Part shown: positions 1 through 64,000 of the stretch, one piece after another | Layout: each line of letters opens with the position of its first letter | Numbering within the stretch: the stretch's first letter is position 1 | Source: Halomonas sp. LR3S48 | Lineage (GTDB): Bacteria; Pseudomonadota; Gammaproteobacteria; Pseudomonadales; Halomonadaceae | Reading direction: 5' to 3' | DNA: 64,000 nucleotides | Assembly: GCF_025725665.1 (NCBI RefSeq) | Contig: NZ_CP107009.1 | Span: 2,294,001 to 2,358,000, forward strand | Position numbers and translations under genes: made by a program | Notes under the pieces: model-generated | The model's database searches: none | What the model was told of the DNA's origin: nothing | The model's input: only the letters and a program-made list of their open reading frames with translations

Positions 1-567
1 GCAGACGGTGGTGGTGCAACCCGCCAGCATCAGTTCCATGGCCATGGGGCGGCCGACGATGTTGGAAGCGCCGACTATCGTGGCGTCCAGGCCACGGACC
101 TTCAGACCACTGGCTTGCAGCAGGGTCATGATGCCCTTGGGCGTGCACGGGCGTAGCACCGGCAGGCGCTGGGCCAGCCGGCCCAGGTTGTAGGGGTGAA
201 AACCGTCCACGTCCTTGTGCGGCAGGATTCGCTCGAGGAGCGGACGTGAATCCAGGTGGGCCGGCAGTGGCAATTGCAGCAGGATCCCATCGATACGAGG
301 ATCGGCATTGAGTTCGTCGATCAGCCGTTCGAGTGTCTGCTGGCTGGTGTCGCTCGGCAGCGCGTGCCGGAAGGAGTGGATGCCCGCCTGTTCGCAGGCG
401 CGGTGCTTGTGGCTGACGTAGACATGGGAAGCAGGATCCTCGCCCACCAGGACGACGGCGAGGCCGGGGGTGCGCTTGCCCTCGGTGCGACGCAGCTCCA
501 CCTGGCGTGCAACCTGTTCGCGGACCTGCGCGGCAATGGCCCTGCCATCGATGAGTTGGGCGGTCAT
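1..567 (-). CDS. folD: Methylenetetrahydrofolate dehydrogenase/cyclohydrolase FolD (partial, N-terminal 189 residues)
   Basis: Bifunctional cytosolic enzyme that interconverts 5,10-methylene-, methenyl- and 10-formyl-tetrahydrofolate. The frame stays open to the window edge, so only residues 1-189 of roughly 285 are present. Visible are the catalytic Y50-x3-K54 (YVSHK), the QLPLP motif from Q98, KDVDGFHP around 118-125, and the start of the NADP-binding domain (GASNIVGRP, 166-174). The start is the ATG whose complement lies at 565-567. The gene reads away from the tRNA cluster. folD next to tRNAs and tig is the order known from Pseudomonas. Identification is secure; the truncation is only the window edge. 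Confidence 0.97.
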
Positions 568-695
568 CGTGTCTCCCCCATGGTGTATGCTGTGAGCGGC
601 ACTCGTGAGGCCGGCTGCGGATTCCGAAGGGTGCCGATTTTCGCATGACGCGCCCGCGAGGCAAAGCGCAAAAGCCTCGCCGTGTCAGGAAGCTA

Positions 696-723
696 TTGAC
701 CACGGTCGATTCTCGCGTAGAAT
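696..723 (+). promoter_or_regulatory. Sigma-70 promoter of the tRNA cluster
   Basis: TTGACC (696-701), a 16-nt spacer and TAGAAT (718-723) lie about 50 nt upstream of tRNA-Pro. The stretch after the -10 box is GC-rich (acgcagcgctcgg), as is usual for stringently controlled stable-RNA promoters. Prediction from sequence only. Confidence 0.7.
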
Positions 724-774
724 ACGCAGCGCTCGGCGAGGCCCGTTTGGGCGCCGGGGCCGTGCGAAGGCCGG

Positions 775-851
775 CGGGGTGTAGCGCAGTCTGGTAGCGC
801 GCCTGCTTTGGGAGCAGGATGTCGGGGGTTCGAATCCCTCCACCCCGACCA
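775..851 (+). tRNA. tRNA-Pro (anticodon UGG)
   Basis: A 77-nt cloverleaf with acceptor stem CGGGGTG/CACCCCG, anticodon loop TTTGGGA (TGG at 809-811), T-loop TTCGAAT and encoded CCA at 849-851. It is the first gene of a Pro-Arg-His-His cluster. Confidence 0.97.
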
Positions 852-919
852 CAACCTTTTGTTTATGCTATGAAAATAGCGTGCGCAAGGTTGCGGTCAG
901 ACGCCATGGAACGTAGAAT

Positions 920-996
920 GCGCCCATAGCTCAACCGGATAGAGCAACGGCCTTCTAAGCCGTAGGTTGCAGGTTCGAGTCCTGCTGGGCGTGCCA
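920..996 (+). tRNA. tRNA-Arg (anticodon UCU)
   Basis: A 77-nt cloverleaf with acceptor stem GCGCCCA/TGGGCGT, anticodon loop CTTCTAA, T-loop TTCGAGT and encoded CCA. It closely matches the enterobacterial UCU arginine tRNA pattern. Confidence 0.97.
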
Positions 997-1055
997 GTCT
1001 GGCGTAAGGCCTGGTGGGTAGAAGGACCTTGGTTCGAGCAGTGTCGAGTCGATAT

Positions 1056-1131
1056 GGTGGATGTAGCTCAGTGGTAGAGCCCCGGATTGTGGCTCCGGTG
1101 GTCGTGGGTTCGATCCCCATCATCCACCCCA
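1056..1131 (+). tRNA. tRNA-His (anticodon GUG), copy 1
   Basis: A 76-nt tRNA including the histidine-specific extra 5' G (G-1, position 1056) that faces C73 (1128). It has anticodon loop ATTGTGG, T-loop TTCGATC and encoded CCA at 1129-1131. It is identical to the copy 106 bp downstream. Confidence 0.96.
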
Positions 1132-1161
1132 ATCGATGTCTTGGTGGTACCTGTTTGCAAT

Positions 1162-1237
1162 GGTGGATGTAGCTCAGTGGTAGAGCCCCGGATTGTGGCT
1201 CCGGTGGTCGTGGGTTCGATCCCCATCATCCACCCCA
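1162..1237 (+). tRNA. tRNA-His (anticodon GUG), copy 2
   Basis: All 76 positions are identical to copy 1, including G-1 and CCA. Only 30 nt separate the two genes. The flanks differ except for a few bases next to the tRNA, so this is a tandem gene duplication limited to the tRNA body. Confidence 0.96.
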
Positions 1238-1450
1238 TTGCAACCAGTTCTTGCGCTGTGTCTGCGCACTGTCTCCGCGGATTGTCCCGTTTCCTCAGCA
1301 TTCCCTGCTTTCCGAACGAGTCCTCTCGTCCGGATGGTGTTCGTTTGTGAGGCCGTGCTCCTGAGTCATCCAGGTTGACGGCGCATCATGCAGGCAGCAC
1401 CAAGTGGCCTTGTAAAATGCCCAATCGCCCCCATCCTATGGGCGTAACGC

Positions 1451-1479
1451 TTGCCAGCGTAGGGCGGGATTCTTAGAAT
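1451..1479 (+). promoter_or_regulatory. Predicted sigma-70 promoter of tig
   Basis: TTGCCA (1451-1456), a 17-nt spacer and TAGAAT (1474-1479) would give a leader of about 50 nt before the tig ATG. The rest of the 297-nt gap 1238-1534 shows no convincing terminator or other element. Confidence 0.6.
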
Positions 1480-1534
1480 CTCTTTTTTCATTCCGCGCTT
1501 TTCAAGAACGCCCCCAGTCGGTAGAGGACCATTC

Positions 1535-2893
1535 ATGCAAGTTTCCGTCGAAACGACCTCCCAGATCGAGCGCCGTGTCACGTTCCAAGTGCCGGCCGCC
1601 GAGGTCGACGAGGCCGTCGAAGCCCGCCTCAAGGACACGGCGAAGAACATTCGCCTCAACGGTTTCCGCAAGGGCCGGGTACCCATGTCCGTGGTGCGCC
1701 AGCGTTATGGCCGCGGCGTGCGTGACGAGGTCGTGGGCGAGCTGATGCGTGAGCGCTACGTGCGCGCTATCACCGAGCAGAACCTCAACCCGGCCGGCTT
1801 CCCGAGCATCGAGCCCAAGGTCGACGAGGAGGGCCAGGATCTCGAGTTCGTGGCTTCCCTCGAAGTCTACCCGGAAATCGAGCTCTCCTCGATCGAAGGC
1901 GCCGAGGTGGAACGCCCGGTCGTCGAAGTCAGCGACGCCGATCTGGAGGAAATGGTCGAGACTCTGCGCAAGCAGAATGCTTCCTGGGAAGAGGTCGACC
2001 GCGCCGCTGCAGAAGGTGATCAGGTCAAGATCGACTTCCAGGGCTTCCTCGGTGACGAGCCGTTCGATGGCGGCAGCGCCGAAGGGCACGAACTGGTGCT
2101 GGGCTCGGGCAACTTCATTCCCGGCTTCGAGGAGCAGCTCGTCGGCGCCAAGGCGGGTGAGGAGAAGGAGATCAAGGTTACCTTCCCCGAGGACTACCAG
2201 GCCGAACACCTGGCCGGCCAGGAGGCAACCTTCAAGGTCAAACTGCATGCGGTGAAGGCTCAGGCCCTGCCGGAAGTCGACGAGGAGTTCATCAAGCGCT
2301 TTGGCGTGGAAGACGGCGACATCGAGAAATTCCGTGCTGAAGTGAAGAAGAACATGGCGCGCGAGGCCAAGCAGGCCGTCGACAACCGGGTCAAGCAGCA
2401 AGTCCTCGAGGCGCTGAAGAAGGCCAACGACGTTCCGGTGCCCCAGTCCCTCGTACAGCAGGAAACCGATGCCCTCAAGCGTCAGGCGGCCCAGCAGTTC
2501 GGCCTGGGCGAGGACTTCGACGTTTCCCAGTTGCCCAATGAGCTGTTCGCCGAGCAGGCCAGGAGCCGCGTGCAGGTCGGTCTGCTGCTGGCCGAAGTGA
2601 TCAAGGCGGGCGAGCTCGATGCCACCGACGACGAGATTCGAGCCAAGGTCGAGGAGCTGGCCGAGCAGTACCAGGAGCCGCAGCAAGTCGTTGACTACTA
2701 CATGAGCAACGATCAACTCAAGACCCAGGTCAAGTCGGCTATTCTCGAAGAGAAGGCCGTCGACAAGCTGTTGGATCAGGCCACCGTCAAGGACGTGGCG
2801 ATGAGCTATCAGCAGGCGCTTGCCGCTGCCCAGCAGGGTGAGCAGGCCGCAGAGGGCGAAGCCGAAGAAGGCGAGGAACAGGCCAACGGCTGA
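1535..2893 (+). CDS. tig: Trigger factor, ribosome-associated chaperone and prolyl isomerase
   Basis: Binds ribosomal protein L23 at the exit tunnel and shields nascent chains. The 452-residue protein is slightly longer than the usual 430-440. It shows the ribosome-binding signature GFRKGR (G43-R48) in the N-terminal domain, an FKBP-type isomerase domain at about 150-245 and an alpha-helical C-terminal chaperone domain. The C-terminus ends in a Glu/Ala/Gln-rich tail (about 425-452) that accounts for the extra length. The start ATG has a weak AGAGGA ribosome-binding site. It begins the conserved tig-clpP-clpX-lon block, with clpP 90 nt downstream. Confidence 0.98.
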   Translation: MQVSVETTSQIERRVTFQVPAAEVDEAVEARLKDTAKNIRLNGFRKGRVPMSVVRQRYGRGVRDEVVGELMRERYVRAITEQNLNPAGFPSIEPKVDEEGQDLEFVASLEVYPEIELSSIEGAEVERPVVEVSDADLEEMVETLRKQNASWEEVDRAAAEGDQVKIDFQGFLGDEPFDGGSAEGHELVLGSGNFIPGFEEQLVGAKAGEEKEIKVTFPEDYQAEHLAGQEATFKVKLHAVKAQALPEVDEEFIKRFGVEDGDIEKFRAEVKKNMAREAKQAVDNRVKQQVLEALKKANDVPVPQSLVQQETDALKRQAAQQFGLGEDFDVSQLPNELFAEQARSRVQVGLLLAEVIKAGELDATDDEIRAKVEELAEQYQEPQQVVDYYMSNDQLKTQVKSAILEEKAVDKLLDQATVKDVAMSYQQALAAAQQGEQAAEGEAEEGEEQANG

Positions 2894-2912
2894 TTCGCCG
2901 GCTGACCTGATG

Positions 2913-2942
2913 CCTGCCGGTCGTCAAGCGGCGACCGGCGGG
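2913..2942 (+). other. Hairpin between tig and clpP
   Basis: GCCGGTCG (2916-2923) pairs with CGACCGGC (2932-2939) around an 8-nt loop, with two further outer pairs. No U-run follows, so it is more likely a processing or stability element, or a partial attenuator, than an intrinsic terminator. Confidence 0.5.
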
Positions 2943-2983
2943 TATGGGCGCTTCCATTCATCGGATGCAAGGACATCACACTG

Positions 2984-3604
2984 ATGAGCAACGAGTTCGA
3001 GACCCGAAACGCCGGCGGCCTGGTGCCGATGGTGGTAGAGCAGAGCGCACGCGGCGAGCGGGCCTATGACATCTACTCCAGGCTGCTGAAGGAACGTGTG
3101 ATTTTCCTGGTGGGGCCGGTGGAAGACCATATGGCCAACCTGATCGTGGCGCAGCTGCTGTTCCTCGAGTCCGAAAACCCGGACAAGGACATCCACCTCT
3201 ACATCAACTCACCCGGCGGTGCCGTGACCGCGGGTATGGCCATCTACGACACCATGCAGTTCATCAAGCCCGATGTCTCCACGGTGTGTATTGGTCAGGC
3301 AGCCAGCATGGGAGCGCTGCTGCTGGCAGGGGGCGCCGCAGGCAAGCGTTACTCGCTGCCCCACTCGCGGATGATGATCCATCAGCCGTTGGGCGGCTAT
3401 CAGGGACAGGCGGCAGATATCGAGATCCATACTCGTGAGATACTGGGGATCCGTGACAAGCTGAACCGTATCCTGGCTCACCACACCGGGCAGGATATCG
3501 AAACCATCGCCCGGGATACCGACCGCGACAACTTCATGAGCGGTACGCAGGCGGTGGAGTACGGCTTGATCGACGCCGTACTGGATAAGCGGCCCACATC
3601 CTGA
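2984..3604 (+). CDS. clpP: ATP-dependent Clp protease proteolytic subunit
   Basis: Serine peptidase that forms the two-heptamer chamber fed by ClpX or ClpA. The 206 residues include the catalytic triad: S109 in GQAASMGA, H133 in MIHQP and D182 in DTDRD. Length matches the family (207 in E. coli). The start ATG follows a poor ribosome-binding site (about ggacatcacactg), which suggests some dependence on upstream translation or the leader hairpin. clpX follows after 78 nt, consistent with the standard clpP-clpX operon. Confidence 0.98.
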
Positions 3605-3643
3605 TAGCGTGAAAATCAGGCACGCTTCAACTACGTGATTAGC

Positions 3644-3662
3644 GGCGGCCGGCCCGGCCGCC
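3644..3662 (+). other. GC hairpin in the clpP-clpX intergenic region
   Basis: GGCGGCC (3644-3650) and GGCCGCC (3656-3662) form a perfect 7-bp stem with a 5-nt loop, ending 20 nt before the clpX ATG. No U-tract follows. It could affect clpX translation or the ratio of clpP to clpX mRNA. Confidence 0.45.
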
Positions 3663-3682
3663 TAAGTGACAGAGGTACGCGA

Positions 3683-4960
3683 ATGGCCGACGGCAAAGGC
3701 AAGGACGAAGGCGGCAAGCTGCTTTACTGCTCGTTCTGTGGCAAGAATCAGAACGAGGTGCGCAAGCTGATTGCAGGCCCGTCCGTCTATATCTGCGACG
3801 AGTGTGTCGACCTGTGCAACGACATCATTCGCGAGGAAGTTCTCGATGCCGATGCCGAGAGCGATGAGGAGCGTCTGCCCGTTCCCCGCGAGATTCGTCG
3901 CACCCTGGACGAGTACGTCATCGGTCAGGACCGCGCCAAGACGGTGCTGTCCGTGGCCGTCTACAACCACTACAAGCGTCTTCGCGCCGGCATCAAGGGC
4001 GATGATGTGGAACTCGGCAAGTCCAATATCCTGCTGATCGGTCCCACCGGCAGCGGCAAGACCCTGCTGGCCGAGACCATGGCGCGACTGCTCAACGTTC
4101 CCTTCACCATCGCCGATGCCACCACGCTTACCGAGGCGGGCTATGTCGGCGAGGATGTCGAGAACATCATCCAGAAGCTGCTGCAGAAGTGCGACTACGA
4201 TGTGGAGAAGGCCCAGCGTGGCATCGTCTACATCGACGAGATCGACAAGATCTCGCGCAAGTCGGACAACCCCTCCATCACCCGTGACGTCTCGGGTGAG
4301 GGGGTGCAGCAGGCGCTGCTCAAGCTGATAGAGGGCACTACGGCCTCCGTGCCGCCGCAGGGCGGGCGCAAGCATCCGCAGCAGGAGTTCCTGCAGGTGG
4401 ACACCGGCAACATCCTGTTCATCGTCGGCGGCGCCTTTGCCGGTCTCGACAAGGTCATACGGGACCGCGCCGAGAAGGGTGGTATCGGCTTCAGTGCCGA
4501 AGTGAAGAGCAAGGATGAGACCAAGGGCGTGGGAGACCTGCTTGCCGAAGTCGAACCGGAGGATCTGGTCAAGTTCGGCCTGATACCCGAGTTCGTCGGC
4601 CGCCTGCCGGTCATTGCCACGCTCACCGAGCTCAGCGAGGATGCGCTGATCCAGATTCTTACCGAGCCCAAGAATTCCCTGGTCAAGCAGTACGCTCGCC
4701 TCTTCGACATGGAGGGTGTCGAGCTGGAGTTCCGTGAAGACGCCCTGCGTGCCGTGGCGAAGAAGGCCATGGCGCGCAAGACCGGCGCTCGTGGGCTACG
4801 CTCGATCCTCGAGTCGGTGCTGCTCGACACCATGTATGAAATTCCTTCCATGGAGGGGGTCTCCAAGGTGGTTATCGATGCCTCGGTCATTGCGGGCGAG
4901 AGCGAGCCACTGCTGATCTATTCGCAGCAGGACCAGCGGGTCGACGGTACGGACGGCTGA
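3683..4960 (+). CDS. clpX: ClpX, ATPase and substrate-recognition subunit of Clp protease
   Basis: AAA+ unfoldase that delivers ssrA-tagged and other substrates to ClpP. The 425 residues hold the N-terminal C4 zinc finger (C16, C19, C38, C41), Walker A GPTGSGKT (120-127), pore loop GYVG (153-156), Walker B IVYIDE ending at E186, and the later GGRKH segment that contacts ssrA tags. A GTG 48 nt upstream extends the frame, but the ATG at 3683 gives the family length (424 in E. coli) and follows AGAGG, so I chose it. It lies 78 nt after clpP. Confidence 0.98.
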
Positions 4961-4992
4961 GGCGAGGCGGCTATCCGCTGTCCTGCCCATCT

Positions 4993-5024
4993 CGGAAAGG
5001 GGTCGCTCGGGCGGCCCCTTTCCG
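4993..5024 (+). terminator. Likely terminator after clpX
   Basis: A 10-bp perfect stem (CGGAAAGGGG at 4993-5002 with CCCCTTTCCG at 5015-5024) around a 12-nt loop sits 33 nt after the clpX stop. Only a short GTGTTTG follows, so termination may be partial. It separates clpX from the lon promoter. Confidence 0.6.
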
Positions 5025-5043
5025 TGTTTGCCAGTGCTTGCCC

Positions 5044-5070
5044 CTTGCAATGGGGGGGCCGCGCCCCCAT
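5044..5070 (+). promoter_or_regulatory. Sigma-32 (heat-shock) type promoter of lon
   Basis: CTTGCAA (5044-5050), a 14-nt spacer and CCCCAT (5065-5070) match the sigma-32 consensus CTTGAAA - 13 to 15 - CCCCAT with one mismatch. It lies 43 nt upstream of the lon ATG and downstream of the clpX hairpin. lon is a classical sigma-32 target in enterobacteria, so context supports it. Confidence 0.75.
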
Positions 5071-5112
5071 CCCCTCCTGTATCCACCGATTTCTGTTTGA
5101 GGAACGTCTGCG

Positions 5113-7515
5113 ATGCAGCAGAACGCCGTTCAGACCTTGAGTCTGCCCCTACTCCCTCTGCGCGACGTGGTCGTCTACCCGCAGATGGTGATCCCCCTGT
5201 TCGTCGGGCGCGAGAAGTCGATCCAGGCGCTCGATGCCGCGATGGCAGCCGACAAGCGCGTGCTGCTTGTTGCCCAGCGTGAGGCCGGGCAGGACGACCC
5301 CGGCACCGACGATCTCTTCACCATCGGCACCGTGGCCGAGATCATGCAGCTGCTCAAGCTGCCCGACGGTACCGTCAAAGTATTGATCGAGGGAGTGTCC
5401 CGCGCCGATCTGCGAGAAGTCCATCATACCGACGGCCACAGCATGGCCGAGGCCGTGCTGCGCGACAGCGAGCCCTTGAGCGAGCGTGAGCAGGAGGCGC
5501 TGGTCCGAGTGCTGCTCAATCAGTTCGAGCAATACGTCAAGCTCTCCAAGAAGGTGCCCAACGAGGTACTCAATTCGCTCTCCGGAATCGAGGACCCGAG
5601 CCGCCTGGTCGACACCATCTGCGCTCATCTCTCGCTCAAGATCCAGGACAAGCAGCAACTGCTGGAAATGGACCGCGTGCGCGAACGTATCGAGCACTTG
5701 ATGGCGCTGATCGAGTCGGAGATCGACCTGCTGCAGGTGGAAAAGCGCATCCGCTCCCGGGTCAAGGACCAAATGGAGAAGTCCCAGCGCGAGTACTATC
5801 TCAACGAGCAGATGAAAGCCATCCAGAAGGAGATGGGCGAGCTCGAGAACGTGCCCAACGAAGCCGAGAAGTATGAGCAGGCGATCGAGGAGTCGGGCAT
5901 GCCCAAGGAGGCGCGTGACAAGGCCGTCCAGGAGCTGGGCAAGCTCAAGATGATGTCCCCCAGTTCCGCCGAAGCCACGGTGGTACGCTCCTACCTGGAC
6001 TGGCTGGTCTCGGTACCGTGGAAGAAGCGCACGCGGGTCAAGCACGACCTGGTGCATGCCCACAAGGTGCTGGACGAAGATCACTACGGGCTGGACGAGG
6101 TCAAGGAGCGCATCCTCGAATACCTCGCCGTGCAGAAGCGGGTGAAGAAGCTCAAGGGCCCCGTGCTGTGCCTGGTGGGGCCGCCAGGGGTGGGCAAGAC
6201 CTCACTCGGCCAGTCGATTGCCCGCGCCACCAATCGCAAGTATGTGCGACTGGCGCTGGGTGGCGTGCGGGACGAGTCCGAGATTCGCGGGCACCGCCGT
6301 ACCTACATCGGCTCGCTGCCCGGCAAGCTGATCCAGCGCATGAGCAAGGCCGAGGTCAAGAACCCGCTGTTCCTGCTCGACGAGGTCGACAAGATCGGCA
6401 TGGACCATCGCGGCGATCCCGCCTCGGCGCTGCTGGAGGTGCTCGATCCGGAGCAGAACGACAAGTTCAACGACCATTATCTCGAACTCGATTACGATCT
6501 CTCCGAGGTCATGTTCATCTGTACCGCTAATTCGATGAACATCCCGGGACCCTTGCTCGATCGCATGGAAGTCATTCGCCTGCCCGGCTATACCGAGGAC
6601 GAGAAGCTTGCCATTGCCCGGCGCTACCTGGTGCCCAAGCAGCTCAAAGCCAACGGTTTCAAGGAAGATGAGCTCGCGTTCTCCGACGAATCGCTGCTCG
6701 AGTTGATCCGCTACTTCACCCGCGAGGCAGGGGTTCGTGAGCTCGAGAGGCAGATTGCCAAGGTGTGCCGCAAGGTATTGCGCGAGCGGCTCGAGTACGA
6801 GGGCAAGGGGGCTCAGGCGCCCGCGCTGCTCTCCGCGGCTGATATCGAGACCTATGCCGGCGTGCGCCGCTACAGCTATGGCCTGGCCGACAAGGAGGAC
6901 CAGGTGGGGCGTGTGACCGGACTGGCCTGGACATCGGTGGGGGGCGAGCTGCTCAACATCGAATCGGTGGTCACCCCGGGCAAGGGGCGGATCAACAAGA
7001 CGGGCTCGCTCGGTGACGTGATGAAGGAGTCCGTCAGTGCGGCTCATACCGTCGTGCGTGCCCGTGCCACGGCCCTGGGAATCGATCCGGAGCGCTTCGA
7101 GAAAGAGGACTTGCACATCCACGTGCCCGAGGGGGCCACGCCCAAGGACGGCCCCAGCGCAGGTATCGCCATGGTTACCGCCATGGTGTCGGCTTATACC
7201 GGCCGACCGATTCGCTGCGATCTCGCCATGACCGGCGAAGTGAACCTGCGGGGCGAGGTGATGCCGATCGGCGGGCTAAAGGAGAAATTGCTGGCGGCAC
7301 GGCGCGGTGGTATAAAGATCGTGCTCATTCCGGAAGAGAACCGCCGGGACCTCAAGGAGGTGCCGGATAATATCAAGGACGCGCTGGATGTCCGGCCCGT
7401 TCGTTGGATCGACGAAGTGCTGGAGTCGGCCCTTGCCGCAAGGACCAACAATGATGGGGAAGAATCACGAACGGAAGATTCGGCTTCTTCTTCCAGCATG
7501 ATCAGTACGCATTAA
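5113..7515 (+). CDS. lon: ATP-dependent protease Lon (La)
   Basis: Cytosolic AAA+ serine protease that removes misfolded and regulatory proteins. The 800 residues comprise the N-terminal LON substrate domain (about 10-200), a coiled linker, the AAA+ module with Walker A GPPGVGKT at 356-363 (the same numbering as E. coli) and LLDEVDK as Walker B, and the protease domain with the Ser-Lys dyad S682 (DGPSAG) and K725 (LKEK). The C-terminus ends in a Ser/Glu-rich tail. The start follows GAGGAACG. It has its own heat-shock-type promoter and is followed by hupB, as in most gammaproteobacteria. Confidence 0.98.
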
Positions 7516-7528
7516 CGATAATTGCTGT

Positions 7529-7559
7529 GTCATACCTTGGAGAAAAACCCGGGTATGAC
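7529..7559 (+). terminator. Hairpin after lon
   Basis: An inverted repeat with outer arms GTCATACC and GGTATGAC, plus further pairs inside (one wobble, one mismatch), has an A-rich 7-nt loop and starts 14 nt after the lon stop. There is no U-run downstream, so it may protect the lon mRNA 3' end instead of terminating by itself. Confidence 0.5.
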
Positions 7560-7580
7560 GCGGTTTGGCGCCGCAGTTGC

Positions 7581-7610
7581 TTGACACCTCTTTTACAGCA
7601 TTGCTATAAA
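7581..7610 (+). promoter_or_regulatory. Strong sigma-70 promoter of hupB
   Basis: A perfect TTGACA (7581-7586), an 18-nt spacer and TATAAA (7605-7610). It would give a leader of about 75 nt before the GTG start of hupB. High expression fits an abundant nucleoid protein. Confidence 0.8.
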
Positions 7611-7692
7611 CTGGCAGCCATGCTGTGATCGAGTTGCCGGGCGAAAGGCACGCCGATTAGAGCCATTTTCTGAAACAGTCAAGGGGTGAAGT

Positions 7693-7965
7693 GTGAACAA
7701 ATCCGAGCTGATCGAAGCCATCGCCGCGTCTGCCGATATTCCTAAGGCCGCTGCGTCTCGCGCACTGGATGCCATGGTCGACACCGTCTCCGAAAGTCTC
7801 AAGAAGGGCGACAGTGTGTCTCTCGTCGGATTTGGTACTTTCTCGGTGAAGGAGCGTGCCGCCCGCACCGGCCGCAACCCGCAGACAGGCCAGCCGATCC
7901 AGATCAGTGCAGCCAAGGTGCCGACTTTCAAGGCTGGCAAGGCGCTCAAGGACTCCGTTAACTGA
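7693..7965 (+). CDS. hupB: DNA-binding protein HU-beta
   Basis: Small basic nucleoid protein that bends DNA as a dimer. At 90 residues it is the exact family length. It shows [11 protein letters not shown] at the N-terminus and the HU signature GFGTF...RxGRNPQTG in the beta-arm (about 46-65). The start is GTG at 7693, after AAGGGG. It has its own promoter and a strong terminator, so it forms a single-gene unit between lon and ppiD. Confidence 0.98.
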
Positions 7966-8027
7966 GTCAACGGGTTATTTGCGCCGAAGTCCGAACGCGG
8001 GCGAAGCAACTCGGCAGCAAACGATCA

Positions 8028-8060
8028 GGCGCATCGCTTCGGCGGTGCGCCTTCTTTTTT
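8028..8060 (+). terminator. Intrinsic terminator of hupB
   Basis: A 10-bp GC-rich stem (8028-8037 with 8042-8051, one G-T pair) closes a TTCG tetraloop and is followed directly by TTCTTTTTT (8052-8060). This is a textbook Rho-independent terminator. Confidence 0.92.
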
Positions 8061-8174
8061 GCTCTGGTAGCTCCGTCCTCATCGGGGCGCGCAGGGCTTC
8101 GCGATGGCCCGCAGCGTCCCGTCACCGTATAATGTGGCGCCACAGCCAGCCAACAATCAGCAATCGAGGCCTGC

Positions 8175-9992
8175 ATGCTGCAAAGTATTCGTGATCGTTC
8201 CAGAAGCTGGGGCGCCAAGATCATCGTGGCCGCCGTGGTAGTGACCATGGCGCTGTTCGGGGTCGAATCCCTGGTGGGCCTGTTCGGCGGTAGTGGTGAC
8301 GAGGTCGCCAAGGTCAATGGCCAGACCATCACCCGCCAGGAACTTGAAATGGAGGTGCAGCGTGCGATCCGTTCCGGCCAGGTGCCGCCGGAGCAGGAGC
8401 GGGCTCTGCGTGGCCAGGTGCTCGACGAGATGATCGGCGAGCGTCTGTTGCTTGCTTTCGCCGAGGACGGAGGGCTTTATCTCTCCGATGAGCAGCTCGA
8501 TCAGGTGATCGTGACGTTGCCGGAGTTCCAGGACCAGCGCGGGCGCTTCGATACCGACCTGTTTCGTAATCGTCTGGCCAGTGCCGGCTTCACGCCGGCC
8601 TCGTTCCGGGCGGCACTGCGTGTCGACCTCAAGCGCCAGCAACTCCAGCAGGGGCTGGCGGTCAGCGATTTCGTCCTCGAAAGCGAGCGCGAAAGGTTGG
8701 CAGCGCTGCAGCGTCAGACGCGTAGCTTCCGCTATCACGTCCTGACGGCAGCGGATCTCGCCGAACCCGTACAGGTCAGCGAGGCGGATCTCGAAGCCTA
8801 TTACCAGGAGAGTCGTGAGCGCTACCAGCGTCCCGAACAGGTTCGCCTCGAGTACGTGATCGTCGACCGCCAGGAAATGGCCGAGCAGATCGACGTGAGC
8901 GAGGAGGCCATCCGCCAGGCATGGGAGGAGCGTGGTCGGGATGCCGACCGCCGCGTCTCGCATATCATGGTCACGTTCGACGGTGAGCGCAGCCGCGACG
9001 AGGCGGAGGAGCGTCTTGAAGAGGTGCGCGAGCGGTTGGCGGCGGGCGAGTCGTTCGAGGAACTCGCCCTGGAGTATTCCGACGACCCCTCGACGTCCGA
9101 GCAGGGCGGCGACCTGGGCGTGATCAGCCGCGGTTTCTTCGGCGATGCCTTCGACGATGCGGCCTTCGCTCTCTCTCCGGGCCAGGTGTCCGGCATCGTC
9201 GAGACCGATAACGGCTTGCACTTGGTCAAGGTGACGGGACTGGACCAGACTCCCCTGGAGGAGGTGCGCGATGATCTTGCGCGTGAGCTTGCGCTCGACC
9301 AAGTGGCCGACGAGTTCAACCGTCGGGTTCAGGCGCTTATCGACGAGAGCTTTGCGGCCGATGATCTGGCGAGCGTGGCAGAGAGCCAGGAGCTCGAATT
9401 GCATGAAAGTGACTGGGTGTCGCGTGAGGGCGGTAGTGGTGTGCTTTCCGAACCCGGTGTCATGAACGAAGCCTTCAGTGAAGACGTGCTGGTCGAAGGG
9501 TTCAATAGCGAAGTCATCGAGCTGGATGAGGATCGCCGCATGGTGCTGCGCGTGGCCGAGCATCGAGAGGCCACGGTATTGCCGCTCGATGAAGTGCGCG
9601 AGCGTGTGGCGGCTTCCGTCGAACAGCGCAAGCAGCGCGAGGCGCTGCTCGAAGTGGCTCGTCAGCGGGTCGAGAGCCTGCGCGCCGGCGAGGAACTCGA
9701 ACTCGACTGGCGGCAGGTCGAGCAGGCGACACGTCAGCAGGACAATGTGCCTAGGGCCGTTTTGCAGGCCGCCTTCAGGCTTCCCCGTCCGGAAGGGGAG
9801 GAAGCTGTCTTCGGTCATGTCGGTGACGATGAGCGGGTTACCTTGATCGCGCTGGACAGCGTCGAAGCGGGTGAGCCCGACGAGCAGACCGAGGCCTTCG
9901 TGGCGCGTATGGCGGAGCAGTTGCGTACCCAGGCTTCGATCCAGGGCTTGAGAAACCATCTGCGCGAGACGGCCGAAATCGAGCGCTACTGA
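8175..9992 (+). CDS. ppiD: Periplasmic folding chaperone PpiD (SurA/parvulin-like)
   Basis: Inner-membrane-anchored chaperone that meets proteins leaving the Sec translocon. The 605 residues have a short basic N-terminus, one transmembrane helix (about 15-37), a SurA-N-like chaperone domain (about 40-200), a parvulin domain (about 258-353, starting RRVSHIMVTF and ending GLHLVKV) and a helical C-terminal region. The typical length is about 620. The start is the ATG after ATCGAGGCCTGC. It lies downstream of the hupB terminator and has its own terminator. Confidence 0.95.
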   Translation: MLQSIRDRSRSWGAKIIVAAVVVTMALFGVESLVGLFGGSGDEVAKVNGQTITRQELEMEVQRAIRSGQVPPEQERALRGQVLDEMIGERLLLAFAEDGGLYLSDEQLDQVIVTLPEFQDQRGRFDTDLFRNRLASAGFTPASFRAALRVDLKRQQLQQGLAVSDFVLESERERLAALQRQTRSFRYHVLTAADLAEPVQVSEADLEAYYQESRERYQRPEQVRLEYVIVDRQEMAEQIDVSEEAIRQAWEERGRDADRRVSHIMVTFDGERSRDEAEERLEEVRERLAAGESFEELALEYSDDPSTSEQGGDLGVISRGFFGDAFDDAAFALSPGQVSGIVETDNGLHLVKVTGLDQTPLEEVRDDLARELALDQVADEFNRRVQALIDESFAADDLASVAESQELELHESDWVSREGGSGVLSEPGVMNEAFSEDVLVEGFNSEVIELDEDRRMVLRVAEHREATVLPLDEVRERVAASVEQRKQREALLEVARQRVESLRAGEELELDWRQVEQATRQQDNVPRAVLQAAFRLPRPEGEEAVFGHVGDDERVTLIALDSVEAGEPDEQTEAFVARMAEQLRTQASIQGLRNHLRETAEIERY

Positions 9993-10009
9993 CCCTTCTG
10001 CAGGTCATG

Positions 10010-10039
10010 AAAGAGGGGGCCTTTGCTCCCTCTTTTCTT
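10010..10039 (+). terminator. Intrinsic terminator of ppiD
   Basis: AAAGAGGG (10010-10017) pairs with CCCTCTTT (10028-10035) and the stem runs into TTTTCTTT. It begins 18 nt after the ppiD stop. Confidence 0.85.
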
Positions 10040-10109
10040 TCTCTGGCATTATACCGTTATCTACCTGAGAAAAAACGACAGGCCGAGCGGCTGGTGGCGA
10101 GGGTCGCAT

Positions 10110-10127
10110 ATGTTACTCTATAACAGT
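10110..10127. promoter_or_regulatory. Predicted Zur operator
   Basis: The 13-bp core GTTACTCTATAAC matches the Zur consensus GTTATANTATAAC at 11 of 13 positions, and the flanking ATG...CAGT extends the match. It lies 20-38 nt upstream of a COG0523 GTPase. Zur repression of such genes under zinc sufficiency is known in other bacteria; here it is an inference. Confidence 0.65.
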
Positions 10128-10147
10128 TATGTTCAGCAGGAATCATC

Positions 10148-11203
10148 ATGAGCACGACCCCTCTCGCAGCCATCTCCGTTCACTTGTTCTCCGGCTTCCT
10201 CGGGAGTGGCAAGACCACGCTGATCCGTCGCTTGATCGAACAGAAGCCGGAGGAGGAGCGCTGGGTGGTTCTGGTCAATGAATTTGGCCAGGTCGGAATC
10301 GACCAGGCCATGTTCGAGGCGCGCGATGATGTGATCGTGAAGGGATTGCCCGGAGGCTGCCTATGCTGCCAACTCGCTTTCGTGCTGCAGGCGACCCTGG
10401 TCAACCTGCTTCATCGACATCGGCCCGACCGCCTCATCATCGAGCCGTCCGGGCTCGGTCATCCGGCCGGTCTGCTCGATGTACTGCGAGGCGAAGCCTT
10501 TGCCGACATCCTGCAACTGCGCGACATCGTGGTGCTGCTCGATCCCAGCAGGCTCGATGACCCGCGTGCTCGCGAGCATGAGACGTTCAACGACCAGTTG
10601 GCCATGGCCGATGCCGTGGCGTTGACCATGAGCGATCGGGCAACACCTGAGCAGTTGGTCGCCGCTCGGCATCACGCCGAAGCACTGTGGCCGCCCAAGA
10701 AATGGGTGGCCGAAGTTTCCCACGGCGATTTGCCGCTTTCACTGCTGCTGGAGAGCGGTCGTCATCGAGCGGAGACGGCGCGCAGGGTCAGCGGCGGGCA
10801 TGACTCGCTTCGCGATGCGGCTCGGCAGGTGGTGGTCCTGGATGGCTTCGACGAGGCCGTGCCGCAGCCAGGCAAGCCGCAGCAGGAGAGCGGCATGGCG
10901 CTTGGCTATCGTACCCAAAGCTGGCGCTGGAGCGCCGAGGATGTCTTCGATCTCGACTGCTTGACTCGGGTGTTGGACCGCCTGCCACCCAAGCTGCGGG
11001 TGAAGGGGGTGTTGCACACCGATGCCGGCTGGAAGCTGTACAACCGTGGGGATGGGGCGGCAAGTGTGTCCACCAGTGCCTGGCGCAAGGACTCACGCCT
11101 CGAGTTGATCGCGGAGGCGGAGCACATGCCGCCGACGGAAGAGACTCTTGCTGCCCTGCAGGCGTGCTGTCTGCAGGGTCAGAAGAGCGAGGTGAAGTGG
11201 TAG
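10148..11203 (+). CDS. COG0523 (CobW/ZigA/YjiA-type) metallochaperone GTPase
   Basis: G3E-family GTPase; members insert or deliver metals, and the Zur-controlled subgroup is thought to pass zinc to client enzymes when zinc is scarce. The 351 residues show Walker A GFLGSGKTTL (16-25), the diagnostic metal-binding CxCC motif (C71, C73, C74), and a C-terminal CobW_C domain (about 235-340). The start ATG follows AGGAA. A Zur-box-like palindrome immediately upstream favours the zinc subgroup over cobalt (cobW) or nitrile hydratase activators, and no cob genes are nearby. The gene ends 1 nt before the convergent lpxH. Confidence 0.9.
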   Translation: MSTTPLAAISVHLFSGFLGSGKTTLIRRLIEQKPEEERWVVLVNEFGQVGIDQAMFEARDDVIVKGLPGGCLCCQLAFVLQATLVNLLHRHRPDRLIIEPSGLGHPAGLLDVLRGEAFADILQLRDIVVLLDPSRLDDPRAREHETFNDQLAMADAVALTMSDRATPEQLVAARHHAEALWPPKKWVAEVSHGDLPLSLLLESGRHRAETARRVSGGHDSLRDAARQVVVLDGFDEAVPQPGKPQQESGMALGYRTQSWRWSAEDVFDLDCLTRVLDRLPPKLRVKGVLHTDAGWKLYNRGDGAASVSTSAWRKDSRLELIAEAEHMPPTEETLAALQACCLQGQKSEVKW

Positions 11204-11204
11204 G

Positions 11205-11975
11205 TCAATGAGGCTGCAGCGCGAACTGTCGCAGTACCGGGTCGCCGTCGGGGCCGATCTCGACTTCCCATCCCTGGGCCGGGTGCCAGTCGCCCAGCAC
11301 GATACGACGAGCGGGTTGCTCGTCGACTTCGAGTTCGTGAACGGCGGGTCGGTGAGTATGCCCGTGTATCAGTGTCGTGACACCATGGTCACGCATGACG
11401 CGCACGACCTCTTCGGGCGTGACGTCCATGATGTCCTCGGCCTTGTTGGACGTAGCATCTCCCGACTGCTGGCGCAGTGTCGCGGCCAGCTGGATGCGCT
11501 CGGCCAACGGCATGGCGAGTATCTGCTCCTGCCAGGCCGGGTTGCGTGCCTGGCTGCGAAAGGCCATGTAGGCTTCGTCGCGGGTGCACAGGCTGTCGCC
11601 GTGCATCAGTAGGACCGGCTCGTCGGCGAAACGCAACACGGCGGGATCGGTGACCAGTTTGGCACCGGCCGCCGCGGCGAAACGGTGGCCGAGCAGGAAG
11701 TCACGGTTGCCGTGCATCAGGTAGATGGCCGTACCGTCATTGGTCAGTTGGCGCAGCGCGCCGGCGACACGGATGGCCAGCGCAGCGTTGCCGGTGGGGT
11801 CCTGGTCGACATGATCGAGCAGGTCATCGCCGATCCAGGCCTCGAAGAAGTCACCCAGGATGTAGAGCGCATCGGCGCCGCTGGCGCGCCGAGAGAGCCA
11901 GTCGAGGAAGCCCTCGGTGACAGCGGGGGCGTCGGGGTGCAAGTGCAGATCGGATATCAGCAGGGTGGTGGTCAT
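11205..11975 (-). CDS. lpxH: UDP-2,3-diacylglucosamine hydrolase LpxH
   Basis: Peripheral inner-membrane metallophosphoesterase that makes 2,3-diacylglucosamine-1-phosphate (lipid X) for lipid A. The 256 residues show the calcineurin-like metal motifs SDLHL (D9, H11), [17 protein letters not shown] and HGHTHRP. Length agrees with the family (about 240). It follows ppiB on the same strand with a strong hairpin in between, the arrangement known from Pseudomonas. It converges on the COG0523 gene with a 1-nt gap and no visible shared terminator. Confidence 0.96.
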
Positions 11976-12017
11976 GGCCGTGTCTCGCAGGCTCAGGTCG
12001 AACGGAAGGGCGAGAGA

Positions 12018-12043
12018 GGCACGCCCGCAAGGGCGGGCGTGCC
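12018..12043 (-). terminator. Hairpin between ppiB and lpxH
   Basis: A perfect 11-bp GC-rich stem (12018-12028 with 12033-12043) with a 4-nt loop lies 12 nt after the ppiB stop. On the minus strand it is followed by TCTCTC, not a clean U-run. It may terminate ppiB transcription partially, leaving some read-through into lpxH. Confidence 0.6.
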
Positions 12044-12055
12044 GGCTGGGCGAGA

Positions 12056-12565
12056 TCAGCTGTCGCCGGCTTCATCCTTGATGTAGGCACGCTTGATGAC
12101 GACGTCCTCAGCGGGAACGTCGGCATGCATGCCGCGACGCGTGGTGTCCACGGCGGTGATGCGCTCGACCACATCCATGCCCTCGACCACTTCACCGAAG
12201 ACGCAGTAGCCCCAGCCCTGGATCGACTTGCCGCTGTGGTTGAGGAAATCGTTGTCGGCCACGTTGATGAAGAACTGCGCGGTGGCGGAGTGGGGATCCT
12301 GGGTCCTGGCCATGGCCAAGGTGCCGGTGAGGTTCTTCAGGCCATTGTCAGCCTCGTTCTCGATCGGGTCGCGGGTGGGCTTCTGGTTGAAATCCTGGTC
12401 GAAGCCGCCGCCCTGGATCATGAAACCGGGAATGACGCGGTGGAAGAGCGTGCCGTCGAAGTGCCCGTCGCGCACATACTGCTCGAAGTTGGCCGCTGAC
12501 TTGGGCGCCTGTTCGTGATTCAGGGCGACGGTGATGTCGCCGAAGCTGGTCTCGAGAATGATCAT
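12056..12565 (-). CDS. ppiB: Cytoplasmic peptidyl-prolyl isomerase B (cyclophilin)
   Basis: Cyclophilin-type prolyl isomerase of the cytosol. I chose the ATG at 12565 ([10 protein letters not shown]), preceded by AGGAAAAC; an upstream TTG would add six residues without family support. The 169 residues match the family (164 in E. coli). The motifs are [13 protein letters not shown], the active-site Arg in FHR, and QFFINVADN. No signal peptide is present, which distinguishes it from periplasmic PpiA. It is divergent from glnS. Confidence 0.96.
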
Positions 12566-12595
12566 CGAAGTTTTCCTGTCCAAAAGGAGCGCGCC

Positions 12596-12626
12596 TTGGC
12601 GCCATGCATGGGCGTGGCGTTATAAT
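12596..12626 (+). promoter_or_regulatory. Predicted glnS promoter
   Basis: A perfect TATAAT (12621-12626) with a suboptimal TTGGCG (12596-12601) at 19-nt spacing. It would start a leader of about 88 nt that contains a perfect hairpin. Confidence 0.5.
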
Positions 12627-12639
12627 AGCGGTTTTGCAT

Positions 12640-12658
12640 CGACGCGCGAAGCGCGTCG
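12640..12658 (+). other. Leader hairpin upstream of glnS
   Basis: CGACGCGC (12640-12647) and GCGCGTCG (12651-12658) form an 8-bp perfect stem with a 3-nt GAA loop, a few bases after the predicted transcription start. No U-run follows, so a 5'-end stabiliser is more likely than an attenuator. Confidence 0.5.
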
Positions 12659-12720
12659 GATCATCTATATCCCGAGGCTCCTCCAGACTCGCGATCCAAC
12701 CAGAGGTTTGCCGCAACGAC

Positions 12721-14400
12721 ATGAGCACCGAAAACGCCAGTGCACCGAATTTCATCCGTAACCAGATCCGTGACGAGATCGAGGCCGGCCGTGCCGACAA
12801 GGTCGTCACCCGCTTCCCGCCGGAACCCAACGGTTTCCTGCACGTGGGACACGCCAAGTCGATCTGTCTGAATTTCGGGTTGGCCGAGCAGTTCGGTGGG
12901 GATTGTCACCTGCGCTTCGACGATACCAACCCGGCCAAGGAGGAGCAGGCCTACATCGACGCCATCAAGGAGGATGTCAGTTGGCTCGGTTTCGAGTGGG
13001 CCGGCTCGGTACGCTATGCCTCCGACTACTTCGATCAGCTTTATGCCTGGGCGCAGCATCTTGTTCGCGAAGGCAAGGCCTATGTCGACGATCTGTCGCC
13101 CGACGAGATTCGCGAGTATCGCGGGACCCTGACCGAACCGGGTCGCCCGAGCCCGTGGCGCGACCGCGACGCGGAGGAGAGCCTCGACCTGCTCGAGCGC
13201 ATGCGTGCCGGAGAGTTCAACGAGGGCGAGCGGGTGCTGCGGGCCAAGATCGACATGGCCTCGCCCAACATCAACCTGCGCGACCCGATCCTCTACCGCA
13301 TTCGCCATGCCCACCACCACCAGACCGGCGACAAGTGGAAGATCTATCCCTCGTACGACTTCACCCACGGCCAGTCGGACGCCATCGAGGGCGTGACCCA
13401 CTCGATCTGCACGTTGGAGTTCGAGGATCATCGGCCGCTCTATGAGTGGTTCCTCGACAATTTGCCGGTACCGGCCAAGCCGCGCCAGATCGAATTCGCG
13501 CGGCTCAACATGAACTACACCCTGACCTCCAAGCGCAAGCTCAAGCTGCTGGTGGACGAGGGCATCGTCGACGGCTGGGACGACCCGCGCATGCCGACCA
13601 TCTCCGGCATGCGCCGGCGCGGCTATACCCCGGCATCGATCCGCAAGTTCTGCGAGATGATAGGGGTCACCCGTGCCGATGGCGGCCTGGTCGACATTGC
13701 CATGCTCTACCACGCCATCCGTTCCGACCTCGAGGACAACGCCCCGCGAGCCATGTGCGTGCTCAACCCGCTCAAGGTGGTGCTGACCAACGTGCCCGAG
13801 GGGCATGAGGAGGTCTATGAGGTGCCGGGCCACCCTGCGCGCGAGGACATGGCCATGCGCCGGGTTCCGTTTACCCGCGAGCTCTACATCGACCAGGAAG
13901 ATTTCATGGAGGAGCCGCCGAAGAAGTTCTTCCGCCTGGCGCCGGGTCAGGAGGTGCGCCTGCGCAACTCCTACGTGATTCGCTGCGACGAGGTGGTCAA
14001 GAACGACGTCGGCGAGATCGAGGAGCTGCGCTGCTCGGTGGACTTCGACACCCTGGGCAAGAACCCCGAAGGGCGCAAGGTCAAGGGCGTGATCCACTGG
14101 GTCAGCGCAGCCCATGCGGTGCCGATGGAAGTACGTCTCTATGACAACCTGTTCCTCGTCGAACAGCCGGACAAGGACAAGGATGCCGACTTCCTCGAGC
14201 ACCTCAATCCCGAGTCGCTGCAGGTGTGCCAGGCCATGGGCGAGCCGAGCCTGGCCGATGCGGCGCCCGAGTCGCGCTTCCAGTTCGAACGCGTGGGCTA
14301 CTTCTGTGCCGACCGCCACGCCTGTCGCGACGGCAAGCGGGTATTCAACCGCACCGTTGGACTGAAGGACAGTTGGGCAAAGATACAGAAGAAGGGCTGA
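12721..14400 (+). CDS. glnS: Glutaminyl-tRNA synthetase
   Basis: Class I synthetase that charges tRNA-Gln. The 559 residues from the ATG at 12721 ([10 protein letters not shown]) match the family (554 in E. coli); the frame extends upstream through the leader but without a proper start. The HIGH motif is HVGH (41-44) within [15 protein letters not shown]. The KMSKS-equivalent loop reads LTSKRK (268-273), where E. coli has VMSKRK. Anticodon-binding beta-barrels occupy the C-terminal third. cysS starts 1 nt after the stop, so the two synthetases are surely cotranscribed. Confidence 0.98.
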
Positions 14401-14401
14401 C

Positions 14402-15811
14402 ATGCAGATCTACAATACGCTGACGCGGCGCAAGGAGACGTTCACCCCGATCGAGCCGGGCAGGGTGCGCATGTACGTCTGCGGCATGACCGTCTACGAC
14501 TACTGCCACCTGGGTCATGCCCGGGTGATGGTGGCCTTCGACGTGGTGACTCGCTACCTGCGCTGGCGCGGCTTCGACGTCACCTACGTGCGCAACATCA
14601 CCGACATCGACGACAAGATCCTCAAACGCGCCGAGGAGAACGGCGAGAGCATTGCCGCACTGACCGAGCGCATGATCGCCGCCATGCACGAGGACGAGGC
14701 GCGCCTCGGCGTGCTGCGTCCCGACCATGAGCCGCGTGCCACCGGTCACGTGGCCGAGATCATCGCCATGGTCGAGACCCTGATCGACAAGGGCTATGCC
14801 TACCCGGCGGCGAATGGCGACGTCTACTACCGGGTGCGCAAGTTCGAGGGCTACGGCAAGCTCAACAACCGCAACCCGGACGAGATGCGCGCCGGTGCCC
14901 GGGTGGAGGTCGACGAGCACAAGGAGGATCCGCTCGACTTCGTACTGTGGAAGGCGGCCAAGCCGGGCGAGGCGAGCTGGCCCTCGCCGTGGGGCGAGGG
15001 ACGGCCCGGCTGGCACATCGAGTGCTCGGCGATGTCCACCTGCTGCCTGGGTGATACTTTCGACATTCACGGCGGCGGGCCGGATTTGACGTTCCCGCAC
15101 CACGAGAACGAGATCGCCCAGTCCGAGGCGGCCACCGGCAAGCCCTACGTGAATACCTGGATGCACGCCGGCGCGGTGCGGGTGAACCAGGAGAAGATGT
15201 CCAAATCGCTGGGCAACTTCTTCACCATTCGCGAGGTGCTTGAGGTCCACGACCCCGAGGTGGTGCGCTACCTGTTGGTGGCGAGCCACTATCGCAGCCC
15301 GATCAACTACGCGCCGGATTCGCTGGCCGAGGCGCGCAAGTCGCTGGAGCGTTTCTATACCGCTCTCGAAGGGCTGGACCTGGAGAGCGGGGAGGAGTCT
15401 GGCCCAGGTGAGGCCGAAGGCCGCTTCGCCGAACGCTTCACCGTCGCCATGGACGACGACTTCAATACGGCCGAAGCGCTATCGGTGCTGTTCGACCTTG
15501 CACGCGAGCTCAACCGGGCCAGGAAGGAGATGCCCGAGAGGGCACCTGCCCTGGCGCGGGAATTGCGCCGTCTGGGTGGCGTGCTGGGACTGTTCGGCCA
15601 GGACCCACAGGCCTTTCTCAAGGGCGGCCAGGCAGCACTGCCGCTGTCCGAAGCGGAAATCGAGGCGCGCATTGTCCAACGGAGCGAGGCCAAGAAAGCC
15701 AAGGACTTCGCCGCTGCCGATGCCATTCGCGATGAACTCGCCGCTCTCGGCATCGTGCTCAAGGATTCGCGTGAGGGCACGAGCTGGGTCTTCGAATCGC
15801 CCGGGCAGTGA
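14402..15811 (+). CDS. cysS: Cysteinyl-tRNA synthetase
   Basis: Class I synthetase that charges tRNA-Cys. The 469 residues show the HIGH motif HLGH (36-39), the zinc ligand C27 in YVCGMTVYD, the HIECSAMS region with another zinc cysteine, and KMSKS at 265-269. Length is typical (461 in E. coli). The ATG at 14402 overlaps nothing but follows the glnS stop by one base, indicating translational coupling. A strong terminator follows. The glnS-cysS pairing is also found in Pseudomonas. Confidence 0.98.
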
Positions 15812-15830
15812 GTTCGCCTGTATCGACCAT

Positions 15831-15857
15831 CGCCCGGCCTCGGCCGGGCGTTTTCGT
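15831..15857 (+). terminator. Intrinsic terminator of glnS-cysS
   Basis: A GC-rich inverted repeat (15831-15839 with 15842-15850) is followed by TTTTCGTTT. It begins 20 nt after the cysS stop. It may also serve the convergent DUF1853 gene, which ends at 15864. Confidence 0.85.
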
Positions 15858-15863
15858 TTCTGC

Positions 15864-16853
15864 TCAGGGGAGAGGACGTGGGCGGGGCGGCAGCGGTATC
15901 TGCAACGGCCAACTGTCGTCGACGACGAAAATACGGCGGCGGCGAGCCGGGAGAGCAGGCTCGAGCAGCGCTATCTGGACCGGAGAGGCGGGACGCGAAA
16001 AATGCTGCGCCAGGCGCGCCTCGACGTCACGCAGTGGCAGAAACGCTTCGTCTCGCGGCAGCGCCAGCCAGTGGGGCTTTACCAGCCAGGCTGCGCGGGT
16101 CTGGCGTGTCAGACCATCGCGCAGGCGCCGCCAGTCGCGCCAATGCAGCCAATGGCCGCGCAGGTGGCCGGGTGCCGCCTCGTAAGGCGCGGTCATGGAC
16201 AAATACCAAGGGTAGAAGAGTACGCCCGGTATTGCCAACTGGCGCTGGAAGGTGGCCTCGGGGGTGGGGCCGATGTCACGTGGCTGGGTATGCAGACGGA
16301 TCGTCAGGCGGGTCTCGGCCCGCTCGGTCAGGCGCAGTTGGTGGCGATCGAGATGCTCGCGCTTGGTGGCCAGGCTGTCGGCGCCGCCGGGGCCGATCCA
16401 TCGCGCTTGGTCATTGGCCGCTCCGGGGCCTTCCGGCAATCCCAGATAGAACTTGATGGCCACTTCGAGGTGTACCGGCGTCGGGTCGTCGAGGCGGCGA
16501 TAGAGCAGGTCGAGTTCGCCCAGCGTGCGCTTGCCTTGATGGATGCGCAGGTTGTTGGCCAGCAGGCGAGTGCCCGGGGCAGTATCGAGCAGGTACTGCC
16601 ACAGGCGCTCGTGGTAATGACCCATGCGGCCATCGAGGGTATTTCCCACGCGTCGTTCCAGCGCATGGGGGTTGGCCTCCAGTTCGTCGAGGTAGCCGTG
16701 CAGGCGATGTTCCGCTCCCAGGCCGAGCGTTGCGCACGTGGGGCGTCCGGGCCAGGGCGTGGCGATGAGATCAGGGGCCAGCAGGATCCAGGCCAGGTCG
16801 CGTACCAGCGGATGATGACATCGGGCGAGCAAGGCGGCATCGTCCTCGGACAT
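15864..16853 (-). CDS. DUF1853 family protein
   Basis: Conserved cytosolic protein of unknown function, 329 residues, without signal peptide or membrane helix. Family hallmarks are LLANNLRIHQGKRTLGELD (97-115) and HLEVAIKFYLG (128-138). The acidic residues E113, D115 and E130 followed by K134 resemble the core of PD-(D/E)xK nuclease folds, but this is only a fold-level guess. The C-terminal half is Trp- and Arg-rich. It is convergent with cysS and divergent from the osmoprotectant operon, so context gives no function. Confidence 0.75.
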   Translation of the reverse strand: MSEDDAALLARCHHPLVRDLAWILLAPDLIATPWPGRPTCATLGLGAEHRLHGYLDELEANPHALERRVGNTLDGRMGHYHERLWQYLLDTAPGTRLLANNLRIHQGKRTLGELDLLYRRLDDPTPVHLEVAIKFYLGLPEGPGAANDQARWIGPGGADSLATKREHLDRHQLRLTERAETRLTIRLHTQPRDIGPTPEATFQRQLAIPGVLFYPWYLSMTAPYEAAPGHLRGHWLHWRDWRRLRDGLTRQTRAAWLVKPHWLALPRDEAFLPLRDVEARLAQHFSRPASPVQIALLEPALPARRRRIFVVDDSWPLQIPLPPRPRPLP

Positions 16854-16886
16854 GGTGGGCGTGGGGCTCCGCGTTGAGATCGGGAT

Positions 16887-16916
16887 CTGACAGCCAAACT
16901 GTACACGCCTTATACT
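16887..16916 (+). promoter_or_regulatory. Predicted promoter of the osmoprotectant ABC operon
   Basis: CTGACA (16887-16892), an 18-nt spacer and TATACT (16911-16916). The -10 region CCTTATACT would also suit RpoS. The orthologous E. coli operon is RpoS-dependent, but nothing here proves that. Confidence 0.6.
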
Positions 16917-16946
16917 CTACTGACATACACAACGGATGGTGGTGAT

Positions 16947-17858
16947 ATGAAACGCTCCTTGCCCGGCTTGGCGGCGCTGGCTGCCGCTTCACTGCTGCTC
17001 ACTGGTGGCGCGCAGGCCAACGATGCGGTAACGGTCTCTTCCAAGATCGACACCGAGGGCTCGGTACTGGGCCAGTTGATCATTCAACGCCTGCAGCAGG
17101 GCGGCATCGAGACCGAGGACCGGCTGCAACTGGGGGCCACGAGCATCGTGCGCCAGGCGCTGATGAGCGGCGAGATCGACCTCTATCCCGAATATACCGG
17201 CAACGGTGCCTTCTTCTTCGACATGACCGACAGCGACGTCTGGCACGATGCCGAACAGGCTTATGAGACGGTACGCGAGCGGGATGCCGAGAATGGCCTG
17301 GCGTGGCTGACGCCGGCCCAGGCCAACAATACCTGGGCCATGAGTGTGCGCGGCGACCTGGCCCGGGAGCACGACCTGGAGACTCTCGAGGACCTGGCCG
17401 AGTACCTCAACGAGGGTGGCGACTTCAAGTTCGCTGCCAGTGCCGAATTTGTCGAGTCGGAACAGGCGCTGCCGGCCTTCCAGCAGGCCTATGGTTTCGA
17501 GCTCTCGTCGGATCAGTTGCTGGTGCTGTCCGGTGGCAACACCGCCGCCACCATGCGAGCGGCCGCCCAGCAGACCAGCGGTGTGAATGGCGCCATGACC
17601 TACGGCACCGATGGCGGCCTCAATGCACTGGACCTGGTGGTGCTGGAAGACACGCTTGGCGTGCAGCCGGTCTACCAGCCGGCACCGGTGGTGCGTCAGG
17701 AGGTGCTCGATGCACACCCCGAGATCGCCGAGCTGCTCGAGCCGCTGTTCCAGTCGCTCGACCTCGAGACGCTGCAGGAGCTCAATGGCCTGGTGGCGGT
17801 GGAGGGGCTCGACCCGCGCCAGGTCGCCGAGGAGTATCTGGCCGGGCTACAGGACTGA
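16947..17858 (+). CDS. yehZ: Periplasmic binding protein of a YehZYXW/OpuC-type osmoprotectant importer
   Basis: QAT-family substrate-binding protein for glycine betaine-like solutes. The 303 residues start with a clear signal peptide (cleavage after AQA, about residue 24). The family-typical stretches VSSKIDTEGSVLGQLI near the N-terminus and SGEIDLYPEYTGNG follow. Gene order (binding protein, permease, ATPase, permease) equals E. coli yehZYXW, a low-affinity betaine system. The next gene starts 3 nt downstream. The substrate is inferred from family; choline or other quaternary amines are possible. Confidence 0.88.
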   Translation: MKRSLPGLAALAAASLLLTGGAQANDAVTVSSKIDTEGSVLGQLIIQRLQQGGIETEDRLQLGATSIVRQALMSGEIDLYPEYTGNGAFFFDMTDSDVWHDAEQAYETVRERDAENGLAWLTPAQANNTWAMSVRGDLAREHDLETLEDLAEYLNEGGDFKFAASAEFVESEQALPAFQQAYGFELSSDQLLVLSGGNTAATMRAAAQQTSGVNGAMTYGTDGGLNALDLVVLEDTLGVQPVYQPAPVVRQEVLDAHPEIAELLEPLFQSLDLETLQELNGLVAVEGLDPRQVAEEYLAGLQD

Positions 17859-17861
17859 CGC

Positions 17862-19028
17862 GTGGGTGAGGGCAGGTACACTCCCAACTGGGTCTTGCTG
17901 AGTCTGATGCTGGTCGGCGTGGCGGCATGGCTCACGCTCGATGCGGTGAACGTTGCGCCCAATCGGATCGTGCCCGGTTCTCCCTATTCGGCCTTGGACG
18001 TCATGCACGGCTGGCCGGCTGTGCTCTTGACCGTGCCGATGCTCGCCGTGGCGGTATTGGCCTGGCAGCCGACCCACAAGGGCCTGAGGCTGTCGCTGGC
18101 CGCCGTGGTGGCGCTGCTGACACTGTTGCCGCTGTGGCTCTCGGCGGCGACAGCGGTTCTGGTCGAGCCGGACATGCCCCAGGCGCGTGTCGGCATCGGG
18201 GCTTCCCTCTGGCTGGTGCTTTTCCTGCTGTTGCTGGCGCTGATCGAGCTGCGCACGCGGCTGGGGCTGTCTCGGCCCATGGGCTGGTTGCTATTAGTGC
18301 CGATGATGGCGGGCTGGTGGCTGGCGCTCACGCTATGGCTGGAGCCGCTGGCACTGCAGCGCGAGTACCAGGCTCGCAGCGACCAGTTCATGAGCGCCCT
18401 GGCTACGCACCTGGTACTGGTGGGGGCCGCGGTGGGTGCCAGCCTGGTGCTGGCCTCGCTGTTGGCGCTGGTCATGCGGCGGCATCCCGGGGTTCGACGA
18501 GTCGGATTCGGCGTGCTCAACTTCCTGCAGACCATTCCCAGCCTGGCGCTGTTCGGCCTGCTGCTGGCCCCGCTTGCCTGGCTCGGTTCGCGCATCGATG
18601 GGCTTGCCGCGGTCGGCGTCAGTGGTATCGGCTGGGCGCCGGCGTTTCTCGCCCTGCTCGGCTACAGCCTGCTGCCGATGGTGCGCAACATCCACGTGGC
18701 GCTCGAAGAAGTGGATCCCGCGGTAATCGAGTCGGCCCGCGGCATGGGCATGAGTCGACGGCAGGTCTTCCTGCAGGTGCGCCTGCCACTGGCGCTGCCG
18801 GTGGTGCTGGAGGGCATACGCATCACCACGGTCCAGGCCATTGGACTCACGGCGGTGGCGGCGCTGATCGGTGCCGGGGGGCTTGGAACCTTCATCTTTC
18901 AAGGATTGGGACAGGCGGCCATGGATATGGTACTGCTCGGCGCCTTGCCGATCATCGCTTTGGCGCTGATAGCCGATGCACTGTTCGGCTCCCTGAGTGA
19001 ACGATTTCGCCCTGGAGGGGCAGCATGA
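17862..19028 (+). CDS. yehY: Osmoprotectant ABC permease, YehY-like
   Basis: Membrane subunit of the importer, 388 residues with about nine hydrophobic segments. The N-terminal half carries extra helices (about 10-190). The BPD_transp_1 permease domain follows (about 190-385), with the ATPase-contacting EAA loop ESARGMGMSRRQVFLQVRLP in its centre. The extra N-terminal helices are typical of YehY and distinguish it from the shorter YehW. It starts with GTG, 3 nt after yehZ, and its stop overlaps the ATPase start in an ATGA. Confidence 0.88.
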   Translation: MGEGRYTPNWVLLSLMLVGVAAWLTLDAVNVAPNRIVPGSPYSALDVMHGWPAVLLTVPMLAVAVLAWQPTHKGLRLSLAAVVALLTLLPLWLSAATAVLVEPDMPQARVGIGASLWLVLFLLLLALIELRTRLGLSRPMGWLLLVPMMAGWWLALTLWLEPLALQREYQARSDQFMSALATHLVLVGAAVGASLVLASLLALVMRRHPGVRRVGFGVLNFLQTIPSLALFGLLLAPLAWLGSRIDGLAAVGVSGIGWAPAFLALLGYSLLPMVRNIHVALEEVDPAVIESARGMGMSRRQVFLQVRLPLALPVVLEGIRITTVQAIGLTAVAALIGAGGLGTFIFQGLGQAAMDMVLLGALPIIALALIADALFGSLSERFRPGGAA

Positions 19029-19966
19029 TCGAACTGTTCGGCGTGACCAAGCGCTTCGGCAACGAGACCGCCGTCGACGACATCTCGCTGCGGGTCGAGA
19101 AGGGCGAACTGTGTGCGTTGGTCGGCACCTCCGGCTGTGGCAAGTCGACCACACTGCGCATGATCAACCGCTTGATCGAACATGATGGTGGCGAAATCCA
19201 CCTGGACGGACAGCCGGTGCGCAACTTCGACGAGGTGGCGCTGCGCCGGCGCATCGGCTACGTCATCCAGAGTACCGGGCTGTTTCCCCACTGGACGGTA
19301 GCGCGCAACATCGGCCTGGTGCCGCGACTGCTCAAGTGGCCCAAGGGGCGGGTGCGTGAGCGGGTCGAAGAACTGATGCGGCTGCTGGGGCTGCCGGTAG
19401 CCGAGTTCGCCGACAAGTACCCGCGCCAGCTCTCCGGCGGTCAGGCGCAGCGTGTGGGCGTTGCCCGGGCGCTGGCCGCGGACCCAGACATCCTGCTGAT
19501 GGACGAACCCTTCGGAGCACTGGATCCGATCACTCGAGAGTCGTTGCAGCATGAAATGCGCGAGCTTCAGGCGCGGCTGCACAAGACTATCGTCTTCGTC
19601 ACCCATGACATGGACGAGGCGTTGGCGCTGGCCGACCGGCTGGTGGTGATGCGCCAGGGCCGGATCGTGCAGCAGGGCAAGCCGATCGAGTTGCTGCACA
19701 ATCCGGTCAATCCCTTCGTCGAGTCGCTGCTGGGTGGCATGGACCGCGGCCTCAAGGAGGCGGCGCTGATCCAGGTCGGCGAACGCATGTTGCCGCTGGG
19801 GCCGCGCTTGCTGGCCAGCGAGCGGATTGCCTATGCGGCGTCGCTGAGCCAGGCCCTGTCGGTCATGCTGTGGCACCAGGTGGATCGCCTGACGGTGGTC
19901 GACGAGGAGGACATTCCCATTGGCGAACTGTCGCTGCGTCGCCTGCTTGGGGCCAAGGCGTCATGA
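19025..19966 (+). CDS. yehX: Osmoprotectant ABC ATPase, YehX-like
   Basis: Nucleotide-binding subunit, 313 residues. Walker A GTSGCGKST (34-42), Q-loop, signature LSGGQ (136-140), Walker B ending at D160-E161 and the H-loop THDMDEA are intact. The C-terminal 75 residues are a short CBS-like tail (TVVDEEDIPIGELSLRRLL), which in related OpuA/ProV proteins senses ionic strength. It overlaps both neighbours by 4 nt, so the four proteins are translationally coupled. Confidence 0.92.
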   Translation: MIELFGVTKRFGNETAVDDISLRVEKGELCALVGTSGCGKSTTLRMINRLIEHDGGEIHLDGQPVRNFDEVALRRRIGYVIQSTGLFPHWTVARNIGLVPRLLKWPKGRVRERVEELMRLLGLPVAEFADKYPRQLSGGQAQRVGVARALAADPDILLMDEPFGALDPITRESLQHEMRELQARLHKTIVFVTHDMDEALALADRLVVMRQGRIVQQGKPIELLHNPVNPFVESLLGGMDRGLKEAALIQVGERMLPLGPRLLASERIAYAASLSQALSVMLWHQVDRLTVVDEEDIPIGELSLRRLLGAKAS

Positions 19967-20724
19967 AGCCTGCATTGTTCAACGGCAGCCGTATCGCGCC
20001 CCTGAGTCGACAGCGTAACTGGCTGGCGCCGCTCGCCTGGCTGGGGCTGCTCCTGCTGCTGTCAGCCGGCATGGGTCAGCTCGAGTGGCTGTTCCGCCTG
20101 GTCGAGCCGGACATGCGGCAAGTGATCTATCAGCGTTCCGGGTTCTTTGCACTGCTGGGGCAGCATATCCTGGTGGTGGGCGTTGCCTCGCTGCTGGCGG
20201 TCGTGCTGGGAGTGGGCGGCGCCATTGCCGTTACTCGCCCCGCAGGCAGGGACTTCCTGCCGCTGGTGTCGCAGCTCGCCTCGATTGGCCAGACCTTTCC
20301 TCCGGTTGCCGTGCTGGCGCTGGCCGTGCCGGCGTTGGGCTTCGGCACCCTACCGATCATCGTCGCGTTGTTGCTCTATGGCCTACTGCCGATCGTACGC
20401 AATACCCTGGCAGGGATCGGCAGCATCGACCCCGACGTACACGAGGCGGCCCGTGGGATGGGCATGACTGCCGGGCAGGTACTGCGTCAGGTCGAGCTGC
20501 CGCTGGCGGCCCCGGTCATACTCGCCGGGATCCGCACCTCGGTGACCATCAACATCGCCACTGCCGCGCTGGGAGCGACCGTAGGCGCGAGTAACCTGGG
20601 CGACCCGATCATCTCCGGCATCGTCAACGGCAATGCGGCCTATATCCTTCAGGGAGCGCTGCTGATCGGGTTGCTGGCGATAAGCGTGGATAGCGTTTTC
20701 GAACGGCTCATTCCGACCAGCTAG
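19963..20724 (+). CDS. yehW: Osmoprotectant ABC permease, YehW-like
   Basis: Second permease subunit, 253 residues, with five or six membrane helices and the EAA loop EAARGMGMTAGQVLRQVELP. I chose the ATG at 19963, which overlaps the yehX stop (ATGA); a longer frame upstream would lie inside yehX. Its closing region ASNLGDPIISGIVNGN is typical of OpuCB/YehW proteins. It is the last gene of the operon; no clear terminator is visible in the following 60 nt. Confidence 0.9.
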   Translation: MKPALFNGSRIAPLSRQRNWLAPLAWLGLLLLLSAGMGQLEWLFRLVEPDMRQVIYQRSGFFALLGQHILVVGVASLLAVVLGVGGAIAVTRPAGRDFLPLVSQLASIGQTFPPVAVLALAVPALGFGTLPIIVALLLYGLLPIVRNTLAGIGSIDPDVHEAARGMGMTAGQVLRQVELPLAAPVILAGIRTSVTINIATAALGATVGASNLGDPIISGIVNGNAAYILQGALLIGLLAISVDSVFERLIPTS

Positions 20725-20789
20725 GCCTGGGGTGGAAGGTTCATCTGTTGATGCCGGGCCTGACAGTTCATTCGTCCCATAAACAGCGA

Positions 20790-20818
20790 TTGACTAGCAA
20801 AATAGGTGCGTTTAGGTT
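20790..20818 (+). promoter_or_regulatory. Predicted promoter of the branched-chain oxoacid dehydrogenase operon
   Basis: TTGACT (20790-20795), a 17-nt spacer and TAGGTT (20813-20818). The predicted start (about 20825) falls on the palindrome at 20823-20837, so a protein bound there should block initiation. Confidence 0.6.
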
Positions 20819-20822
20819 CATC

Positions 20823-20837
20823 TTACGTTAACGTCAA
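20823..20837. promoter_or_regulatory. Palindromic operator, possibly LiuR-like
   Basis: A perfect 10-bp palindrome ACGTTAACGT (20825-20834) sits inside TTACGTTAACGTCAA. From memory it resembles sites of the MerR-type regulator LiuR, which controls branched-chain amino acid catabolism in gammaproteobacteria. No regulator gene for it is in the window. Confidence 0.5.
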
Positions 20838-20879
20838 CCTTCCAGCGTTGGCGATCTGCTGGAGTGACCCTCTGGCAGC

Positions 20880-20896
20880 TGACGACTTTAGCGTCA
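20880..20896. promoter_or_regulatory. Second candidate operator in the bkd leader
   Basis: TGACG - 7 nt - CGTCA forms an inverted repeat about 55 nt downstream of the predicted start. Its right arm GCGTCAAC repeats the ACGTCAAC of the first operator in direct orientation. Confidence 0.4.
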
Positions 20897-20950
20897 ACAC
20901 TGCCCTCACGAGGGGCGGTATTCCTCCTGCCATTACCAAGGACCAGGAAG

Positions 20951-22177
20951 ATGACAACAACACATGATGTCTACACGCCGAGTTTCATGACCGGCGATGA
21001 GTTCCACATTCCCACCTTCCGCCTGCTGCAACAGGACGGCTCCTTGTTCGAGGGTGCCGAGGCGCCCGAGTTGGACGAGGAGAAGGCGCTGAGAATCTAT
21101 CGCGCCATGCTCGTCACGCGGGTGCTCGACGAGCGCATGATGGCAGCGCAGCGTCAAGGCCGGCTGTCCTTCTACATGCAGTGCACCGGTGAAGAAGCGG
21201 CGGTCATCGGCGCCACCGCGGCGCTGGACGATGCCGACATGATCATGGCGCAGTACCGCGAGCAGGGCGCGCTGGTCTATCGTGGTTTCAGCTATGACGA
21301 GTTCATGAACCAGCTGTTCGGCAATGAGCTCGATTACGGCAAGGGCAGGCAGATGCCGATCCACTATGGATCGCGCAAGCTGCACTACATGACCATCTCT
21401 TCGCCGCTGGCGACCCAGATTCCGCAGGCCACCGGCTACGCCTATGGTCAGAAACTGGCCGGCGAGGGGCATTGCACCATTACCTTCTTCGGCGAGGGGG
21501 CGGCCTCCGAAGGCGACTTCCACGCCGCGCTCAACATGGCCTCGGTACACAAGGTGCCGGTGATCTTCTTCTGCCGCAACAACGGCTACGCGATCTCGAC
21601 GCCGGCCAGCGAGCAGTTCGCCGCCGATGGCATCGCCCCGCGCGCCTTCGGCTATCGCATGCACGTGATCCGTGTCGATGGCAACGACGTGCTGGCGGTG
21701 TATCGCGCCACCCAGGAGGCGCGCAAGATCGCCGTCGAAATGAACCAGCCGGTGCTGATCGAGGCCATGACCTACCGACTGGCGGCTCACTCCTCTTCCG
21801 ACGATCCTTCCGGCTATCGCTCGCGCAAGGAGGAGGAAGCCTGGCGTGAGAAGGATCCGATCCTGCGCATGCAGCGTTGGCTGATCGATCGTGAGTGGTG
21901 GAGCGAGGAGCAGGAGAAGGAACTGCAGGACAGCCTGCGCCGCGAGGTCCTCGAAACCATGAAGCGTGCGGAAAAGCGGCCACCGCCTCCGCTGGAGAGC
22001 CTGGTCACGGACGTCTATGCCGACGTGACGCCGGCGCTGCAGCGGCAGCTCGATGCCCTCAAGACGCATATTCGCAAGCATCCCGATGCCTATCCGAGAG
22101 GGGCCCGCTCGCTGGATCCCGACGTCAAGGCGCCGGGTGGTGACCGCAGGACCGGCGACGAGCAGGGGGGAGCCTGA
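20951..22177 (+). CDS. bkdA1: Branched-chain 2-oxoacid dehydrogenase E1 alpha subunit
   Basis: Thiamine diphosphate-dependent decarboxylase subunit acting on 2-oxoisovalerate, 2-oxoisocaproate and 2-oxo-3-methylvalerate. The 408 residues from the ATG after ACCAGGAAG match Pseudomonas BkdA1 (410). The ThDP motif [15 protein letters not shown] starts at G181. The N-terminal [17 protein letters not shown] and CTGEEA mark the branched-chain type, not pyruvate dehydrogenase. H280-S281-S282-S283-D284-D285 aligns with the loop that is phosphorylated in the mammalian enzyme. The E1 beta gene starts one base after the stop. Confidence 0.95.
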
Positions 22178-22178
22178 G

Positions 22179-23156
22179 ATGCCCAAGATGAACATGCTTC
22201 AGGCGATCAACAACGCGCTGGACATCGCCATGGCCGAAGACGACAAGGTGCTCTGTTTCGGCGAGGACGTGGGGGTGTTCGGCGGGGTATTCCGCGCCAC
22301 CAGCAACTTGCAGGAGAAGTATGGCCGTGATCGCTGCTTCAATACGCCACTGGTGGAGCAGGGGATCGTCGGTTTCGCCAACGGCCTGGCGGCACAGGGC
22401 TCGGTGCCGGTCGCAGAGATCCAGTTCGCCGACTACATCTTTCCGGCCTTCGACCAGATCGTCAACGAAACGGCCAAGTTCCGCTTCCGCTCCGGCGACC
22501 TGTTCAACGTGGGCGGCCTGACGATCCGTACCCCCTACGGGGGCGGCATTTCCGGTGGCTTGTATCACTCCCAGTCACCCGAGGCCTACTTCGCCCACAC
22601 CCCGGGGCTCAAGATCGTGGTGCCGCGCAACCCCTATCAGGCCAAGGGCCTGCTGCTGTCGGCCATCCGCGATCCAGATCCGGTGATCTTCTTCGAACCC
22701 AAGCGTCTCTATCGCGCCTCGGTCGGTGAGGTGCCCGAGGAGGATTTCCAGTTGCCCATCGGCGAGGCCGAAGTAATCAAGGAGGGCAGCGACATCACCG
22801 TGCTCGGCTGGGGCGCGCAGATGGAGCTGATCGATCGCGCTGTGGAGCTGGCCGAGAAGGAGGGAATCTCCTGCGAGGTGATCGACCTGCGCAGCATTCT
22901 GCCTTGGGACGAGGACACCGTGGTCGAATCGGTACTCAAGACCGGTCGGTTGGTGATCACCCATGAAGCACCCCGCACCGGCGGCTTTGCCGGCGAGATT
23001 GCCGCCACTATCCAGGAGCGTTGCTTCCTGTACCTGGAATCGCCCATCGAGCGGGTGACCGGGCTGGATACTCCCTTTCCGCTGACGCTGGAGAAGGAGT
23101 ACATGCCCGATCATCTGAAGATATTCGAAGCGATCAAGGCATCCGTGGCGTTCTGA
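22179..23156 (+). CDS. bkdA2: Branched-chain 2-oxoacid dehydrogenase E1 beta subunit
   Basis: Partner of E1 alpha in the ThDP-dependent decarboxylase heterotetramer. The 325 residues start at the ATG that follows the E1 alpha stop by one base ([14 protein letters not shown]). [14 protein letters not shown] and [16 protein letters not shown] are typical of the branched-chain E1 beta family. Length matches the family (about 335-340). The E2 gene begins 27 nt downstream after AGGAGAAG. Confidence 0.95.
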
Positions 23157-23183
23157 CGCCCGATATCAGGACAGGAGAAGACA

Positions 23184-24869
23184 ATGAGCGATTTCATGCT
23201 GCCCGATATCGGTGAAGGTATCGTGGAGTGCGAAGTGGTCGAATGGCGCGTAAGTGAGGGCGACGAGATCGCCGAGGACCAGCCGGTGGTCGAGGTGATG
23301 ACCGACAAGGCGCTGGTCGAGATCACCGCCCCGGAGGCCGGGCGCGTCACCAGGCTATATGTGGCGAAGGGTGATATCGCCAAGGTCCACGCGCCGCTGT
23401 ATGCCTACGAGGCAACGGGAGAAGTGGGCCTGGAGACACCACCGCGACCTGCTGCGCGGGAAGAGGACGAAGTGGCAAGCCCAGCCGCGGAGGCACCTGC
23501 TCCCGGCACGCCGCCCGCGACGAGTGCAGCGTCTGTATCTTCCGCCGGCGCTCCGGCCAGGGCGAAGGACTTCATCCTGCCCGATATCGGCGAGGGCATC
23601 GTCGAATGCGAGGTGGTGGAGTGGCGCGTGGCCGAGGGCGAGCCCATCGAGGAGGACCAGCCGCTGGTCGATGTCATGACCGACAAGGCGCTGGTGGAGA
23701 TCACCGCTCCCGAGGCGGGGACGGTGAGCAAGCTCTACGTACCCAAGGGCGACATCGCCAAGGTTCATGCCCCGCTGTTCGCCTATGTGCCTGATCACGT
23801 CGAGGCGGGTGACGCTCAAGCCACCGACTCGGATTCGGTTCGCCCGTCGCGTCAGGCGGAAGGTAAGGCGGAAGAGGGTGCGGTTACCCCCGTGGCGAGC
23901 GGCGGACGTGGGCCCTACGGGCGTATCCCGGCGAGTCCCGCGGTGCGTCGACTGGTTCGCGAGCACGGCGTGGCCCTTGAGGCGATCGCCGGTTCGGGCA
24001 AGGATGGCCGCGTACTCAAGGAGGACGTGCTGCGCTTCCTGGAAGACGGTCAGTTGGACGGTGGCGAGCACGGCGAGGCGCAGCCCGCACCGGCGGTCTC
24101 TGGCGCCAGCTCCGAGGTTTCCCGGCGCAGCACCGAGGTCACCGCGCCGGTACGTGAAGAGGGCGAAGTGCGCGTCGAACCGATTCGCGGCGTTCGCGCG
24201 GTAATGGCGCGGCGCATGGTCGAATCGGCCAGCACCATCCCGCATTTCCAGTATGGCGAAGAGATCGACGTCACCGAACTGCTGGCCCTGCGTGAGCGGC
24301 TCAAACCGATAGCCGAGGCGCAGCAGGCACGCCTGACGCTGATGCCGTTCTTCATGAAGGCGCTGGCGCTGGCGGTTCGCGAGGAGCCGATCCTCAATGC
24401 ACGGCTCAATCCCGAGGTGACCGAGATCCACTATCTGCCTTCGGTCAACGTGGGCATGGCGGTGGACAGCCGGTCGGGGCTGATCGTGCCCAACGTCAAG
24501 CACGTGGAGCAGCGCAGCGTGCTCGACGTTGCCCGCGAGATCCAGCGCCTCACCGCGGATGCCCGCGAAGGCCGGGTGGCACAGGAAGACCTAAAAGGCG
24601 GTACCATCAGCATCTCCAACATCGGCGCGTTCGGCGGTACCTATGCGGCACCGATCATCAACGCGCCGGAGCTGGCCATCGTGGCCATCGGCAAGAGCCA
24701 GTGGCTACCGCGCTTCGACGAGCGGGGCGAGGTGGTGAAGCGGGCGATCATGACCGCTACCTGGGCGGGCGATCACCGGGTGATCGACGGGGGTACCATC
24801 GCGCGCTTCTGCAATGCCTGGAAGGGATACCTCGAAGCGCCGGAGACCATGCTACTTCACCTAGGCTGA
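23184..24869 (+). CDS. bkdB: Dihydrolipoamide branched-chain acyltransferase E2 with two lipoyl domains
   Basis: Core of the branched-chain dehydrogenase complex; moves the acyl group from lipoate to CoA. The 561 residues comprise lipoyl domain 1 (1-77, lipoyl K42 in MTDKALVE), an Ala/Pro linker, lipoyl domain 2 (about 128-205, K168 in the same motif), an E1/E3-binding domain (about 250-290, IPASPAVRRLVREHG), and the catalytic domain (about 330-561) with active-site H531 in DHRVIDGG. Pseudomonas BkdB has a single lipoyl domain and about 425 residues, so the duplication is notable. No E3 gene follows. Confidence 0.95.
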   Translation: MSDFMLPDIGEGIVECEVVEWRVSEGDEIAEDQPVVEVMTDKALVEITAPEAGRVTRLYVAKGDIAKVHAPLYAYEATGEVGLETPPRPAAREEDEVASPAAEAPAPGTPPATSAASVSSAGAPARAKDFILPDIGEGIVECEVVEWRVAEGEPIEEDQPLVDVMTDKALVEITAPEAGTVSKLYVPKGDIAKVHAPLFAYVPDHVEAGDAQATDSDSVRPSRQAEGKAEEGAVTPVASGGRGPYGRIPASPAVRRLVREHGVALEAIAGSGKDGRVLKEDVLRFLEDGQLDGGEHGEAQPAPAVSGASSEVSRRSTEVTAPVREEGEVRVEPIRGVRAVMARRMVESASTIPHFQYGEEIDVTELLALRERLKPIAEAQQARLTLMPFFMKALALAVREEPILNARLNPEVTEIHYLPSVNVGMAVDSRSGLIVPNVKHVEQRSVLDVAREIQRLTADAREGRVAQEDLKGGTISISNIGAFGGTYAAPIINAPELAIVAIGKSQWLPRFDERGEVVKRAIMTATWAGDHRVIDGGTIARFCNAWKGYLEAPETMLLHLG

Positions 24870-24878
24870 GGCCGGTTC

Positions 24879-26720
24879 ATGTCCCAGGCGCCGCTGCAGC
24901 AGTTCTATATCCCGGAAGAGCAGTCGATCTATCTGCTCAGCCACGACGATGCGCGCAAGCTCAAGGAGTGGGTGGCGCTGTGTCAGGCCCAGCTCGAACA
25001 GCTGGGCTACCGGGATACCGAACTGATCGGCAAGGGCGCCTACGGCTTCGTCTTCGCCGGGATCACCGCCCACGACGAGGAGTACGTATTCAAGTTCACC
25101 CGGGTCAACCTGCCCCAGCAACTGCAGGATCGCCTCGAGGAAGAGGCCTTCATGCTGGAGCAGGTCGACCACCCGCGGGTGCCTCGCCTGATTGCCTTCC
25201 AGCGCGTGCGTAACCAGTCGATCCTGGTGATGCAGCGCGCCCCGGGCATCAACCTGGAAGAGGTCTCGCTGCGTGAAGGGCGCCTCCCGCCGCGCCTGGT
25301 GGTGCGTATCGCCGACCAGCTCGCCGACATCCTGCGCAGCCTGCGCCGCGAATCGGGGCTGGCGGGTCGGCCCATCGTGCATGGCGACATCAAGCCGTCG
25401 AACCTGGTGTTCGACGCGCGCCGTGAGGCGGTGGCGCTGATCGACTGGGGCTCGTCGGTGTTCGCCCAGCTCGACGCCAACCAGCAGTTCGTTTCGTCCA
25501 ACGTGATGGAACTGATGTCGGACAATCTGCAGCAGACCAATGCGCGTCTTGGCGACGTCTACTTCATCGGCGAGGAGCAACTGAACGGCGCATTGTCGTC
25601 ACCGCGCTTCGACGAACAGGGCACCGCCGGCACGCTCTATGCGCTGGCATCGGCCCAGTCGTGCCGCTTCGGTCATCGCGCCATTCCCGCCACCTCGCTG
25701 GGCCTGCCCATGGAGTTCGCTCGCATGCTCGACGGCATGCTCGACCCCGACCCTCGCGTGCGCCTGCGTGCCGGCGATCACTTCATTCGCGAGATGCCGC
25801 GCCTGGCGCGGGTGGTGATGATCGACCTGCCTGAAGCGCCGGAAACCCCGCTGGTGCCGACCTGGGTACGGCCCTCGGCGCGTGAGATCGATACCGTGGT
25901 CTACAGCTCGCGCAAGGCCTTCCTGCGCGAGGAAGGGGGCCGCGAGACGCTCAACGACGTCAACGACGTCCAGCTCGACCGTTACTACAAAAACTTCATG
26001 CAGGGCATGGGCGAGACCGAGAAGGCGTTCCTCGCCGCGGTGAGCCGGCTGGGCAAGTATCCGGTAGTGGGCGGGCTCGCCGTGCGCTGGGAAGCCGATG
26101 GCGTCTACATCGACACCTCGCTGAATCTGCACGACACCAGGCTCAAGCCGGCCTTCGTCGCCGCCGTGAACAACATGGTCAACCTGGCCCGGGCGATCTA
26201 CCGCCGGGGCATCTTCAAGAGCTGCCTGTTCAATGCCCGCGATACCCTGCACCTGGATCGCGAGAGCCCGGCACAACCCTTCGCGGTCGAGCCCGGCATG
26301 CGGCTGCGCTACGAAGTCAGTGCGGTACCCGAACTGGAGGATCGCAGCCGGCTGCACAGCTACTTCGAGGACGGGCCCGACCCCGAGGAGTTCCTGGTGC
26401 TGCCGGAGACGATCATCACCTCGCTGGAGGCGCTCAACGAGATCCACCACACCGGCATGATCATCTTCGAGGCGCTGCCCCAGCACCTCAAGATCCACAG
26501 CTACTATCGCCTGCTCGATCCTTCCCGAGAGATCGAATTCCGCGACCGCCTCGAGGACATCCTCGCTGCGGTGGGGCTCATCGAAGGGCTCGGTGTCTCA
26601 GGCTTCATGAAAATGCCCTACAAGGACACGCGCTTCTTCGCCCATGTCGAGCGCCAGCCCGAGCGCTACTACCCGCGCAATCCTCGTGACGAAGTGCGGG
26701 ACGGCAGCGCCCAGGCGTAG
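24879..26720 (+). CDS. Ser/Thr-kinase-like protein encoded in the bkd operon
   Basis: Protein of 613 residues with an N-terminal protein-kinase fold and no membrane segment. The catalytic core looks complete: glycine loop GKGAYG (51-56), ATP lysine K72, catalytic loop HGDIKPSN (168-175, base D170) and metal-binding D189 in DWG (DFG variant). HGD and DWG are variants seen in bacterial and atypical kinases. Residues about 330-613 form a second region that I do not recognise. The gene starts 9 nt after the E2 stop, so it is cotranscribed with the oxoacid dehydrogenase, which suggests a regulatory role on the complex or its pathway. It abuts the convergent TRAP gene with no spacer. Confidence 0.8.
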   Translation: MSQAPLQQFYIPEEQSIYLLSHDDARKLKEWVALCQAQLEQLGYRDTELIGKGAYGFVFAGITAHDEEYVFKFTRVNLPQQLQDRLEEEAFMLEQVDHPRVPRLIAFQRVRNQSILVMQRAPGINLEEVSLREGRLPPRLVVRIADQLADILRSLRRESGLAGRPIVHGDIKPSNLVFDARREAVALIDWGSSVFAQLDANQQFVSSNVMELMSDNLQQTNARLGDVYFIGEEQLNGALSSPRFDEQGTAGTLYALASAQSCRFGHRAIPATSLGLPMEFARMLDGMLDPDPRVRLRAGDHFIREMPRLARVVMIDLPEAPETPLVPTWVRPSAREIDTVVYSSRKAFLREEGGRETLNDVNDVQLDRYYKNFMQGMGETEKAFLAAVSRLGKYPVVGGLAVRWEADGVYIDTSLNLHDTRLKPAFVAAVNNMVNLARAIYRRGIFKSCLFNARDTLHLDRESPAQPFAVEPGMRLRYEVSAVPELEDRSRLHSYFEDGPDPEEFLVLPETIITSLEALNEIHHTGMIIFEALPQHLKIHSYYRLLDPSREIEFRDRLEDILAAVGLIEGLGVSGFMKMPYKDTRFFAHVERQPERYYPRNPRDEVRDGSAQA

Positions 26721-28025
26721 CTAGCGGGTCATGGTCTGCGGCAGGTAGAGCGCGATCTCGGGGAACAGGTGCATCAGCGCGATCGCGACCAGCATCAACA
26801 GGAAGAAGGGCAGCGTGGCCTTGGTGATGGTCACGATGTCCTTCCCCGTCAGACCCTGTATCACGAACAGGTTGAAGCCCACCGGCGGCGTGATCTGCGA
26901 CATCTCCACCACGATCACCAGGTAGATGCCGAACCAGATCAGGTCGAAGCCGGCGGCGCTCACCAGCGGCATGATGATGGCCGTCACCAGCAGGATCAGC
27001 GAAATACCGTCGAGAAAGCAGCCCATCACCAGCAGCAGCAGGGTCAACGCCACCAGCAGCATTGTCGGCGATAGCCCCATCTCGCCGATGGCGCGAGCGA
27101 GCTGCATCGGCACCTGGGTAAAGCCCATGGCCGAGGTCAGGAACGAGGCGCCGGCAATTATGAAGGCGATCATGCAGGCAGTGCGGATGGCGGCAAACAG
27201 CGATTCGCGGAACACGGTAAGGCCGAAACTGCCGTTCCAGCGGGCGATCACCATCGATAGCACCACCCCGACGGCGGCCGCTTCGGTGGGCGATGCCAGC
27301 CCGCCGTAGATCGACACGATGATGCCGCCGATCAGCAGCAGAATGGGCACGAGTTCCAGTGTCTGGCGCAGCTTCTTGGCCAGCGGCAGGCCGGATTCGT
27401 CCTGGCCGGTGAGGCCACGGCGATTGCCCCTGAGCAGCGACCAGGCAATGAGATAGGTCATGAAGAGGGCCAGAATCATCAGCCCCGGGCCGATGCCGGC
27501 CATGAACAGCCGCGAGATCGACTGCTCGGTGACCACACCATAGACGATCAGCACGATGGAGGGCGGGATCAGCAGGCCCAGCGTGGAGGCGCTGGCCAGG
27601 GTGCCGATGGCCATGTTGCTGTCGTAGCCGCGACGCTCCAGCTCCGGCAGGGTCATCTTGCCCACCGTGGCGCAGGTGGCCGCCGAGGAGCCGCACACGG
27701 CGGCAAACATGCCGCTGCCGAGGATATTGGTGTGCAGCAGGCGGCCGGGAAGGCGATTGAGCCAGGGTGACAGGCCGCGGAACATGTTGTCGGCCAGGCC
27801 CGAGCGGAACAGGATCTCGCCCATCCAGATGAACATCGGCAGGGCGGTCAGGTCCCAGCCGTAGCTGGCGCCCCAGAAGTCGGAGGCGAGAATTGGACCC
27901 GGATCGAAAGCGCTGAAGAAGGTCAGCACGACCCAGGCGGTACCGATCAGCGCGAAGGCGATCCATACGCCGCTGCCAAGCAGAATTGCCAGCGCGGCGA
28001 TGGTAGCCAGACTGAGTGTCAGCAC
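26721..28025 (-). CDS. dctM: TRAP transporter large permease subunit (DctM-type)
   Basis: Ion-driven membrane subunit of a tripartite carboxylate importer. The 434 residues contain about twelve hydrophobic segments. Family marks include GSGVWIAFALIG near the N-terminus, the helical hairpin region CGSSAATCATVGKMTLPEL and LASASTLGLLIPPS. Length is typical (about 430). It is the last gene of the VOC-lysR-dctP-dctQ-dctM series, 31 nt after dctQ. Its stop abuts the kinase gene stop on the opposite strand. Confidence 0.95.
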   Translation of the reverse strand: MLTLSLATIAALAILLGSGVWIAFALIGTAWVVLTFFSAFDPGPILASDFWGASYGWDLTALPMFIWMGEILFRSGLADNMFRGLSPWLNRLPGRLLHTNILGSGMFAAVCGSSAATCATVGKMTLPELERRGYDSNMAIGTLASASTLGLLIPPSIVLIVYGVVTEQSISRLFMAGIGPGLMILALFMTYLIAWSLLRGNRRGLTGQDESGLPLAKKLRQTLELVPILLLIGGIIVSIYGGLASPTEAAAVGVVLSMVIARWNGSFGLTVFRESLFAAIRTACMIAFIIAGASFLTSAMGFTQVPMQLARAIGEMGLSPTMLLVALTLLLLVMGCFLDGISLILLVTAIIMPLVSAAGFDLIWFGIYLVIVVEMSQITPPVGFNLFVIQGLTGKDIVTITKATLPFFLLMLVAIALMHLFPEIALYLPQTMTR

Positions 28026-28056
28026 GTCATGCTACTCCGTGTGATTGAGGCGAGCC

Positions 28057-28620
28057 TCATTGAATGTCGCTGTCATCGGTAGCGGTCGTTTCACGGAAGC
28101 TGTCCGGTTCACGAATGGCGATCCGCAGCGTTATCACCAGGGCTTCCACCAGTGCCAGACACAGCAGGACCACGCCGGCGATCAGCACCGCTTGGGGAAT
28201 CCATAGCGGAATCGACAGGAAGCCCGAGGAAACGTCCTTGAACTCGAGGCTCTCACGAGCGAGCTCCACCAGCTCGTAGCCGAGCAGCAAACTGATGGCC
28301 AGTGCCACGAGCAGGCAGAAGACTTCGAACCAGGCGCGCAGCGCCGACGGCAGCCGGGAGATCAGCAGCGTGACACGGATATGCGCATGGTGGACGAAGG
28401 TGTAGGCAAGCCCGAGGAAGGTGGCTCCCACCAGCAGGTAGGAGGCGACCTCCGACAGGCCGGTTATACCGAAACCGAGGCGACGCATGCCGACCAGCAC
28501 GAGCAGGGCATCGACCAGGCGAAAGGTGACCTGCAGGGCAACCAGGGCGCAGATCGTCACCATGCAGGCGGCCGCGCCCCAGGCACCCAGGCGGTAAAGT
28601 ACGTTGAACTTGAAAGTCAT
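28057..28620 (-). CDS. dctQ: TRAP transporter small permease subunit (DctQ-type)
   Basis: Four-helix small membrane subunit that pairs with DctM. I chose the ATG at 28620 (MTFKFNVLYRLGAW), giving 187 residues, the family norm. Four hydrophobic segments are visible (about 11-33, 51-75, 90-115 and 135-160), with HHAHIRVTLL between helices 2 and 3, a usual DctQ feature. It lies 67 nt after dctP and 31 nt before dctM. Confidence 0.93.
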   Translation of the reverse strand: MTFKFNVLYRLGAWGAAACMVTICALVALQVTFRLVDALLVLVGMRRLGFGITGLSEVASYLLVGATFLGLAYTFVHHAHIRVTLLISRLPSALRAWFEVFCLLVALAISLLLGYELVELARESLEFKDVSSGFLSIPLWIPQAVLIAGVVLLCLALVEALVITLRIAIREPDSFRETTATDDSDIQ

Positions 28621-28687
28621 GGCTGTGTCTCGAGGCGAACTGGGAAAGACGTGGCGGCGATCCGCCACGCCTTGTCTCTTGCAGGAA

Positions 28688-29671
28688 TCAGTTGCCGCGC
28701 TGCTGCTGGTACTCCTCGAGTACCTGCATGGATTGCTCGCCGGCGCGCTCCTGCCATGAGGAGAACAGCTGGTTGCCCGCTTCCTGCAGGGCGGCGGCGA
28801 CTTCCTCGTTAGGCTTGGAGACCGTGATGCCGTTCTCCTGAAGTTTCTCGAGACTGGCCTGGCTGTCGTCACGACTCATCTGCCAGCCACGCTCCTCAGC
28901 CCGTGCGGCCGCTTCCAGCAGCGCTTCCTGGGTCGCTTCGTCGAGGCGGTCGAAGGCACGCTGGTTGATGAAGACGATATTCTTCGGCAGCCACAGGTTG
29001 GCGTCGGTGTAGTGGGAGACATAGTCCCACGCCGTCATCGAGTTGCCGGTGGAGCTCGAAGTGATCATGGCGTCCACCCGGCCGGTGCTGAAGGCAGTGG
29101 GGATGTCCGACTCCTCGGTCTCGGTAGGGCTGCCGCCCAAGTAGTCGACGAAACGCTGAGTGTTGATGTTCGGGGCACGTACCCGGAGCCCTTTAAACTG
29201 CTCGGGGTCGTTCAGCTCGAAGTCGGTATAGATGCCCTGGGCCGGCCAGGCGACAGCGTAGAGCGGCATCATGCCCTGATTGGCGAACAGCTCACTGATC
29301 AGCGGCTTGGTGGTCTGCCACAGCTGGTAGGCTTCTTCGTAGCTGCCCGCCACGCCGGGCAGGGTATCTACCTCGAAGATCGGGTCCTCGTTGGAAAGGG
29401 TGGAAAGAAAGACTTCGCCGGCCTCGATCGTGCCGCGGCGCACCGAGGGTTTGATCTCGCCGTGCGCCACCAGCGAGCCGCCGCTGTGGACGTTGATGGT
29501 CAGTTCGCCTCCGGTGGCTTCCGCGACATCCTCGGCGAACTGCTTCGCGTTCTTGGTGTGGAAGCTGGCATCGCCATAGGGGGTCGCCATGGTCCATTCG
29601 GCGGCCGAGGCCGCGACGGAAAGGCTGCAGGCGGTCGCCAGCAGCAGGGAGCGAGGCAGTATCTTGTTCAT
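28688..29671 (-). CDS. dctP: TRAP solute-binding protein (DctP-type)
   Basis: Periplasmic receptor of the TRAP system, 327 residues from the ATG at 29671 after AGAGAA. The signal peptide (about 1-24) ends ASA-AEW. The mature part begins WTMATPYGDASFHTKNAKQF and contains the region GLRVRAPNINTQRFVDYLGG with the conserved arginine that binds the substrate carboxylate. This implies an organic acid ligand. It is 35 nt downstream of the lysR gene, and pxpABC on the other arm makes 5-oxoproline or a similar lactam acid a reasonable guess. Confidence 0.93.
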   Translation of the reverse strand: MNKILPRSLLLATACSLSVAASAAEWTMATPYGDASFHTKNAKQFAEDVAEATGGELTINVHSGGSLVAHGEIKPSVRRGTIEAGEVFLSTLSNEDPIFEVDTLPGVAGSYEEAYQLWQTTKPLISELFANQGMMPLYAVAWPAQGIYTDFELNDPEQFKGLRVRAPNINTQRFVDYLGGSPTETEESDIPTAFSTGRVDAMITSSSTGNSMTAWDYVSHYTDANLWLPKNIVFINQRAFDRLDEATQEALLEAAARAEERGWQMSRDDSQASLEKLQENGITVSKPNEEVAAALQEAGNQLFSSWQERAGEQSMQVLEEYQQQRGN

Positions 29672-29706
29672 CACGTTCTCTCTTGTTGGTTTTCTACGGG
29701 TTTCGT

Positions 29707-30684
29707 TCATGTTGCCAGCGGGTGTGTCGTGGGACGTTCTGGCCGCACCCAACGGCCGGGAAAATCGCTTTGCGCCATGTCGTCGCGGCGCGAGCTTGCG
29801 TAGCGTTCGGCGCACTCCTGGGCCAGAAGTCCAACGCTGCGACAGAAGCGTGGGTGGCTGGCCGGGCGCCATATCACGTCGTAGTGCATGTCGGGCAGCG
29901 CACACGGCAGCTCCAACCGGTACAGCTTGCCGCTACGCCATTCGTCCAGCACCGTGGCGACGGGCAGGGCGCCGATGCCAAGCCCCTCCATGGTCATGCG
30001 CACGATGGTCATCAGGGTACTCACGCTGTGAATGCGCGGTTGTTCCAGCCCCTGCCGGGCCAGGTACTCGATCAGTTCCTCATAGGGCCGCGCCTTCTTG
30101 CCGAAGGAGATGAACGGCAACCCGACCAGCCAGCTGTCGGGACCGGCAGTCAGCATCTCGACATGATCCGGTGAGACGAACATACCCATCTCGTAGGGGC
30201 TGAGCGATACCTGGTCGACGCGCTCCGGGTCGAGATAACCGTTCATGGCCAGCAGGATGTCGAGATCGTTACCGGCCAGCCGCTGGTTGAGCGCCGGGGA
30301 ATAGTCGACGCTCAGCTCGATGGTGAGCCGCGGATAGCGCTGCGTCAGGCCGCGCATGAAATCGGGCAGCCAGCTATGGGCGATGGTCTCGATGGCGCCC
30401 AGGCGCAGGGGGGCGGAGTAGGTTTCCTCGTCGTCGAAGAGTCTCAGCGCTTCGTCGCGTTGATGCAGCAGCTGCTCCGCGTGTACGAAGAATTCGCGCC
30501 CGCGCATGGTGGGTTGGATGGGCCTGGCCGAGCGCTCCAGCAGGACCTCTCCGACGCTGCCCTCCAGGCGCGAGATGCGCTCCGAGATCGAGGGTTGCGT
30601 CAGGTGCAGGCGTTCCGCCGCCTTGCGGAAGGAGCCCAGCCTGACCGCCCAGACGAATGCTTCCAGCTCCTTGAAATCAAGCAT
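29707..30684 (-). CDS. LysR-family transcriptional regulator
   Basis: DNA-binding regulator, 325 residues. The N-terminal winged HTH (about 1-60; FKELEAFVWAVRLGSFRKAAERL) is followed by a periplasmic-binding-like effector domain. It sits inside the operon, between the VOC gene (11-nt gap) and dctP (35-nt gap), instead of being divergent as is common for LysR. It probably controls this operon and the divergent pxpABC; the 218-nt divergent region is the obvious target. The effector may be the transported acid. Confidence 0.92.
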   Translation of the reverse strand: MLDFKELEAFVWAVRLGSFRKAAERLHLTQPSISERISRLEGSVGEVLLERSARPIQPTMRGREFFVHAEQLLHQRDEALRLFDDEETYSAPLRLGAIETIAHSWLPDFMRGLTQRYPRLTIELSVDYSPALNQRLAGNDLDILLAMNGYLDPERVDQVSLSPYEMGMFVSPDHVEMLTAGPDSWLVGLPFISFGKKARPYEELIEYLARQGLEQPRIHSVSTLMTIVRMTMEGLGIGALPVATVLDEWRSGKLYRLELPCALPDMHYDVIWRPASHPRFCRSVGLLAQECAERYASSRRDDMAQSDFPGRWVRPERPTTHPLAT

Positions 30685-30695
30685 GACGGAGCCCG

Positions 30696-31133
30696 TCAGG
30701 CCTTCTTGAACAGCTGTTCTTCGCGGTTCTTGAATGCCTTGAATTCCAGGGCATTACCGGAAGGATCGTAAAAGAACATGGTGGCCTGTTCGCCGGCTTC
30801 GCCCTTGAAGCGGATATAGGGCTCGATCTCGAACTCCACGCCGTGATCCCGCAGCTTCTGGGCCAGGTTTTCCCAGGCCTCCATTTCCAGCACCACACCG
30901 AAATGCGGCACCGGCACTCCGTGACCATCGACAGGGTTCTTGTGGCTGGAAACCGGATTGTCCTTCAAGGCCGGGTTGAGATGACAGACGAACTGATGTC
31001 CGAAGAGATCGAAGTCCACCCAACTGCTCGATGAACGCCCTTCGGGGCAGCCGAGGAAGTCGCCGTAGAAGCGGCGCGCCTCTTCGATGTCGTGTACCTG
31101 GATGGCCAGGTGAAAAGGATCTTTGACCGCCAT
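30696..31133 (-). CDS. VOC-superfamily (glyoxalase/dioxygenase-like) protein
   Basis: Small metal-dependent enzyme of 145 residues with two beta-alpha-beta-beta-beta modules. Likely metal ligands are H8 (FHLAIQV), H77 (PHFGVVLEM) and E130 (ALEFKAF), the His-His-Glu set of the superfamily. The start ATG follows AGGAGTTTCCCTC. The motif [14 protein letters not shown] is typical of glyoxalase-like members. The reaction is unknown. First gene of the minus-strand arm; context suggests a step in catabolism of the TRAP substrate. Confidence 0.85.
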
Positions 31134-31179
31134 GAGGGAAACTCCTTTTGTTGACGTTATATGGCCTCGATTCCTTTCA

Positions 31180-31208
31180 TTGATAATCCGTGAAAGGAGC
31201 GAGGTCAA
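31180..31208 (-). promoter_or_regulatory. Predicted promoter of the VOC-lysR-TRAP operon
   Basis: On the minus strand TTGACC (31203-31208), a 17-nt spacer and TATCAA (31180-31185). It would start transcription about 40 nt before the VOC gene. Confidence 0.55.
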
Positions 31209-31245
31209 CCGTTTTTCCACCAAATAACAATACGATAGAAGATGC

Positions 31246-31260
31246 CGATACGGAGTATCG
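31246..31260. promoter_or_regulatory. Palindrome in the divergent VOC/pxpA control region
   Basis: CGATAC-GGA-GTATCG is a perfect 6-3-6 inverted repeat between the two predicted divergent promoters, 38 nt from the inner end of the minus -35 and 11 nt from the plus -35. An ACGATA copy 14 nt upstream repeats one arm. Candidate site for the LysR or the nearby GntR protein. Confidence 0.5.
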
Positions 31261-31270
31261 TGAAAAACGA

Positions 31271-31300
31271 TTGGCAATGAAAAATGGCACTTCATATAGT
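31271..31300 (+). promoter_or_regulatory. Predicted promoter of pxpABC
   Basis: TTGGCA (31271-31276), an 18-nt spacer and TATAGT (31295-31300). The surrounding stretch 31200-31330 is clearly richer in A and T than its neighbours, as expected for a regulatory region. Confidence 0.6.
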
Positions 31301-31351
31301 GGAATACGCTACAAGAATAGACGTTTGACACCGCTTGACACAGGAGTCGTC

Positions 31352-32104
31352 ATGGCCGTTCCCTTGCTCAACTGCGACATGGGCGAAAGCTTCGGCAACT
31401 ATTCGCTGGGGCTCGACAGCGAGGTCATGCCCCATGTCGATTGCGCCAATATTGCCTGCGGATTTCACGCCTCGGACCCTCATGTGATGCGCCGCACGGT
31501 ACGGCTTGCGGTGGAGCATGGAGTGAGGGTGGGGGCGCATCCGGCCTATCCCGACCTGATGGGATTCGGCCGTCGCTCCATGGCTTGCTCCGCCGAGGAG
31601 GTCGAAGACTTGGTGCTGTACCAGGTTGGGGCGCTGGCCGGCATCTGCCAGGCAGAAGGCACCACTGTCAGCTATGTCAAGCCTCATGGTGCGCTGTACA
31701 ACGACATGGCGCGCGATCCCGAGCTGCTGCGTGCCGTCATGCGGGCGGTGCGCAGCTACGATCCGAACCTGCCGCTGATGCTGATGGCCACGGCGGACCC
31801 TGATCCCAGCCAGCGTCTGGCGGAGGAAGAGGGTATCGCCATCTGGTTCGAGACCTTTGCCGATCGCGCCTATGATGCCCGTGGCCATCTCGTCTCCCGC
31901 CGCCTGCCGGGAGCAGTGCACCACGACCAGGCAACCATCGTCGCCCAAGCCGTCAGCCTGGCCCGCGGCGAGCCGCTCGAGGCCGCCGACGGAACGCTTC
32001 TGCAACTGCCCTGTGACACGCTCTGCGTTCACGGCGACAATCCCGAATCGGTGGCAGCGGTACGGGCGATTCGCGAGGCCTTCGAGGCGTTGAAGACGAC
32101 GTGA
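31352..32104 (+). CDS. pxpA: 5-oxoprolinase subunit A (LamB/YcsF family)
   Basis: Part of the ATP-dependent 5-oxoprolinase that opens pyroglutamate to glutamate. The 250 residues from the ATG after CAGGAGTC match the family (244 in E. coli). Signature segments are [13 protein letters not shown] at the N-terminus, [13 protein letters not shown] and [11 protein letters not shown]. An upstream extension of the frame lies in the promoter region and was excluded. The pxpB start overlaps the stop. Confidence 0.95.
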
Positions 32105-32811
32105 TGATCCGGCCGCGCATTGAACTGGCCTCCATGGACGTGCTCATGGTGCGCCTGTTCGACACCATCGACGAGGGGAACATGCCCTGGATCCTCGCTG
32201 CCGATCGGGCGCTTCGCGAGGCGTTTGGGCAGTTGCTGATCGACCTCGTGCCTTCCTATACCACGCTGATGCTGCACTACGACTGCCTGTGCCTGACGCA
32301 TTGTGAGGCGCTGCAGCGCATCGAGCGCGCGCTAGAACGGCTCGAGCCGGCCGGCGCCGAACTCGGGCAGTGCCACGAAATCCCGGTCTGGTATGACCCG
32401 AGTGTCGGCCCGGAGCTTGCGCGCGTGGCCGAACGGGCGGGGCTCACCACTGACGAGGTCGTGCGGCGTCACTGCGGTCGCGACTATCACGTCTTCGCTC
32501 TTGGCTTCGTCCCGGGTTACGGCTTCATGGGGTTGGTGGAAGAGGCATTGGCTACGCCGCGCCTGGATACCCCGCGTCGCAAGGTGCCTGCCGGCAGCGT
32601 CGCCATCGCTGAACGGCAGACTGCCATCTACCCACTGCCTTCGCCGGGTGGTTGGAACATTCTGGGCCGCACCGCCGTGCCGCTGTTCGAACATGCTCGC
32701 CGCGGCGAGCCACTGCTGTTGCCGGGTGACCGGGTACGCTTTGCGGCGATTTCCCGTGACGAGTTCGAGCGGCAGGGCGGCGATACCACACCGTTGGAGA
32801 GCGTTTCATGA
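32104..32811 (+). CDS. pxpB: 5-oxoprolinase subunit B (KipI-like)
   Basis: Subunit that with PxpC forms the part related to urea amidolyase domains. The 235 residues include FALGFVPGYGFMG (usually GFxPGFxFxG), RLDTPRRKVPAGSVAIA and PGGWNILGRT. I chose the ATG at 32104, overlapping the pxpA stop by one base; a GTG three bases earlier is possible. It overlaps pxpC by 4 nt. The residue pattern is standard apart from Y for F in the first motif. Confidence 0.94.
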   Translation: MIRPRIELASMDVLMVRLFDTIDEGNMPWILAADRALREAFGQLLIDLVPSYTTLMLHYDCLCLTHCEALQRIERALERLEPAGAELGQCHEIPVWYDPSVGPELARVAERAGLTTDEVVRRHCGRDYHVFALGFVPGYGFMGLVEEALATPRLDTPRRKVPAGSVAIAERQTAIYPLPSPGGWNILGRTAVPLFEHARRGEPLLLPGDRVRFAAISRDEFERQGGDTTPLESVS

Positions 32812-33755
32812 AGCGTGACGTGCTTCACGCCCTGCGCGTCGTTCAGGCGGGCCCGTTGGCGCTGGTCGTGGACGGCGGGCGTTTCGGTGTGCGTCACCTG
32901 GGCGTGACCCAGGGCGGTGCCGCCGACTGGGTCTCTTTCCATTGGGCCAACTGGTTGTTGGGCAATGCGCTGGACGCCGCGGCACTTGAGATCGTGATCG
33001 GCGGCGGCCTGACGCTGGAGGCGGAGCAGGACGCTACCTTGGCTCTGGTGGGAGCGGACCTCGAGGCCCATCTCGACGAGCGCCCGCTCGCACCCGGCGC
33101 AATTTTTCGCATCGGCGCCGGGCAGCGCCTGACCTTTCGCCAGCCGCGTCAGGGCCTGCGGGCCTATCTGGCCGTGCCAGGCGGATTCGATGCACCGGTA
33201 GTGCTGGGCAGTCGCAGCGCCACACCGCGGGAGCAACTGGGCGGGCACTTGGGAGATGGCAGTGCGTTGAGAAGCGGAAATCGGCTCGAATGGAGCGGGC
33301 AGCAGACGCCGGAACGTAGACTGCCGTTCGAGCCGGCCCAAGGAATGACGCTTCGAGGCAATCGGCTGGCGCTGGTACCCGGCTCCCAGTTCGGCCATTT
33401 CACCGGCGTCAGCCTCTACCGTGCCTTCAATGCGCCATGGCGTATCGACGACCGCGCCGATCGCATGGGGATCAGGCTGCGCGGGCCCGAACTGCACTGC
33501 CGGCTGGGCAGCATGATCTCGGAGGGAATTCCTCTCGGGGCGGTACAGGTGCCCCCGGATGGGCAGCCCATCGTGCTGCTCAACGACCGTCAGACCATCG
33601 GTGGCTATCCGCGCCTGGGGGCGCTGACTCCGCTGGCAGCCGCTCGCCTGGCGCAGTGCCTGCCCGGTGAGGAAGTGAGGTTGGTGGCGACGTCCCGCGA
33701 GCGGGCGCTGGCGGCCCACCGAGTTTGCCTGGACGAGTTCCGCCGAAACGGATGA
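32808..33755 (+). CDS. pxpC: 5-oxoprolinase subunit C (KipA-like, biotin-dependent carboxylase-type fold)
   Basis: Third 5-oxoprolinase subunit, 315 residues (310 in E. coli). It shows GGRFGVRHLGVTQGGAADW near the N-terminus, RAYLAVPGGFDAPVVLGSRS and the late GAVQVPPDGQPIVLLNDRQT, all family hallmarks. Translationally coupled to pxpB (ATGA). The stop abuts that of the convergent ribbon-helix-helix gene. The three-gene set is complete and undamaged. Confidence 0.95.
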   Translation: MKRDVLHALRVVQAGPLALVVDGGRFGVRHLGVTQGGAADWVSFHWANWLLGNALDAAALEIVIGGGLTLEAEQDATLALVGADLEAHLDERPLAPGAIFRIGAGQRLTFRQPRQGLRAYLAVPGGFDAPVVLGSRSATPREQLGGHLGDGSALRSGNRLEWSGQQTPERRLPFEPAQGMTLRGNRLALVPGSQFGHFTGVSLYRAFNAPWRIDDRADRMGIRLRGPELHCRLGSMISEGIPLGAVQVPPDGQPIVLLNDRQTIGGYPRLGALTPLAAARLAQCLPGEEVRLVATSRERALAAHRVCLDEFRRNG

Positions 33756-33977
33756 TCAGGCGCCCAGCCCGCTCTCGCGCAGCAACTGGTCGAGGGCGGG
33801 GCGATTGCTTGGCAGGGGAGAACTGACGGCCTCCTCCAGCAGAAACTGGGTTTCCAGGTCATGCATGCCGACGGCAAGGCAGCTCTCGATCAACTCCCCC
33901 TTGCTCTTGCCGGTACGCTGAGCAAGTCTCTCGAGGCGGGATTCGATATCGCGGGAAAACCGCAGCAGATGTGGCAT
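33756..33977 (-). CDS. Small ribbon-helix-helix (CopG-type) protein
   Basis: Protein of 73 residues. The N-terminal part (LLRFSRDIESRLERLAQRTGKSKGELIESCLAVGMHD) fits a ribbon-helix-helix DNA-binding fold with the usual basic helix 1 and short turn. The C-terminal 35 residues are acidic and hydrophobic, like an antitoxin tail. No toxin-sized partner is present on either side: pxpC lies downstream on the opposite strand and a GntR gene upstream. It could be a stand-alone regulator or an orphan antitoxin. Confidence 0.7.
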   Translation of the reverse strand: MPHLLRFSRDIESRLERLAQRTGKSKGELIESCLAVGMHDLETQFLLEEAVSSPLPSNRPALDQLLRESGLGA

Positions 33978-34124
33978 GTCACCCTCCCTTGGCCCTGCGT
34001 CAACCGGGCCGGCTCTTCTGGTTTACTCTCAACATAAGCCGTTGCGTTCGGCCTGTCATCTCCCATTCTGGGGGCCGTGCATGACAGGATGGTGACGGAA
34101 GGCAGGGCCGCCAGGTCGTGCGCT

Positions 34125-34814
34125 TCAGGCCAGGCCGCGGCGGGTCATGACTTGGGTGATGATGGGAACAGGGGTCATCAGGTGCTCGCGCATCATGTCG
34201 GCGGCGCGTGTGGCCTGGCGTTCGAGTATCACCTCGACCAAGGCGGCATGCTCCTGGCGCTTGCGCTCCAGCGCCTCCTCGGAGAACACCGTCTCGCGTA
34301 GCCACAGGTGACGGTAGCGCTCGACCTGATCGAACAGGCTGTCACGCACCTGCAGCAGGTGGGGCGAGCGGCAGCCGCTGACGATCGCCGTATGAAAGGC
34401 CTTGTGCCGAGCATCCCAGACATCCAGCAGCTCGTCGGGGGAGTTCACTTCCATGACCTTGGACAGGGTGTGTGCCTTGGCCAGGATGTTGGCCTCCCAG
34501 CCGTCGTCGCCGCGCTCGATGGCGAGCTTGAGCATCAGCCCTTCGAGCTGGGCACGTGCATCGTAGAGGTCATTGAGTTCGGCCAGCGACATGGAGGCGA
34601 CCCGATAGCCTCGCTGGCTGATGGCCACGACCAGGCGTTCGGCGACGAGCTGGGAGAGGGCTTCACGCAGTGGGCCGATACCCAGCCCGTAGCGCTCCTT
34701 TAGCCGACTCATCAGCAGCTTCTCGCCGGGCTGGAACACGCCGCGAATAATATCGTGCTTGAGCCAACTGTAGGCACTGATACCAAGATTCTGGCGTGGC
34801 GTATCCATCGTCAT
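34125..34814 (-). CDS. GntR-family regulator with FCD effector domain
   Basis: DNA-binding regulator, 229 residues. A winged HTH (about 8-70; SAYSWLKHDIIRGVFQPGEKLLM) is followed by an all-helical FCD domain (about 80-215), whose ligand pocket usually holds a metal and a carboxylate. I chose the ATG at 34814 (MTMDTPRQ), 10 nt after GGAAC; further upstream starts lack a ribosome-binding site. It stands alone between the pxp cluster and the MCE operon. Control of the nearby carboxylate uptake and pxp genes is possible. Confidence 0.9.
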   Translation of the reverse strand: MTMDTPRQNLGISAYSWLKHDIIRGVFQPGEKLLMSRLKERYGLGIGPLREALSQLVAERLVVAISQRGYRVASMSLAELNDLYDARAQLEGLMLKLAIERGDDGWEANILAKAHTLSKVMEVNSPDELLDVWDARHKAFHTAIVSGCRSPHLLQVRDSLFDQVERYRHLWLRETVFSEEALERKRQEHAALVEVILERQATRAADMMREHLMTPVPIITQVMTRRGLA

Positions 34815-34925
34815 TGTCGCTGTTCCGTTGTATTTGCCGAGCATGATAACCAATCGCTACCGTTGCGGGTAACCGTTCGGCATTCATGCCAAGCCTTTGT
34901 ATTCCTGCGGTTGGTCTGGCTGAGC

Positions 34926-35540
34926 TCAGCGCCGGTCAATCTGCGCTGCGGTCCAGTCGACCAGTTCGCGTGCCAGTCTGTCCGCCGCCATGCCGAAGGC
35001 CTCGACGACATTGGGGATGGCTTCGCTCTCCACCCTCTGTTGCTGGACGAAGCGCTGGCTGGCCACGAGTCGTTGTGAGCGGGTGTCGATCAACTTGGCG
35101 TCGAGGCGCAATGTTGCCACGGGCAGGCCGTCGATGTACTCGCTGTGGAAGGTACGGAGGTCGCTGAGCAGCTCCACATCGGCGGAGACCGCGCTGTCGT
35201 CATGCACCAGGCGCGTGATGCGCCCATCGTCCTGAAAGGCATCGAGCAGGCGATTGCGGATCAATTGCGGCATGCCGTCGGCCCAGCGCGCGCCTTCGTA
35301 AGCCCGGGGCTGGTTGGGCAACGGCACGACAAGGATCCGTGAACCATCGAGCAGGCCGCTGGCACGCGGCGTTGCCAGGCGCAGGGTCGCTTCGATTCGC
35401 TGCTCCGTATGGCGGGAGAGATCGAGGCTATGAGCCGGGAGTTCATACAGAGTGACCGGAGTCCGCTCCGGCACCAGATTGCAGCCGGCCAGCGACAGGA
35501 CGACTGCCATCACAACGGGCAGGGACGAACGATACGTCAC
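34926..35540 (-). CDS. PqiC-like ABC-transport auxiliary lipoprotein of an MCE system
   Basis: Outer-membrane-facing lipoprotein of the ABC_trans_aux (formerly DUF330) family. The 204 residues begin with a lipoprotein signal peptide, lipobox LAGC (17-20, lipidated C20). The segment VTLYELPAHS and the LLDGSRILVVPLPNQPRAYEGARWA region are typical of PqiC-like proteins. It is the last gene of the four-gene MCE operon and overlaps the MCE gene by 4 nt. It probably receives or positions lipid at the outer membrane side. Confidence 0.85.
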   Translation of the reverse strand: MTYRSSLPVVMAVVLSLAGCNLVPERTPVTLYELPAHSLDLSRHTEQRIEATLRLATPRASGLLDGSRILVVPLPNQPRAYEGARWADGMPQLIRNRLLDAFQDDGRITRLVHDDSAVSADVELLSDLRTFHSEYIDGLPVATLRLDAKLIDTRSQRLVASQRFVQQQRVESEAIPNVVEAFGMAADRLARELVDWTAAQIDRR

Positions 35541-36475
35541 GGGCTGAACTCCTCGATGCGATCGCGCCCCAGCAGGAAGGCACGCGGGTTCTCCTCCAGG
35601 CGACGCATCAGGCGGTTCAGTGATGAGAGCGTATTGCGCAGTTCCAATGTGGCCGGCCCCAAGCCCTGCACGCCGCGCAGGCCGCTCTCCAGCGCCCCCT
35701 GGTTGTCTTCCAGCAGTGCTTCGAGGCTCTGAGCAGCACGTGCCAGGCTGGTAGTGACCTGACGGGCATCCGCCAGCATGCCTTCCGCATGGCCTTGCAT
35801 CATGCCGCCGGTGCGATTGGCCAGCGCGCGGATTTCGGCGAGTGCGCGGGCGGCCTCCTGGGAGACTTCGTTCAGGCGTTCGGCCAGGCGTCCGGGCGCG
35901 TCGCCGAGGTTGGCTAGCTGGGTCGTGGTACGCTCCAGGTTGGCCAGTATCCGTTCGACGTTGTGTACGTTCTCTTCCGAAAGCACCGCCTCCAGTCGCG
36001 ACAGCACGCGATTGACATTGCCCAGCAGTTCCTCGCTGTCGCTGAGCATGGCGCTCAACGGCGATTGTTCGGCGGTGATGCGTGGTGGCTGGTCGCCTCG
36101 GGTAACCAGGAGGGGACTGTCCGGGTCGCCTCCCTGCAACTGGATGGACATACTGCCGGTGATATTGGCCAGGGCCAGGCGCGCGCGGGTGTCCTGACGG
36201 ATCGGCACCTGGCTTTCGACGCGAATCAACGCCAGGACGTTGCGAGGATCGGCGGGGTCGAGGCGCAGGCCAGTGACCTCGCCGACCCGAACACCGCTGT
36301 ACTCCACGGCATTGCCCTCCGACAGACCGCTGACGCCATGATGGAAGAGGACTTCGTACTGGGTATAGCCCTGGTCGCGGGCGCTCTGATTGAGCCAGAG
36401 GGCGAACAGCGTCCCGCCGACGGCCGCCAGCACGACGAACAGACCGATAACGACGTGGTGCGCACGGGTCTCCAT
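35537..36475 (-). CDS. MlaD-family MCE lipid-binding protein
   Basis: Periplasmic lipid-shuttling subunit anchored in the inner membrane, 312 residues from the ATG at 36475 (METRAHHVVIG). One transmembrane helix (about 8-29) is followed by one MCE domain (about 38-115; VLFHHGVSGLSEGNAVEYSGVRVGEV). A long helical region (about 140-300) may form a coiled channel. It is longer than E. coli MlaD (183 residues) because of that extension. The start overlaps the ATPase stop by one base. Confidence 0.9.
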   Translation of the reverse strand: METRAHHVVIGLFVVLAAVGGTLFALWLNQSARDQGYTQYEVLFHHGVSGLSEGNAVEYSGVRVGEVTGLRLDPADPRNVLALIRVESQVPIRQDTRARLALANITGSMSIQLQGGDPDSPLLVTRGDQPPRITAEQSPLSAMLSDSEELLGNVNRVLSRLEAVLSEENVHNVERILANLERTTTQLANLGDAPGRLAERLNEVSQEAARALAEIRALANRTGGMMQGHAEGMLADARQVTTSLARAAQSLEALLEDNQGALESGLRGVQGLGPATLELRNTLSSLNRLMRRLEENPRAFLLGRDRIEEFSP

Positions 36476-37281
36476 CAGCGTTCCCCTCCCGGTGGTGGTG
36501 AGTGGCGTTGTGCCGCCTGGCTGGCGGCTCGCCCCCGTGGCCCGTGGAAATAGTCGCGTATCCAAGGGTCGTCGGTGGCTTCTACCATGGACAGCGAATC
36601 GGCGACCAGGACTCGCTTGTCGGCGATCACGGCAACCCGGTCGCAGCTCGAGTACAGCGTATCGAGATCGTGCGTGACCAGAAATACGCTGAAGCCCAGC
36701 GCGTCGCGCAGGGTCATGAGCAACTGGTCGAAGGCGGCGGCGCCAATAGGATCGAGGCCGGCCGTGGGCTCGTCGAGGAACAGTACCTCGGGGTCCAGCG
36801 CCAGAGCGCGAGCGAGCGCGGCGCGCTTGACCATGCCGCCGGAGAGCTCCGCCGGGTTGAGCCGGGCGGAATCGGGTGGCAGCCCCGCGAGCGCCAGCTT
36901 GACTCGTGCCAGGCGCTCGGCGTCGGCACGCGACAGGCCGGCATGCTCGATCAACGGCAGGGCGACGTTCTCCTGCAGATTGAGCGAGGAGAAGAGCGCG
37001 CCGCGCTGAAACAATACCCCGAAGCGGCGTTCCAGTCGCGACCGCTGGGCCGGAGAGAGGCGCATCAGATCTTCACCGAAGACACGAACACTGCCACCAT
37101 CCGGGCGCTTGAGACCGACGATGCTGCGCAGCAGTACCGACTTGCCGGTGCCGGAGCCACCCACCACGCCGAGAATCTCACCGTGCCGGATGTCCAGGTC
37201 CAGCCCCTCGTGCACTACGTGATGACCGAAACGGTTGACCAGCCCGCGGATCTCGATGATCACCTCGCCCGTTCGACTCAC
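36475..37281 (-). CDS. MlaF-like ABC ATPase of the MCE system
   Basis: ATPase subunit, 268 residues. It shows Walker A GGSGTGKS (41-48), the Q-loop FQRGALF typical of MlaF proteins, signature LSGGM, Walker B LFLDEPTAGLD and H-loop THDLD. The C-terminus (DYFHGPRGRA) matches MlaF-type ATPases. It overlaps the permease gene by 4 nt and the MCE gene by one base. Confidence 0.93.
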   Translation of the reverse strand: MSRTGEVIIEIRGLVNRFGHHVVHEGLDLDIRHGEILGVVGGSGTGKSVLLRSIVGLKRPDGGSVRVFGEDLMRLSPAQRSRLERRFGVLFQRGALFSSLNLQENVALPLIEHAGLSRADAERLARVKLALAGLPPDSARLNPAELSGGMVKRAALARALALDPEVLFLDEPTAGLDPIGAAAFDQLLMTLRDALGFSVFLVTHDLDTLYSSCDRVAVIADKRVLVADSLSMVEATDDPWIRDYFHGPRGRAASQAAQRHSPPPGGER

Positions 37282-38411
37282 CAGCCCATCTCCATGAAGA
37301 ACAGCGCCGCCAGCGCATCAAGCAGAATCACCATGAAGATCGACTGAACCACGCTCGAAGTGGTGTGCTCCCCGACCGACTGGGCGCTGGCGCCGGCCTT
37401 GAAGCCTTCCAGGCAGCCGATCACGGCGATGACGAAGGCGAACAGCGGGGCCTTGCCCATCCCCACCGCGAAGTGGCGCAGCGGAATGTCGCGCTGCAGG
37501 ATGGTGAGGAACTGGGTGGAGGTGATGTCGAGCGCCATGGCACATACCAGCGCCCCGCCCAGCATGCCGCTGAGCATACCGACCAGGGACAGGATCGGCA
37601 GGCTGACCATCATTGCCAGCACCCTGGGTAGCACCAGCAGTTCTATGGGGTTCAGTCCCTGTGCGCGTAGCGCGTCGAGCTCCTCGTTGGCCTTCATCGA
37701 GCCGATCTGGGCGGTGAAGGCACTGGCGGTGCGGCCGGCCAGCAGTATCGCCGCCAGCAGTACACCGAACTCGCGCAGGAAGGAGTAGGTCACCAGATTG
37801 ACGGTATAGACGGTCGCGCCGAAATCGCGCAGCACCGTGGCGCCGAGGAAGGCCACTACCGCGCCGACGAGAAAGGTGAGAAGGGCCACGATGGGAATGG
37901 CGTTGAGACCGGTCTGCTGGACGTGCGCCACCAGCGATGTGATCCGCCAGCGCCAGGGCGTGATCAGTGTGGCCAACAGCGTACTCAGTGTCAGCCCGAT
38001 GAAGGCGGCGAGCTTGAGCTGCTGACGGGCAAGCGACTCTACGACCTGTCCGAGCCCAGCCAGGGCCTCCAGCGGGCTGCTGCGGGGCGCCGGTGGGGCA
38101 AACGAAGGGGTCCGCGTGGCCTCGGCAACGGCCTTGAGCAGCGCCTGTCGTTCGACAGGCAAGTTCGGCGCCCATTGGGCGATGTCGCGCACGCTGTCGG
38201 GACCCAGCAGGTCGACCAGCAGGGCGGCTCCGGCGGTATCCAGCTCTCCGAGTTGCTGCAAGTCGACCGATTCCGCCTCGTGAACCTTGGCCACGGCTTC
38301 CCGCAGCCTGGCATAGTGTGGCAGCGTCCAGTCGCCAACGGCGCTCAGACGATGGGCATCCTGCTCCAGCATGCCGGGACGAGATGCGGTGACGGGCATG
38401 GCGAGTTCCAT
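37278..38411 (-). CDS. MlaE-like permease with fused N-terminal STAS domain
   Basis: Membrane subunit of the MCE importer/exporter, 377 residues. The N-terminal about 100 residues form a STAS/MlaB-like domain (DLQQLGELDTAGAALLVDLLG), then an MlaE permease domain with about five helices follows (about 120-377), including the conserved SMKANEELDALRAQGL loop. In the Mla system the STAS protein MlaB is a separate subunit, so here it is fused. The start ATG follows AGGGGGAG. First gene of the operon; IclR is upstream on the same strand, 82 nt away. Confidence 0.92.
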   Translation of the reverse strand: MELAMPVTASRPGMLEQDAHRLSAVGDWTLPHYARLREAVAKVHEAESVDLQQLGELDTAGAALLVDLLGPDSVRDIAQWAPNLPVERQALLKAVAEATRTPSFAPPAPRSSPLEALAGLGQVVESLARQQLKLAAFIGLTLSTLLATLITPWRWRITSLVAHVQQTGLNAIPIVALLTFLVGAVVAFLGATVLRDFGATVYTVNLVTYSFLREFGVLLAAILLAGRTASAFTAQIGSMKANEELDALRAQGLNPIELLVLPRVLAMMVSLPILSLVGMLSGMLGGALVCAMALDITSTQFLTILQRDIPLRHFAVGMGKAPLFAFVIAVIGCLEGFKAGASAQSVGEHTTSSVVQSIFMVILLDALAALFFMEMGW

Positions 38412-38493
38412 CTCCCCCTGAAAATGGCGCCCATGGGGCGTCTCGCCATCACTATATCGTCATACGCCGTTAGGTGACAGTGAGCCCGGTTCG

Positions 38494-39309
38494 CTAGCGG
38501 CCGATGCCGTGCTGCAGTTCGCCAATAATGCGCCTCGCCACTTCCTTGAGCCTCGGGCCCAGGTTGTCGACCATGATCGAATGACCGAGTCGGTGGGCGG
38601 CACCACCGCAGTTGATGGCCATGACCTCGGCGCCATCCTCGAGGATGAGTGGCGTGGCGACGGCACTGATCTGCGATTGCCAGTCGCCCTCGGAAAGGCA
38701 GAAGCCGTAGCGGGCATAATCTTCCTGGCTGCGCCTTATGCCCTTTTCGAGAGCAGGCCAGTCGCTCCCATGCGCCTTGGCGAGTTCCTCCAGAACCGCT
38801 TCGCGGCGCGCTTCAGGAAGACCACAGAGCCAGGCACGTCCGATCGCCGTGGTCGCCATCGGCAGCCGCGACCCTACGTCGAGCCGCACGATCAGCGGGC
38901 CGCTGCCATGGCAGCTCTCGATGTACATGATGTCGTTCTTGTCGGCCGCTCCCAGGCTGACGTTGCAGTCGGTGGCTTCGGCAAATTGCTGCATGAAAGG
39001 GCGGGCGATCTCGCGAATGCCCTGGCTGGCCAGGAAGCGATAGCCCAGCGCCAGGATGCCCGGGCCCAGGCGGTACTTCTCCAGCCGGGTGTTGTGGCGC
39101 AGGTAGCCGAGCTGGGTCAGCGTGTAGGTCAGACGTGACACCGTAGGGCGCGGAATGCCGGTGCGGCTGGAGAGTTCGGCATTGCCCAGGTACTCCTCGC
39201 CGGTGCCGAAGGCGCGCAGCAGTTCGAGCCCACGGGCGAGGGCGGTGACGAAGTTGCGATCCTTGGCCGGAGTGTCCGGCTCATCTTCCAGGGGGGCAGG
39301 CTTGTTCAT
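38494..39309 (-). CDS. IclR-family transcriptional regulator, likely regulator of the adjacent CoA pathway
   Basis: Regulator of 271 residues. An N-terminal winged HTH (about 15-75; FVTALARGLELLRAFG, then LSSRTGIPRPTVSRLTYTL) is followed by the IclR effector domain (about 95-260). It lies directly downstream of the thiolase gene (93-nt gap) on the same strand and may be cotranscribed. The exact palindrome TTCCGC-N3-GCGGAA in front of the divergent paaH-like/acyl-CoA dehydrogenase genes and again in front of the TAXI-TRAP operon is the natural candidate operator. Confidence 0.92.
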   Translation of the reverse strand: MNKPAPLEDEPDTPAKDRNFVTALARGLELLRAFGTGEEYLGNAELSSRTGIPRPTVSRLTYTLTQLGYLRHNTRLEKYRLGPGILALGYRFLASQGIREIARPFMQQFAEATDCNVSLGAADKNDIMYIESCHGSGPLIVRLDVGSRLPMATTAIGRAWLCGLPEARREAVLEELAKAHGSDWPALEKGIRRSQEDYARYGFCLSEGDWQSQISAVATPLILEDGAEVMAINCGGAAHRLGHSIMVDNLGPRLKEVARRIIGELQHGIGR

Positions 39310-39402
39310 CGATGGATTCCCTGTGGCAAAGCGTTGCGGGGCAGTATTGCATAACGCCCCGTGTCGGGTCCGTTGGCGGCGCTGGCTCGGGCACGAGACC
39401 GG

Positions 39403-40611
39403 CTAGGCGTCCAGGCGTTCGAGGATGCAGGCGATGCCCTGGCCGACGCCGATGCACATGGTGACCAGCGCATAGCGGCCGCCCTTGGCCTCTAGCTGGC
39501 GCAGCGCGGTCAGGGCCAGTCGCGCGCCGGAAGCACCGAGCGGGTGGCCAATGGCGATGGCGCCGCCGTTGGCATTAAGGCGACTGTCGTCGGGATGGAG
39601 GCCTAGCTGCTTGGCGCAGCCCAGCACCTGGACGGCGAAAGCCTCGTTGATCTCGATCACGTCCATCTGCTCCAGGCCAAGGCCGGCACGCTCCAGCACC
39701 TTGTGGCTGGCCGGCACCGGCCCAAGGCCCATCACGCGGGGTGGAACGCCGGCCACGGCACTGGCGACGATGCGTGCTCGGGGGGCGATTCCGGCGCGTT
39801 CGCCAGCCGCCAGGCTGCCGACGATCAGTGCCGCGGCGCCATCGTTGAGCCCGGAGGCGTTGCCCGCAGTAACCACGCCGCCCTCGAACAGCGGGCCGAG
39901 CCGGGACAGCTTGTCGATATCGGTGCCCGGGCGCGGATGCTCGTCGCGGTTCACCAGTAGGGGTGACTGCTTGCGCCCCTGGGGCACCTCGACGGACATT
40001 AGTTCGTCGTCGTAGAAGCCCCGGGCCAGCGCCTCGGAGTAGCGCGCCTGGGAGCGAGCAGCAAAGGCGTCGCTGGCGTCGCGGCCGATGTCGAGGTCGT
40101 GGGCCACGTTATCGGCAGTCTCAGGCATGCTGTGGCTGCCGTACTCGCGGGCAATCCAGGGGTTGGGAAAGCGCGAGCCGATCACGGTGTCGTAAAGCGG
40201 CTGATTACGGGCGAAAGGCGACTCGGCCTTGCCCAGCACATAGGGCGCGCGGGACATCGACTCCACGCCACCGGCCAGGAACAGCTCGCCCTCGCCGAGG
40301 CGCGTGGCACGGGCGGCATCGATCACCGCGGCGAGTCCGCTGCCGCACAATCGGTTGACCGTTTGCGCCGCGACTTCGACGGGCAGCCCCGCCAACAGCC
40401 CGGCATGACGGGCGACGTTGCGCGAATCCTCGCCGGCCTGATTGGTACAGCCGGCCAATACCTCTTCATAGGCCTCGGCGGCAAAGCCGTTGCGCTCGAC
40501 CAATGCCTTGAGCACCTGGCCGAGCAGATCGTCGGGACGCACCGCGGCGAGACTGCCGCCGTGGCGTCCGAAAGGCGTGCGCAGGCCGTCGAAGATATAG
40601 GCGTCTTGCAT
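39403..40611 (-). CDS. Acyl-CoA thiolase, 3-oxoadipyl-CoA thiolase type (PaaJ/PcaF-like)
   Basis: Cleaves a 3-oxoacyl-CoA into acetyl-CoA and a chain shorter by two carbons. The 402 residues from the ATG after AAGGAGCTTTTCC contain nucleophile C89 (NRLCGSG), H356 (GHPLGASGAR) and C386 (CIGVGQG). The N-terminus DAYIFDGLRTPFGRHGG is that of PaaJ/PcaF thiolases, which act on 3-oxoadipyl-CoA. No other phenylacetate or protocatechuate genes are present, so a dicarboxylic or related chain is possible. It starts 20 nt after the paaH-like stop. Confidence 0.88.
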   Translation of the reverse strand: MQDAYIFDGLRTPFGRHGGSLAAVRPDDLLGQVLKALVERNGFAAEAYEEVLAGCTNQAGEDSRNVARHAGLLAGLPVEVAAQTVNRLCGSGLAAVIDAARATRLGEGELFLAGGVESMSRAPYVLGKAESPFARNQPLYDTVIGSRFPNPWIAREYGSHSMPETADNVAHDLDIGRDASDAFAARSQARYSEALARGFYDDELMSVEVPQGRKQSPLLVNRDEHPRPGTDIDKLSRLGPLFEGGVVTAGNASGLNDGAAALIVGSLAAGERAGIAPRARIVASAVAGVPPRVMGLGPVPASHKVLERAGLGLEQMDVIEINEAFAVQVLGCAKQLGLHPDDSRLNANGGAIAIGHPLGASGARLALTALRQLEAKGGRYALVTMCIGVGQGIACILERLDA

Positions 40612-40631
40612 GGAAAAGCTCCTTGGAGGCA

Positions 40632-42167
40632 TCAAGCCGCGGTCAGCGGCAGGCCGAGTCTGGCGCGGCGGCGCAGCCAGGGGCTCGCACGGTAGCGCGG
40701 GTCGCCGGTGGCGGCCAGCAGGTTGTCGAGGATGGTGAGGATCCGACGGCTGCCGTAGTGGTCACCCATGGCAAGTGGCCCGAGGGGGTAGCCCAGACCC
40801 AGCTCCACGGCGCGATCGATGGTTTGTGGCTCGGCCACGCCCTGCTGGGCGATCTCGCTGCCGACGTTGACGATGCAGGCCACCACCCGCTGCAGCACGA
40901 AGCCGTTGCTGTCGTTGATCACGCTGACCGGTGTGCCGTCGTGGCCGAGCAGGGCCATGGCGGCGTCACGTATCTCGTTGCGAGTCGCCGGGGTGGTCAT
41001 CAGGCTGCGACGCTTGCCGAGGCCGGCCAGCAGGTCGACGGCCACGCAGCGCTCGGCCGGCAGGCCCAGGCGCAGGGCGCAGCCGGTGGCGTCCTCGCCC
41101 AGCGGGGCGAGCAGGAAGAGGGCCTCGGCCGAGGGCGCCGCGCTGCTCTCCAGCGGCCAGCCTGCACTGCGTACCAGGTCGGTGAGCTGTCGGCGGGCGT
41201 CATCGTCCTCGGCGCCAATCCACACGGCAAGCGGTTCGGATGTGGGCAGCGGGGGTTCCTCGGGCACCTGGGGTTTGCCATCGACGTAGCGGTAGAAGCC
41301 TTCGCCGCTCTTGCGCCCGAGCAGGCCCGCGGTCAGCCGCTGGCGGGTCAGCGGCGAGGGGCGAAAGCGCGGCTCCTCGTAGTACTGGTGATAGATCGAC
41401 TCCATCACCGCATGGGAGACGTCGAGCCCGGTAAGGTCGAGCAGGGCGAACGGCCCCATGCGAAAGCCACCCTGGTCGACCAGGATGCGATCGATGGTGA
41501 CGTGGTCGGTCACGCTCTCGCCAAGGATGCGCAGCGCCTCGGTGCCGAAGGCGCGGCCGGCGTGATTGACCAGGAACCCCGGCGTGTCGGTGGTGCGGGC
41601 GGTGAAGTGCCCCATCGCCTGACCCAACGCCTCCACCCGTTCGGCCACTTCCGAGTCGGTTCGCAGTCCTGGAATCACTTCGACGATCTTCATCAGCGGG
41701 ACGGGGTTGAAGAAGTGAAAGCCAATGACGCGCTCGGGGCGGCGGCAGGCCGACGCGATGGCGGTGACCGACAGCGACGAGGTATTGGTGGCCAGCACCG
41801 CCTGCTCGTCGAGAATTTCTTCGAGTTCGGTGAAGAGTGACTGCTTGGCCTCGAGCTTTTCGACAATGGCCTCGACGACGATGTCGCACCCGGCGAGATC
41901 GGCAAGGCTGACGGCTTCCTTGAGGCTGGCCCGATAGCGCTCGGCATCGGCCTCGCTCAAGCGCTGCTTCTCGACGCTGCGTGACCACATACCTCCAATG
42001 AATGCCTGGGCTTCGGCTACGGCCCCCTCGCGCAGGTCGTGAAGGTAGACGGTCAAGCCGGCCTGGGCGGCGATCTGGGCGATTCCACGACCCATGGCAC
42101 CGGTACCGACGATGCCCAGTGCGCGAAAGGGGGGGATGAGGTTGGGAGAAGCGGGGGTGGTCGACAT
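40632..42167 (-). CDS. 3-hydroxyacyl-CoA dehydrogenase, PaaH-like
   Basis: NAD-dependent oxidation of 3-hydroxyacyl-CoA to 3-oxoacyl-CoA. The 511 residues start at the ATG at 42167, preceded by AGGAGAACGTCACCCC. The Rossmann motif GTGAMG (21-26) opens the 3HCDH_N domain. The catalytic His lies in FHFFNPVPLMKIVEV. A second C-terminal 3HCDH domain (about 410-505) gives the long PaaH/PaaC form, not the 280-residue form. It is divergent from the acyl-CoA dehydrogenase gene and heads the paaH-thiolase-(iclR) unit. Confidence 0.9.
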   Translation of the reverse strand: MSTTPASPNLIPPFRALGIVGTGAMGRGIAQIAAQAGLTVYLHDLREGAVAEAQAFIGGMWSRSVEKQRLSEADAERYRASLKEAVSLADLAGCDIVVEAIVEKLEAKQSLFTELEEILDEQAVLATNTSSLSVTAIASACRRPERVIGFHFFNPVPLMKIVEVIPGLRTDSEVAERVEALGQAMGHFTARTTDTPGFLVNHAGRAFGTEALRILGESVTDHVTIDRILVDQGGFRMGPFALLDLTGLDVSHAVMESIYHQYYEEPRFRPSPLTRQRLTAGLLGRKSGEGFYRYVDGKPQVPEEPPLPTSEPLAVWIGAEDDDARRQLTDLVRSAGWPLESSAAPSAEALFLLAPLGEDATGCALRLGLPAERCVAVDLLAGLGKRRSLMTTPATRNEIRDAAMALLGHDGTPVSVINDSNGFVLQRVVACIVNVGSEIAQQGVAEPQTIDRAVELGLGYPLGPLAMGDHYGSRRILTILDNLLAATGDPRYRASPWLRRRARLGLPLTAA

Positions 42168-42200
42168 GGGGTGACGTTCTCCTGACTGCATTGATCTTTG

Positions 42201-42215
42201 TTCCGCAAAGCGGAA
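42201..42215. promoter_or_regulatory. Exact IclR-type palindrome, site 1
   Basis: TTCCGC-AAA-GCGGAA, a perfect 6-3-6 palindrome. It lies 17-31 nt downstream of the predicted minus-strand start of the paaH-like gene, a position suited to repression. The same 12 fixed bases recur at 51868-51882. Confidence 0.75.
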
Positions 42216-42238
42216 TCAAGTTTCGTTTATTGACTGAC

Positions 42239-42267
42239 ATCCTAGGCTATGCAACAGTGCCTGACAA
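42239..42267 (-). promoter_or_regulatory. Predicted promoter of the paaH-like/thiolase operon
   Basis: On the minus strand TTGTCA (42262-42267), a 17-nt spacer and TAGGAT (42239-42244). It is bracketed by palindrome sites on both sides. I could not assign a convincing plus-strand promoter for the acyl-CoA dehydrogenase operon. Confidence 0.6.
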
Positions 42268-42284
42268 CCAAATGCGGGCCTTCA

Positions 42285-42299
42285 TTCTGCCAAGCGAAA
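42285..42299. promoter_or_regulatory. Degenerate IclR-type palindrome, site 2
   Basis: TTCTGC-CAA-GCGAAA matches TTCCGC-N3-GCGGAA at 10 of 12 fixed positions. It lies 84 bp centre-to-centre from site 1 and upstream of the minus-strand promoter. Confidence 0.45.
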
Positions 42300-42377
42300 T
42301 AAGGGCAGATGACGCCTGTCATTTCAAGACCCGTCTTCCGTTTCAGGGTCAGACGTCACCATCTGTGAGGAACCGTC

Positions 42378-43529
42378 ATGATTCGCGATCCCGAACTGCT
42401 CGATCAGCTTATCGATACCATTTCCCGCTTCGTGCGCGAGCGCCTGATTCCCAATGAAGCGCGTCTGGCGGAAGAGGACGCCGTACCGCCCGAGCTGCTG
42501 GAGGAAATGAAGGAGATAGGACTGTTCGGTTTGTCGATTCCCGAGGAGTTCGGTGGCCTGGGCCTGACCATGGAGGAGGAGGCGTTGGTGGCGATGGAAC
42601 TCGGCAAGACCTCGCCGGCCTTTCGCTCGGTCTTCGGCACCAACAATGGTATCGGCGCCCAAGGCATCCTGATCGATGGAACCCCGGAACAGAAGGCCAA
42701 GTACGTGCCTCGCCTGGCGACAGGTGAGCTGCTCAGCGCCTTCTGCCTCACCGAGCCCGATTCTGGGTCCGATGCCGCCAGCCTGCGGACCACCGCGATA
42801 CGCGATGGCGACCACTACGTGCTCAACGGCACCAAGCGCTTTATCACCAACGGCCCCGAGGCCGACATCTTCACTGTGATGGCGCGCACCGACCCCGCCA
42901 ACAAGGGCGCCGGCGGCATCACCGCCTTCATCATCGAGGGCAATACACCTGGCCTGAAGCGAGGTCCTGCGGACAACAAGATGGGGCAGAAGGGCGCTCA
43001 TACCTGCGACATCATCTTCGAGAATTGCCGGGTGCCGGCCGAGAACATCATCGGCGGCCGCGAGGGGCAGGGCTTCAAGACCGCCATGAAGGTACTCGAC
43101 CGCGGGCGCCTGCATATCTCGGCGGTATGTGTGGGTGTGGCCGAGCGTCTGGTCGAGGAGTCGCTGAATTATGCCATCGAACGCAAGCAGTTCGGCGTAC
43201 CGCTGGCCGAGCATCAGCTGGTCCAGGCGATGCTTGCCGACAGCAAGACCGAGGCCTATGCCGGACGCACCATGGTGCTCGACGCCGCGCGGCGCAAGGA
43301 CGCCGGCGAGAACGTCTCCACGCTGGCGTCGTGCTGCAAGCTGTTCTGCGCCGAGATGGTGGGGCGTGTCGCCGATCGCGCGGTGCAGGTACATGGGGGT
43401 GCCGGCTACATGGCCGAGTATGCGGTGGAGCGCTTCTATCGCGATGTACGCCTGTTCCGTATCTACGAAGGTACTACCCAGATTCAGCAGGTGGTGATTG
43501 CACGCAACATGGTGCGGGAGGTGAGCTGA
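42378..43529 (+). CDS. Acyl-CoA dehydrogenase
   Basis: FAD enzyme that introduces the 2,3-double bond into an acyl-CoA. The 383 residues show the usual three domains, AFCLTEPDSGSDA (FAD/substrate loop), and the catalytic base E364 in YEGTTQIQQ, the position of short/medium-chain acyl-CoA dehydrogenases. The ATG follows GAGGAACCGTC. It begins a four-gene plus-strand operon with ligase, thioesterase and membrane protein, each overlapping the next. The substrate is unknown. Confidence 0.94.
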   Translation: MIRDPELLDQLIDTISRFVRERLIPNEARLAEEDAVPPELLEEMKEIGLFGLSIPEEFGGLGLTMEEEALVAMELGKTSPAFRSVFGTNNGIGAQGILIDGTPEQKAKYVPRLATGELLSAFCLTEPDSGSDAASLRTTAIRDGDHYVLNGTKRFITNGPEADIFTVMARTDPANKGAGGITAFIIEGNTPGLKRGPADNKMGQKGAHTCDIIFENCRVPAENIIGGREGQGFKTAMKVLDRGRLHISAVCVGVAERLVEESLNYAIERKQFGVPLAEHQLVQAMLADSKTEAYAGRTMVLDAARRKDAGENVSTLASCCKLFCAEMVGRVADRAVQVHGGAGYMAEYAVERFYRDVRLFRIYEGTTQIQQVVIARNMVREVS

Positions 43530-45172
43530 TGGCTCTTGGCAGTGAGCCAAAGGCGCTTGGCACTGAGCTGAAGGCTCCGTCAGTGACGCGCCGGGCGCCG
43601 GACGAGGAGATCTTCGGCCGCCTGGCAAGCGACTTGGTGGCCGAGCTGCCGGAGCGCTTGAGTAAGCGTGTGCTCGAGAACGCCGAACGCCTCGGCGACG
43701 AACTGGCGCTGGTCGACGGCGAGGTGCGCTGGTGTTATGCCGAGCTGGGGCGCGAGATACGTGCCGCCGCCGAGTGGCTCGATACGCTGGGGATACGCCC
43801 CGGCGATCGCATCATGACAGTGAGCGAAAACTGCCGGGCGCTGGTCGTGCTGCTGCTGGCGGCGAGCGAACGCCATGTGTGGGTGGCTATCGTGAACTCA
43901 CGCCTCTCGGCCCAGGAGATCGATGCCATTCGTGACAACTGCCAGCCGCGCCGGGTGTTCTATACCAGCGCGGCATCGCCGGACGCCGAGGTCCACGGCG
44001 AGCGGCATGGCGCGGATGCTTACGACCACCCCAGCCTGGGCCGGTTGAGGCTTTCGCCGCTGGCAGAAGTCGAGCCCGAGCCGGTCGCGGCCGGCGGCGG
44101 CGATCAGGTTGCGGCGATGATCTACACCTCCGGGACCACCGGGACGCCCAAGGGAGTGATGCTCACCCACCGAGGCATCCTGTACATCGCCGCTCTTTCG
44201 GGCGGTATGCGCCACCTCTGCGCAGGCGAGCGGGTCTACGGCGTGCTACCGATGTCCCACGTCTTCGGCCTTTCGTCGGTGTGCATGGGGTCGCTCTACA
44301 ACGGCGCCTGTCTGCATACCGTGCCGCGCTTCGATGCCGCCGCCATGCTCGCAGCGCTGGAGCATGAGCGCATCACCGTATTGCAGGGTGTGCCGGCCAT
44401 GTTCGCTCGTACGCTGGAGTTTCTGCGCCGTGCAGGACGCTGCCTCGTTGCGCCCGAACTACGCTATATCTCCGCCGGCGGCTCGCCGCTCGACGGCGAC
44501 CTCAAACGTCGTGTCGAGGCGCTGTTCGGCCTCACCCTGCACAATGGCTACGGTCTCACCGAGGCGAGCCCGACCATCAGCCAGACCCGCATCGACGATC
44601 GTTTCGACAGCAATACCGTGGGACGCATACTGCCGCTGTTGGAGTATCGCCTCGAACCGCTGAGCGAGGCCGGCGAGGACGAACCGGACCATGCAGGTGC
44701 CGGCGAGCTGTGGGTGCGGGGCCCCAACGTCATGAAGGGTTACTTCCGCCAGCCGGCCGCCACCCGCGCCAGCCTCACCGAGGAGGGCTGGCTCAATACC
44801 GGTGACGTCGCCCGCTTCGACGAGGACGGGCAACTCTATATCGTCGGTCGCAGCAAGGAGCTGATCATTCGCTCCGGCTTCAACATCTATCCGCCGGACG
44901 TGGAGGCGGTAATCAACGAGCATCCGGACGTCACCCTCTCGGCAGTCGTGGGGCGACAGGTGGCCGGCAACGAGGAGGTCGTTGCCTTCATCCAGTGTGA
45001 ACCCGGTGCCACTGTCAGCGAGGCGGAGCTGCGCGATTTCATCGCCGAACGCCTGGCTCCGTACAAGCGACCGACGCAACTGGTATTGATGGATGCGCTG
45101 CCGGCCACCGCCAGCGGCAAGATCCTCAAGGGACGCCTGCGTGAGCTGGCCAACCGCGAGGGGACGGCATGA
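43529..45172 (+). CDS. Acyl-CoA ligase (class I adenylate-forming enzyme)
   Basis: Activates a carboxylic acid to its CoA thioester with ATP. The 547 residues start at the ATG that overlaps the dehydrogenase stop by one base; a much longer open frame upstream lies inside the dehydrogenase gene and is not used. It shows the P-loop YTSGTTGTPKG, the A5 motif NGYGLTEASP, GWLNTGDVARFDEDGQL and the C-terminal catalytic lysine region PATASGKILKG. The acid it activates is probably the one delivered by the TAXI-TRAP transporter. Confidence 0.93.
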   Translation: MALGSEPKALGTELKAPSVTRRAPDEEIFGRLASDLVAELPERLSKRVLENAERLGDELALVDGEVRWCYAELGREIRAAAEWLDTLGIRPGDRIMTVSENCRALVVLLLAASERHVWVAIVNSRLSAQEIDAIRDNCQPRRVFYTSAASPDAEVHGERHGADAYDHPSLGRLRLSPLAEVEPEPVAAGGGDQVAAMIYTSGTTGTPKGVMLTHRGILYIAALSGGMRHLCAGERVYGVLPMSHVFGLSSVCMGSLYNGACLHTVPRFDAAAMLAALEHERITVLQGVPAMFARTLEFLRRAGRCLVAPELRYISAGGSPLDGDLKRRVEALFGLTLHNGYGLTEASPTISQTRIDDRFDSNTVGRILPLLEYRLEPLSEAGEDEPDHAGAGELWVRGPNVMKGYFRQPAATRASLTEEGWLNTGDVARFDEDGQLYIVGRSKELIIRSGFNIYPPDVEAVINEHPDVTLSAVVGRQVAGNEEVVAFIQCEPGATVSEAELRDFIAERLAPYKRPTQLVLMDALPATASGKILKGRLRELANREGTA

Positions 45173-45594
45173 GTGAATCCAACCAATCACCCCTGATGGG
45201 CTACCACGAACTGCTCGGTATGCGGGTGGTGGAGTGGTCGGAAGGGGTTGCTGTGGTCGAGCTGGTGGCCGATGAGCGTCACCTCAACCGCAGCGGCATC
45301 GTGCACGGCGGGGTGCTCACTTCGATGCTCGACAGCGCTCTGAGTCTCGCCGGACTCTACTGCGAGCTTCCCGGGCGGGTGCGCCGCGGCATGACCCTGT
45401 CGCTCACGACCACCTTCGTCGGGCCTGCCGGTCCAGGCCTGCTGCGTGCCACCGGCAGGGTGCGCGGCGGCGGGCGCAAGGTCTACATGGCCAGCGGCGA
45501 GGTCGTAGATGCCAGTGGCGAGCTGCTGGCCATGGCCGAAGGCGCGTTTCGTCGGCGCGGTGGTAGCGAATCGCCGGAGGGCATCGCCGAGTGA
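45169..45594 (+). CDS. PaaI-type hotdog thioesterase
   Basis: Acyl-CoA thioesterase of 141 residues with the PaaI signature GIVHGGVLTSMLDSAL (catalytic Asp in the helix). Such enzymes release CoA from dead-end intermediates and protect the CoA pool. It is coupled to the ligase gene by an ATGA overlap and to the membrane protein gene by a GTGA overlap. The C-terminus ends in a short Gly/Glu tail. Confidence 0.9.
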   Translation: MSESNQSPLMGYHELLGMRVVEWSEGVAVVELVADERHLNRSGIVHGGVLTSMLDSALSLAGLYCELPGRVRRGMTLSLTTTFVGPAGPGLLRATGRVRGGGRKVYMASGEVVDASGELLAMAEGAFRRRGGSESPEGIAE

Positions 45595-46979
45595 CAGCGG
45601 CGCGGCAACGCGCCGGCCTGCTGGCGCTGGTCACGTTGGCCACCTTGGGCCACCTCGTCACCGGTAGCACCGTCCTGCAGGGCGTCGGCGTGCTGGCGCT
45701 GGCGGTCTACCTGGTCTCGTTGCGCGGCAGGCTGACGCCCATGGCTCGCGGCCTTCTCATTGTGGCTGTCGTGTCCACACTGGTCGCGCTGTGGCGCGTC
45801 GAGGCTCCCGGCCGGCTGCTGTTCGAAGCGGCCGGCCGTTTCGCCTTCTTCGCCACATTCGTGGTGGCATTGAGCCTGCTGCGCCTACCTGCCTATCGCT
45901 CGCGGCTGGTGCGTCGCTGCGGCCGGGCCATGCTGCTGCAGCCGCCGGGGCGGCGCTATCCGATCCTTTCCATCGGCTCCGCCCTGTTCGGCATCATCCT
46001 CAATATCGGTGTGCTGAACCTGTTTGCCGGAATGATCGAGAAGAGCAATACCCTGGCGGCAGCGCAAGGGCGCGCCTGGGTGCAGCGGGCGCGCCAGCGG
46101 CGGATGATGCTGGCCCTGCTGCGTGGCTTCTCGCTGGCACCGTTGATCTCGCCCATGGGTATTGGTGTGGCGGTGGTGCTCTCCAACCTGGCCGAGCTGC
46201 GCTGGCTCGACCTTGCTCCCTATGTGATCGGCGCGGCGCTGGTCATCTTCCTGGTGGGATGGGGCATCGATCACCTCACCGGCCCGCATCCCGCCAATCG
46301 CAAGGCGACGTTGCCGGCGCCTTCCCTGGTGCCGCTCGGCCTGTTTTGCCTGCTGCTGCTGGGCATCGTTTCGCTGGTATTCCTGCTGGCCTGGGCGCTG
46401 CAGGTTCGGCTACCCATCGCTGCCCTGATGGGAGCGCCGCTCGGCGCGATTAGCTGGCTGGCCTGGCAGCGGCGTCACCTCGGTATGCTCGGCACGCCAG
46501 CGGCGCTCGTCAGCCTGCATCGACAGTTGCCGTGGCTGCTGGCACCGAGCGCCAACGAGGTGGTGGTGCTCGGTGCGGCAGGCTATCTGGGCCACCTGTG
46601 CGTGGCGCTGTTTCCGATCTCCAGTCTCGGTCCACTCATGGTGATCGTGGAGCCGCTGGGAGCGGCCAACGCCGTTTTGGCGATGCTGCTGGTGGTGGGG
46701 CTGGCCCAGGTCGGGATCAACCCGATCGTCACCGTGACGCTGCTCGTCGGCTTGTTGCCGACACTGCCCATCGAAGGGTTGTCACCGGCGCTGATCGGTG
46801 CCTCGTTGATGGTGGGTTGGGCACTGGCGTTGATGTCCTCGCCGATGACGGCCTCGATGTTGATCCTGTCGCGCTTCACCGGCGTTGCCTCGACCCGTAT
46901 CGGTTATCGCTGGAACGCCCGCTTCCTGCTGGCCTGCATTCCGCTGCTGGCCGGTTGGTTCCTGTTCGCACCCTGGTGA
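45591..46979 (+). CDS. Polytopic membrane protein of unknown function
   Basis: Protein of 462 residues that I do not recognise, with about eleven or twelve hydrophobic segments and no signal peptide. GTG start at 45591 overlaps the thioesterase stop (GTGA). Two segments stand out: LISPMGIGVAVVLSNLAEL in the middle and MSSPMTASMLILSRFTGVA near the end, both Ser-Pro-Met containing and pseudo-repeated, as in ion-coupled carboxylate permeases with two inverted halves. It may import or export the pathway acid. It ends 27 nt before the convergent FadJ-like gene. Confidence 0.65.
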   Translation: MTAARQRAGLLALVTLATLGHLVTGSTVLQGVGVLALAVYLVSLRGRLTPMARGLLIVAVVSTLVALWRVEAPGRLLFEAAGRFAFFATFVVALSLLRLPAYRSRLVRRCGRAMLLQPPGRRYPILSIGSALFGIILNIGVLNLFAGMIEKSNTLAAAQGRAWVQRARQRRMMLALLRGFSLAPLISPMGIGVAVVLSNLAELRWLDLAPYVIGAALVIFLVGWGIDHLTGPHPANRKATLPAPSLVPLGLFCLLLLGIVSLVFLLAWALQVRLPIAALMGAPLGAISWLAWQRRHLGMLGTPAALVSLHRQLPWLLAPSANEVVVLGAAGYLGHLCVALFPISSLGPLMVIVEPLGAANAVLAMLLVVGLAQVGINPIVTVTLLVGLLPTLPIEGLSPALIGASLMVGWALALMSSPMTASMLILSRFTGVASTRIGYRWNARFLLACIPLLAGWFLFAPW

Positions 46980-47006
46980 CGGTGAGCTCTACGCCAGTGA
47001 GTGATT

Positions 47007-48434
47007 TCAGCGGTGCTTGCCATCCATGGCCAAGGTGGCTTGGCGATGCGGACCGCCCAGGTGACGCGGGTAGCCCAACGCCTCGATGGCGAGCAGGTCG
47101 ATGTCGCTGGCGCGATAGGCCCAGCCGCGCTCGGCCAGCATCAGGCTGGCCGCCTCCATGGCGGCGTGTGGGTTGGCATCGTCGTCACGGGCCGCCTTGT
47201 GCAGCGCCGCTAACAGGCTGCCCTCGCGACTCACCACGACTGCCTGACGCAGCGACTTCAACGCGTTGGCCGCGGCCTGCTGCTGGTTGGCGTCGGCGCG
47301 TAGAGCGACCAGCTCCGCCATGCCGCCCTCGGCCGATACGACCAATGCCAGATCGGCGTCGATGCTTTCGAGATCGACCGCCGTTTCCACGGAAAGCAGG
47401 GCGATGCGCAGGCAGTGGGTCGGACAGGTCGCGTCGACTCCGGCGGCGACCAGGCAGGCCTGGGTGTTGTCGTCCGAACGAGCGGTGAATTCAATGTTGG
47501 CCCGCTCGGCTTTGCTCTGTAGATGTGCGAACAGCGGATGCTCGCCGAGCAGGGCGAGTCGTGTGAGGGTGAGAGCCTCTCCGGCATCGGGCACCTTGTG
47601 CGGAGCACGGGCGGCGAAGAAGGCGTGGATCAGCCCGGCGCGCTGGGGCGACTCCATGCACTCGAGGAACAGCTCGCGTTCGCGGCGCAGGCCCTCGGCG
47701 AGACTTCCTTCGCTGCTGGCTGCGATCGCCTCGATGCAACGGAAGGGCGAGAAGAGTTGGGGTACTTCGGCTTCCAGCTTGGCGCGGTAGCGCGCGATGG
47801 CCTCGGGGGCGGCCGCGGGGGGCGGGAGTTCACCGGTGACGCGCGGCGTCCGCCTGCCGTCGAGCACGTCGCGTGCCGCTGCCAGCCCGGCCTCGAGCGG
47901 GTCGTCGACATCGAGCACGGCATCGACGATACCCAGCGCCAAGGCTTCGTCGGCATCGGCGAAACGCCCGCTGGTGATCAAGTCCAGCGCCGCCTCGATG
48001 CCGGCGAGACGCGGCAGGCGTTGGGTGCCGCCGGCACCTGGCAGCAGCCCCAGCTTGACCTCGGGCAGGCCGACCTTGGTGCCGGGCAATGCCACGCGCA
48101 GCTGGCAGCCCAACGCGACCTCGAGCCCGCCCCCGAGCGCCGTGCCGTGCAGGGCAGCGACGATGGGCTTGGCGCTGGTTTCGAGAAAGGCGATCACCTC
48201 GGGCAGAATCGGCGCCTGGGGCGGCTTGCCGAACTCGCGAATATCGGCCCCGGCAATGAAGGTTCTGCCATGTGCCACCAGCACCAGGACGCGCGCCTGG
48301 GGATCTTCGTTTCCTCGGGTAACGGCCTCCACCAGACCTTGGCGCACGGCCTGGCCCAGGGCATTGACCGGTGGGTTGTCGATGGCAATGACACCGATAT
48401 CGTCGTGGCGCTGGTAGGCGACGGGGGACGTCAT
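47007..48434 (-). CDS. FadJ-like enoyl-CoA hydratase with degenerate dehydrogenase half
   Basis: Hydrates 2-enoyl-CoA. The crotonase domain (1-190) keeps the oxyanion-hole region [10 protein letters not shown] and both catalytic glutamates, E105 (ALGGGLE) and E125 (GLPEV), at the 20-residue spacing seen in FadB. A linker [15 protein letters not shown] matches the junction of multifunctional enzymes. The expected NAD-binding GxGxxG domain is not recognisable: residues about 286-420 are divergent. Yet the end ([22 protein letters not shown]) resembles the FadB/FadJ C-terminus. Total length is 475 instead of about 700. It sits 57 nt after the TRAP gene. Confidence 0.85.
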
Positions 48435-48491
48435 GCGGTATGGCTCCCTGTGTCAGGCTTCGGTTCGAATGGATGGTACATGTACGCTACC

Positions 48492-50585
48492 TCATGAATC
48501 GACGGGAGGCGCCATCTTCGCCGTACGCGGTCCCGCGTGGCGCTGGCTCCAGCGCGCCAGAAGCACGGCAGGCAGCAGGGCGGCCATCGCACTACCCAGC
48601 AGTTCGATCTGGCTGAGCGGTACCATGCCACCGCCGGGCAGGGCGAACAGCAGGCCGGCCACCAGCACCAGGCCGCGGGCCGGAATTTCATGCAGAGCGC
48701 CGATGCCGAGCCGGCCCACGCCGATCAGGTAGCCCTGCATGGCGGAGGCGAACAGCACGATGCCCACCAGCGCCTGTATGAATACCAGACCGATCTGCAG
48801 CGGCTCGCCTTGCATGATCAGCGCCGGGTTGAGCACGAACAGGAACGGGATGAAGTAAATCACGCTGCCCAGACGCATGGCCTGAAGGCCGGTGGCCATG
48901 GGGCGCGCGCCGGCCACGGTGGCAGCGGCGAAGGCGCCCAGTGCGACGGGAGGCGTGATGAAGCTGAGCATGCCCCAGTAGAGGATGAACATGTGCACCG
49001 CCATGGGATCGAGACCGCCACCCTGGATCAGCGCCGGTGCCAGTGCCACGGCGAGAAAGATATAGGCGGCGGTGACGGTCATGCCGATACCCAGCACGAA
49101 GCTGGTCAGCGCACCCATGATCAGCAGCAGCGGCACGCTACCCCCGGCGATGTGGATGAAGTCATTGGCGATGGTGCCGGAGAGCCCGGTCATCGACAGT
49201 GCGCCGACCAGCATACCGACGGCGGCGAGGATGGCGATCAACTCGGCGAACAGCTTGGCCGCCGAGGAGAGCGACTCGCCCAGCTCGCGCAGCCCCCAGC
49301 GATTACGGCGCGAGAACTGATTGAGGACCAGCAGCAGGGCGGTGGCGTAGAACGGTGCCACGGCTTCACGCTGCATGATCAACAGCATCCATACCAGCAG
49401 AGCGAAGACGAAGATGAAGTACCAGCCCTGCTTGAGGGTCTGCCACAGGGAAGGCAACTCCTCGGCGGGCAGTCCCTTGATGCCGTGGCGCGCCGCGTAG
49501 GCGTCGATCTGGATGAACAGACCGAGGAAATAGAGGATCGAGGGAATGATCGCGGCCAGCGCCACGGCGGCGTAGGGCACGTCGAGGAACATCGCCATGA
49601 CGAAGGCGGTGGCGCCCATGACGGGCGGCATCAACACCCCGCCGGTCGAGGCGCAGGCCTCGACGCCGCCGGCGAACGAACGGCCCATGCCGATGCGGCG
49701 CATGGCGGGAATCGACAGCACGCCGGTGGTGAGCACATTGCTGATCACGCTGCCGCTCATCGAGCCCATCAGCCCGCTGGAGAAGATCGAGACCTTGGCG
49801 GGCCCGCCGCGCACGTGACCCAGCAGGGCGAAGGCCAGGTCGATGAAGAACTTGCCGCCGCCGCTCTTCTGCAGCACCACGCCAAAGACCAGAAAACCGA
49901 TGACCAATCCGGCGAAGGCCTGGAGCGGCACGCCCATGATGCTCTCGGTGCTCATGGTGTGGTACATGGCGGTCTCCTCCAGGGTGGAGGGAAACGCCTG
50001 GATCGGCCCGGGCACGATATCGGCGACCAGCGGGTAGAGCGAAAACGTCGCGGCGATGACGGCGATGGGCCACCCTCCGGCTCGACGCGCCGCCTCGATG
50101 ATCAACAGCCACCAGGCGTAGCTGGCGATGATGGCAGTATCGGGAGCAGCGAAGGCCCAGCCGCGCTCGAGGATCGACTCGGCGTGGTAGACGAAATAGC
50201 CGCCGACGATCAGCGTCACGAGGCTCAGCGCATAGTCATACCACGGTACCGGACGATACTGCAGCGATGCCTTGATCGGCCAAAGCAGGTAGACCAGCGG
50301 CAGCAGCAGGGCCACCACGGCATAGTAGAACTGCGTTTCCAGCCCGGTCACGAAGCGCAGCCAGCCCAGGTTGAACAGGTAATCCAGAGTGATCAGCATC
50401 AACACCACCGTCACGGCGCCGGGAATCCAGCGCAGGGCGACGGGCAGCGGGCGCACGTGAGTGACCTTTTCCTTGAGCTGGCGTGGCGACTCGGGGGGCG
50501 AAGTGGCGGTGGTCATGGCGGCGTCCGTGGATCGGGAAAGGGGCGGCATGGCCGCCCCGGGGGCAGGCTCTTGCGGGTGAGTCAC
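48492..50585 (-). CDS. Fused TRAP permease (4TM-12TM, TAXI-associated)
   Basis: Large fused membrane subunit of a TAXI-type TRAP transporter, 697 residues with about 17 hydrophobic segments. The N-terminal part corresponds to DctQ, the rest to DctM (FSSGLMGSMSGSVISNVLTTG, ASTGGVLMPPVMGATAFVM). A GTG start at 50585 overlaps the TAXI stop (GTGA), the coupling style seen elsewhere in this operon; an ATG at 50516 would drop 23 residues. It shares an operon with the receptor gene upstream and the hydratase gene downstream. Confidence 0.92.
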   Translation of the reverse strand: MTHPQEPAPGAAMPPLSRSTDAAMTTATSPPESPRQLKEKVTHVRPLPVALRWIPGAVTVVLMLITLDYLFNLGWLRFVTGLETQFYYAVVALLLPLVYLLWPIKASLQYRPVPWYDYALSLVTLIVGGYFVYHAESILERGWAFAAPDTAIIASYAWWLLIIEAARRAGGWPIAVIAATFSLYPLVADIVPGPIQAFPSTLEETAMYHTMSTESIMGVPLQAFAGLVIGFLVFGVVLQKSGGGKFFIDLAFALLGHVRGGPAKVSIFSSGLMGSMSGSVISNVLTTGVLSIPAMRRIGMGRSFAGGVEACASTGGVLMPPVMGATAFVMAMFLDVPYAAVALAAIIPSILYFLGLFIQIDAYAARHGIKGLPAEELPSLWQTLKQGWYFIFVFALLVWMLLIMQREAVAPFYATALLLVLNQFSRRNRWGLRELGESLSSAAKLFAELIAILAAVGMLVGALSMTGLSGTIANDFIHIAGGSVPLLLIMGALTSFVLGIGMTVTAAYIFLAVALAPALIQGGGLDPMAVHMFILYWGMLSFITPPVALGAFAAATVAGARPMATGLQAMRLGSVIYFIPFLFVLNPALIMQGEPLQIGLVFIQALVGIVLFASAMQGYLIGVGRLGIGALHEIPARGLVLVAGLLFALPGGGMVPLSQIELLGSAMAALLPAVLLARWSQRHAGPRTAKMAPPVDS

Positions 50586-51742
50586 TCGAAGACCGGATCG
50601 AAACCGGCATCGCTGAGTGCCTGCGCGCGCGCTTGCATCCAGGCTTCGCGGAACTCCTCCTCGTCCTCAGGGGCGTCGGCAAGAAAGCCGTCCCATGTCT
50701 CGAGCAGCAGTTCCTGGCGCTCGATCAACTCGTCCTGGTGGGCCTGCATCTCGTCGGTCCACTCACCGATCTCCTTGTAGTACTCGACCACGGCGTCATG
50801 GAAGGGCAGCACCCAGGTCAGGTCCTGGTATTCGAAGGCGTAACCCACGGCGCCCGGTGCGGCGTCCTTGTAGTCGTCATAGTTCTCCTGCAGCGCCTTG
50901 ATCAGGCCGTAGGCCACCTTGTCGTCGAGATCCTGGTTGGCCACCACGATCGGATAGGGATAGCTGGCACTCGGTACGGGGTTGTCGGCGCTGACGTTGC
51001 CCGCCCCGGCGGTGACTTCATGCGGTTGGAAGTAGGGCGCCACCGCCAGCATGCGCTCCCAGCCCTCGGCATCGTCGGGGTCGAGCACCGGCCAACTGAT
51101 GCCGCGGGGGCTACTGGCGAGCTGCTGTGCGGGTGGGGTCACGGTGGTAGTGAAGGAGGCGTCGACATCGCCGGCGATGATGCCGTCGAACGAACGCGCA
51201 TAGCCGGGGTAGTCGACGCGTTCAACGTCGTCCCAGGTCAAACCACCGAAGGCCAGGTAGGCTTCGGTGCCCTTGTTCAAGGCGTCGTCACCGCGGATGT
51301 AGGCGATGCGCTTGCCGGCCAGGTCGGCCGGGGTCTCGACGTCGAGGTCGCCGGCCACCGCCAGCGACAGGCCGAAGGAGGCCGTGGAGGTGGTAATCAC
51401 GCGGATGGGCTGGGGTCCCCAGTCGCGATCGGCAAACATCATTACGCCCTCGGCACCGTAGTAGCTGGCGATGCCGCAGGCGCACAGGTCGACGCGTCCC
51501 TGCTTGAGCGGCGTCATTCGCGAGACATCGTTGTCGCCGGGCAGGATGCGCACCGAGGTGCCGTAGTGATTCTGCAGCATGTTGCCGATGGCCACGGCCT
51601 GGGCGTAGCCGCTTGAATTGGTGCCGTAGGCGGTCCAGGCCATGGTACGCGGCAGTTCGACTTCGGAAGCCTGGGCCGTGCCGAGGGAGATCAAAGTGAA
51701 AGGAACAGCGGCAACAATGAGGGAGCGAGACAGCTGGCGCAT
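50582..51742 (-). CDS. TAXI-family TRAP solute receptor
   Basis: Periplasmic solute-binding protein of the TAXI type, 386 residues. A signal peptide (about 1-26, cleavage near AQAS-E) precedes the mature domain, which includes WTAYGTNSSGYAQAVAIGNML and the family-typical GRVDLCACGIASYYG and GKRIAYIRGDDALN segments. The ligand is unknown; known TAXI systems carry dicarboxylates and aromatic or other organic acids. The start ATG follows AGGAGTTGCACC. It heads the operon TAXI - fused permease - FadJ-like hydratase. Confidence 0.93.
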   Translation of the reverse strand: MRQLSRSLIVAAVPFTLISLGTAQASEVELPRTMAWTAYGTNSSGYAQAVAIGNMLQNHYGTSVRILPGDNDVSRMTPLKQGRVDLCACGIASYYGAEGVMMFADRDWGPQPIRVITTSTASFGLSLAVAGDLDVETPADLAGKRIAYIRGDDALNKGTEAYLAFGGLTWDDVERVDYPGYARSFDGIIAGDVDASFTTTVTPPAQQLASSPRGISWPVLDPDDAEGWERMLAVAPYFQPHEVTAGAGNVSADNPVPSASYPYPIVVANQDLDDKVAYGLIKALQENYDDYKDAAPGAVGYAFEYQDLTWVLPFHDAVVEYYKEIGEWTDEMQAHQDELIERQELLLETWDGFLADAPEDEEEFREAWMQARAQALSDAGFDPVFE

Positions 51743-51771
51743 GGTGCAACTCCTGTAAAAAGTGATTGTTG

Positions 51772-51786
51772 TTTTGCTATGCGGTA
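51772..51786. promoter_or_regulatory. Degenerate IclR-type palindrome downstream of the TAXI promoter
   Basis: TTTTGC-TAT-GCGGTA matches the fixed positions of TTCCGC-N3-GCGGAA at 9 of 12. It lies 22 nt past the -10 box, almost the same offset as the exact site at the paaH promoter (23 nt). Weak as a sequence match; position gives it support. Confidence 0.4.
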
Positions 51787-51808
51787 TTTGATTCCGAAAC
51801 TGAACTCG

Positions 51809-51837
51809 ATACTAGGAAGACCCCGCTGCAGTGTCAA
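51809..51837 (-). promoter_or_regulatory. Predicted promoter of the TAXI-TRAP-hydratase operon
   Basis: On the minus strand a perfect TTGACA (51832-51837), a 17-nt spacer and TAGTAT (51809-51814). It gives a leader of about 60 nt. Confidence 0.75.
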
Positions 51838-51867
51838 CGCATGCTTGCCGGTGGGTCGCCATCTGCT

Positions 51868-51882
51868 TTCCGCTAGGCGGAA
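51868..51882. promoter_or_regulatory. Exact IclR-type palindrome, site 3
   Basis: TTCCGC-TAG-GCGGAA, identical in its 12 fixed bases to the site at 42201-42215. It lies about 73 bp upstream of the predicted TAXI-operon start and 96 bp centre-to-centre from the degenerate downstream site. Confidence 0.75.
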
Positions 51883-51900
51883 TGTCGCTTAGGGAGGGGT

Positions 51901-51922
51901 AAAAAAACTTTATAAAATAAAG
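51901..51922 (-). terminator. Predicted terminator of the SulP gene
   Basis: Read on the minus strand, CTTTAT-TTT-ATAAAG is followed by seven T residues. The stem is AT-rich and short, so efficiency is uncertain. It lies 63 nt after the SulP stop. Confidence 0.6.
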
Positions 51923-51984
51923 GCTTGCCAAATAACGGGCTGGGCAGGAAAACAGTCGCTTCGACCAAGGTATAGACGTTCCGG

Positions 51985-53697
51985 CTACTCAGAGGGGCGG
52001 GAGAGTTCGCGCCAGGCGGCATAGCTGCTGAGAAAGACCCGCCCCGTCATGTCGTCGAGGAAATCGCTGCACTTCAAGCGATCCATGACCGGACCTTTTA
52101 CTTCGGCCAGGTGCAGGGTGACGCGAGAGTCCTTGAGGCGGGCATTGATGGCATCGAGGCTTTCCAGCGCCGAGGCATCGATCAGGTTTACTGCCGAGCA
52201 GATCAGCACCACGTGTTCGAGTTCCGGACGAGTGGCCACCAGGTCGTAGACGGTGTCTTCCAAGTAACGAGCATTGGCGAAATAGAGACTTTCATCGATA
52301 CGCAGCAATGCCACGTGGCTGACGCTCTCGGTTTCGTGACGTTCGACGTTGCGAAAGTGTTCGGTGCCGGGAATGCGGCCCACCAGCGCGCTGTGTGGAC
52401 GGCTGGTGCGATAAAGGAAAAGGCCGATGGAGAGTGCCACACCGCTGATGATGCCGGCTTCGACGCCTTCCACCAGAGTCAGCAGGATGGTGACCGCCAT
52501 AGCCGAGAAATCGCTGCGCGAGTAGCGCCAGGTCTGTCGGATCATGGGGATGTCGATCAGGGTGATGATCGATACGGTGATCGTTGCCGCCAGGGTGGCG
52601 ATGGGAAGGTGCTGGAGCGTCGGCGTGAGAAACAGCGTCACCGCGCCGATGCCGATGGCGGCGAAGAGTCCTGCCAGCGGGGTCTGCGCCCCGGCATCGT
52701 GATTGATCACGGTGCGGGTCAGTCCGCCGGTGACCGGCATCCCCGCGGAAAAAGCGGCGACGACATTGGCGCCGCCCAGGCCGACCAGTTCCTGATTCGG
52801 CGAGATGCGCTCGCGACGCCTGGCGGCCAGCATTTGCCCCATGGAGACGGATTCGACGAAGCCCACCACGCTGATCAACAGGGCGGGTACCAGCAGCGCC
52901 TGCCAGAGGGAGGCCTCGAAGCCGGGCACGGTGAGCGGTGGCAGCCCTTGGGGAATATCGCCAATGACGGCGACACCGATCTCGGCCAGCTCGAAATACC
53001 AGGTGGCAAGCGTGGTCGCTATTACGGCGAAGACAGGACCTGCACGGGTAATAAGGTCGGCCAGAGGCTGAGGGAGGCCCAGGCGGCGCAGGGTCGGCCG
53101 GCCGTACTGACGCAGCAGGAGCAGGAACGACAGGCTGCCGATTCCGATGATCAGCGTGGGCAGGTGCAGGCCGGGCAGGCCACGGGCAAACTCCGCCAGC
53201 CTGGGCAGCAGCTCGCGAGCGCTGAGTTCGATGCCGACCAGGTAACCCATCTGGCTGGCGGCAATGAGAATTCCCGATGCGGTCAGGAATCCTGCGATGA
53301 CGGGGTGGCTCAGGAAATTGGCCACGAAGCCCATGCGCAGCAACCCCATGACAAGCAGGATCAGGCCGGAGAGCAGGGAGAGCACCAGCGCCGCCTGCAG
53401 GTACTCGGGCGTGCCCGGTGTGGCGACCCCGGACAATGCCGCTCCGGTCATCAGCGCAACGATGGCGACCGGCCCCACGGCCAGGGTTCGGCTGGTGCCC
53501 AGCAGGGCATAGGCGATGGCCGGCAACAGGCTGGCGTAGAGGCCCACCACAGCCGGCAGCCCAGCCAGCACGGCGTAGGCCAGCGACTGGGGTATCACCA
53601 TCACGGTAACGATCAGGCCCGCCAGGAGATCGGCGCCGCCCAGGCGCCTGTTGTAGTGAGGCAACCAGGTGAGGATCGGTAAGTAGCGTCTGAGCAT
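51985..53697 (-). CDS. SulP-family anion transporter with STAS domain
   Basis: Inner-membrane anion transporter (sulfate, bicarbonate or dicarboxylate). The 570 residues from the ATG at 53697 (MLRRYLPILTWLP) have about 12-14 helices, the family motif VTVMVIPQSLAYAVLAGLPAV(V) in helix 1, and a C-terminal STAS domain (about 440-555; LIDASALESLDAINARL). Longer upstream frames lack a ribosome-binding site. It is divergent from an O-acetylhomoserine sulfhydrylase gene, which makes sulfate a fair guess, but SulP substrates cannot be read from sequence. Confidence 0.92.
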   Translation of the reverse strand: MLRRYLPILTWLPHYNRRLGGADLLAGLIVTVMVIPQSLAYAVLAGLPAVVGLYASLLPAIAYALLGTSRTLAVGPVAIVALMTGAALSGVATPGTPEYLQAALVLSLLSGLILLVMGLLRMGFVANFLSHPVIAGFLTASGILIAASQMGYLVGIELSARELLPRLAEFARGLPGLHLPTLIIGIGSLSFLLLLRQYGRPTLRRLGLPQPLADLITRAGPVFAVIATTLATWYFELAEIGVAVIGDIPQGLPPLTVPGFEASLWQALLVPALLISVVGFVESVSMGQMLAARRRERISPNQELVGLGGANVVAAFSAGMPVTGGLTRTVINHDAGAQTPLAGLFAAIGIGAVTLFLTPTLQHLPIATLAATITVSIITLIDIPMIRQTWRYSRSDFSAMAVTILLTLVEGVEAGIISGVALSIGLFLYRTSRPHSALVGRIPGTEHFRNVERHETESVSHVALLRIDESLYFANARYLEDTVYDLVATRPELEHVVLICSAVNLIDASALESLDAINARLKDSRVTLHLAEVKGPVMDRLKCSDFLDDMTGRVFLSSYAAWRELSRPSE

Positions 53698-53821
53698 CCG
53701 TCTCTTATGTGGCAGGGGGCTTGGGAACACCAGACTAAACGATATTGGTGGTTGAGTTGAGTGTTGGTTAGCATCAGGTGAAATAGTTGCTGCAGAACGA
53801 CAACCCTCGACAGGACACGCC

Positions 53822-55096
53822 ATGAAGCCCGAAACCATCGCCCTCCATCACGGCTACGCTCCCGACGACCAGCACGCCGTCGCGGTGCCGATCCACCAGA
53901 CCACCTCGTTCTCCTTCGACAATGCCCAGCACGCGGCCGACCTGTTCGACCTCAAGGTCGAGGGCAACATCTATTCGCGCATCATGAACCCAACCTGTGC
54001 GGTGCTGGAACAGCGCATCGCCGCGCTGGAGGGTGGAATCGCCGGCCTGGCGGTCGCTTCGGGCATGGCCGCAATCACCTATGCCATCCAGACCATCGCC
54101 GAGGCCGGCGACAACATCGTCTCGATCAGCGAGCTGTATGGCGGTACCTATAATCTCTTCGCGCATACCTTGCCGCGCCAGGGTATCGAGGTGCGCTTCG
54201 CCGACAAGGACGACATCGAAGGCATCGAGTCACTGATCGACGCACGCACCAAGGCGGTGTTCTGCGAAAGCGTCGGCAACCCGTCCGGTAGTGTGGTCGA
54301 CATGGCAAGACTGGCTGAGGCCGCGCATCGCCACGGCGTTCCGGTGATCGTCGACAACACCGTGCCCACGCCTTTCCTGTGGCGCCCCATCGAGCACGGT
54401 GCCGATATCGTCATCCATTCCGCGACCAAGTACATCGGCGGCCATGGCACCACGATCGGTGGCGTGATCGTCGATTCGGGCAAGTTTCCCTGGGCCGACC
54501 ATCCCCAGCGCTTCCCGCTGCTCAACGAGCCGGACGTCTCCTACCATGGCGTGAGCTATACCCGCGATGTGGGCGAGGCGGCCTTCATTGCCCGCGCCCG
54601 AGTGGTGCCGCTGCGCAACATGGGGGCGGCGCTCTCGGCCCAGGCGGCCTGGAACCTGCTGCAGGGGCTCGAGACCCTGTCGCTGCGCATCGAGCGGGTC
54701 TGTGCCAACGCACGCAAGGTGGCGGAATACCTGGAGGGACACCCAGCGGTTAACTGGGTCCAGTATGCCGGTTTGCCGGGTCACAAGGATCACGCCCTGG
54801 CCAAGCGCTACATGAACGGCCACGCTTCCGGCATTCTCAGCTTCGGTATCCAAGGCGGCCGCGAGGCGGGAGCGCGTTTCTACGATGCCCTGGGCATGAT
54901 CCTGCGGCTGGTCAACATCGGCGATGCCAAGACCTGCTCGTCGATCCCGGCTGCGACCACCCATCGTCAGCTCAACGACGAAGAACTCGTGGCCGCCGGT
55001 GTGACGTCCGACATGGTCAGGCTCTCCATCGGCATCGAGCACGTCGACGACATCATCGCGGACCTGGAGCAGGCACTGGCCGCCAGCCAGGCCTGA
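53822..55096 (+). CDS. metY: O-acetylhomoserine aminocarboxypropyltransferase/sulfhydrylase
   Basis: PLP enzyme that makes homocysteine from O-acetylhomoserine and sulfide. The 424 residues start MKPETIALHHGY and show the long-chain form typical of MetY, YSRIMNPTCAVLE, and the PLP lysine K203 in SATKYIGGHG. Its length exceeds the about 390 of cystathionine gamma-synthase/MetB. The divergent SulP gene is 124 nt away. No S-box or other riboswitch is visible in the leader. Confidence 0.9.
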   Translation: MKPETIALHHGYAPDDQHAVAVPIHQTTSFSFDNAQHAADLFDLKVEGNIYSRIMNPTCAVLEQRIAALEGGIAGLAVASGMAAITYAIQTIAEAGDNIVSISELYGGTYNLFAHTLPRQGIEVRFADKDDIEGIESLIDARTKAVFCESVGNPSGSVVDMARLAEAAHRHGVPVIVDNTVPTPFLWRPIEHGADIVIHSATKYIGGHGTTIGGVIVDSGKFPWADHPQRFPLLNEPDVSYHGVSYTRDVGEAAFIARARVVPLRNMGAALSAQAAWNLLQGLETLSLRIERVCANARKVAEYLEGHPAVNWVQYAGLPGHKDHALAKRYMNGHASGILSFGIQGGREAGARFYDALGMILRLVNIGDAKTCSSIPAATTHRQLNDEELVAAGVTSDMVRLSIGIEHVDDIIADLEQALAASQA

Positions 55097-55100
55097 AAAT

Positions 55101-55135
55101 ACACCGGGCGTCTCGCAAGGCGAGACGCCCGGTGT
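55101..55135. other. Perfect 15-bp hairpin downstream of metY
   Basis: A perfect inverted repeat (55101-55115 with 55121-55135) with a 5-nt loop lies 4 nt after the metY stop. No U-run follows on the plus strand, so it is an unusual terminator or a 3'-end protector. Confidence 0.65.
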
Positions 55136-55212
55136 CCGCCAACGAAAAAACGGTCGAATCGGAGATACAAGAAAAAGAGCTATCGGCCATTCCAGATGGC
55201 ACTTGAGTAGCG

Positions 55213-55233
55213 CTTTCGTCTGTCAGGCGAAAG
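55213..55233 (+). other. Hairpin in the chemoreceptor leader region
   Basis: A 9-bp stem with a 3-nt loop (arms CTTTCG and CGAAAG plus three inner pairs, one G-T) lies about 70 nt upstream of the chemoreceptor ATG. Confidence 0.4.
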
Positions 55234-55254
55234 TGGTGATGCGCATGTCGGTTA

Positions 55255-55266
55255 CTTAACGTTAAG
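55255..55266. promoter_or_regulatory. 12-bp palindrome upstream of the chemoreceptor
   Basis: CTTAACGTTAAG is a perfect palindrome. It overlaps a possible -35 (TTAACG) located 18 nt from TATAAC (55280-55285), so a bound protein could block the promoter. Confidence 0.4.
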
Positions 55267-55300
55267 CTCCCAAAACACCTATAACAAAGAGACGACACGC

Positions 55301-56893
55301 ATGCGGATACTGATGCTCCTGCTGGCCGCGGTTGCGCTTGCCGCCGGCTTTTTGATCGGCTACCGCGGCGGCGCCGAATGGCAGGCGCTCCTCTCGGTAG
55401 GGCTGGCATCGTCAGCGGGCGCCCTGCTCGCACTGAGCGGGCTGGCTGCGATTCATCGCGCGGGTGCCGATTCGCTGGCCAACGATCGTTTCCATGTCTG
55501 GCTACCCGCTTCGCGCGACTATCTCTCCCTGCGGCGCATGGCGCATGGTCTGATCCAGCAGGCCAGCACCACGGCGATCGCTTCCGCCGAAGTATCCCAT
55601 CACGCCGATCGAATGGATCAGCGCCTGGAGCGCCAACAGCAGACCGTGCGCGAAGCGTCGTCGAGCATGGGCGCGATCACGTCAGCTATCGAGCAGGTTG
55701 CCGCCAGTGCCGCCAACGTCGCCACTCTGGCCAGTCGCTCGCGCGACGCCAGCCATGTCAGCCGGGAATCGCTGGGGCAGGTCATCGAGGAGATGCAGGC
55801 ACTCGCCGAACGTTCGGAAGAGGCGCTCGAGTTGCTGAACATGCTGAGCGAGAAGGCCGACAGCGTACGCCATGTGACCTCGCTGATCGAGGAGATCGCC
55901 GAGCAGACCAACTTGCTGTCGCTCAATGCCTCGATCGAGGCGGCGCGTGCCGGCGAGCACGGCCGCGGCTTCGCGGTGGTGGCAGGAGAGGTGCGTCAGC
56001 TCGCCGGGCGCACCGCCGATGCCACGCGCAATGTCGAGGCGCTGGTCGGCGATATCGGCGACAGCAGCCATCGCGTGGTCGACACCATCGGTCACTTGAT
56101 GCAGCGCGTCGGCGACCGGGCCAAGGAGATGAGCAAGGTCGGCGAGCAGCTTACCGAGATGACCGGTCATTTCGACCAGGTGGAAGGTGAGATTCGCTCC
56201 ATCGCCGAGGCCATGGAGGACACCAATCGACACTCACAGCGCGTGGCCGGGACCCTGGGCACGCTGGAGGAGGATGCAGAGCAGGGCAACCGCGACATGC
56301 ATGGCCTGGCGAGCCAGGCACGCGCTCTGATGGCCGGTGCCGAGGCGGTCGATGCGGCTCTCGCTCAGCAGCGCCTCGAAGGGCGTCATCAGCAGGTATT
56401 CGAGGCCGCACGCCAGGCGGCAGCGAAAATAGGCGCATTGCTCGAATCGGCCATCAAACGCGGTGAACTCGACGAGCAGACCCTCTTTCATGCCCAGTAC
56501 ACGCCGATTCCCGGTACCAACCCGCAGCAATACGAGACCGGGTACGTCAACTACACCGATGATAACTTCCCCGCCATCCAGGAACCGCTGCTCGAGCGTC
56601 TCGGTGTCGCCTATGCCATCGGCATCGATCGCCGTGGTTATATTCCCACTCATAACGTCGCCTCCAGCCGGCCACCCACCGGCAACTATGAGCACGATCT
56701 CAAGTTCTGCCGCAACCGGCGCATCTACGAGGACACCACCGGACAGCGCTGCGGGACCCACGAGGAGACCCTGCTGTTGCAGACCTACAAGCGCGATACC
56801 GGCGAAGTGATGCACGATTTGTCGGTGCCGATCTATGTGGGCGGCAAGCACTGGGGTGGCTTCCGCGTCGGCTACAAGCCCGAGACAGCGTAA
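55301..56893 (+). CDS. Methyl-accepting chemotaxis protein with C-terminal sensor domain
   Basis: Chemoreceptor of 530 residues. Two N-terminal hydrophobic segments (about 2-20 and 28-52) leave almost no periplasmic loop, so sensing is cytosolic. The signalling tip [23 protein letters not shown]... spans about 201-235. No HAMP domain is apparent. Residues about 395-530, after the signalling domain, form a Cache-like module ([20 protein letters not shown], then [13 protein letters not shown], ending in [11 protein letters not shown]). The module placement is inverted compared with classical receptors. Single gene between metY and rarD. Confidence 0.9.
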
Positions 56894-56923
56894 GCCTTCG
56901 AGCGCTGGCGCGGCCTCGCCGCG

Positions 56924-57862
56924 TCAGCGCTGCTCCGGCGAGGATGGGGTGCCGGCCGGCGCCAGCGGCGAACGTGTCCGGGTATTCCAGGCCGACCAGG
57001 AGTAGAGCGCAAGGCTGACCCAGATCAGCAGGAAGGTGGCGAGCTGCGTTGGCGAGAGTGGTTCGCGAAACACCAGCAGTGCGATGAAGAACTGAATGGT
57101 GGGGTTGAGGTACATCAGAAAACCCAGCGTAGCGAGCCGCAGCCGCCGAGCTGCCCCGGCAAAGGCCAACAGCGGCAGGGCGGTGATCACGCCGCTGGCA
57201 ATCAGCAGCAGTGTGATATCTGGTTCACTCAGGAAATGGGAGAGTTCGGCGGCGCTGAGCCAGGCCAGTGCCATCAGCCCCAGCGGTAGCAGCAAGAGAG
57301 TCTCCACGAACAAGCCGGAGAGCCCGTCGAGAGGCACCTGCTTGCGCAGCAGACCGTAGGTGCCGAAACTCAGCGCCAGCGTCAGGCTGATCCACGGCAG
57401 CTCCCCCAGCAACAGCAACTGGATGGCGATGGCCACGCCGGCCAGCACCACAGCAACACGCTGCAGCCCGGCCATCGCCTCGCGCAGCACCAGCATGCCC
57501 AGCGCAACGTTGACCAGCGGCGTGAGAAAATAGCCCAGGCTGGCCTGGAACACCTGCCGGGTCTCCACCGCATAGATGTATAGCCCCCAGTTGATGGCGA
57601 TCAGCACTGCGCAGCCGAGCACACGGCCCAGGCGCCTGGGTTCGGCGAGTGCCTTGCGGATGGGATCCCACCGATTGAGCAGGGTGACCAGAACGACCAG
57701 GAACAGGCATGACCAGATGACGCGATGAATCAGTATCTCGTAGGCGGGAACGCCTTCGAACAAGGCGAAGAACAGTGGAAAGCAGCCCCACATGACGTAG
57801 GCGGCCAGGCCGAAGCCGACGCCGCGTGCGGCTTCACGATCGCTCAAGGACTGCAAGGGCAT
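56924..57862 (-). CDS. rarD: EamA-family transporter RarD
   Basis: Drug/metabolite-type inner-membrane transporter of 312 residues with ten predicted helices in two EamA repeats. The N-terminus GVGFGLAAYVMWGCFPLFFAL and NWGLYIYAVETRQVFQASLGYFLTPLVNV (about 90-118) are the RarD signature. Its substrate is unknown (chloramphenicol resistance has been reported for some). The gene is divergent from the nitrilase-rsuA pair and convergent with the chemoreceptor gene. Confidence 0.92.
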   Translation of the reverse strand: MPLQSLSDREAARGVGFGLAAYVMWGCFPLFFALFEGVPAYEILIHRVIWSCLFLVVLVTLLNRWDPIRKALAEPRRLGRVLGCAVLIAINWGLYIYAVETRQVFQASLGYFLTPLVNVALGMLVLREAMAGLQRVAVVLAGVAIAIQLLLLGELPWISLTLALSFGTYGLLRKQVPLDGLSGLFVETLLLLPLGLMALAWLSAAELSHFLSEPDITLLLIASGVITALPLLAFAGAARRLRLATLGFLMYLNPTIQFFIALLVFREPLSPTQLATFLLIWVSLALYSWSAWNTRTRSPLAPAGTPSSPEQR

Positions 57863-58023
57863 TGCCGGTTACTCTGGTGACGTAGAGCTGTAATTTAGCA
57901 GCCTATTGAATTCGGCTCCATGGCCTCGGTGACGTTCGTGACGCCAAGCAAGGTCCGGGCTGACGTTATTCCCTGCCTGGGTTAGGCTGAAGCGATAGAC
58001 GAGCGACTGCAAGGGAACCATCC

Positions 58024-58839
58024 ATGAGCGATTTGCGTACGACCCTGGTTCAGTGCGACCTGCGCTGGGAAGATCCCGAGGCCAACTGCCGCATGCTCGA
58101 AGAGCAACTGGGCGGGCTCGGCGGCGACGAGACCGACCTCATCGTGTTGCCCGAAATGTTCTCCACCGGCTTCACCATGAACTCCCGCGAGATGGCCGAG
58201 CCCATGGAGCAGAGCCGTGCCGTAGCATGGCTGACCGAGCAGGCGTCCAAGCGCAACTGTGTCATGACCGGCAGCGTGGCCATCGTCGAGGATGGCCACT
58301 ATTTCAACCGGCTCGTCTGGGCACGACCGGACGGCAGCCGCGTCTGCTACGACAAGCGACACCTGTTCCGCATGGCTGGCGAGCACGAGCGTTATTCCAT
58401 GGGCCACGATAGGGTGATCGTGACGCTGAAGGGGTTCCGTATCCTGCTCAGCGTCTGCTACGACCTGCGTTTTCCCGTGTGGCTGCGCCAGAGCCCTGGG
58501 CCCGGCGAGCACTTCGAGTACGACGCATTGCTGTGCGTGGCCAACTGGCCGGCGCCGCGGCGGCATCCGTGGCGCATCCTGCTGCAAGCCCGGGCGATCG
58601 AGAACCTGTGCCCCGTCATCGGCGTCAATCGCGTCGGAGAGGACGCCAATGGCATGCGCTATTCCGGCGATTCCATGCTGGTGGACTTCAAGGGTGAGGC
58701 AATCATCGACGAGCCGCCCGATAAGGCTTTCATCAAGAGCGCAACGCTTTCTCATGCAGACCTCGAGGCGTTTCGTGAGAAGTTTCCCGCCTGGCGCGAC
58801 GCCGATCATTTCACGCTGTCGGATGGGGTCGGGTTCTGA
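58024..58839 (+). CDS. Nitrilase-superfamily omega-amidase (YafV-like)
   Basis: Hydrolase of 271 residues with the Glu-Lys-Cys triad E44 (LPEMFSTGF), K111 (YDKRHLF) and C145 (SVCYDLRFP). These segments match YafV/Nit2 enzymes that hydrolyse 2-oxoglutaramate or 2-oxosuccinamate, repairing by-products of glutamine or asparagine transamination, for instance in methionine salvage. The FSTGF and NWPAPRRHPWRILLQARAIEN stretches are typical. It overlaps rsuA by one base and is therefore coupled to it. Confidence 0.88.
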   Translation: MSDLRTTLVQCDLRWEDPEANCRMLEEQLGGLGGDETDLIVLPEMFSTGFTMNSREMAEPMEQSRAVAWLTEQASKRNCVMTGSVAIVEDGHYFNRLVWARPDGSRVCYDKRHLFRMAGEHERYSMGHDRVIVTLKGFRILLSVCYDLRFPVWLRQSPGPGEHFEYDALLCVANWPAPRRHPWRILLQARAIENLCPVIGVNRVGEDANGMRYSGDSMLVDFKGEAIIDEPPDKAFIKSATLSHADLEAFREKFPAWRDADHFTLSDGVGF

Positions 58840-59540
58840 TGCGGCTCGACCGTTTTCTGGCTGAGACCACCGAACTGACCCGCAGCCTTGCCAAGAAGGC
58901 GCTGCATCGTGGCGAGGTCAGCGTCAACGGGGAGGTCATCAAGCAGCCGGCCAGCCAAGTGGGAGAATCCGATCGGGTGGAATGGGACGGCCAGCCGCTG
59001 GTCCTGGTCGGGTTACGCTACGTGATGCTCAACAAGCCAGCCGGCGTGGAGTGCAGTGCGCGCCGCGGGCTCTATCCGCGCGTAGTGGATCTCATCGACT
59101 TGCCCAAGGCCGAACGGCTGCAGGCCGTGGGCCGTCTCGATGTCGACACTACCGGGCTGGTACTGCTGACCGACGACGGCCAGTGGTCACACCGCGTGAC
59201 GGCGCCGCGCAAGCGCTGTGCGAAGGTATATCGGGCCAACCTGGCGGAACCTCTCGCCGGCGAGGCGCTGGCCGCGGCCGTCAAGTGCTTCGAGGAGGGT
59301 ATTCTACTCGAGGGGGAAGAGAAACCGACGCTGCCGGCCAGGCTCGTCATGCGCAATGACTACGAGGCCGAACTCACCCTCCACGAAGGGCGCTACCATC
59401 AGGTCAAGCGCATGTTTGCCGCCATCGGCAACCACGTCACGGCGCTGCACCGGGAATCGGTAGGGCCATTGATGTTGGGCTCTCTCGAGCTCGGCGAGTG
59501 GCGCGAGCTGAGTGCCGACGAGGTCGCCATGTTCGCCTGA
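58839..59540 (+). CDS. rsuA: 16S rRNA pseudouridine(516) synthase RsuA
   Basis: Converts U516 of 16S rRNA to pseudouridine. The 233 residues contain an N-terminal S4 RNA-binding domain (MRLDRFLAETTELTRSLAKKALH...VSVNG) and the catalytic domain with D101 in GRLDVDTTGL (D102 in E. coli). Length equals the family (231). It overlaps the nitrilase gene and converges on a diguanylate cyclase gene with a 1-nt gap. Confidence 0.95.
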   Translation: MRLDRFLAETTELTRSLAKKALHRGEVSVNGEVIKQPASQVGESDRVEWDGQPLVLVGLRYVMLNKPAGVECSARRGLYPRVVDLIDLPKAERLQAVGRLDVDTTGLVLLTDDGQWSHRVTAPRKRCAKVYRANLAEPLAGEALAAAVKCFEEGILLEGEEKPTLPARLVMRNDYEAELTLHEGRYHQVKRMFAAIGNHVTALHRESVGPLMLGSLELGEWRELSADEVAMFA

Positions 59541-59541
59541 G

Positions 59542-61287
59542 TCAGGCGGAAGGCGCATAGGTTTCGCTACGGTCGCGACCCCGGTGCTTGGCCCGATAGA
59601 GCGCCTGATCGGCCAGGCGAATCAGCTCTATCGGGTCGTCGGCATGAGCTGGATAGCTGGCGATACCGCATGAAAGGCTGACGCAGCCGAGTGTTTCGCC
59701 ACCGTGCAGGAAACATTGTCGCCGCATCGAATCCAGCAGCCGCTCGACGGCTTCATTGGCCTGCAGCGCTGTGGCTCCAGGCATCACCACGACGAACTCC
59801 TCACCACCCAGGCGGCACACCACATCGGCCTCGCGGAAATGCTCGTCGATCAGCCTTGCCGTGGCTATCAGTACCGTATCGCCAGCCTCATGCCCGTGCA
59901 GGTCGTTGAAATGTTTGAAGTGGTCGATATCAAGCATGATCAAGGTAAGCGCCGAGCCACGCCTGGCGATGGCCACCTCGTGAGCGAAGATCTCGTCGAA
60001 GTGGCGACGGTTCTTCACACCGGTCAAGGGGTCCTGATACGAGAAGGCTCGAAGCCGCTCGACCATGTGCTGCAGATCCTGGGTGCGATCCTCCACTTGA
60101 CGCTCAAGGTGTTGATTCAACTCGACCAGTTCACGCTGGGTCATGACATAGTGGCGCAGCGAGATCGCCACGATGGCGAGGCTGAAGCCCAGCGCTCCCA
60201 GGCTGACCGGAACTCGATGCCACGGCAACAGGCCATGAGCAACCGCCATGTCGAGCAGCAGCAGCAGGCCGAACAAACCATAGGCAGCGATAATGAGCCG
60301 TTGCTCCCCGTTGAGTTGCCTCAGGTGTACGGCAATGAGGGCAAACAGCACCGGCAGGCTGAAGGCCAGCAGGAGGTCGTAGACAGGAAAGGTGCTGGAG
60401 AGATTGACGGCACCACTCAGGGCCAGTGCAAGAGCCAGAACGAGATAACCCAGGTGGAACTGCCACAGTCGACGAATCCAGCGCGAATGGTGGCTCTTGA
60501 ACCAAGGCTCGAGCAGCAGGCCGATGCCTACCGGCAGCGCGTAATACCCCGCCGCCGCGAGGTAGTTCCATAACAGTGGCTTATCCAGCAGCAGCTGGCT
60601 GGCCTGGGTCTCGGCAAGGATCATCACGCCGGAGGCAAGAGAAAAGAGCCCGATGCCGGCAAAGGTCTGGCGGCGCCGATGGATCAGCGCGAAGCTACCG
60701 GCCAATAGCGCGAGCAACAGGCAAAAGGCGCTTACTGCCAGGTCGGTTGCCGAGCGATTCAGGATCATGGCGAAGAACTCGGGGCGGTCCATCAGGCGGA
60801 CTTCTCCCCACAGGCCGATATCGGTGTAGTTGGAGTAGACGCGAAAGGTGAGCTGCCTGCCGGCGAAATCTTCGGGAAGGCTGATCGCGTGCCAGGGCCA
60901 GCCGATGAAAGGACCTTCGCCTCGGTCGTCGAAACTGCCGTGCTGATAAATCAGTTCGGTATCCAGATAGGCCTGGGCAATCAGGTCGATACTGTAGATA
61001 TAGAGTACCGGGTCGCGCCATTCACCCGCGGGTAGGGTGGTCCGGAACCACACGTGGCGATGTCCTTCACGGCCCGGCGGATTGGAAGGAAAGTCGATGG
61101 GCTGCCAGGCTGTCTCGTCAGCCGTATCGGTGAGCCAGGCGGGAGTGCCGTCGTCGAGTCGTGGTGAGTCCCCCCAGCGGTAGGTCCATCCTTTGTCTAG
61201 GGCCACAGAGGATGCCATCGCCACGATGGGAAGCAAGAACAGCGCCAATAGCGTGGTTAGCCGCAGAGAGGGGACGAGGCTGCGCAT
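59542..61287 (-). CDS. Membrane diguanylate cyclase with periplasmic 7TMR-DISM-like sensor
   Basis: Produces c-di-GMP. The 581 residues comprise a signal peptide, a periplasmic jelly-roll-type sensor domain (about 27-175), seven transmembrane helices (about 180-385), a short coiled coil (VELNQHLERQVEDRTQDL, about 393-410) and a GGDEF domain (about 420-575). The active-site loop is GGEEF (494-498), an intact variant. An RxxD I-site is not evident before it. The ligand of the periplasmic domain is probably a carbohydrate or other small molecule, but this is not readable. TATACT lies about 30 nt upstream as a possible -10 box. Confidence 0.93.
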   Translation of the reverse strand: MRSLVPSLRLTTLLALFLLPIVAMASSVALDKGWTYRWGDSPRLDDGTPAWLTDTADETAWQPIDFPSNPPGREGHRHVWFRTTLPAGEWRDPVLYIYSIDLIAQAYLDTELIYQHGSFDDRGEGPFIGWPWHAISLPEDFAGRQLTFRVYSNYTDIGLWGEVRLMDRPEFFAMILNRSATDLAVSAFCLLLALLAGSFALIHRRRQTFAGIGLFSLASGVMILAETQASQLLLDKPLLWNYLAAAGYYALPVGIGLLLEPWFKSHHSRWIRRLWQFHLGYLVLALALALSGAVNLSSTFPVYDLLLAFSLPVLFALIAVHLRQLNGEQRLIIAAYGLFGLLLLLDMAVAHGLLPWHRVPVSLGALGFSLAIVAISLRHYVMTQRELVELNQHLERQVEDRTQDLQHMVERLRAFSYQDPLTGVKNRRHFDEIFAHEVAIARRGSALTLIMLDIDHFKHFNDLHGHEAGDTVLIATARLIDEHFREADVVCRLGGEEFVVVMPGATALQANEAVERLLDSMRRQCFLHGGETLGCVSLSCGIASYPAHADDPIELIRLADQALYRAKHRGRDRSETYAPSA

Positions 61288-61430
61288 GTTGGGCGTTCCT
61301 GTATTCCTGACGAGCCCCAGTATAAAACATAGCCGGATATAGGGCGCGTTCAGCGTGCTTAAGCGGGCACAGGATTTATACCGTTATCTTTTTGTCGAAC
61401 ATTCGGCGCAATATCCATCCGCTGAGATAT

Positions 61431-63032
61431 TTACCGAGATTGCACAACAAGTCCTGCTGCCTTCACCAGCTCGCGAGTGTAATCGCTGGTAGGCTCGGCC
61501 AGGAGTGCCTGGCACTCACCTTGTTCCACCAGTTCCCCATCCTTCAACACCAGCACGCGGTGGGCCATGGCACGCACCACGGCCAGGTCGTGGCTGATGA
61601 AGAGAAAACTCAACCCCCGGCGGGCCTGCAAATCGCGTAGAAGTTCGACGAGTTGCTTCTGTACGGTGCGGTCCAGTGCCGAGGTGGGTTCGTCGAGTAC
61701 CACCAAATCCGGCTCCAAAATCAGGGCGCGGGCGACGGCAATCCTTTGGCGTTGGCCGCCCGAGAACTCGTGCGGGTAACGTGCCGCACAGTCTTCCGGC
61801 AGGCCAACTTCCTTGATCGCCGCCCGCACGCGCTTCTCCACCTCCGCATCGGTAAGGTCAGGATAGTGGAAGCGCAGGCCTTCGCTGATGATGTCGGAGA
61901 CCGGCATGCGCGGCGAAAGCGAGCCGTACGGATCCTGGAATACTACCTGGATGCGGCGGCGACGCTTGCGCAGGGCATTGCCGGTCAGCCGGTCCAGACG
62001 TTCGCCGCCGAACTCGATTTCGCCGCGACTTTCCACCAGCCTCAGCAATGCCATGGCAAGAGTAGTCTTGCCCGAGCCGGATTCGCCGACGATACCCAAC
62101 GTCTCGCCTGGGGCCAGGTGCAGGTCGATCGGCTTGACCGCCTCGAAAGCAGAGGCGCGCTTGGCGAACAGACGCTTGGGGCGCTGGAAGCTCACTGCCA
62201 CGCCACGCGCCTCGAGCAGCACCTGAGTCGAGCTGACGGGCACTGGCCGACCGGTCGGCTCGGCATCCAGCAGCGTCCGCGTATAAGCGCTGCGTGGCGA
62301 TACAAAGACCTCACCGACGGGGCCCGTCTCTTGTTCGTGGCCGTCGTAAAGCACGCAGACCCGGTCAGCGTGGCGTCGCACCAGGTTGAGGTCGTGGGTG
62401 ATGAAGAGCATGCCCATGCCATGACGATCGCGCAGCTCGGCGAGCAGGGCCAGAATCTCCTGCTGCACGGTGACATCGAGTGCCGTGGTGGGCTCGTCGG
62501 CAATCAGCAGCTCCGGGTCGTTGGCGATGGCCATGGCGATCATCACGCGTTGACGCTGGCCGCCCGAGAGCTGATGCGGCCAGGCATCGAGCAGTTCATC
62601 GGCACGTGGCAGCTTGACCTGCTCCAACAGCTTACGGGTTCGCTCACGCGCCGCCCGGCCCGACAATCCCTGATGCAGCCGCAGGGTCTCACCGATCTGC
62701 TTGGCCACGGTGTGCAGTGGGTTGAGTGAGGTCATCGGCTCCTGGAACACGAAGCCGACGCGACCGCCCCGCAGCGCCTGCCAATCGCGTCCCTTCAGCG
62801 CGGTGAGGTCGGTATCGCCCAGCCAGCGGTCGCCCGTGACCTGAGCGTTGTCCGGCAACAGGTTCATGGCGCCGAGGGCGGAGACGGACTTGCCGGAACC
62901 GGATTCACCGACCAGTGCCAAGGTTTCACCACGTCGTACTTCCAGGGTCAGCTCGCGGAGAACCGGCTTGCCGTCGAAGGCAATCGAGAACTTGTCGAGG
63001 CGCAGCAAGGTTTGGGAGCGAGTATCAGGCAT
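61431..63032 (-). CDS. yejF: Peptide ABC transporter, fused dual ATPase YejF
   Basis: ATPase of the YejABEF peptide importer. The 533 residues contain two complete nucleotide-binding domains, with Walker A GESGSGKSVS in the first (near 38) and GESGSGKTTL in the second (about 312), each with LSGGQ or FSGGQ, Walker B and H-loop. Such fusions are typical of YejF (529 residues in E. coli). It overlaps yejE by 8 nt. The Yej system imports microcin C and peptides in E. coli. Confidence 0.93.
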   Translation of the reverse strand: MPDTRSQTLLRLDKFSIAFDGKPVLRELTLEVRRGETLALVGESGSGKSVSALGAMNLLPDNAQVTGDRWLGDTDLTALKGRDWQALRGGRVGFVFQEPMTSLNPLHTVAKQIGETLRLHQGLSGRAARERTRKLLEQVKLPRADELLDAWPHQLSGGQRQRVMIAMAIANDPELLIADEPTTALDVTVQQEILALLAELRDRHGMGMLFITHDLNLVRRHADRVCVLYDGHEQETGPVGEVFVSPRSAYTRTLLDAEPTGRPVPVSSTQVLLEARGVAVSFQRPKRLFAKRASAFEAVKPIDLHLAPGETLGIVGESGSGKTTLAMALLRLVESRGEIEFGGERLDRLTGNALRKRRRRIQVVFQDPYGSLSPRMPVSDIISEGLRFHYPDLTDAEVEKRVRAAIKEVGLPEDCAARYPHEFSGGQRQRIAVARALILEPDLVVLDEPTSALDRTVQKQLVELLRDLQARRGLSFLFISHDLAVVRAMAHRVLVLKDGELVEQGECQALLAEPTSDYTRELVKAAGLVVQSR

Positions 63033-64000
63033 TGGGCTGGGTCCTGGTCAGCGGCGTGGCGCTGGATGCATGCTGAATGTGTCGGGGGTCGAAAGCGTCG
63101 CGCAGCCCTTCGCCGATGAAGACCAGCAACGAGAGCATCAGTGACAGGCTGACGAAGGCGGTGATGCCGAGCCAGGGCGCATGCAGGTTGTTCTTGCCCT
63201 GAGCGACCAGCTCACCCAGCGAAGGCGAACCTGGGGGCAGCCCGAAACCGAGGAAGTCGAGCGCCGTGAGGGTGGTGATGGCGCCGGTGAACAGGAAAGG
63301 GATGAAAGTCAGGGTCGCTACCATGGCGTTGGGCAGTACGTGGCGCCACATGATCAATCGCGACGGTAACCCCATGGCCTTGGCGGCACGCACGTATTCG
63401 AGGTTGCGGGCGCGCAGGAACTCGGCACGCACCACGTCCACCAGGCCGAGCCACGAAAACAGCAGCATGATTCCTAGCAGCCACCAGAAACCGGGCTGGA
63501 CGAAGCTGGCCAGGATGATCAGCAGGAACAGGACCGGCAGTCCTGACCAGATCTCGGTCAGTCGTTGCCCGATCAGGTCGGTCTTGCCGCCGAAGTAGCC
63601 CTGGATGCCGCCGATGATCACGCCCATGGCCAGCGAGCCCCCGGTCAGTACCAGGGCGAAGAATACCGACAGGCGAAAGCCGTATATCACGCGTGCTAGA
63701 ACGTCGCGCCCCTGGTCGTCGGTGCCCAGCCAGTGCCGTGAGTCGGGAGGCGAAGGCGAGGGGCGCATGATCTGCATGTCCAGCGTCTGGTAGGAGAAAG
63801 GGATCAACGGCCAGACGGCCATGCCATGCTCATCGATCTGCTCGCGTATGAAGGGGTCGTGATAATCGGTGCGGGTGGGCAGGAAGCCGCCGAATTCCGT
63901 CTCGGGGTAATCCACCAGCAACGGCACGTACCACTGGCCGTCGTAGCGCATGACAATGGGTCTATCGTTGGCGATCAGCTCGGCCGCCAGGCTCACCACG
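63025..64000 (-). CDS. yejE: Peptide ABC permease YejE (partial, N-terminus beyond window)
   Basis: Permease subunit of the Yej importer. The frame runs open to the window edge; about 35 N-terminal residues including the first transmembrane helix are missing. The visible 324 residues start within the segment that E. coli YejE has as CSELIANDKP (here AAELIANDRP). RYDGQWYVPLL, the EAA loop RAAKAMGLPSRLIMWRHVLP and the closing GEGLRDAFDPRH match the family. yejB and yejA are expected just outside the window. Confidence 0.95.
   Translation of the reverse strand, partial: VVSLAAELIANDRPIVMRYDGQWYVPLLVDYPETEFGGFLPTRTDYHDPFIREQIDEHGMAVWPLIPFSYQTLDMQIMRPSPSPPDSRHWLGTDDQGRDVLARVIYGFRLSVFFALVLTGGSLAMGVIIGGIQGYFGGKTDLIGQRLTEIWSGLPVLFLLIILASFVQPGFWWLLGIMLLFSWLGLVDVVRAEFLRARNLEYVRAAKAMGLPSRLIMWRHVLPNAMVATLTFIPFLFTGAITTLTALDFLGFGLPPGSPSLGELVAQGKNNLHAPWLGITAFVSLSLMLSLLVFIGEGLRDAFDPRHIQHASSATPLTRTQPNA

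Follow-up and report, generated by a model that had tools for sequence, protein, structure and literature searches.

Paired candidate operators of an IclR-type regulator bracket promoters of a probable dicarboxylate uptake and beta-oxidation cluster in Halomonas

A single IclR-type regulator probably co-switches the uptake and breakdown of dicarboxylic acids in salt-loving bacteria, as judged from a 64,000-nucleotide stretch of the Halomonas sp. LR3S48 genome (referred to as the window) and its counterparts in related genomes. Four palindromes sharing the form TTYYGC-N3-GCRRAA, one pair per promoter (O1/O2 and O3/O4), are probably operators of the IclR protein encoded at 38494-39309, which would repress the two bracketed promoters until an inducer releases it. 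Two of these sites, O2 (42201-42215, TTCCGCAAAGCGGAA) and O3 (51868-51882, TTCCGCTAGGCGGAA), are the exact copies of TTCCGC-N3-GCGGAA on which the original prediction was built, and both lie where it had placed them. Each has a degenerate partner that had been overlooked, namely O1 (42285-42299, TTCTGCCAAGCGAAA), 84 bp from O2, and O4 (51772-51786, TTTTGCTATGCGGTA on the plus strand, TACCGCATAGCAAAA on the minus strand, one mismatch to the degenerate form), 96 bp from O3; the pairing and the core promoters had likewise escaped notice. Between O1 and O2 stands a sigma-70-like promoter directed towards a 3-hydroxyacyl-CoA dehydrogenase (HCDH) gene (42239-42267, minus strand, TTGTCA-17-TAGGAT, 9/12 against 0.2 in shuffles), and between O3 and O4 one directed towards a TAXI gene (51809-51837, minus strand, TTGACA-17-TAGTAT, 10/12 against 0.1). 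In both cases the centre of the downstream operator falls near +25: with transcription predicted to begin at about 42232 for HCDH and about 51802 for TAXI, O2 is centred at about +25 and O4 at about +24.

The HCDH gene (PaaH-like, 40632-42191, minus strand; probable start at ATG 42167 with AGGAG upstream) matches NCBIfam NF006124 with 683 bits, above the cut-off of 508. It heads a run continued by a 3-oxoadipyl-CoA-type thiolase (39403-40635, minus strand; NF006001, 654 bits against a cut-off of 622) and ended by iclR (38494-39309, minus strand). The predicted presence of an IclR gene in this block was borne out by Pfam matches to HTH_IclR (61.4 bits, cut-off 22) and IclR_C (70.2 bits, cut-off 24); its best NCBIfam match, TIGR02431 (PcaR/PcaU/PobR), reached 145.5 bits, which is under the subfamily cut-off of 284.75. 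On the plus strand follow an acyl-CoA dehydrogenase (42378-43529, assigned by Pfam), an AMP-binding acyl-CoA synthetase (43550-45172, 5′ end approximate; Pfam AMP-binding, 260.7 bits), a PaaI-like hotdog thioesterase (45169-45594; TIGR00369, 72.4 bits, cut-off 36.6) and a conserved hydrophobic protein (45591-46979; no Pfam or NCBIfam match, 49-87% identity among 12 aligned relatives). The minus strand then carries an enoyl-CoA hydratase with a long C-terminal extension (47007-48434; ECH_1 at residues 11-190 of 475), a fused TRAP permease (48492-50585; TIGR02123, 584.7 bits, cut-off 320.65) and a TAXI solute-binding protein (50582-51742; TIGR02122, 184.8 bits, cut-off 84.35).

In Acinetobacter, the dca genes for adipate bring together an acyl-CoA dehydrogenase, a hydratase, a 3-hydroxyadipyl-CoA dehydrogenase and a 3-oxoadipyl-CoA thiolase, and include a CoA transferase and an MFS carrier. 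The same four enzymes are grouped here, the thiolase and the 3-hydroxyadipyl-CoA-type dehydrogenase being above NCBIfam subfamily or equivalog cut-offs and the acyl-CoA dehydrogenase and hydratase assigned at Pfam domain level only, whereas an acyl-CoA synthetase takes the place of the CoA transferase and a TAXI-TRAP system that of the MFS carrier. A DcaP-family porin in the corresponding block of one relative (L075) suggests dicarboxylates as the substrates.

The exact palindrome is rare. The window has two matches, whereas 100 shuffles that preserve dinucleotide composition average 0.01 and none of them reached two; these are also its only copies in the genome (4,689,245 bases, one contig), where the reversed-pattern control occurs once. 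Both copies are intergenic, again as predicted, on the gene calls adopted here. O2 lies between the HCDH gene (open reading frame from 42191) and the acyl-CoA dehydrogenase gene that diverges from it (42378), and O3 between the low end of a SulP-like gene (51985) and the start of the TAXI gene (51742); a mechanical reading frame at 41200-42240, in another frame and overlapping O2, was taken as spurious. With one mismatch allowed, the window holds five matches to the degenerate form against 1.84 in shuffles, and since 5 of 100 shuffles reach five, the case for the partner sites is one of conservation rather than rarity. One further match of this kind, at 31643-31657, is without known link. Throughout the genome the degenerate form has five matches, three of them in this cluster; the other two are inside reading frames (nqrD-like and pckA-like by sight) and were judged to be chance. 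As the genome as a whole shows no excess of the motif (5 matches against 5 for the reversed pattern; 102 against 93 at up to one mismatch), defining a regulon from it alone was uninformative, and only clustering and conservation speak for the sites. A distant-similarity search of a plasmid collection with the divergent region gave no match.

Conservation in related genomes had been proposed as a check, and it held for the degenerate form, although the exact palindrome is seldom kept. Only three of 121 family genomes (G000, G063 and G119) have a copy of the latter on the iclR contig at a distance of up to about 15 kb from that gene. Exact identity proved too strict a measure, with positions 3, 4, 12 and 13 varying as pyrimidine/purine. 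A site with at most one mismatch to TTYYGC-N3-GCRRAA stands upstream of HCDH in 56/56 loci, of etfB (etfBA) in 36/42, of TAXI in 6/10 and of the hydratase in 5/10, in contrast to thiolase (0/60), acyl-CoA synthetase (0/59), the hydrophobic protein (0/51), permease (0/8), GntR (0/22), mla (3/42), iclR itself (4/81), and the SulP-like gene and the next gene (0/1 each). These counts support the claim that the two gene blocks form one regulon. The etfBA genes of the LR3S48 genome have no site at up to two mismatches in 3,747 bases.

The pairing is conserved as well. Of the 58 divergent HCDH/acyl-CoA dehydrogenase regions, a count that omits L129 (777 bp), 56 carry an operator pair, with both sites exact-degenerate in 40, against a mean of 0.22 and a maximum of 2 in shuffled regions; the two exceptions have one site (L100) or one exact and one weak site (L115). 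In 55/56 regions the best promoter towards HCDH is enclosed by the two sites, and O1 and O2 are both kept in relatives. TAXI site pairs occur in Saccharospirillum, Natronospirillum and two genomes of Billgrantia; a site at the place of O4 is present in L061 and L062, while L147-L150 carry one at -42 to -44. Sites before TAXI and hydratase genes extend to Saccharospirillum and Alkalilimnicola, and in the latter pairs precede a TAXI2-TRAP set (84 bp apart) and a hydratase of 58% identity (92 bp apart).

From this arrangement we infer a simple switch. IclR dimers would occupy both sites of a pair, O1/O2 flanking the divergent HCDH/acyl-CoA dehydrogenase promoter and O3/O4 flanking that of TAXI; the dimers would probably associate into a tetramer and most likely block access of RNA polymerase to the promoter. 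A roadblock may be formed at the downstream site near +25, while its upstream counterpart may make binding stronger, either by direct contact or by closing a small loop. The release signal could be a dicarboxylate or the corresponding CoA ester, or else an intermediate of the 3-oxoadipyl type, so that one signal would jointly switch TAXI-TRAP uptake, CoA activation, beta-oxidation and thiolysis, and iclR, as the last gene of the thiolase operon, would control itself.

In four regions the pair is 94-95 bp apart, the extra 11-12 bp lying between O1 and the -35 element while the gap from -10 to O2 remains 23; a spacing longer by about one helical turn in one clade suggests looping or co-operative binding by IclR across the pair. 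That this subfamily represses by holding each promoter in a micro-loop, eight or nine helical turns long, between operators at about -60/-73 and +25 is given close to an even chance; the bracket would then be a module employed at more than one promoter and conserved from Halomonadaceae as far as Saccharospirillum and Alkalilimnicola. A credible competitor, held at somewhat below even, is that the paired sites work independently, the downstream one acting as a roadblock and separate control of the divergent acyl-CoA dehydrogenase promoter falling to the upstream one, with the spacing a product of common descent. The strong conservation of the core promoter itself, the few independent spacing states, and spacings of 86-88, 87 and 92 bp, which depart from whole multiples of 10.5 bp, fit independent sites, whereas the placement of the extra turn in the four regions argues against them, as does the recurrence of the bracket (96 bp, downstream site at +24) at the TAXI promoter, which is non-divergent in the window.

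It is improbable that the operators belong to a different regulator, for example the GntR/FCD protein encoded at 34125-34853, with iclR a bystander. A number of Halomonadaceae loci do have a GntR orthologue close to iclR, and IclR and HCDH are always together, so synteny alone cannot separate the candidates; their orthologues co-occur completely, in the same 22/121 family genomes at at least 60% identity, and loss of either therefore cannot test their link. GntR as the binder is nonetheless disfavoured by loci that keep the sites and IclR with no GntR match in the locus DNA searched (L147-L150 of Saccharospirillum and Natronospirillum, L166 of Alkalilimnicola), and none of the 22 GntR genes has an upstream site. 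The motif is also close to an IclR-family class in the accessible part of a family survey (PMC8222616).

RNA hairpins acting as attenuators in the 5′ leaders are a far weaker proposal and were rejected on position and on absent covariation at three of the four examined pairs. O2 and O4 do lie within inferred leaders and could form a 6-bp stem with a 3-nt loop, and pair 4-12 of O2 is mismatched slightly less than expected (2/27; 4 expected, by hand from column counts). O1 and O3, in contrast, lie upstream of their genes' promoter; C-A mismatches number 7 at pair 3-13 and 9 at 4-12 among 37 distinct O1 sites (hand-calculated expectations 8.2 and 6.4), and affect 5/27 O2 sites at pair 3-13 (expectation 5.9). 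The HCDH region searched yielded no terminator-like site, and that of the TAXI region (51953-51967) stands upstream of O3. Chance repeats without function are refuted to near certainty by sites in every HCDH locus and pairs in nearly every divergent region, even though the exact palindrome occurs somewhere in 31/121 family genomes, mostly away from iclR, and the degenerate form lacks genome-wide enrichment.

The system would represent IclR regulation of a known type with an unusual long-range operator pair. On this reading, four operators together switch the uptake and beta-oxidation of dicarboxylates in Halomonas-type bacteria, a group used as industrial hosts, and this IclR would be a candidate sensor for plastic-derived diacids; the difference of about one helical turn in pair spacing between clades renders long-range IclR co-operation directly testable. 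Among the literature matches listed, supplements apart, there was no description of this IclR/dicarboxylate regulon.

The claim that IclR proteins bind palindromes of this geometry agrees with the accessible part of the survey by Suvorova and Gelfand (2021, PMC8222616), whose Table 1 gives GTTCGC-N3-GCGAAC for Corynebacterium glutamicum PcaR, likewise an IclR-family protein of a pathway via 3-oxoadipate; the outer bases differ, and PcaR serves the protocatechuate pathway rather than dicarboxylate beta-oxidation. The present operators resemble its group 1 subgroup WTTYCRYW3RYGRAAW in length, symmetry and core, with 2, 1, 1 and 3 mismatches for O1 to O4, so that none matches all 17 positions; O2 and O3 each deviate at one outer or central position, and at position 4 of the 15-mer the sites carry C or T where the consensus has C. 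Tandem IclR sites in that source are centred 18-22 nt apart, or about three or four turns, and the spacings described there do not include a promoter-bracketing arrangement of 84 or 96 bp. PcaU, PobR and PcaR of Acinetobacter and Pseudomonas, the nearest curated subfamily despite the sub-threshold TIGR02431 score, have operators of different sequence, and PcaU requires a third half-site (PMC8222616).

Also in favour of IclR, palindromes of 6-3-6 geometry, approximately GWCYGC-N3-GCRGWC, stand beside IclR proteins of 38-45% identity in four of five loci of different arrangement, the fifth (L081) having no similar palindrome. Evidence on the other side comes from Alcanivorax-type loci (IclR 56-59% identical), which have an exact-degenerate site in 0/14, mostly within 10 kb on each side, and sites with up to one mismatch in 6/14, two of which (L162 and L164) share a position 640 bp before iclR; L169 (IclR 56%) has 1-mismatch matches only. 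Four Alcanivorax-type genomes contain 6-12 matches against 2-6 in the control.

The exact palindrome TTCCGC-N3-GCGGAA was confirmed at 42201-42215 and 51868-51882, and both copies are intergenic according to our gene calls, as the original prediction had stated. Their rarity relative to chance also held up, with shuffles of the window averaging 0.01 matches and never reaching two in 100 trials; the whole genome (4,689,245 bases) contains no further exact copy and one match to the reversed control pattern. The prediction of one site per promoter was correct as far as it went and proved incomplete, since each promoter carries two candidate operators of the degenerate form TTYYGC-N3-GCRRAA: O1 (42285-42299) and O2 (42201-42215), 84 bp apart, at the gene for a PaaH-like 3-hydroxyacyl-CoA dehydrogenase (HCDH), and O3 (51868-51882) and O4 (51772-51786), 96 bp apart, at that for the solute-binding protein of a TAXI-TRAP uptake system (TAXI). 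The observation stands, and largely so does its interpretation, with a larger and better ordered set of sites.

The gene of the proposed regulator, an IclR-family protein (38494-39309, minus strand), is the last of a run comprising, from iclR outwards, a thiolase of the 3-oxoadipyl-CoA type and HCDH, and because it closes this run it would be self-controlled. Its product has both IclR domains, and the best curated subfamily for it is PcaR/PcaU/PobR at 145.5 bits, well under the cut-off of 284.75. Genes for a GntR/FCD regulator and an MlaE-type permease (34125-38411) adjoin iclR. Divergent from HCDH are an acyl-CoA dehydrogenase, an acyl-CoA synthetase, a hotdog thioesterase and a hydrophobic protein without family, beyond which the TAXI protein, a fused TRAP permease and an enoyl-CoA hydratase are encoded on the minus strand.

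Pairing was scored at 60-110 bp spacing with at most two mismatches per site in 58 HCDH/acyl-CoA dehydrogenase regions, leaving out locus L129 (777 bp). Pairs were found in 56 of these, both sites being exact in 40, against an average of 0.22 paired regions and a maximum of 2 in shuffles; the exceptions are L100, with one site, and L115. Spacings cluster at 83 bp (n=31), followed by 84 (12), 82 (5), 85 (3), 95 (3), 94 (1) and 87 bp (1). TAXI pairs are 96 bp apart in the window, L061 and L062, and 94-96 bp apart in Saccharospirillum and Natronospirillum (L147-L150), where the upstream member has two mismatches in three of four. Hydratase pairs (L064, L068, L069) span 86-88 bp, the second site carrying two mismatches, and Alkalilimnicola has an 84-bp pair at TAXI2-TRAP and a 92-bp pair beside a hydratase 58% identical to the window's over its first 282 residues.

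Each pair in the window encloses a sigma-70-like promoter, TTGTCA-17-TAGGAT for O1/O2 and TTGACA-17-TAGTAT for O3/O4. The best HCDH-ward promoter is inside the pair in 55 of 56 regions; the acyl-CoA dehydrogenase-ward one, which is less clear, is inside in 33/56. Counting from a start assumed 7 nt past the -10 element, the downstream operator is centred near +25 (HCDH) or +24 (TAXI) and the upstream one near -60 or -73, and a predicted downstream operator near +25 would fit repression better than activation. In 53/56 regions 23 or 24 bp separate -10 and O2 (the -10 gap), and in 48/56 O1 and -35 are separated by 15-17 bp (the -35 gap). In the 94-95 bp regions (L138, L139, L140, L143) the -35 gap is 27-28 bp and the -10 gap still 23, which amounts to an insertion of about one helical turn confined to the upstream side. 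The -35 gap is 20 bp in L142, and in L147-L149, with 83-bp spacing, the script picked another promoter 10 bp from O2. The 94-95 bp regions and the TAXI promoter suggest, from few independent events, that both members of a pair need to lie on one face of the helix, which spacings of 86-88, 87 and 92 bp fit inexactly. The system belongs to an ordinary kind, the catabolic regulon of an IclR protein; its operator layout is uncommon.

Conservation beside orthologous genes, the check originally proposed, was seen for the degenerate form, which recurs at fixed places in the up to 19.5 kb read around iclR orthologues, but not for the exact form, which occurs in 31 of 121 family genomes but shares a contig with iclR at a distance of up to about 15 kb in only three (G000, G063, G119). 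An IclR match (E<=1e-40) is present in 27 of the 121: 20, counting the window's own, are full-length with no less than 66% identity, those of G038 and G010 are truncated or split, and five are at 38-44%. In G010 iclR is split, and a fragment of thiolase in G038 continues into what is left of iclR (L080:15891-16660, L079:15578-16354), probably a natural loss of the regulator; no orthologous acyl-CoA dehydrogenase was found within the 19.5 kb examined in G038. Most block genes are fragmented in the Halomonas olivaria TYRC17 record (L153), perhaps through sequencing errors.

Upstream sites (within 300 bp, at most one mismatch) were counted in the best 80 of 175 candidate loci plus the window; these loci share some genomes with the family sample, and counts were not summed. 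Loci were dropped where the gene was missing, identity was under the limit, the match started past residue 30 or sequence was shorter than 300 bp. The motif precedes HCDH in 56/56 loci (49 exact), etfB in 36/42 (27 exact), TAXI in 6/10 (6 exact) and the hydratase in 5/10 (4 exact), with shuffle means of at most 0.95. Control genes gave none for thiolase (0/60), hydrophobic protein (0/51), synthetase (0/59) and permease (0/8), and few for mla (3/42, never exact) and iclR (4/81); a SulP-like gene and the next gene gave 0/1 each. Three of the four siteless TAXI rows are paralogues at 37-39% and the fourth, L166 (42%), has its site farther upstream; L133, likewise only 42% identical, has a site. 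In relatives, etfBA (named by sight) adjoins the block behind its own operator (L065:11547-15215, L075:12722-16906, L089:174); the etfB match of the window's genome, at 1.80 Mb, lacks one.

Genome-wide, the degenerate motif has five exact matches (three in this cluster, two inside ORFs) against five in the reversed control, and 102 against 93 at up to one mismatch. Since it is not enriched, the motif by itself marks no regulon, and it is the clustering, pairing and conservation of the sites that mark one. Among the matches listed at up to one mismatch, the only pairs less than 110 bp apart are O1-O2 and O3-O4. A one-mismatch match at 31643-31657 (ATCTGCCAGGCAGAA) has no known link.

The motif is close to the IclR-family class WTTYCRYW3RYGRAAW in PMC8222616, where the Corynebacterium glutamicum PcaR site, GTTCGC-N3-GCGAAC, agrees with the premise that IclR proteins bind palindromes of such geometry. 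Binding by the GntR/FCD regulator instead is left room by IclR and HCDH never being apart in the family sample, but L147-L150 and L166 combine sites and IclR with no GntR match in the sequence examined, and the motif was never found upstream of GntR (0/22 relatives). For IclR as candidate binder speak four of five loci with a 38-45% identical IclR and another gene arrangement, which have palindromes of their own (about GWCYGC-N3-GCRGWC) beside iclR, L081 having none. L082-L085 carry a second IclR (38-40% identical) with such palindromes and a differently ordered acyl-CoA cluster. Against it would count the Alcanivorax-type loci, where exact-degenerate sites occur in 0/14 in the sequence examined around each and one-mismatch sites in six, despite a nearly identical recognition helix (one aligned). 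Positions 3-13 and 4-12 do not clearly covary, so the palindrome seems to be a signal in DNA, not in RNA.

With regard to function, relatives' blocks add, besides etfBA with its own site, a nitronate monooxygenase-like protein, another hydratase and two further acyl-CoA dehydrogenases; that of L075 also encodes a porin of the DcaP family (PF19577, 45.2 bits against a cut-off of 27). Together with the 3-oxoadipyl-CoA thiolase, this gene content points to dicarboxylates such as adipate as putative substrates. A diacid would be a fair guess for the inducer, because Pseudomonas putida PcaR, of the IclR family, is cited as responsive to adipic and other diacids in PMC12543098. The hydrophobic protein (45591-46979, 462 aa), conserved at 49-87% identity in 12 aligned relatives and without a match in Pfam or NCBIfam, could be an additional diacid carrier. 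The hydratase (47007-48434) extends about 285 residues past its ECH_1 domain, a stretch for which no family match was accepted; because the Alkalilimnicola hydratase ORF (L171:2-1332) runs on into a stretch matching hydroxyacyl-CoA dehydrogenase, the window's enzyme may be a cut-down fusion.
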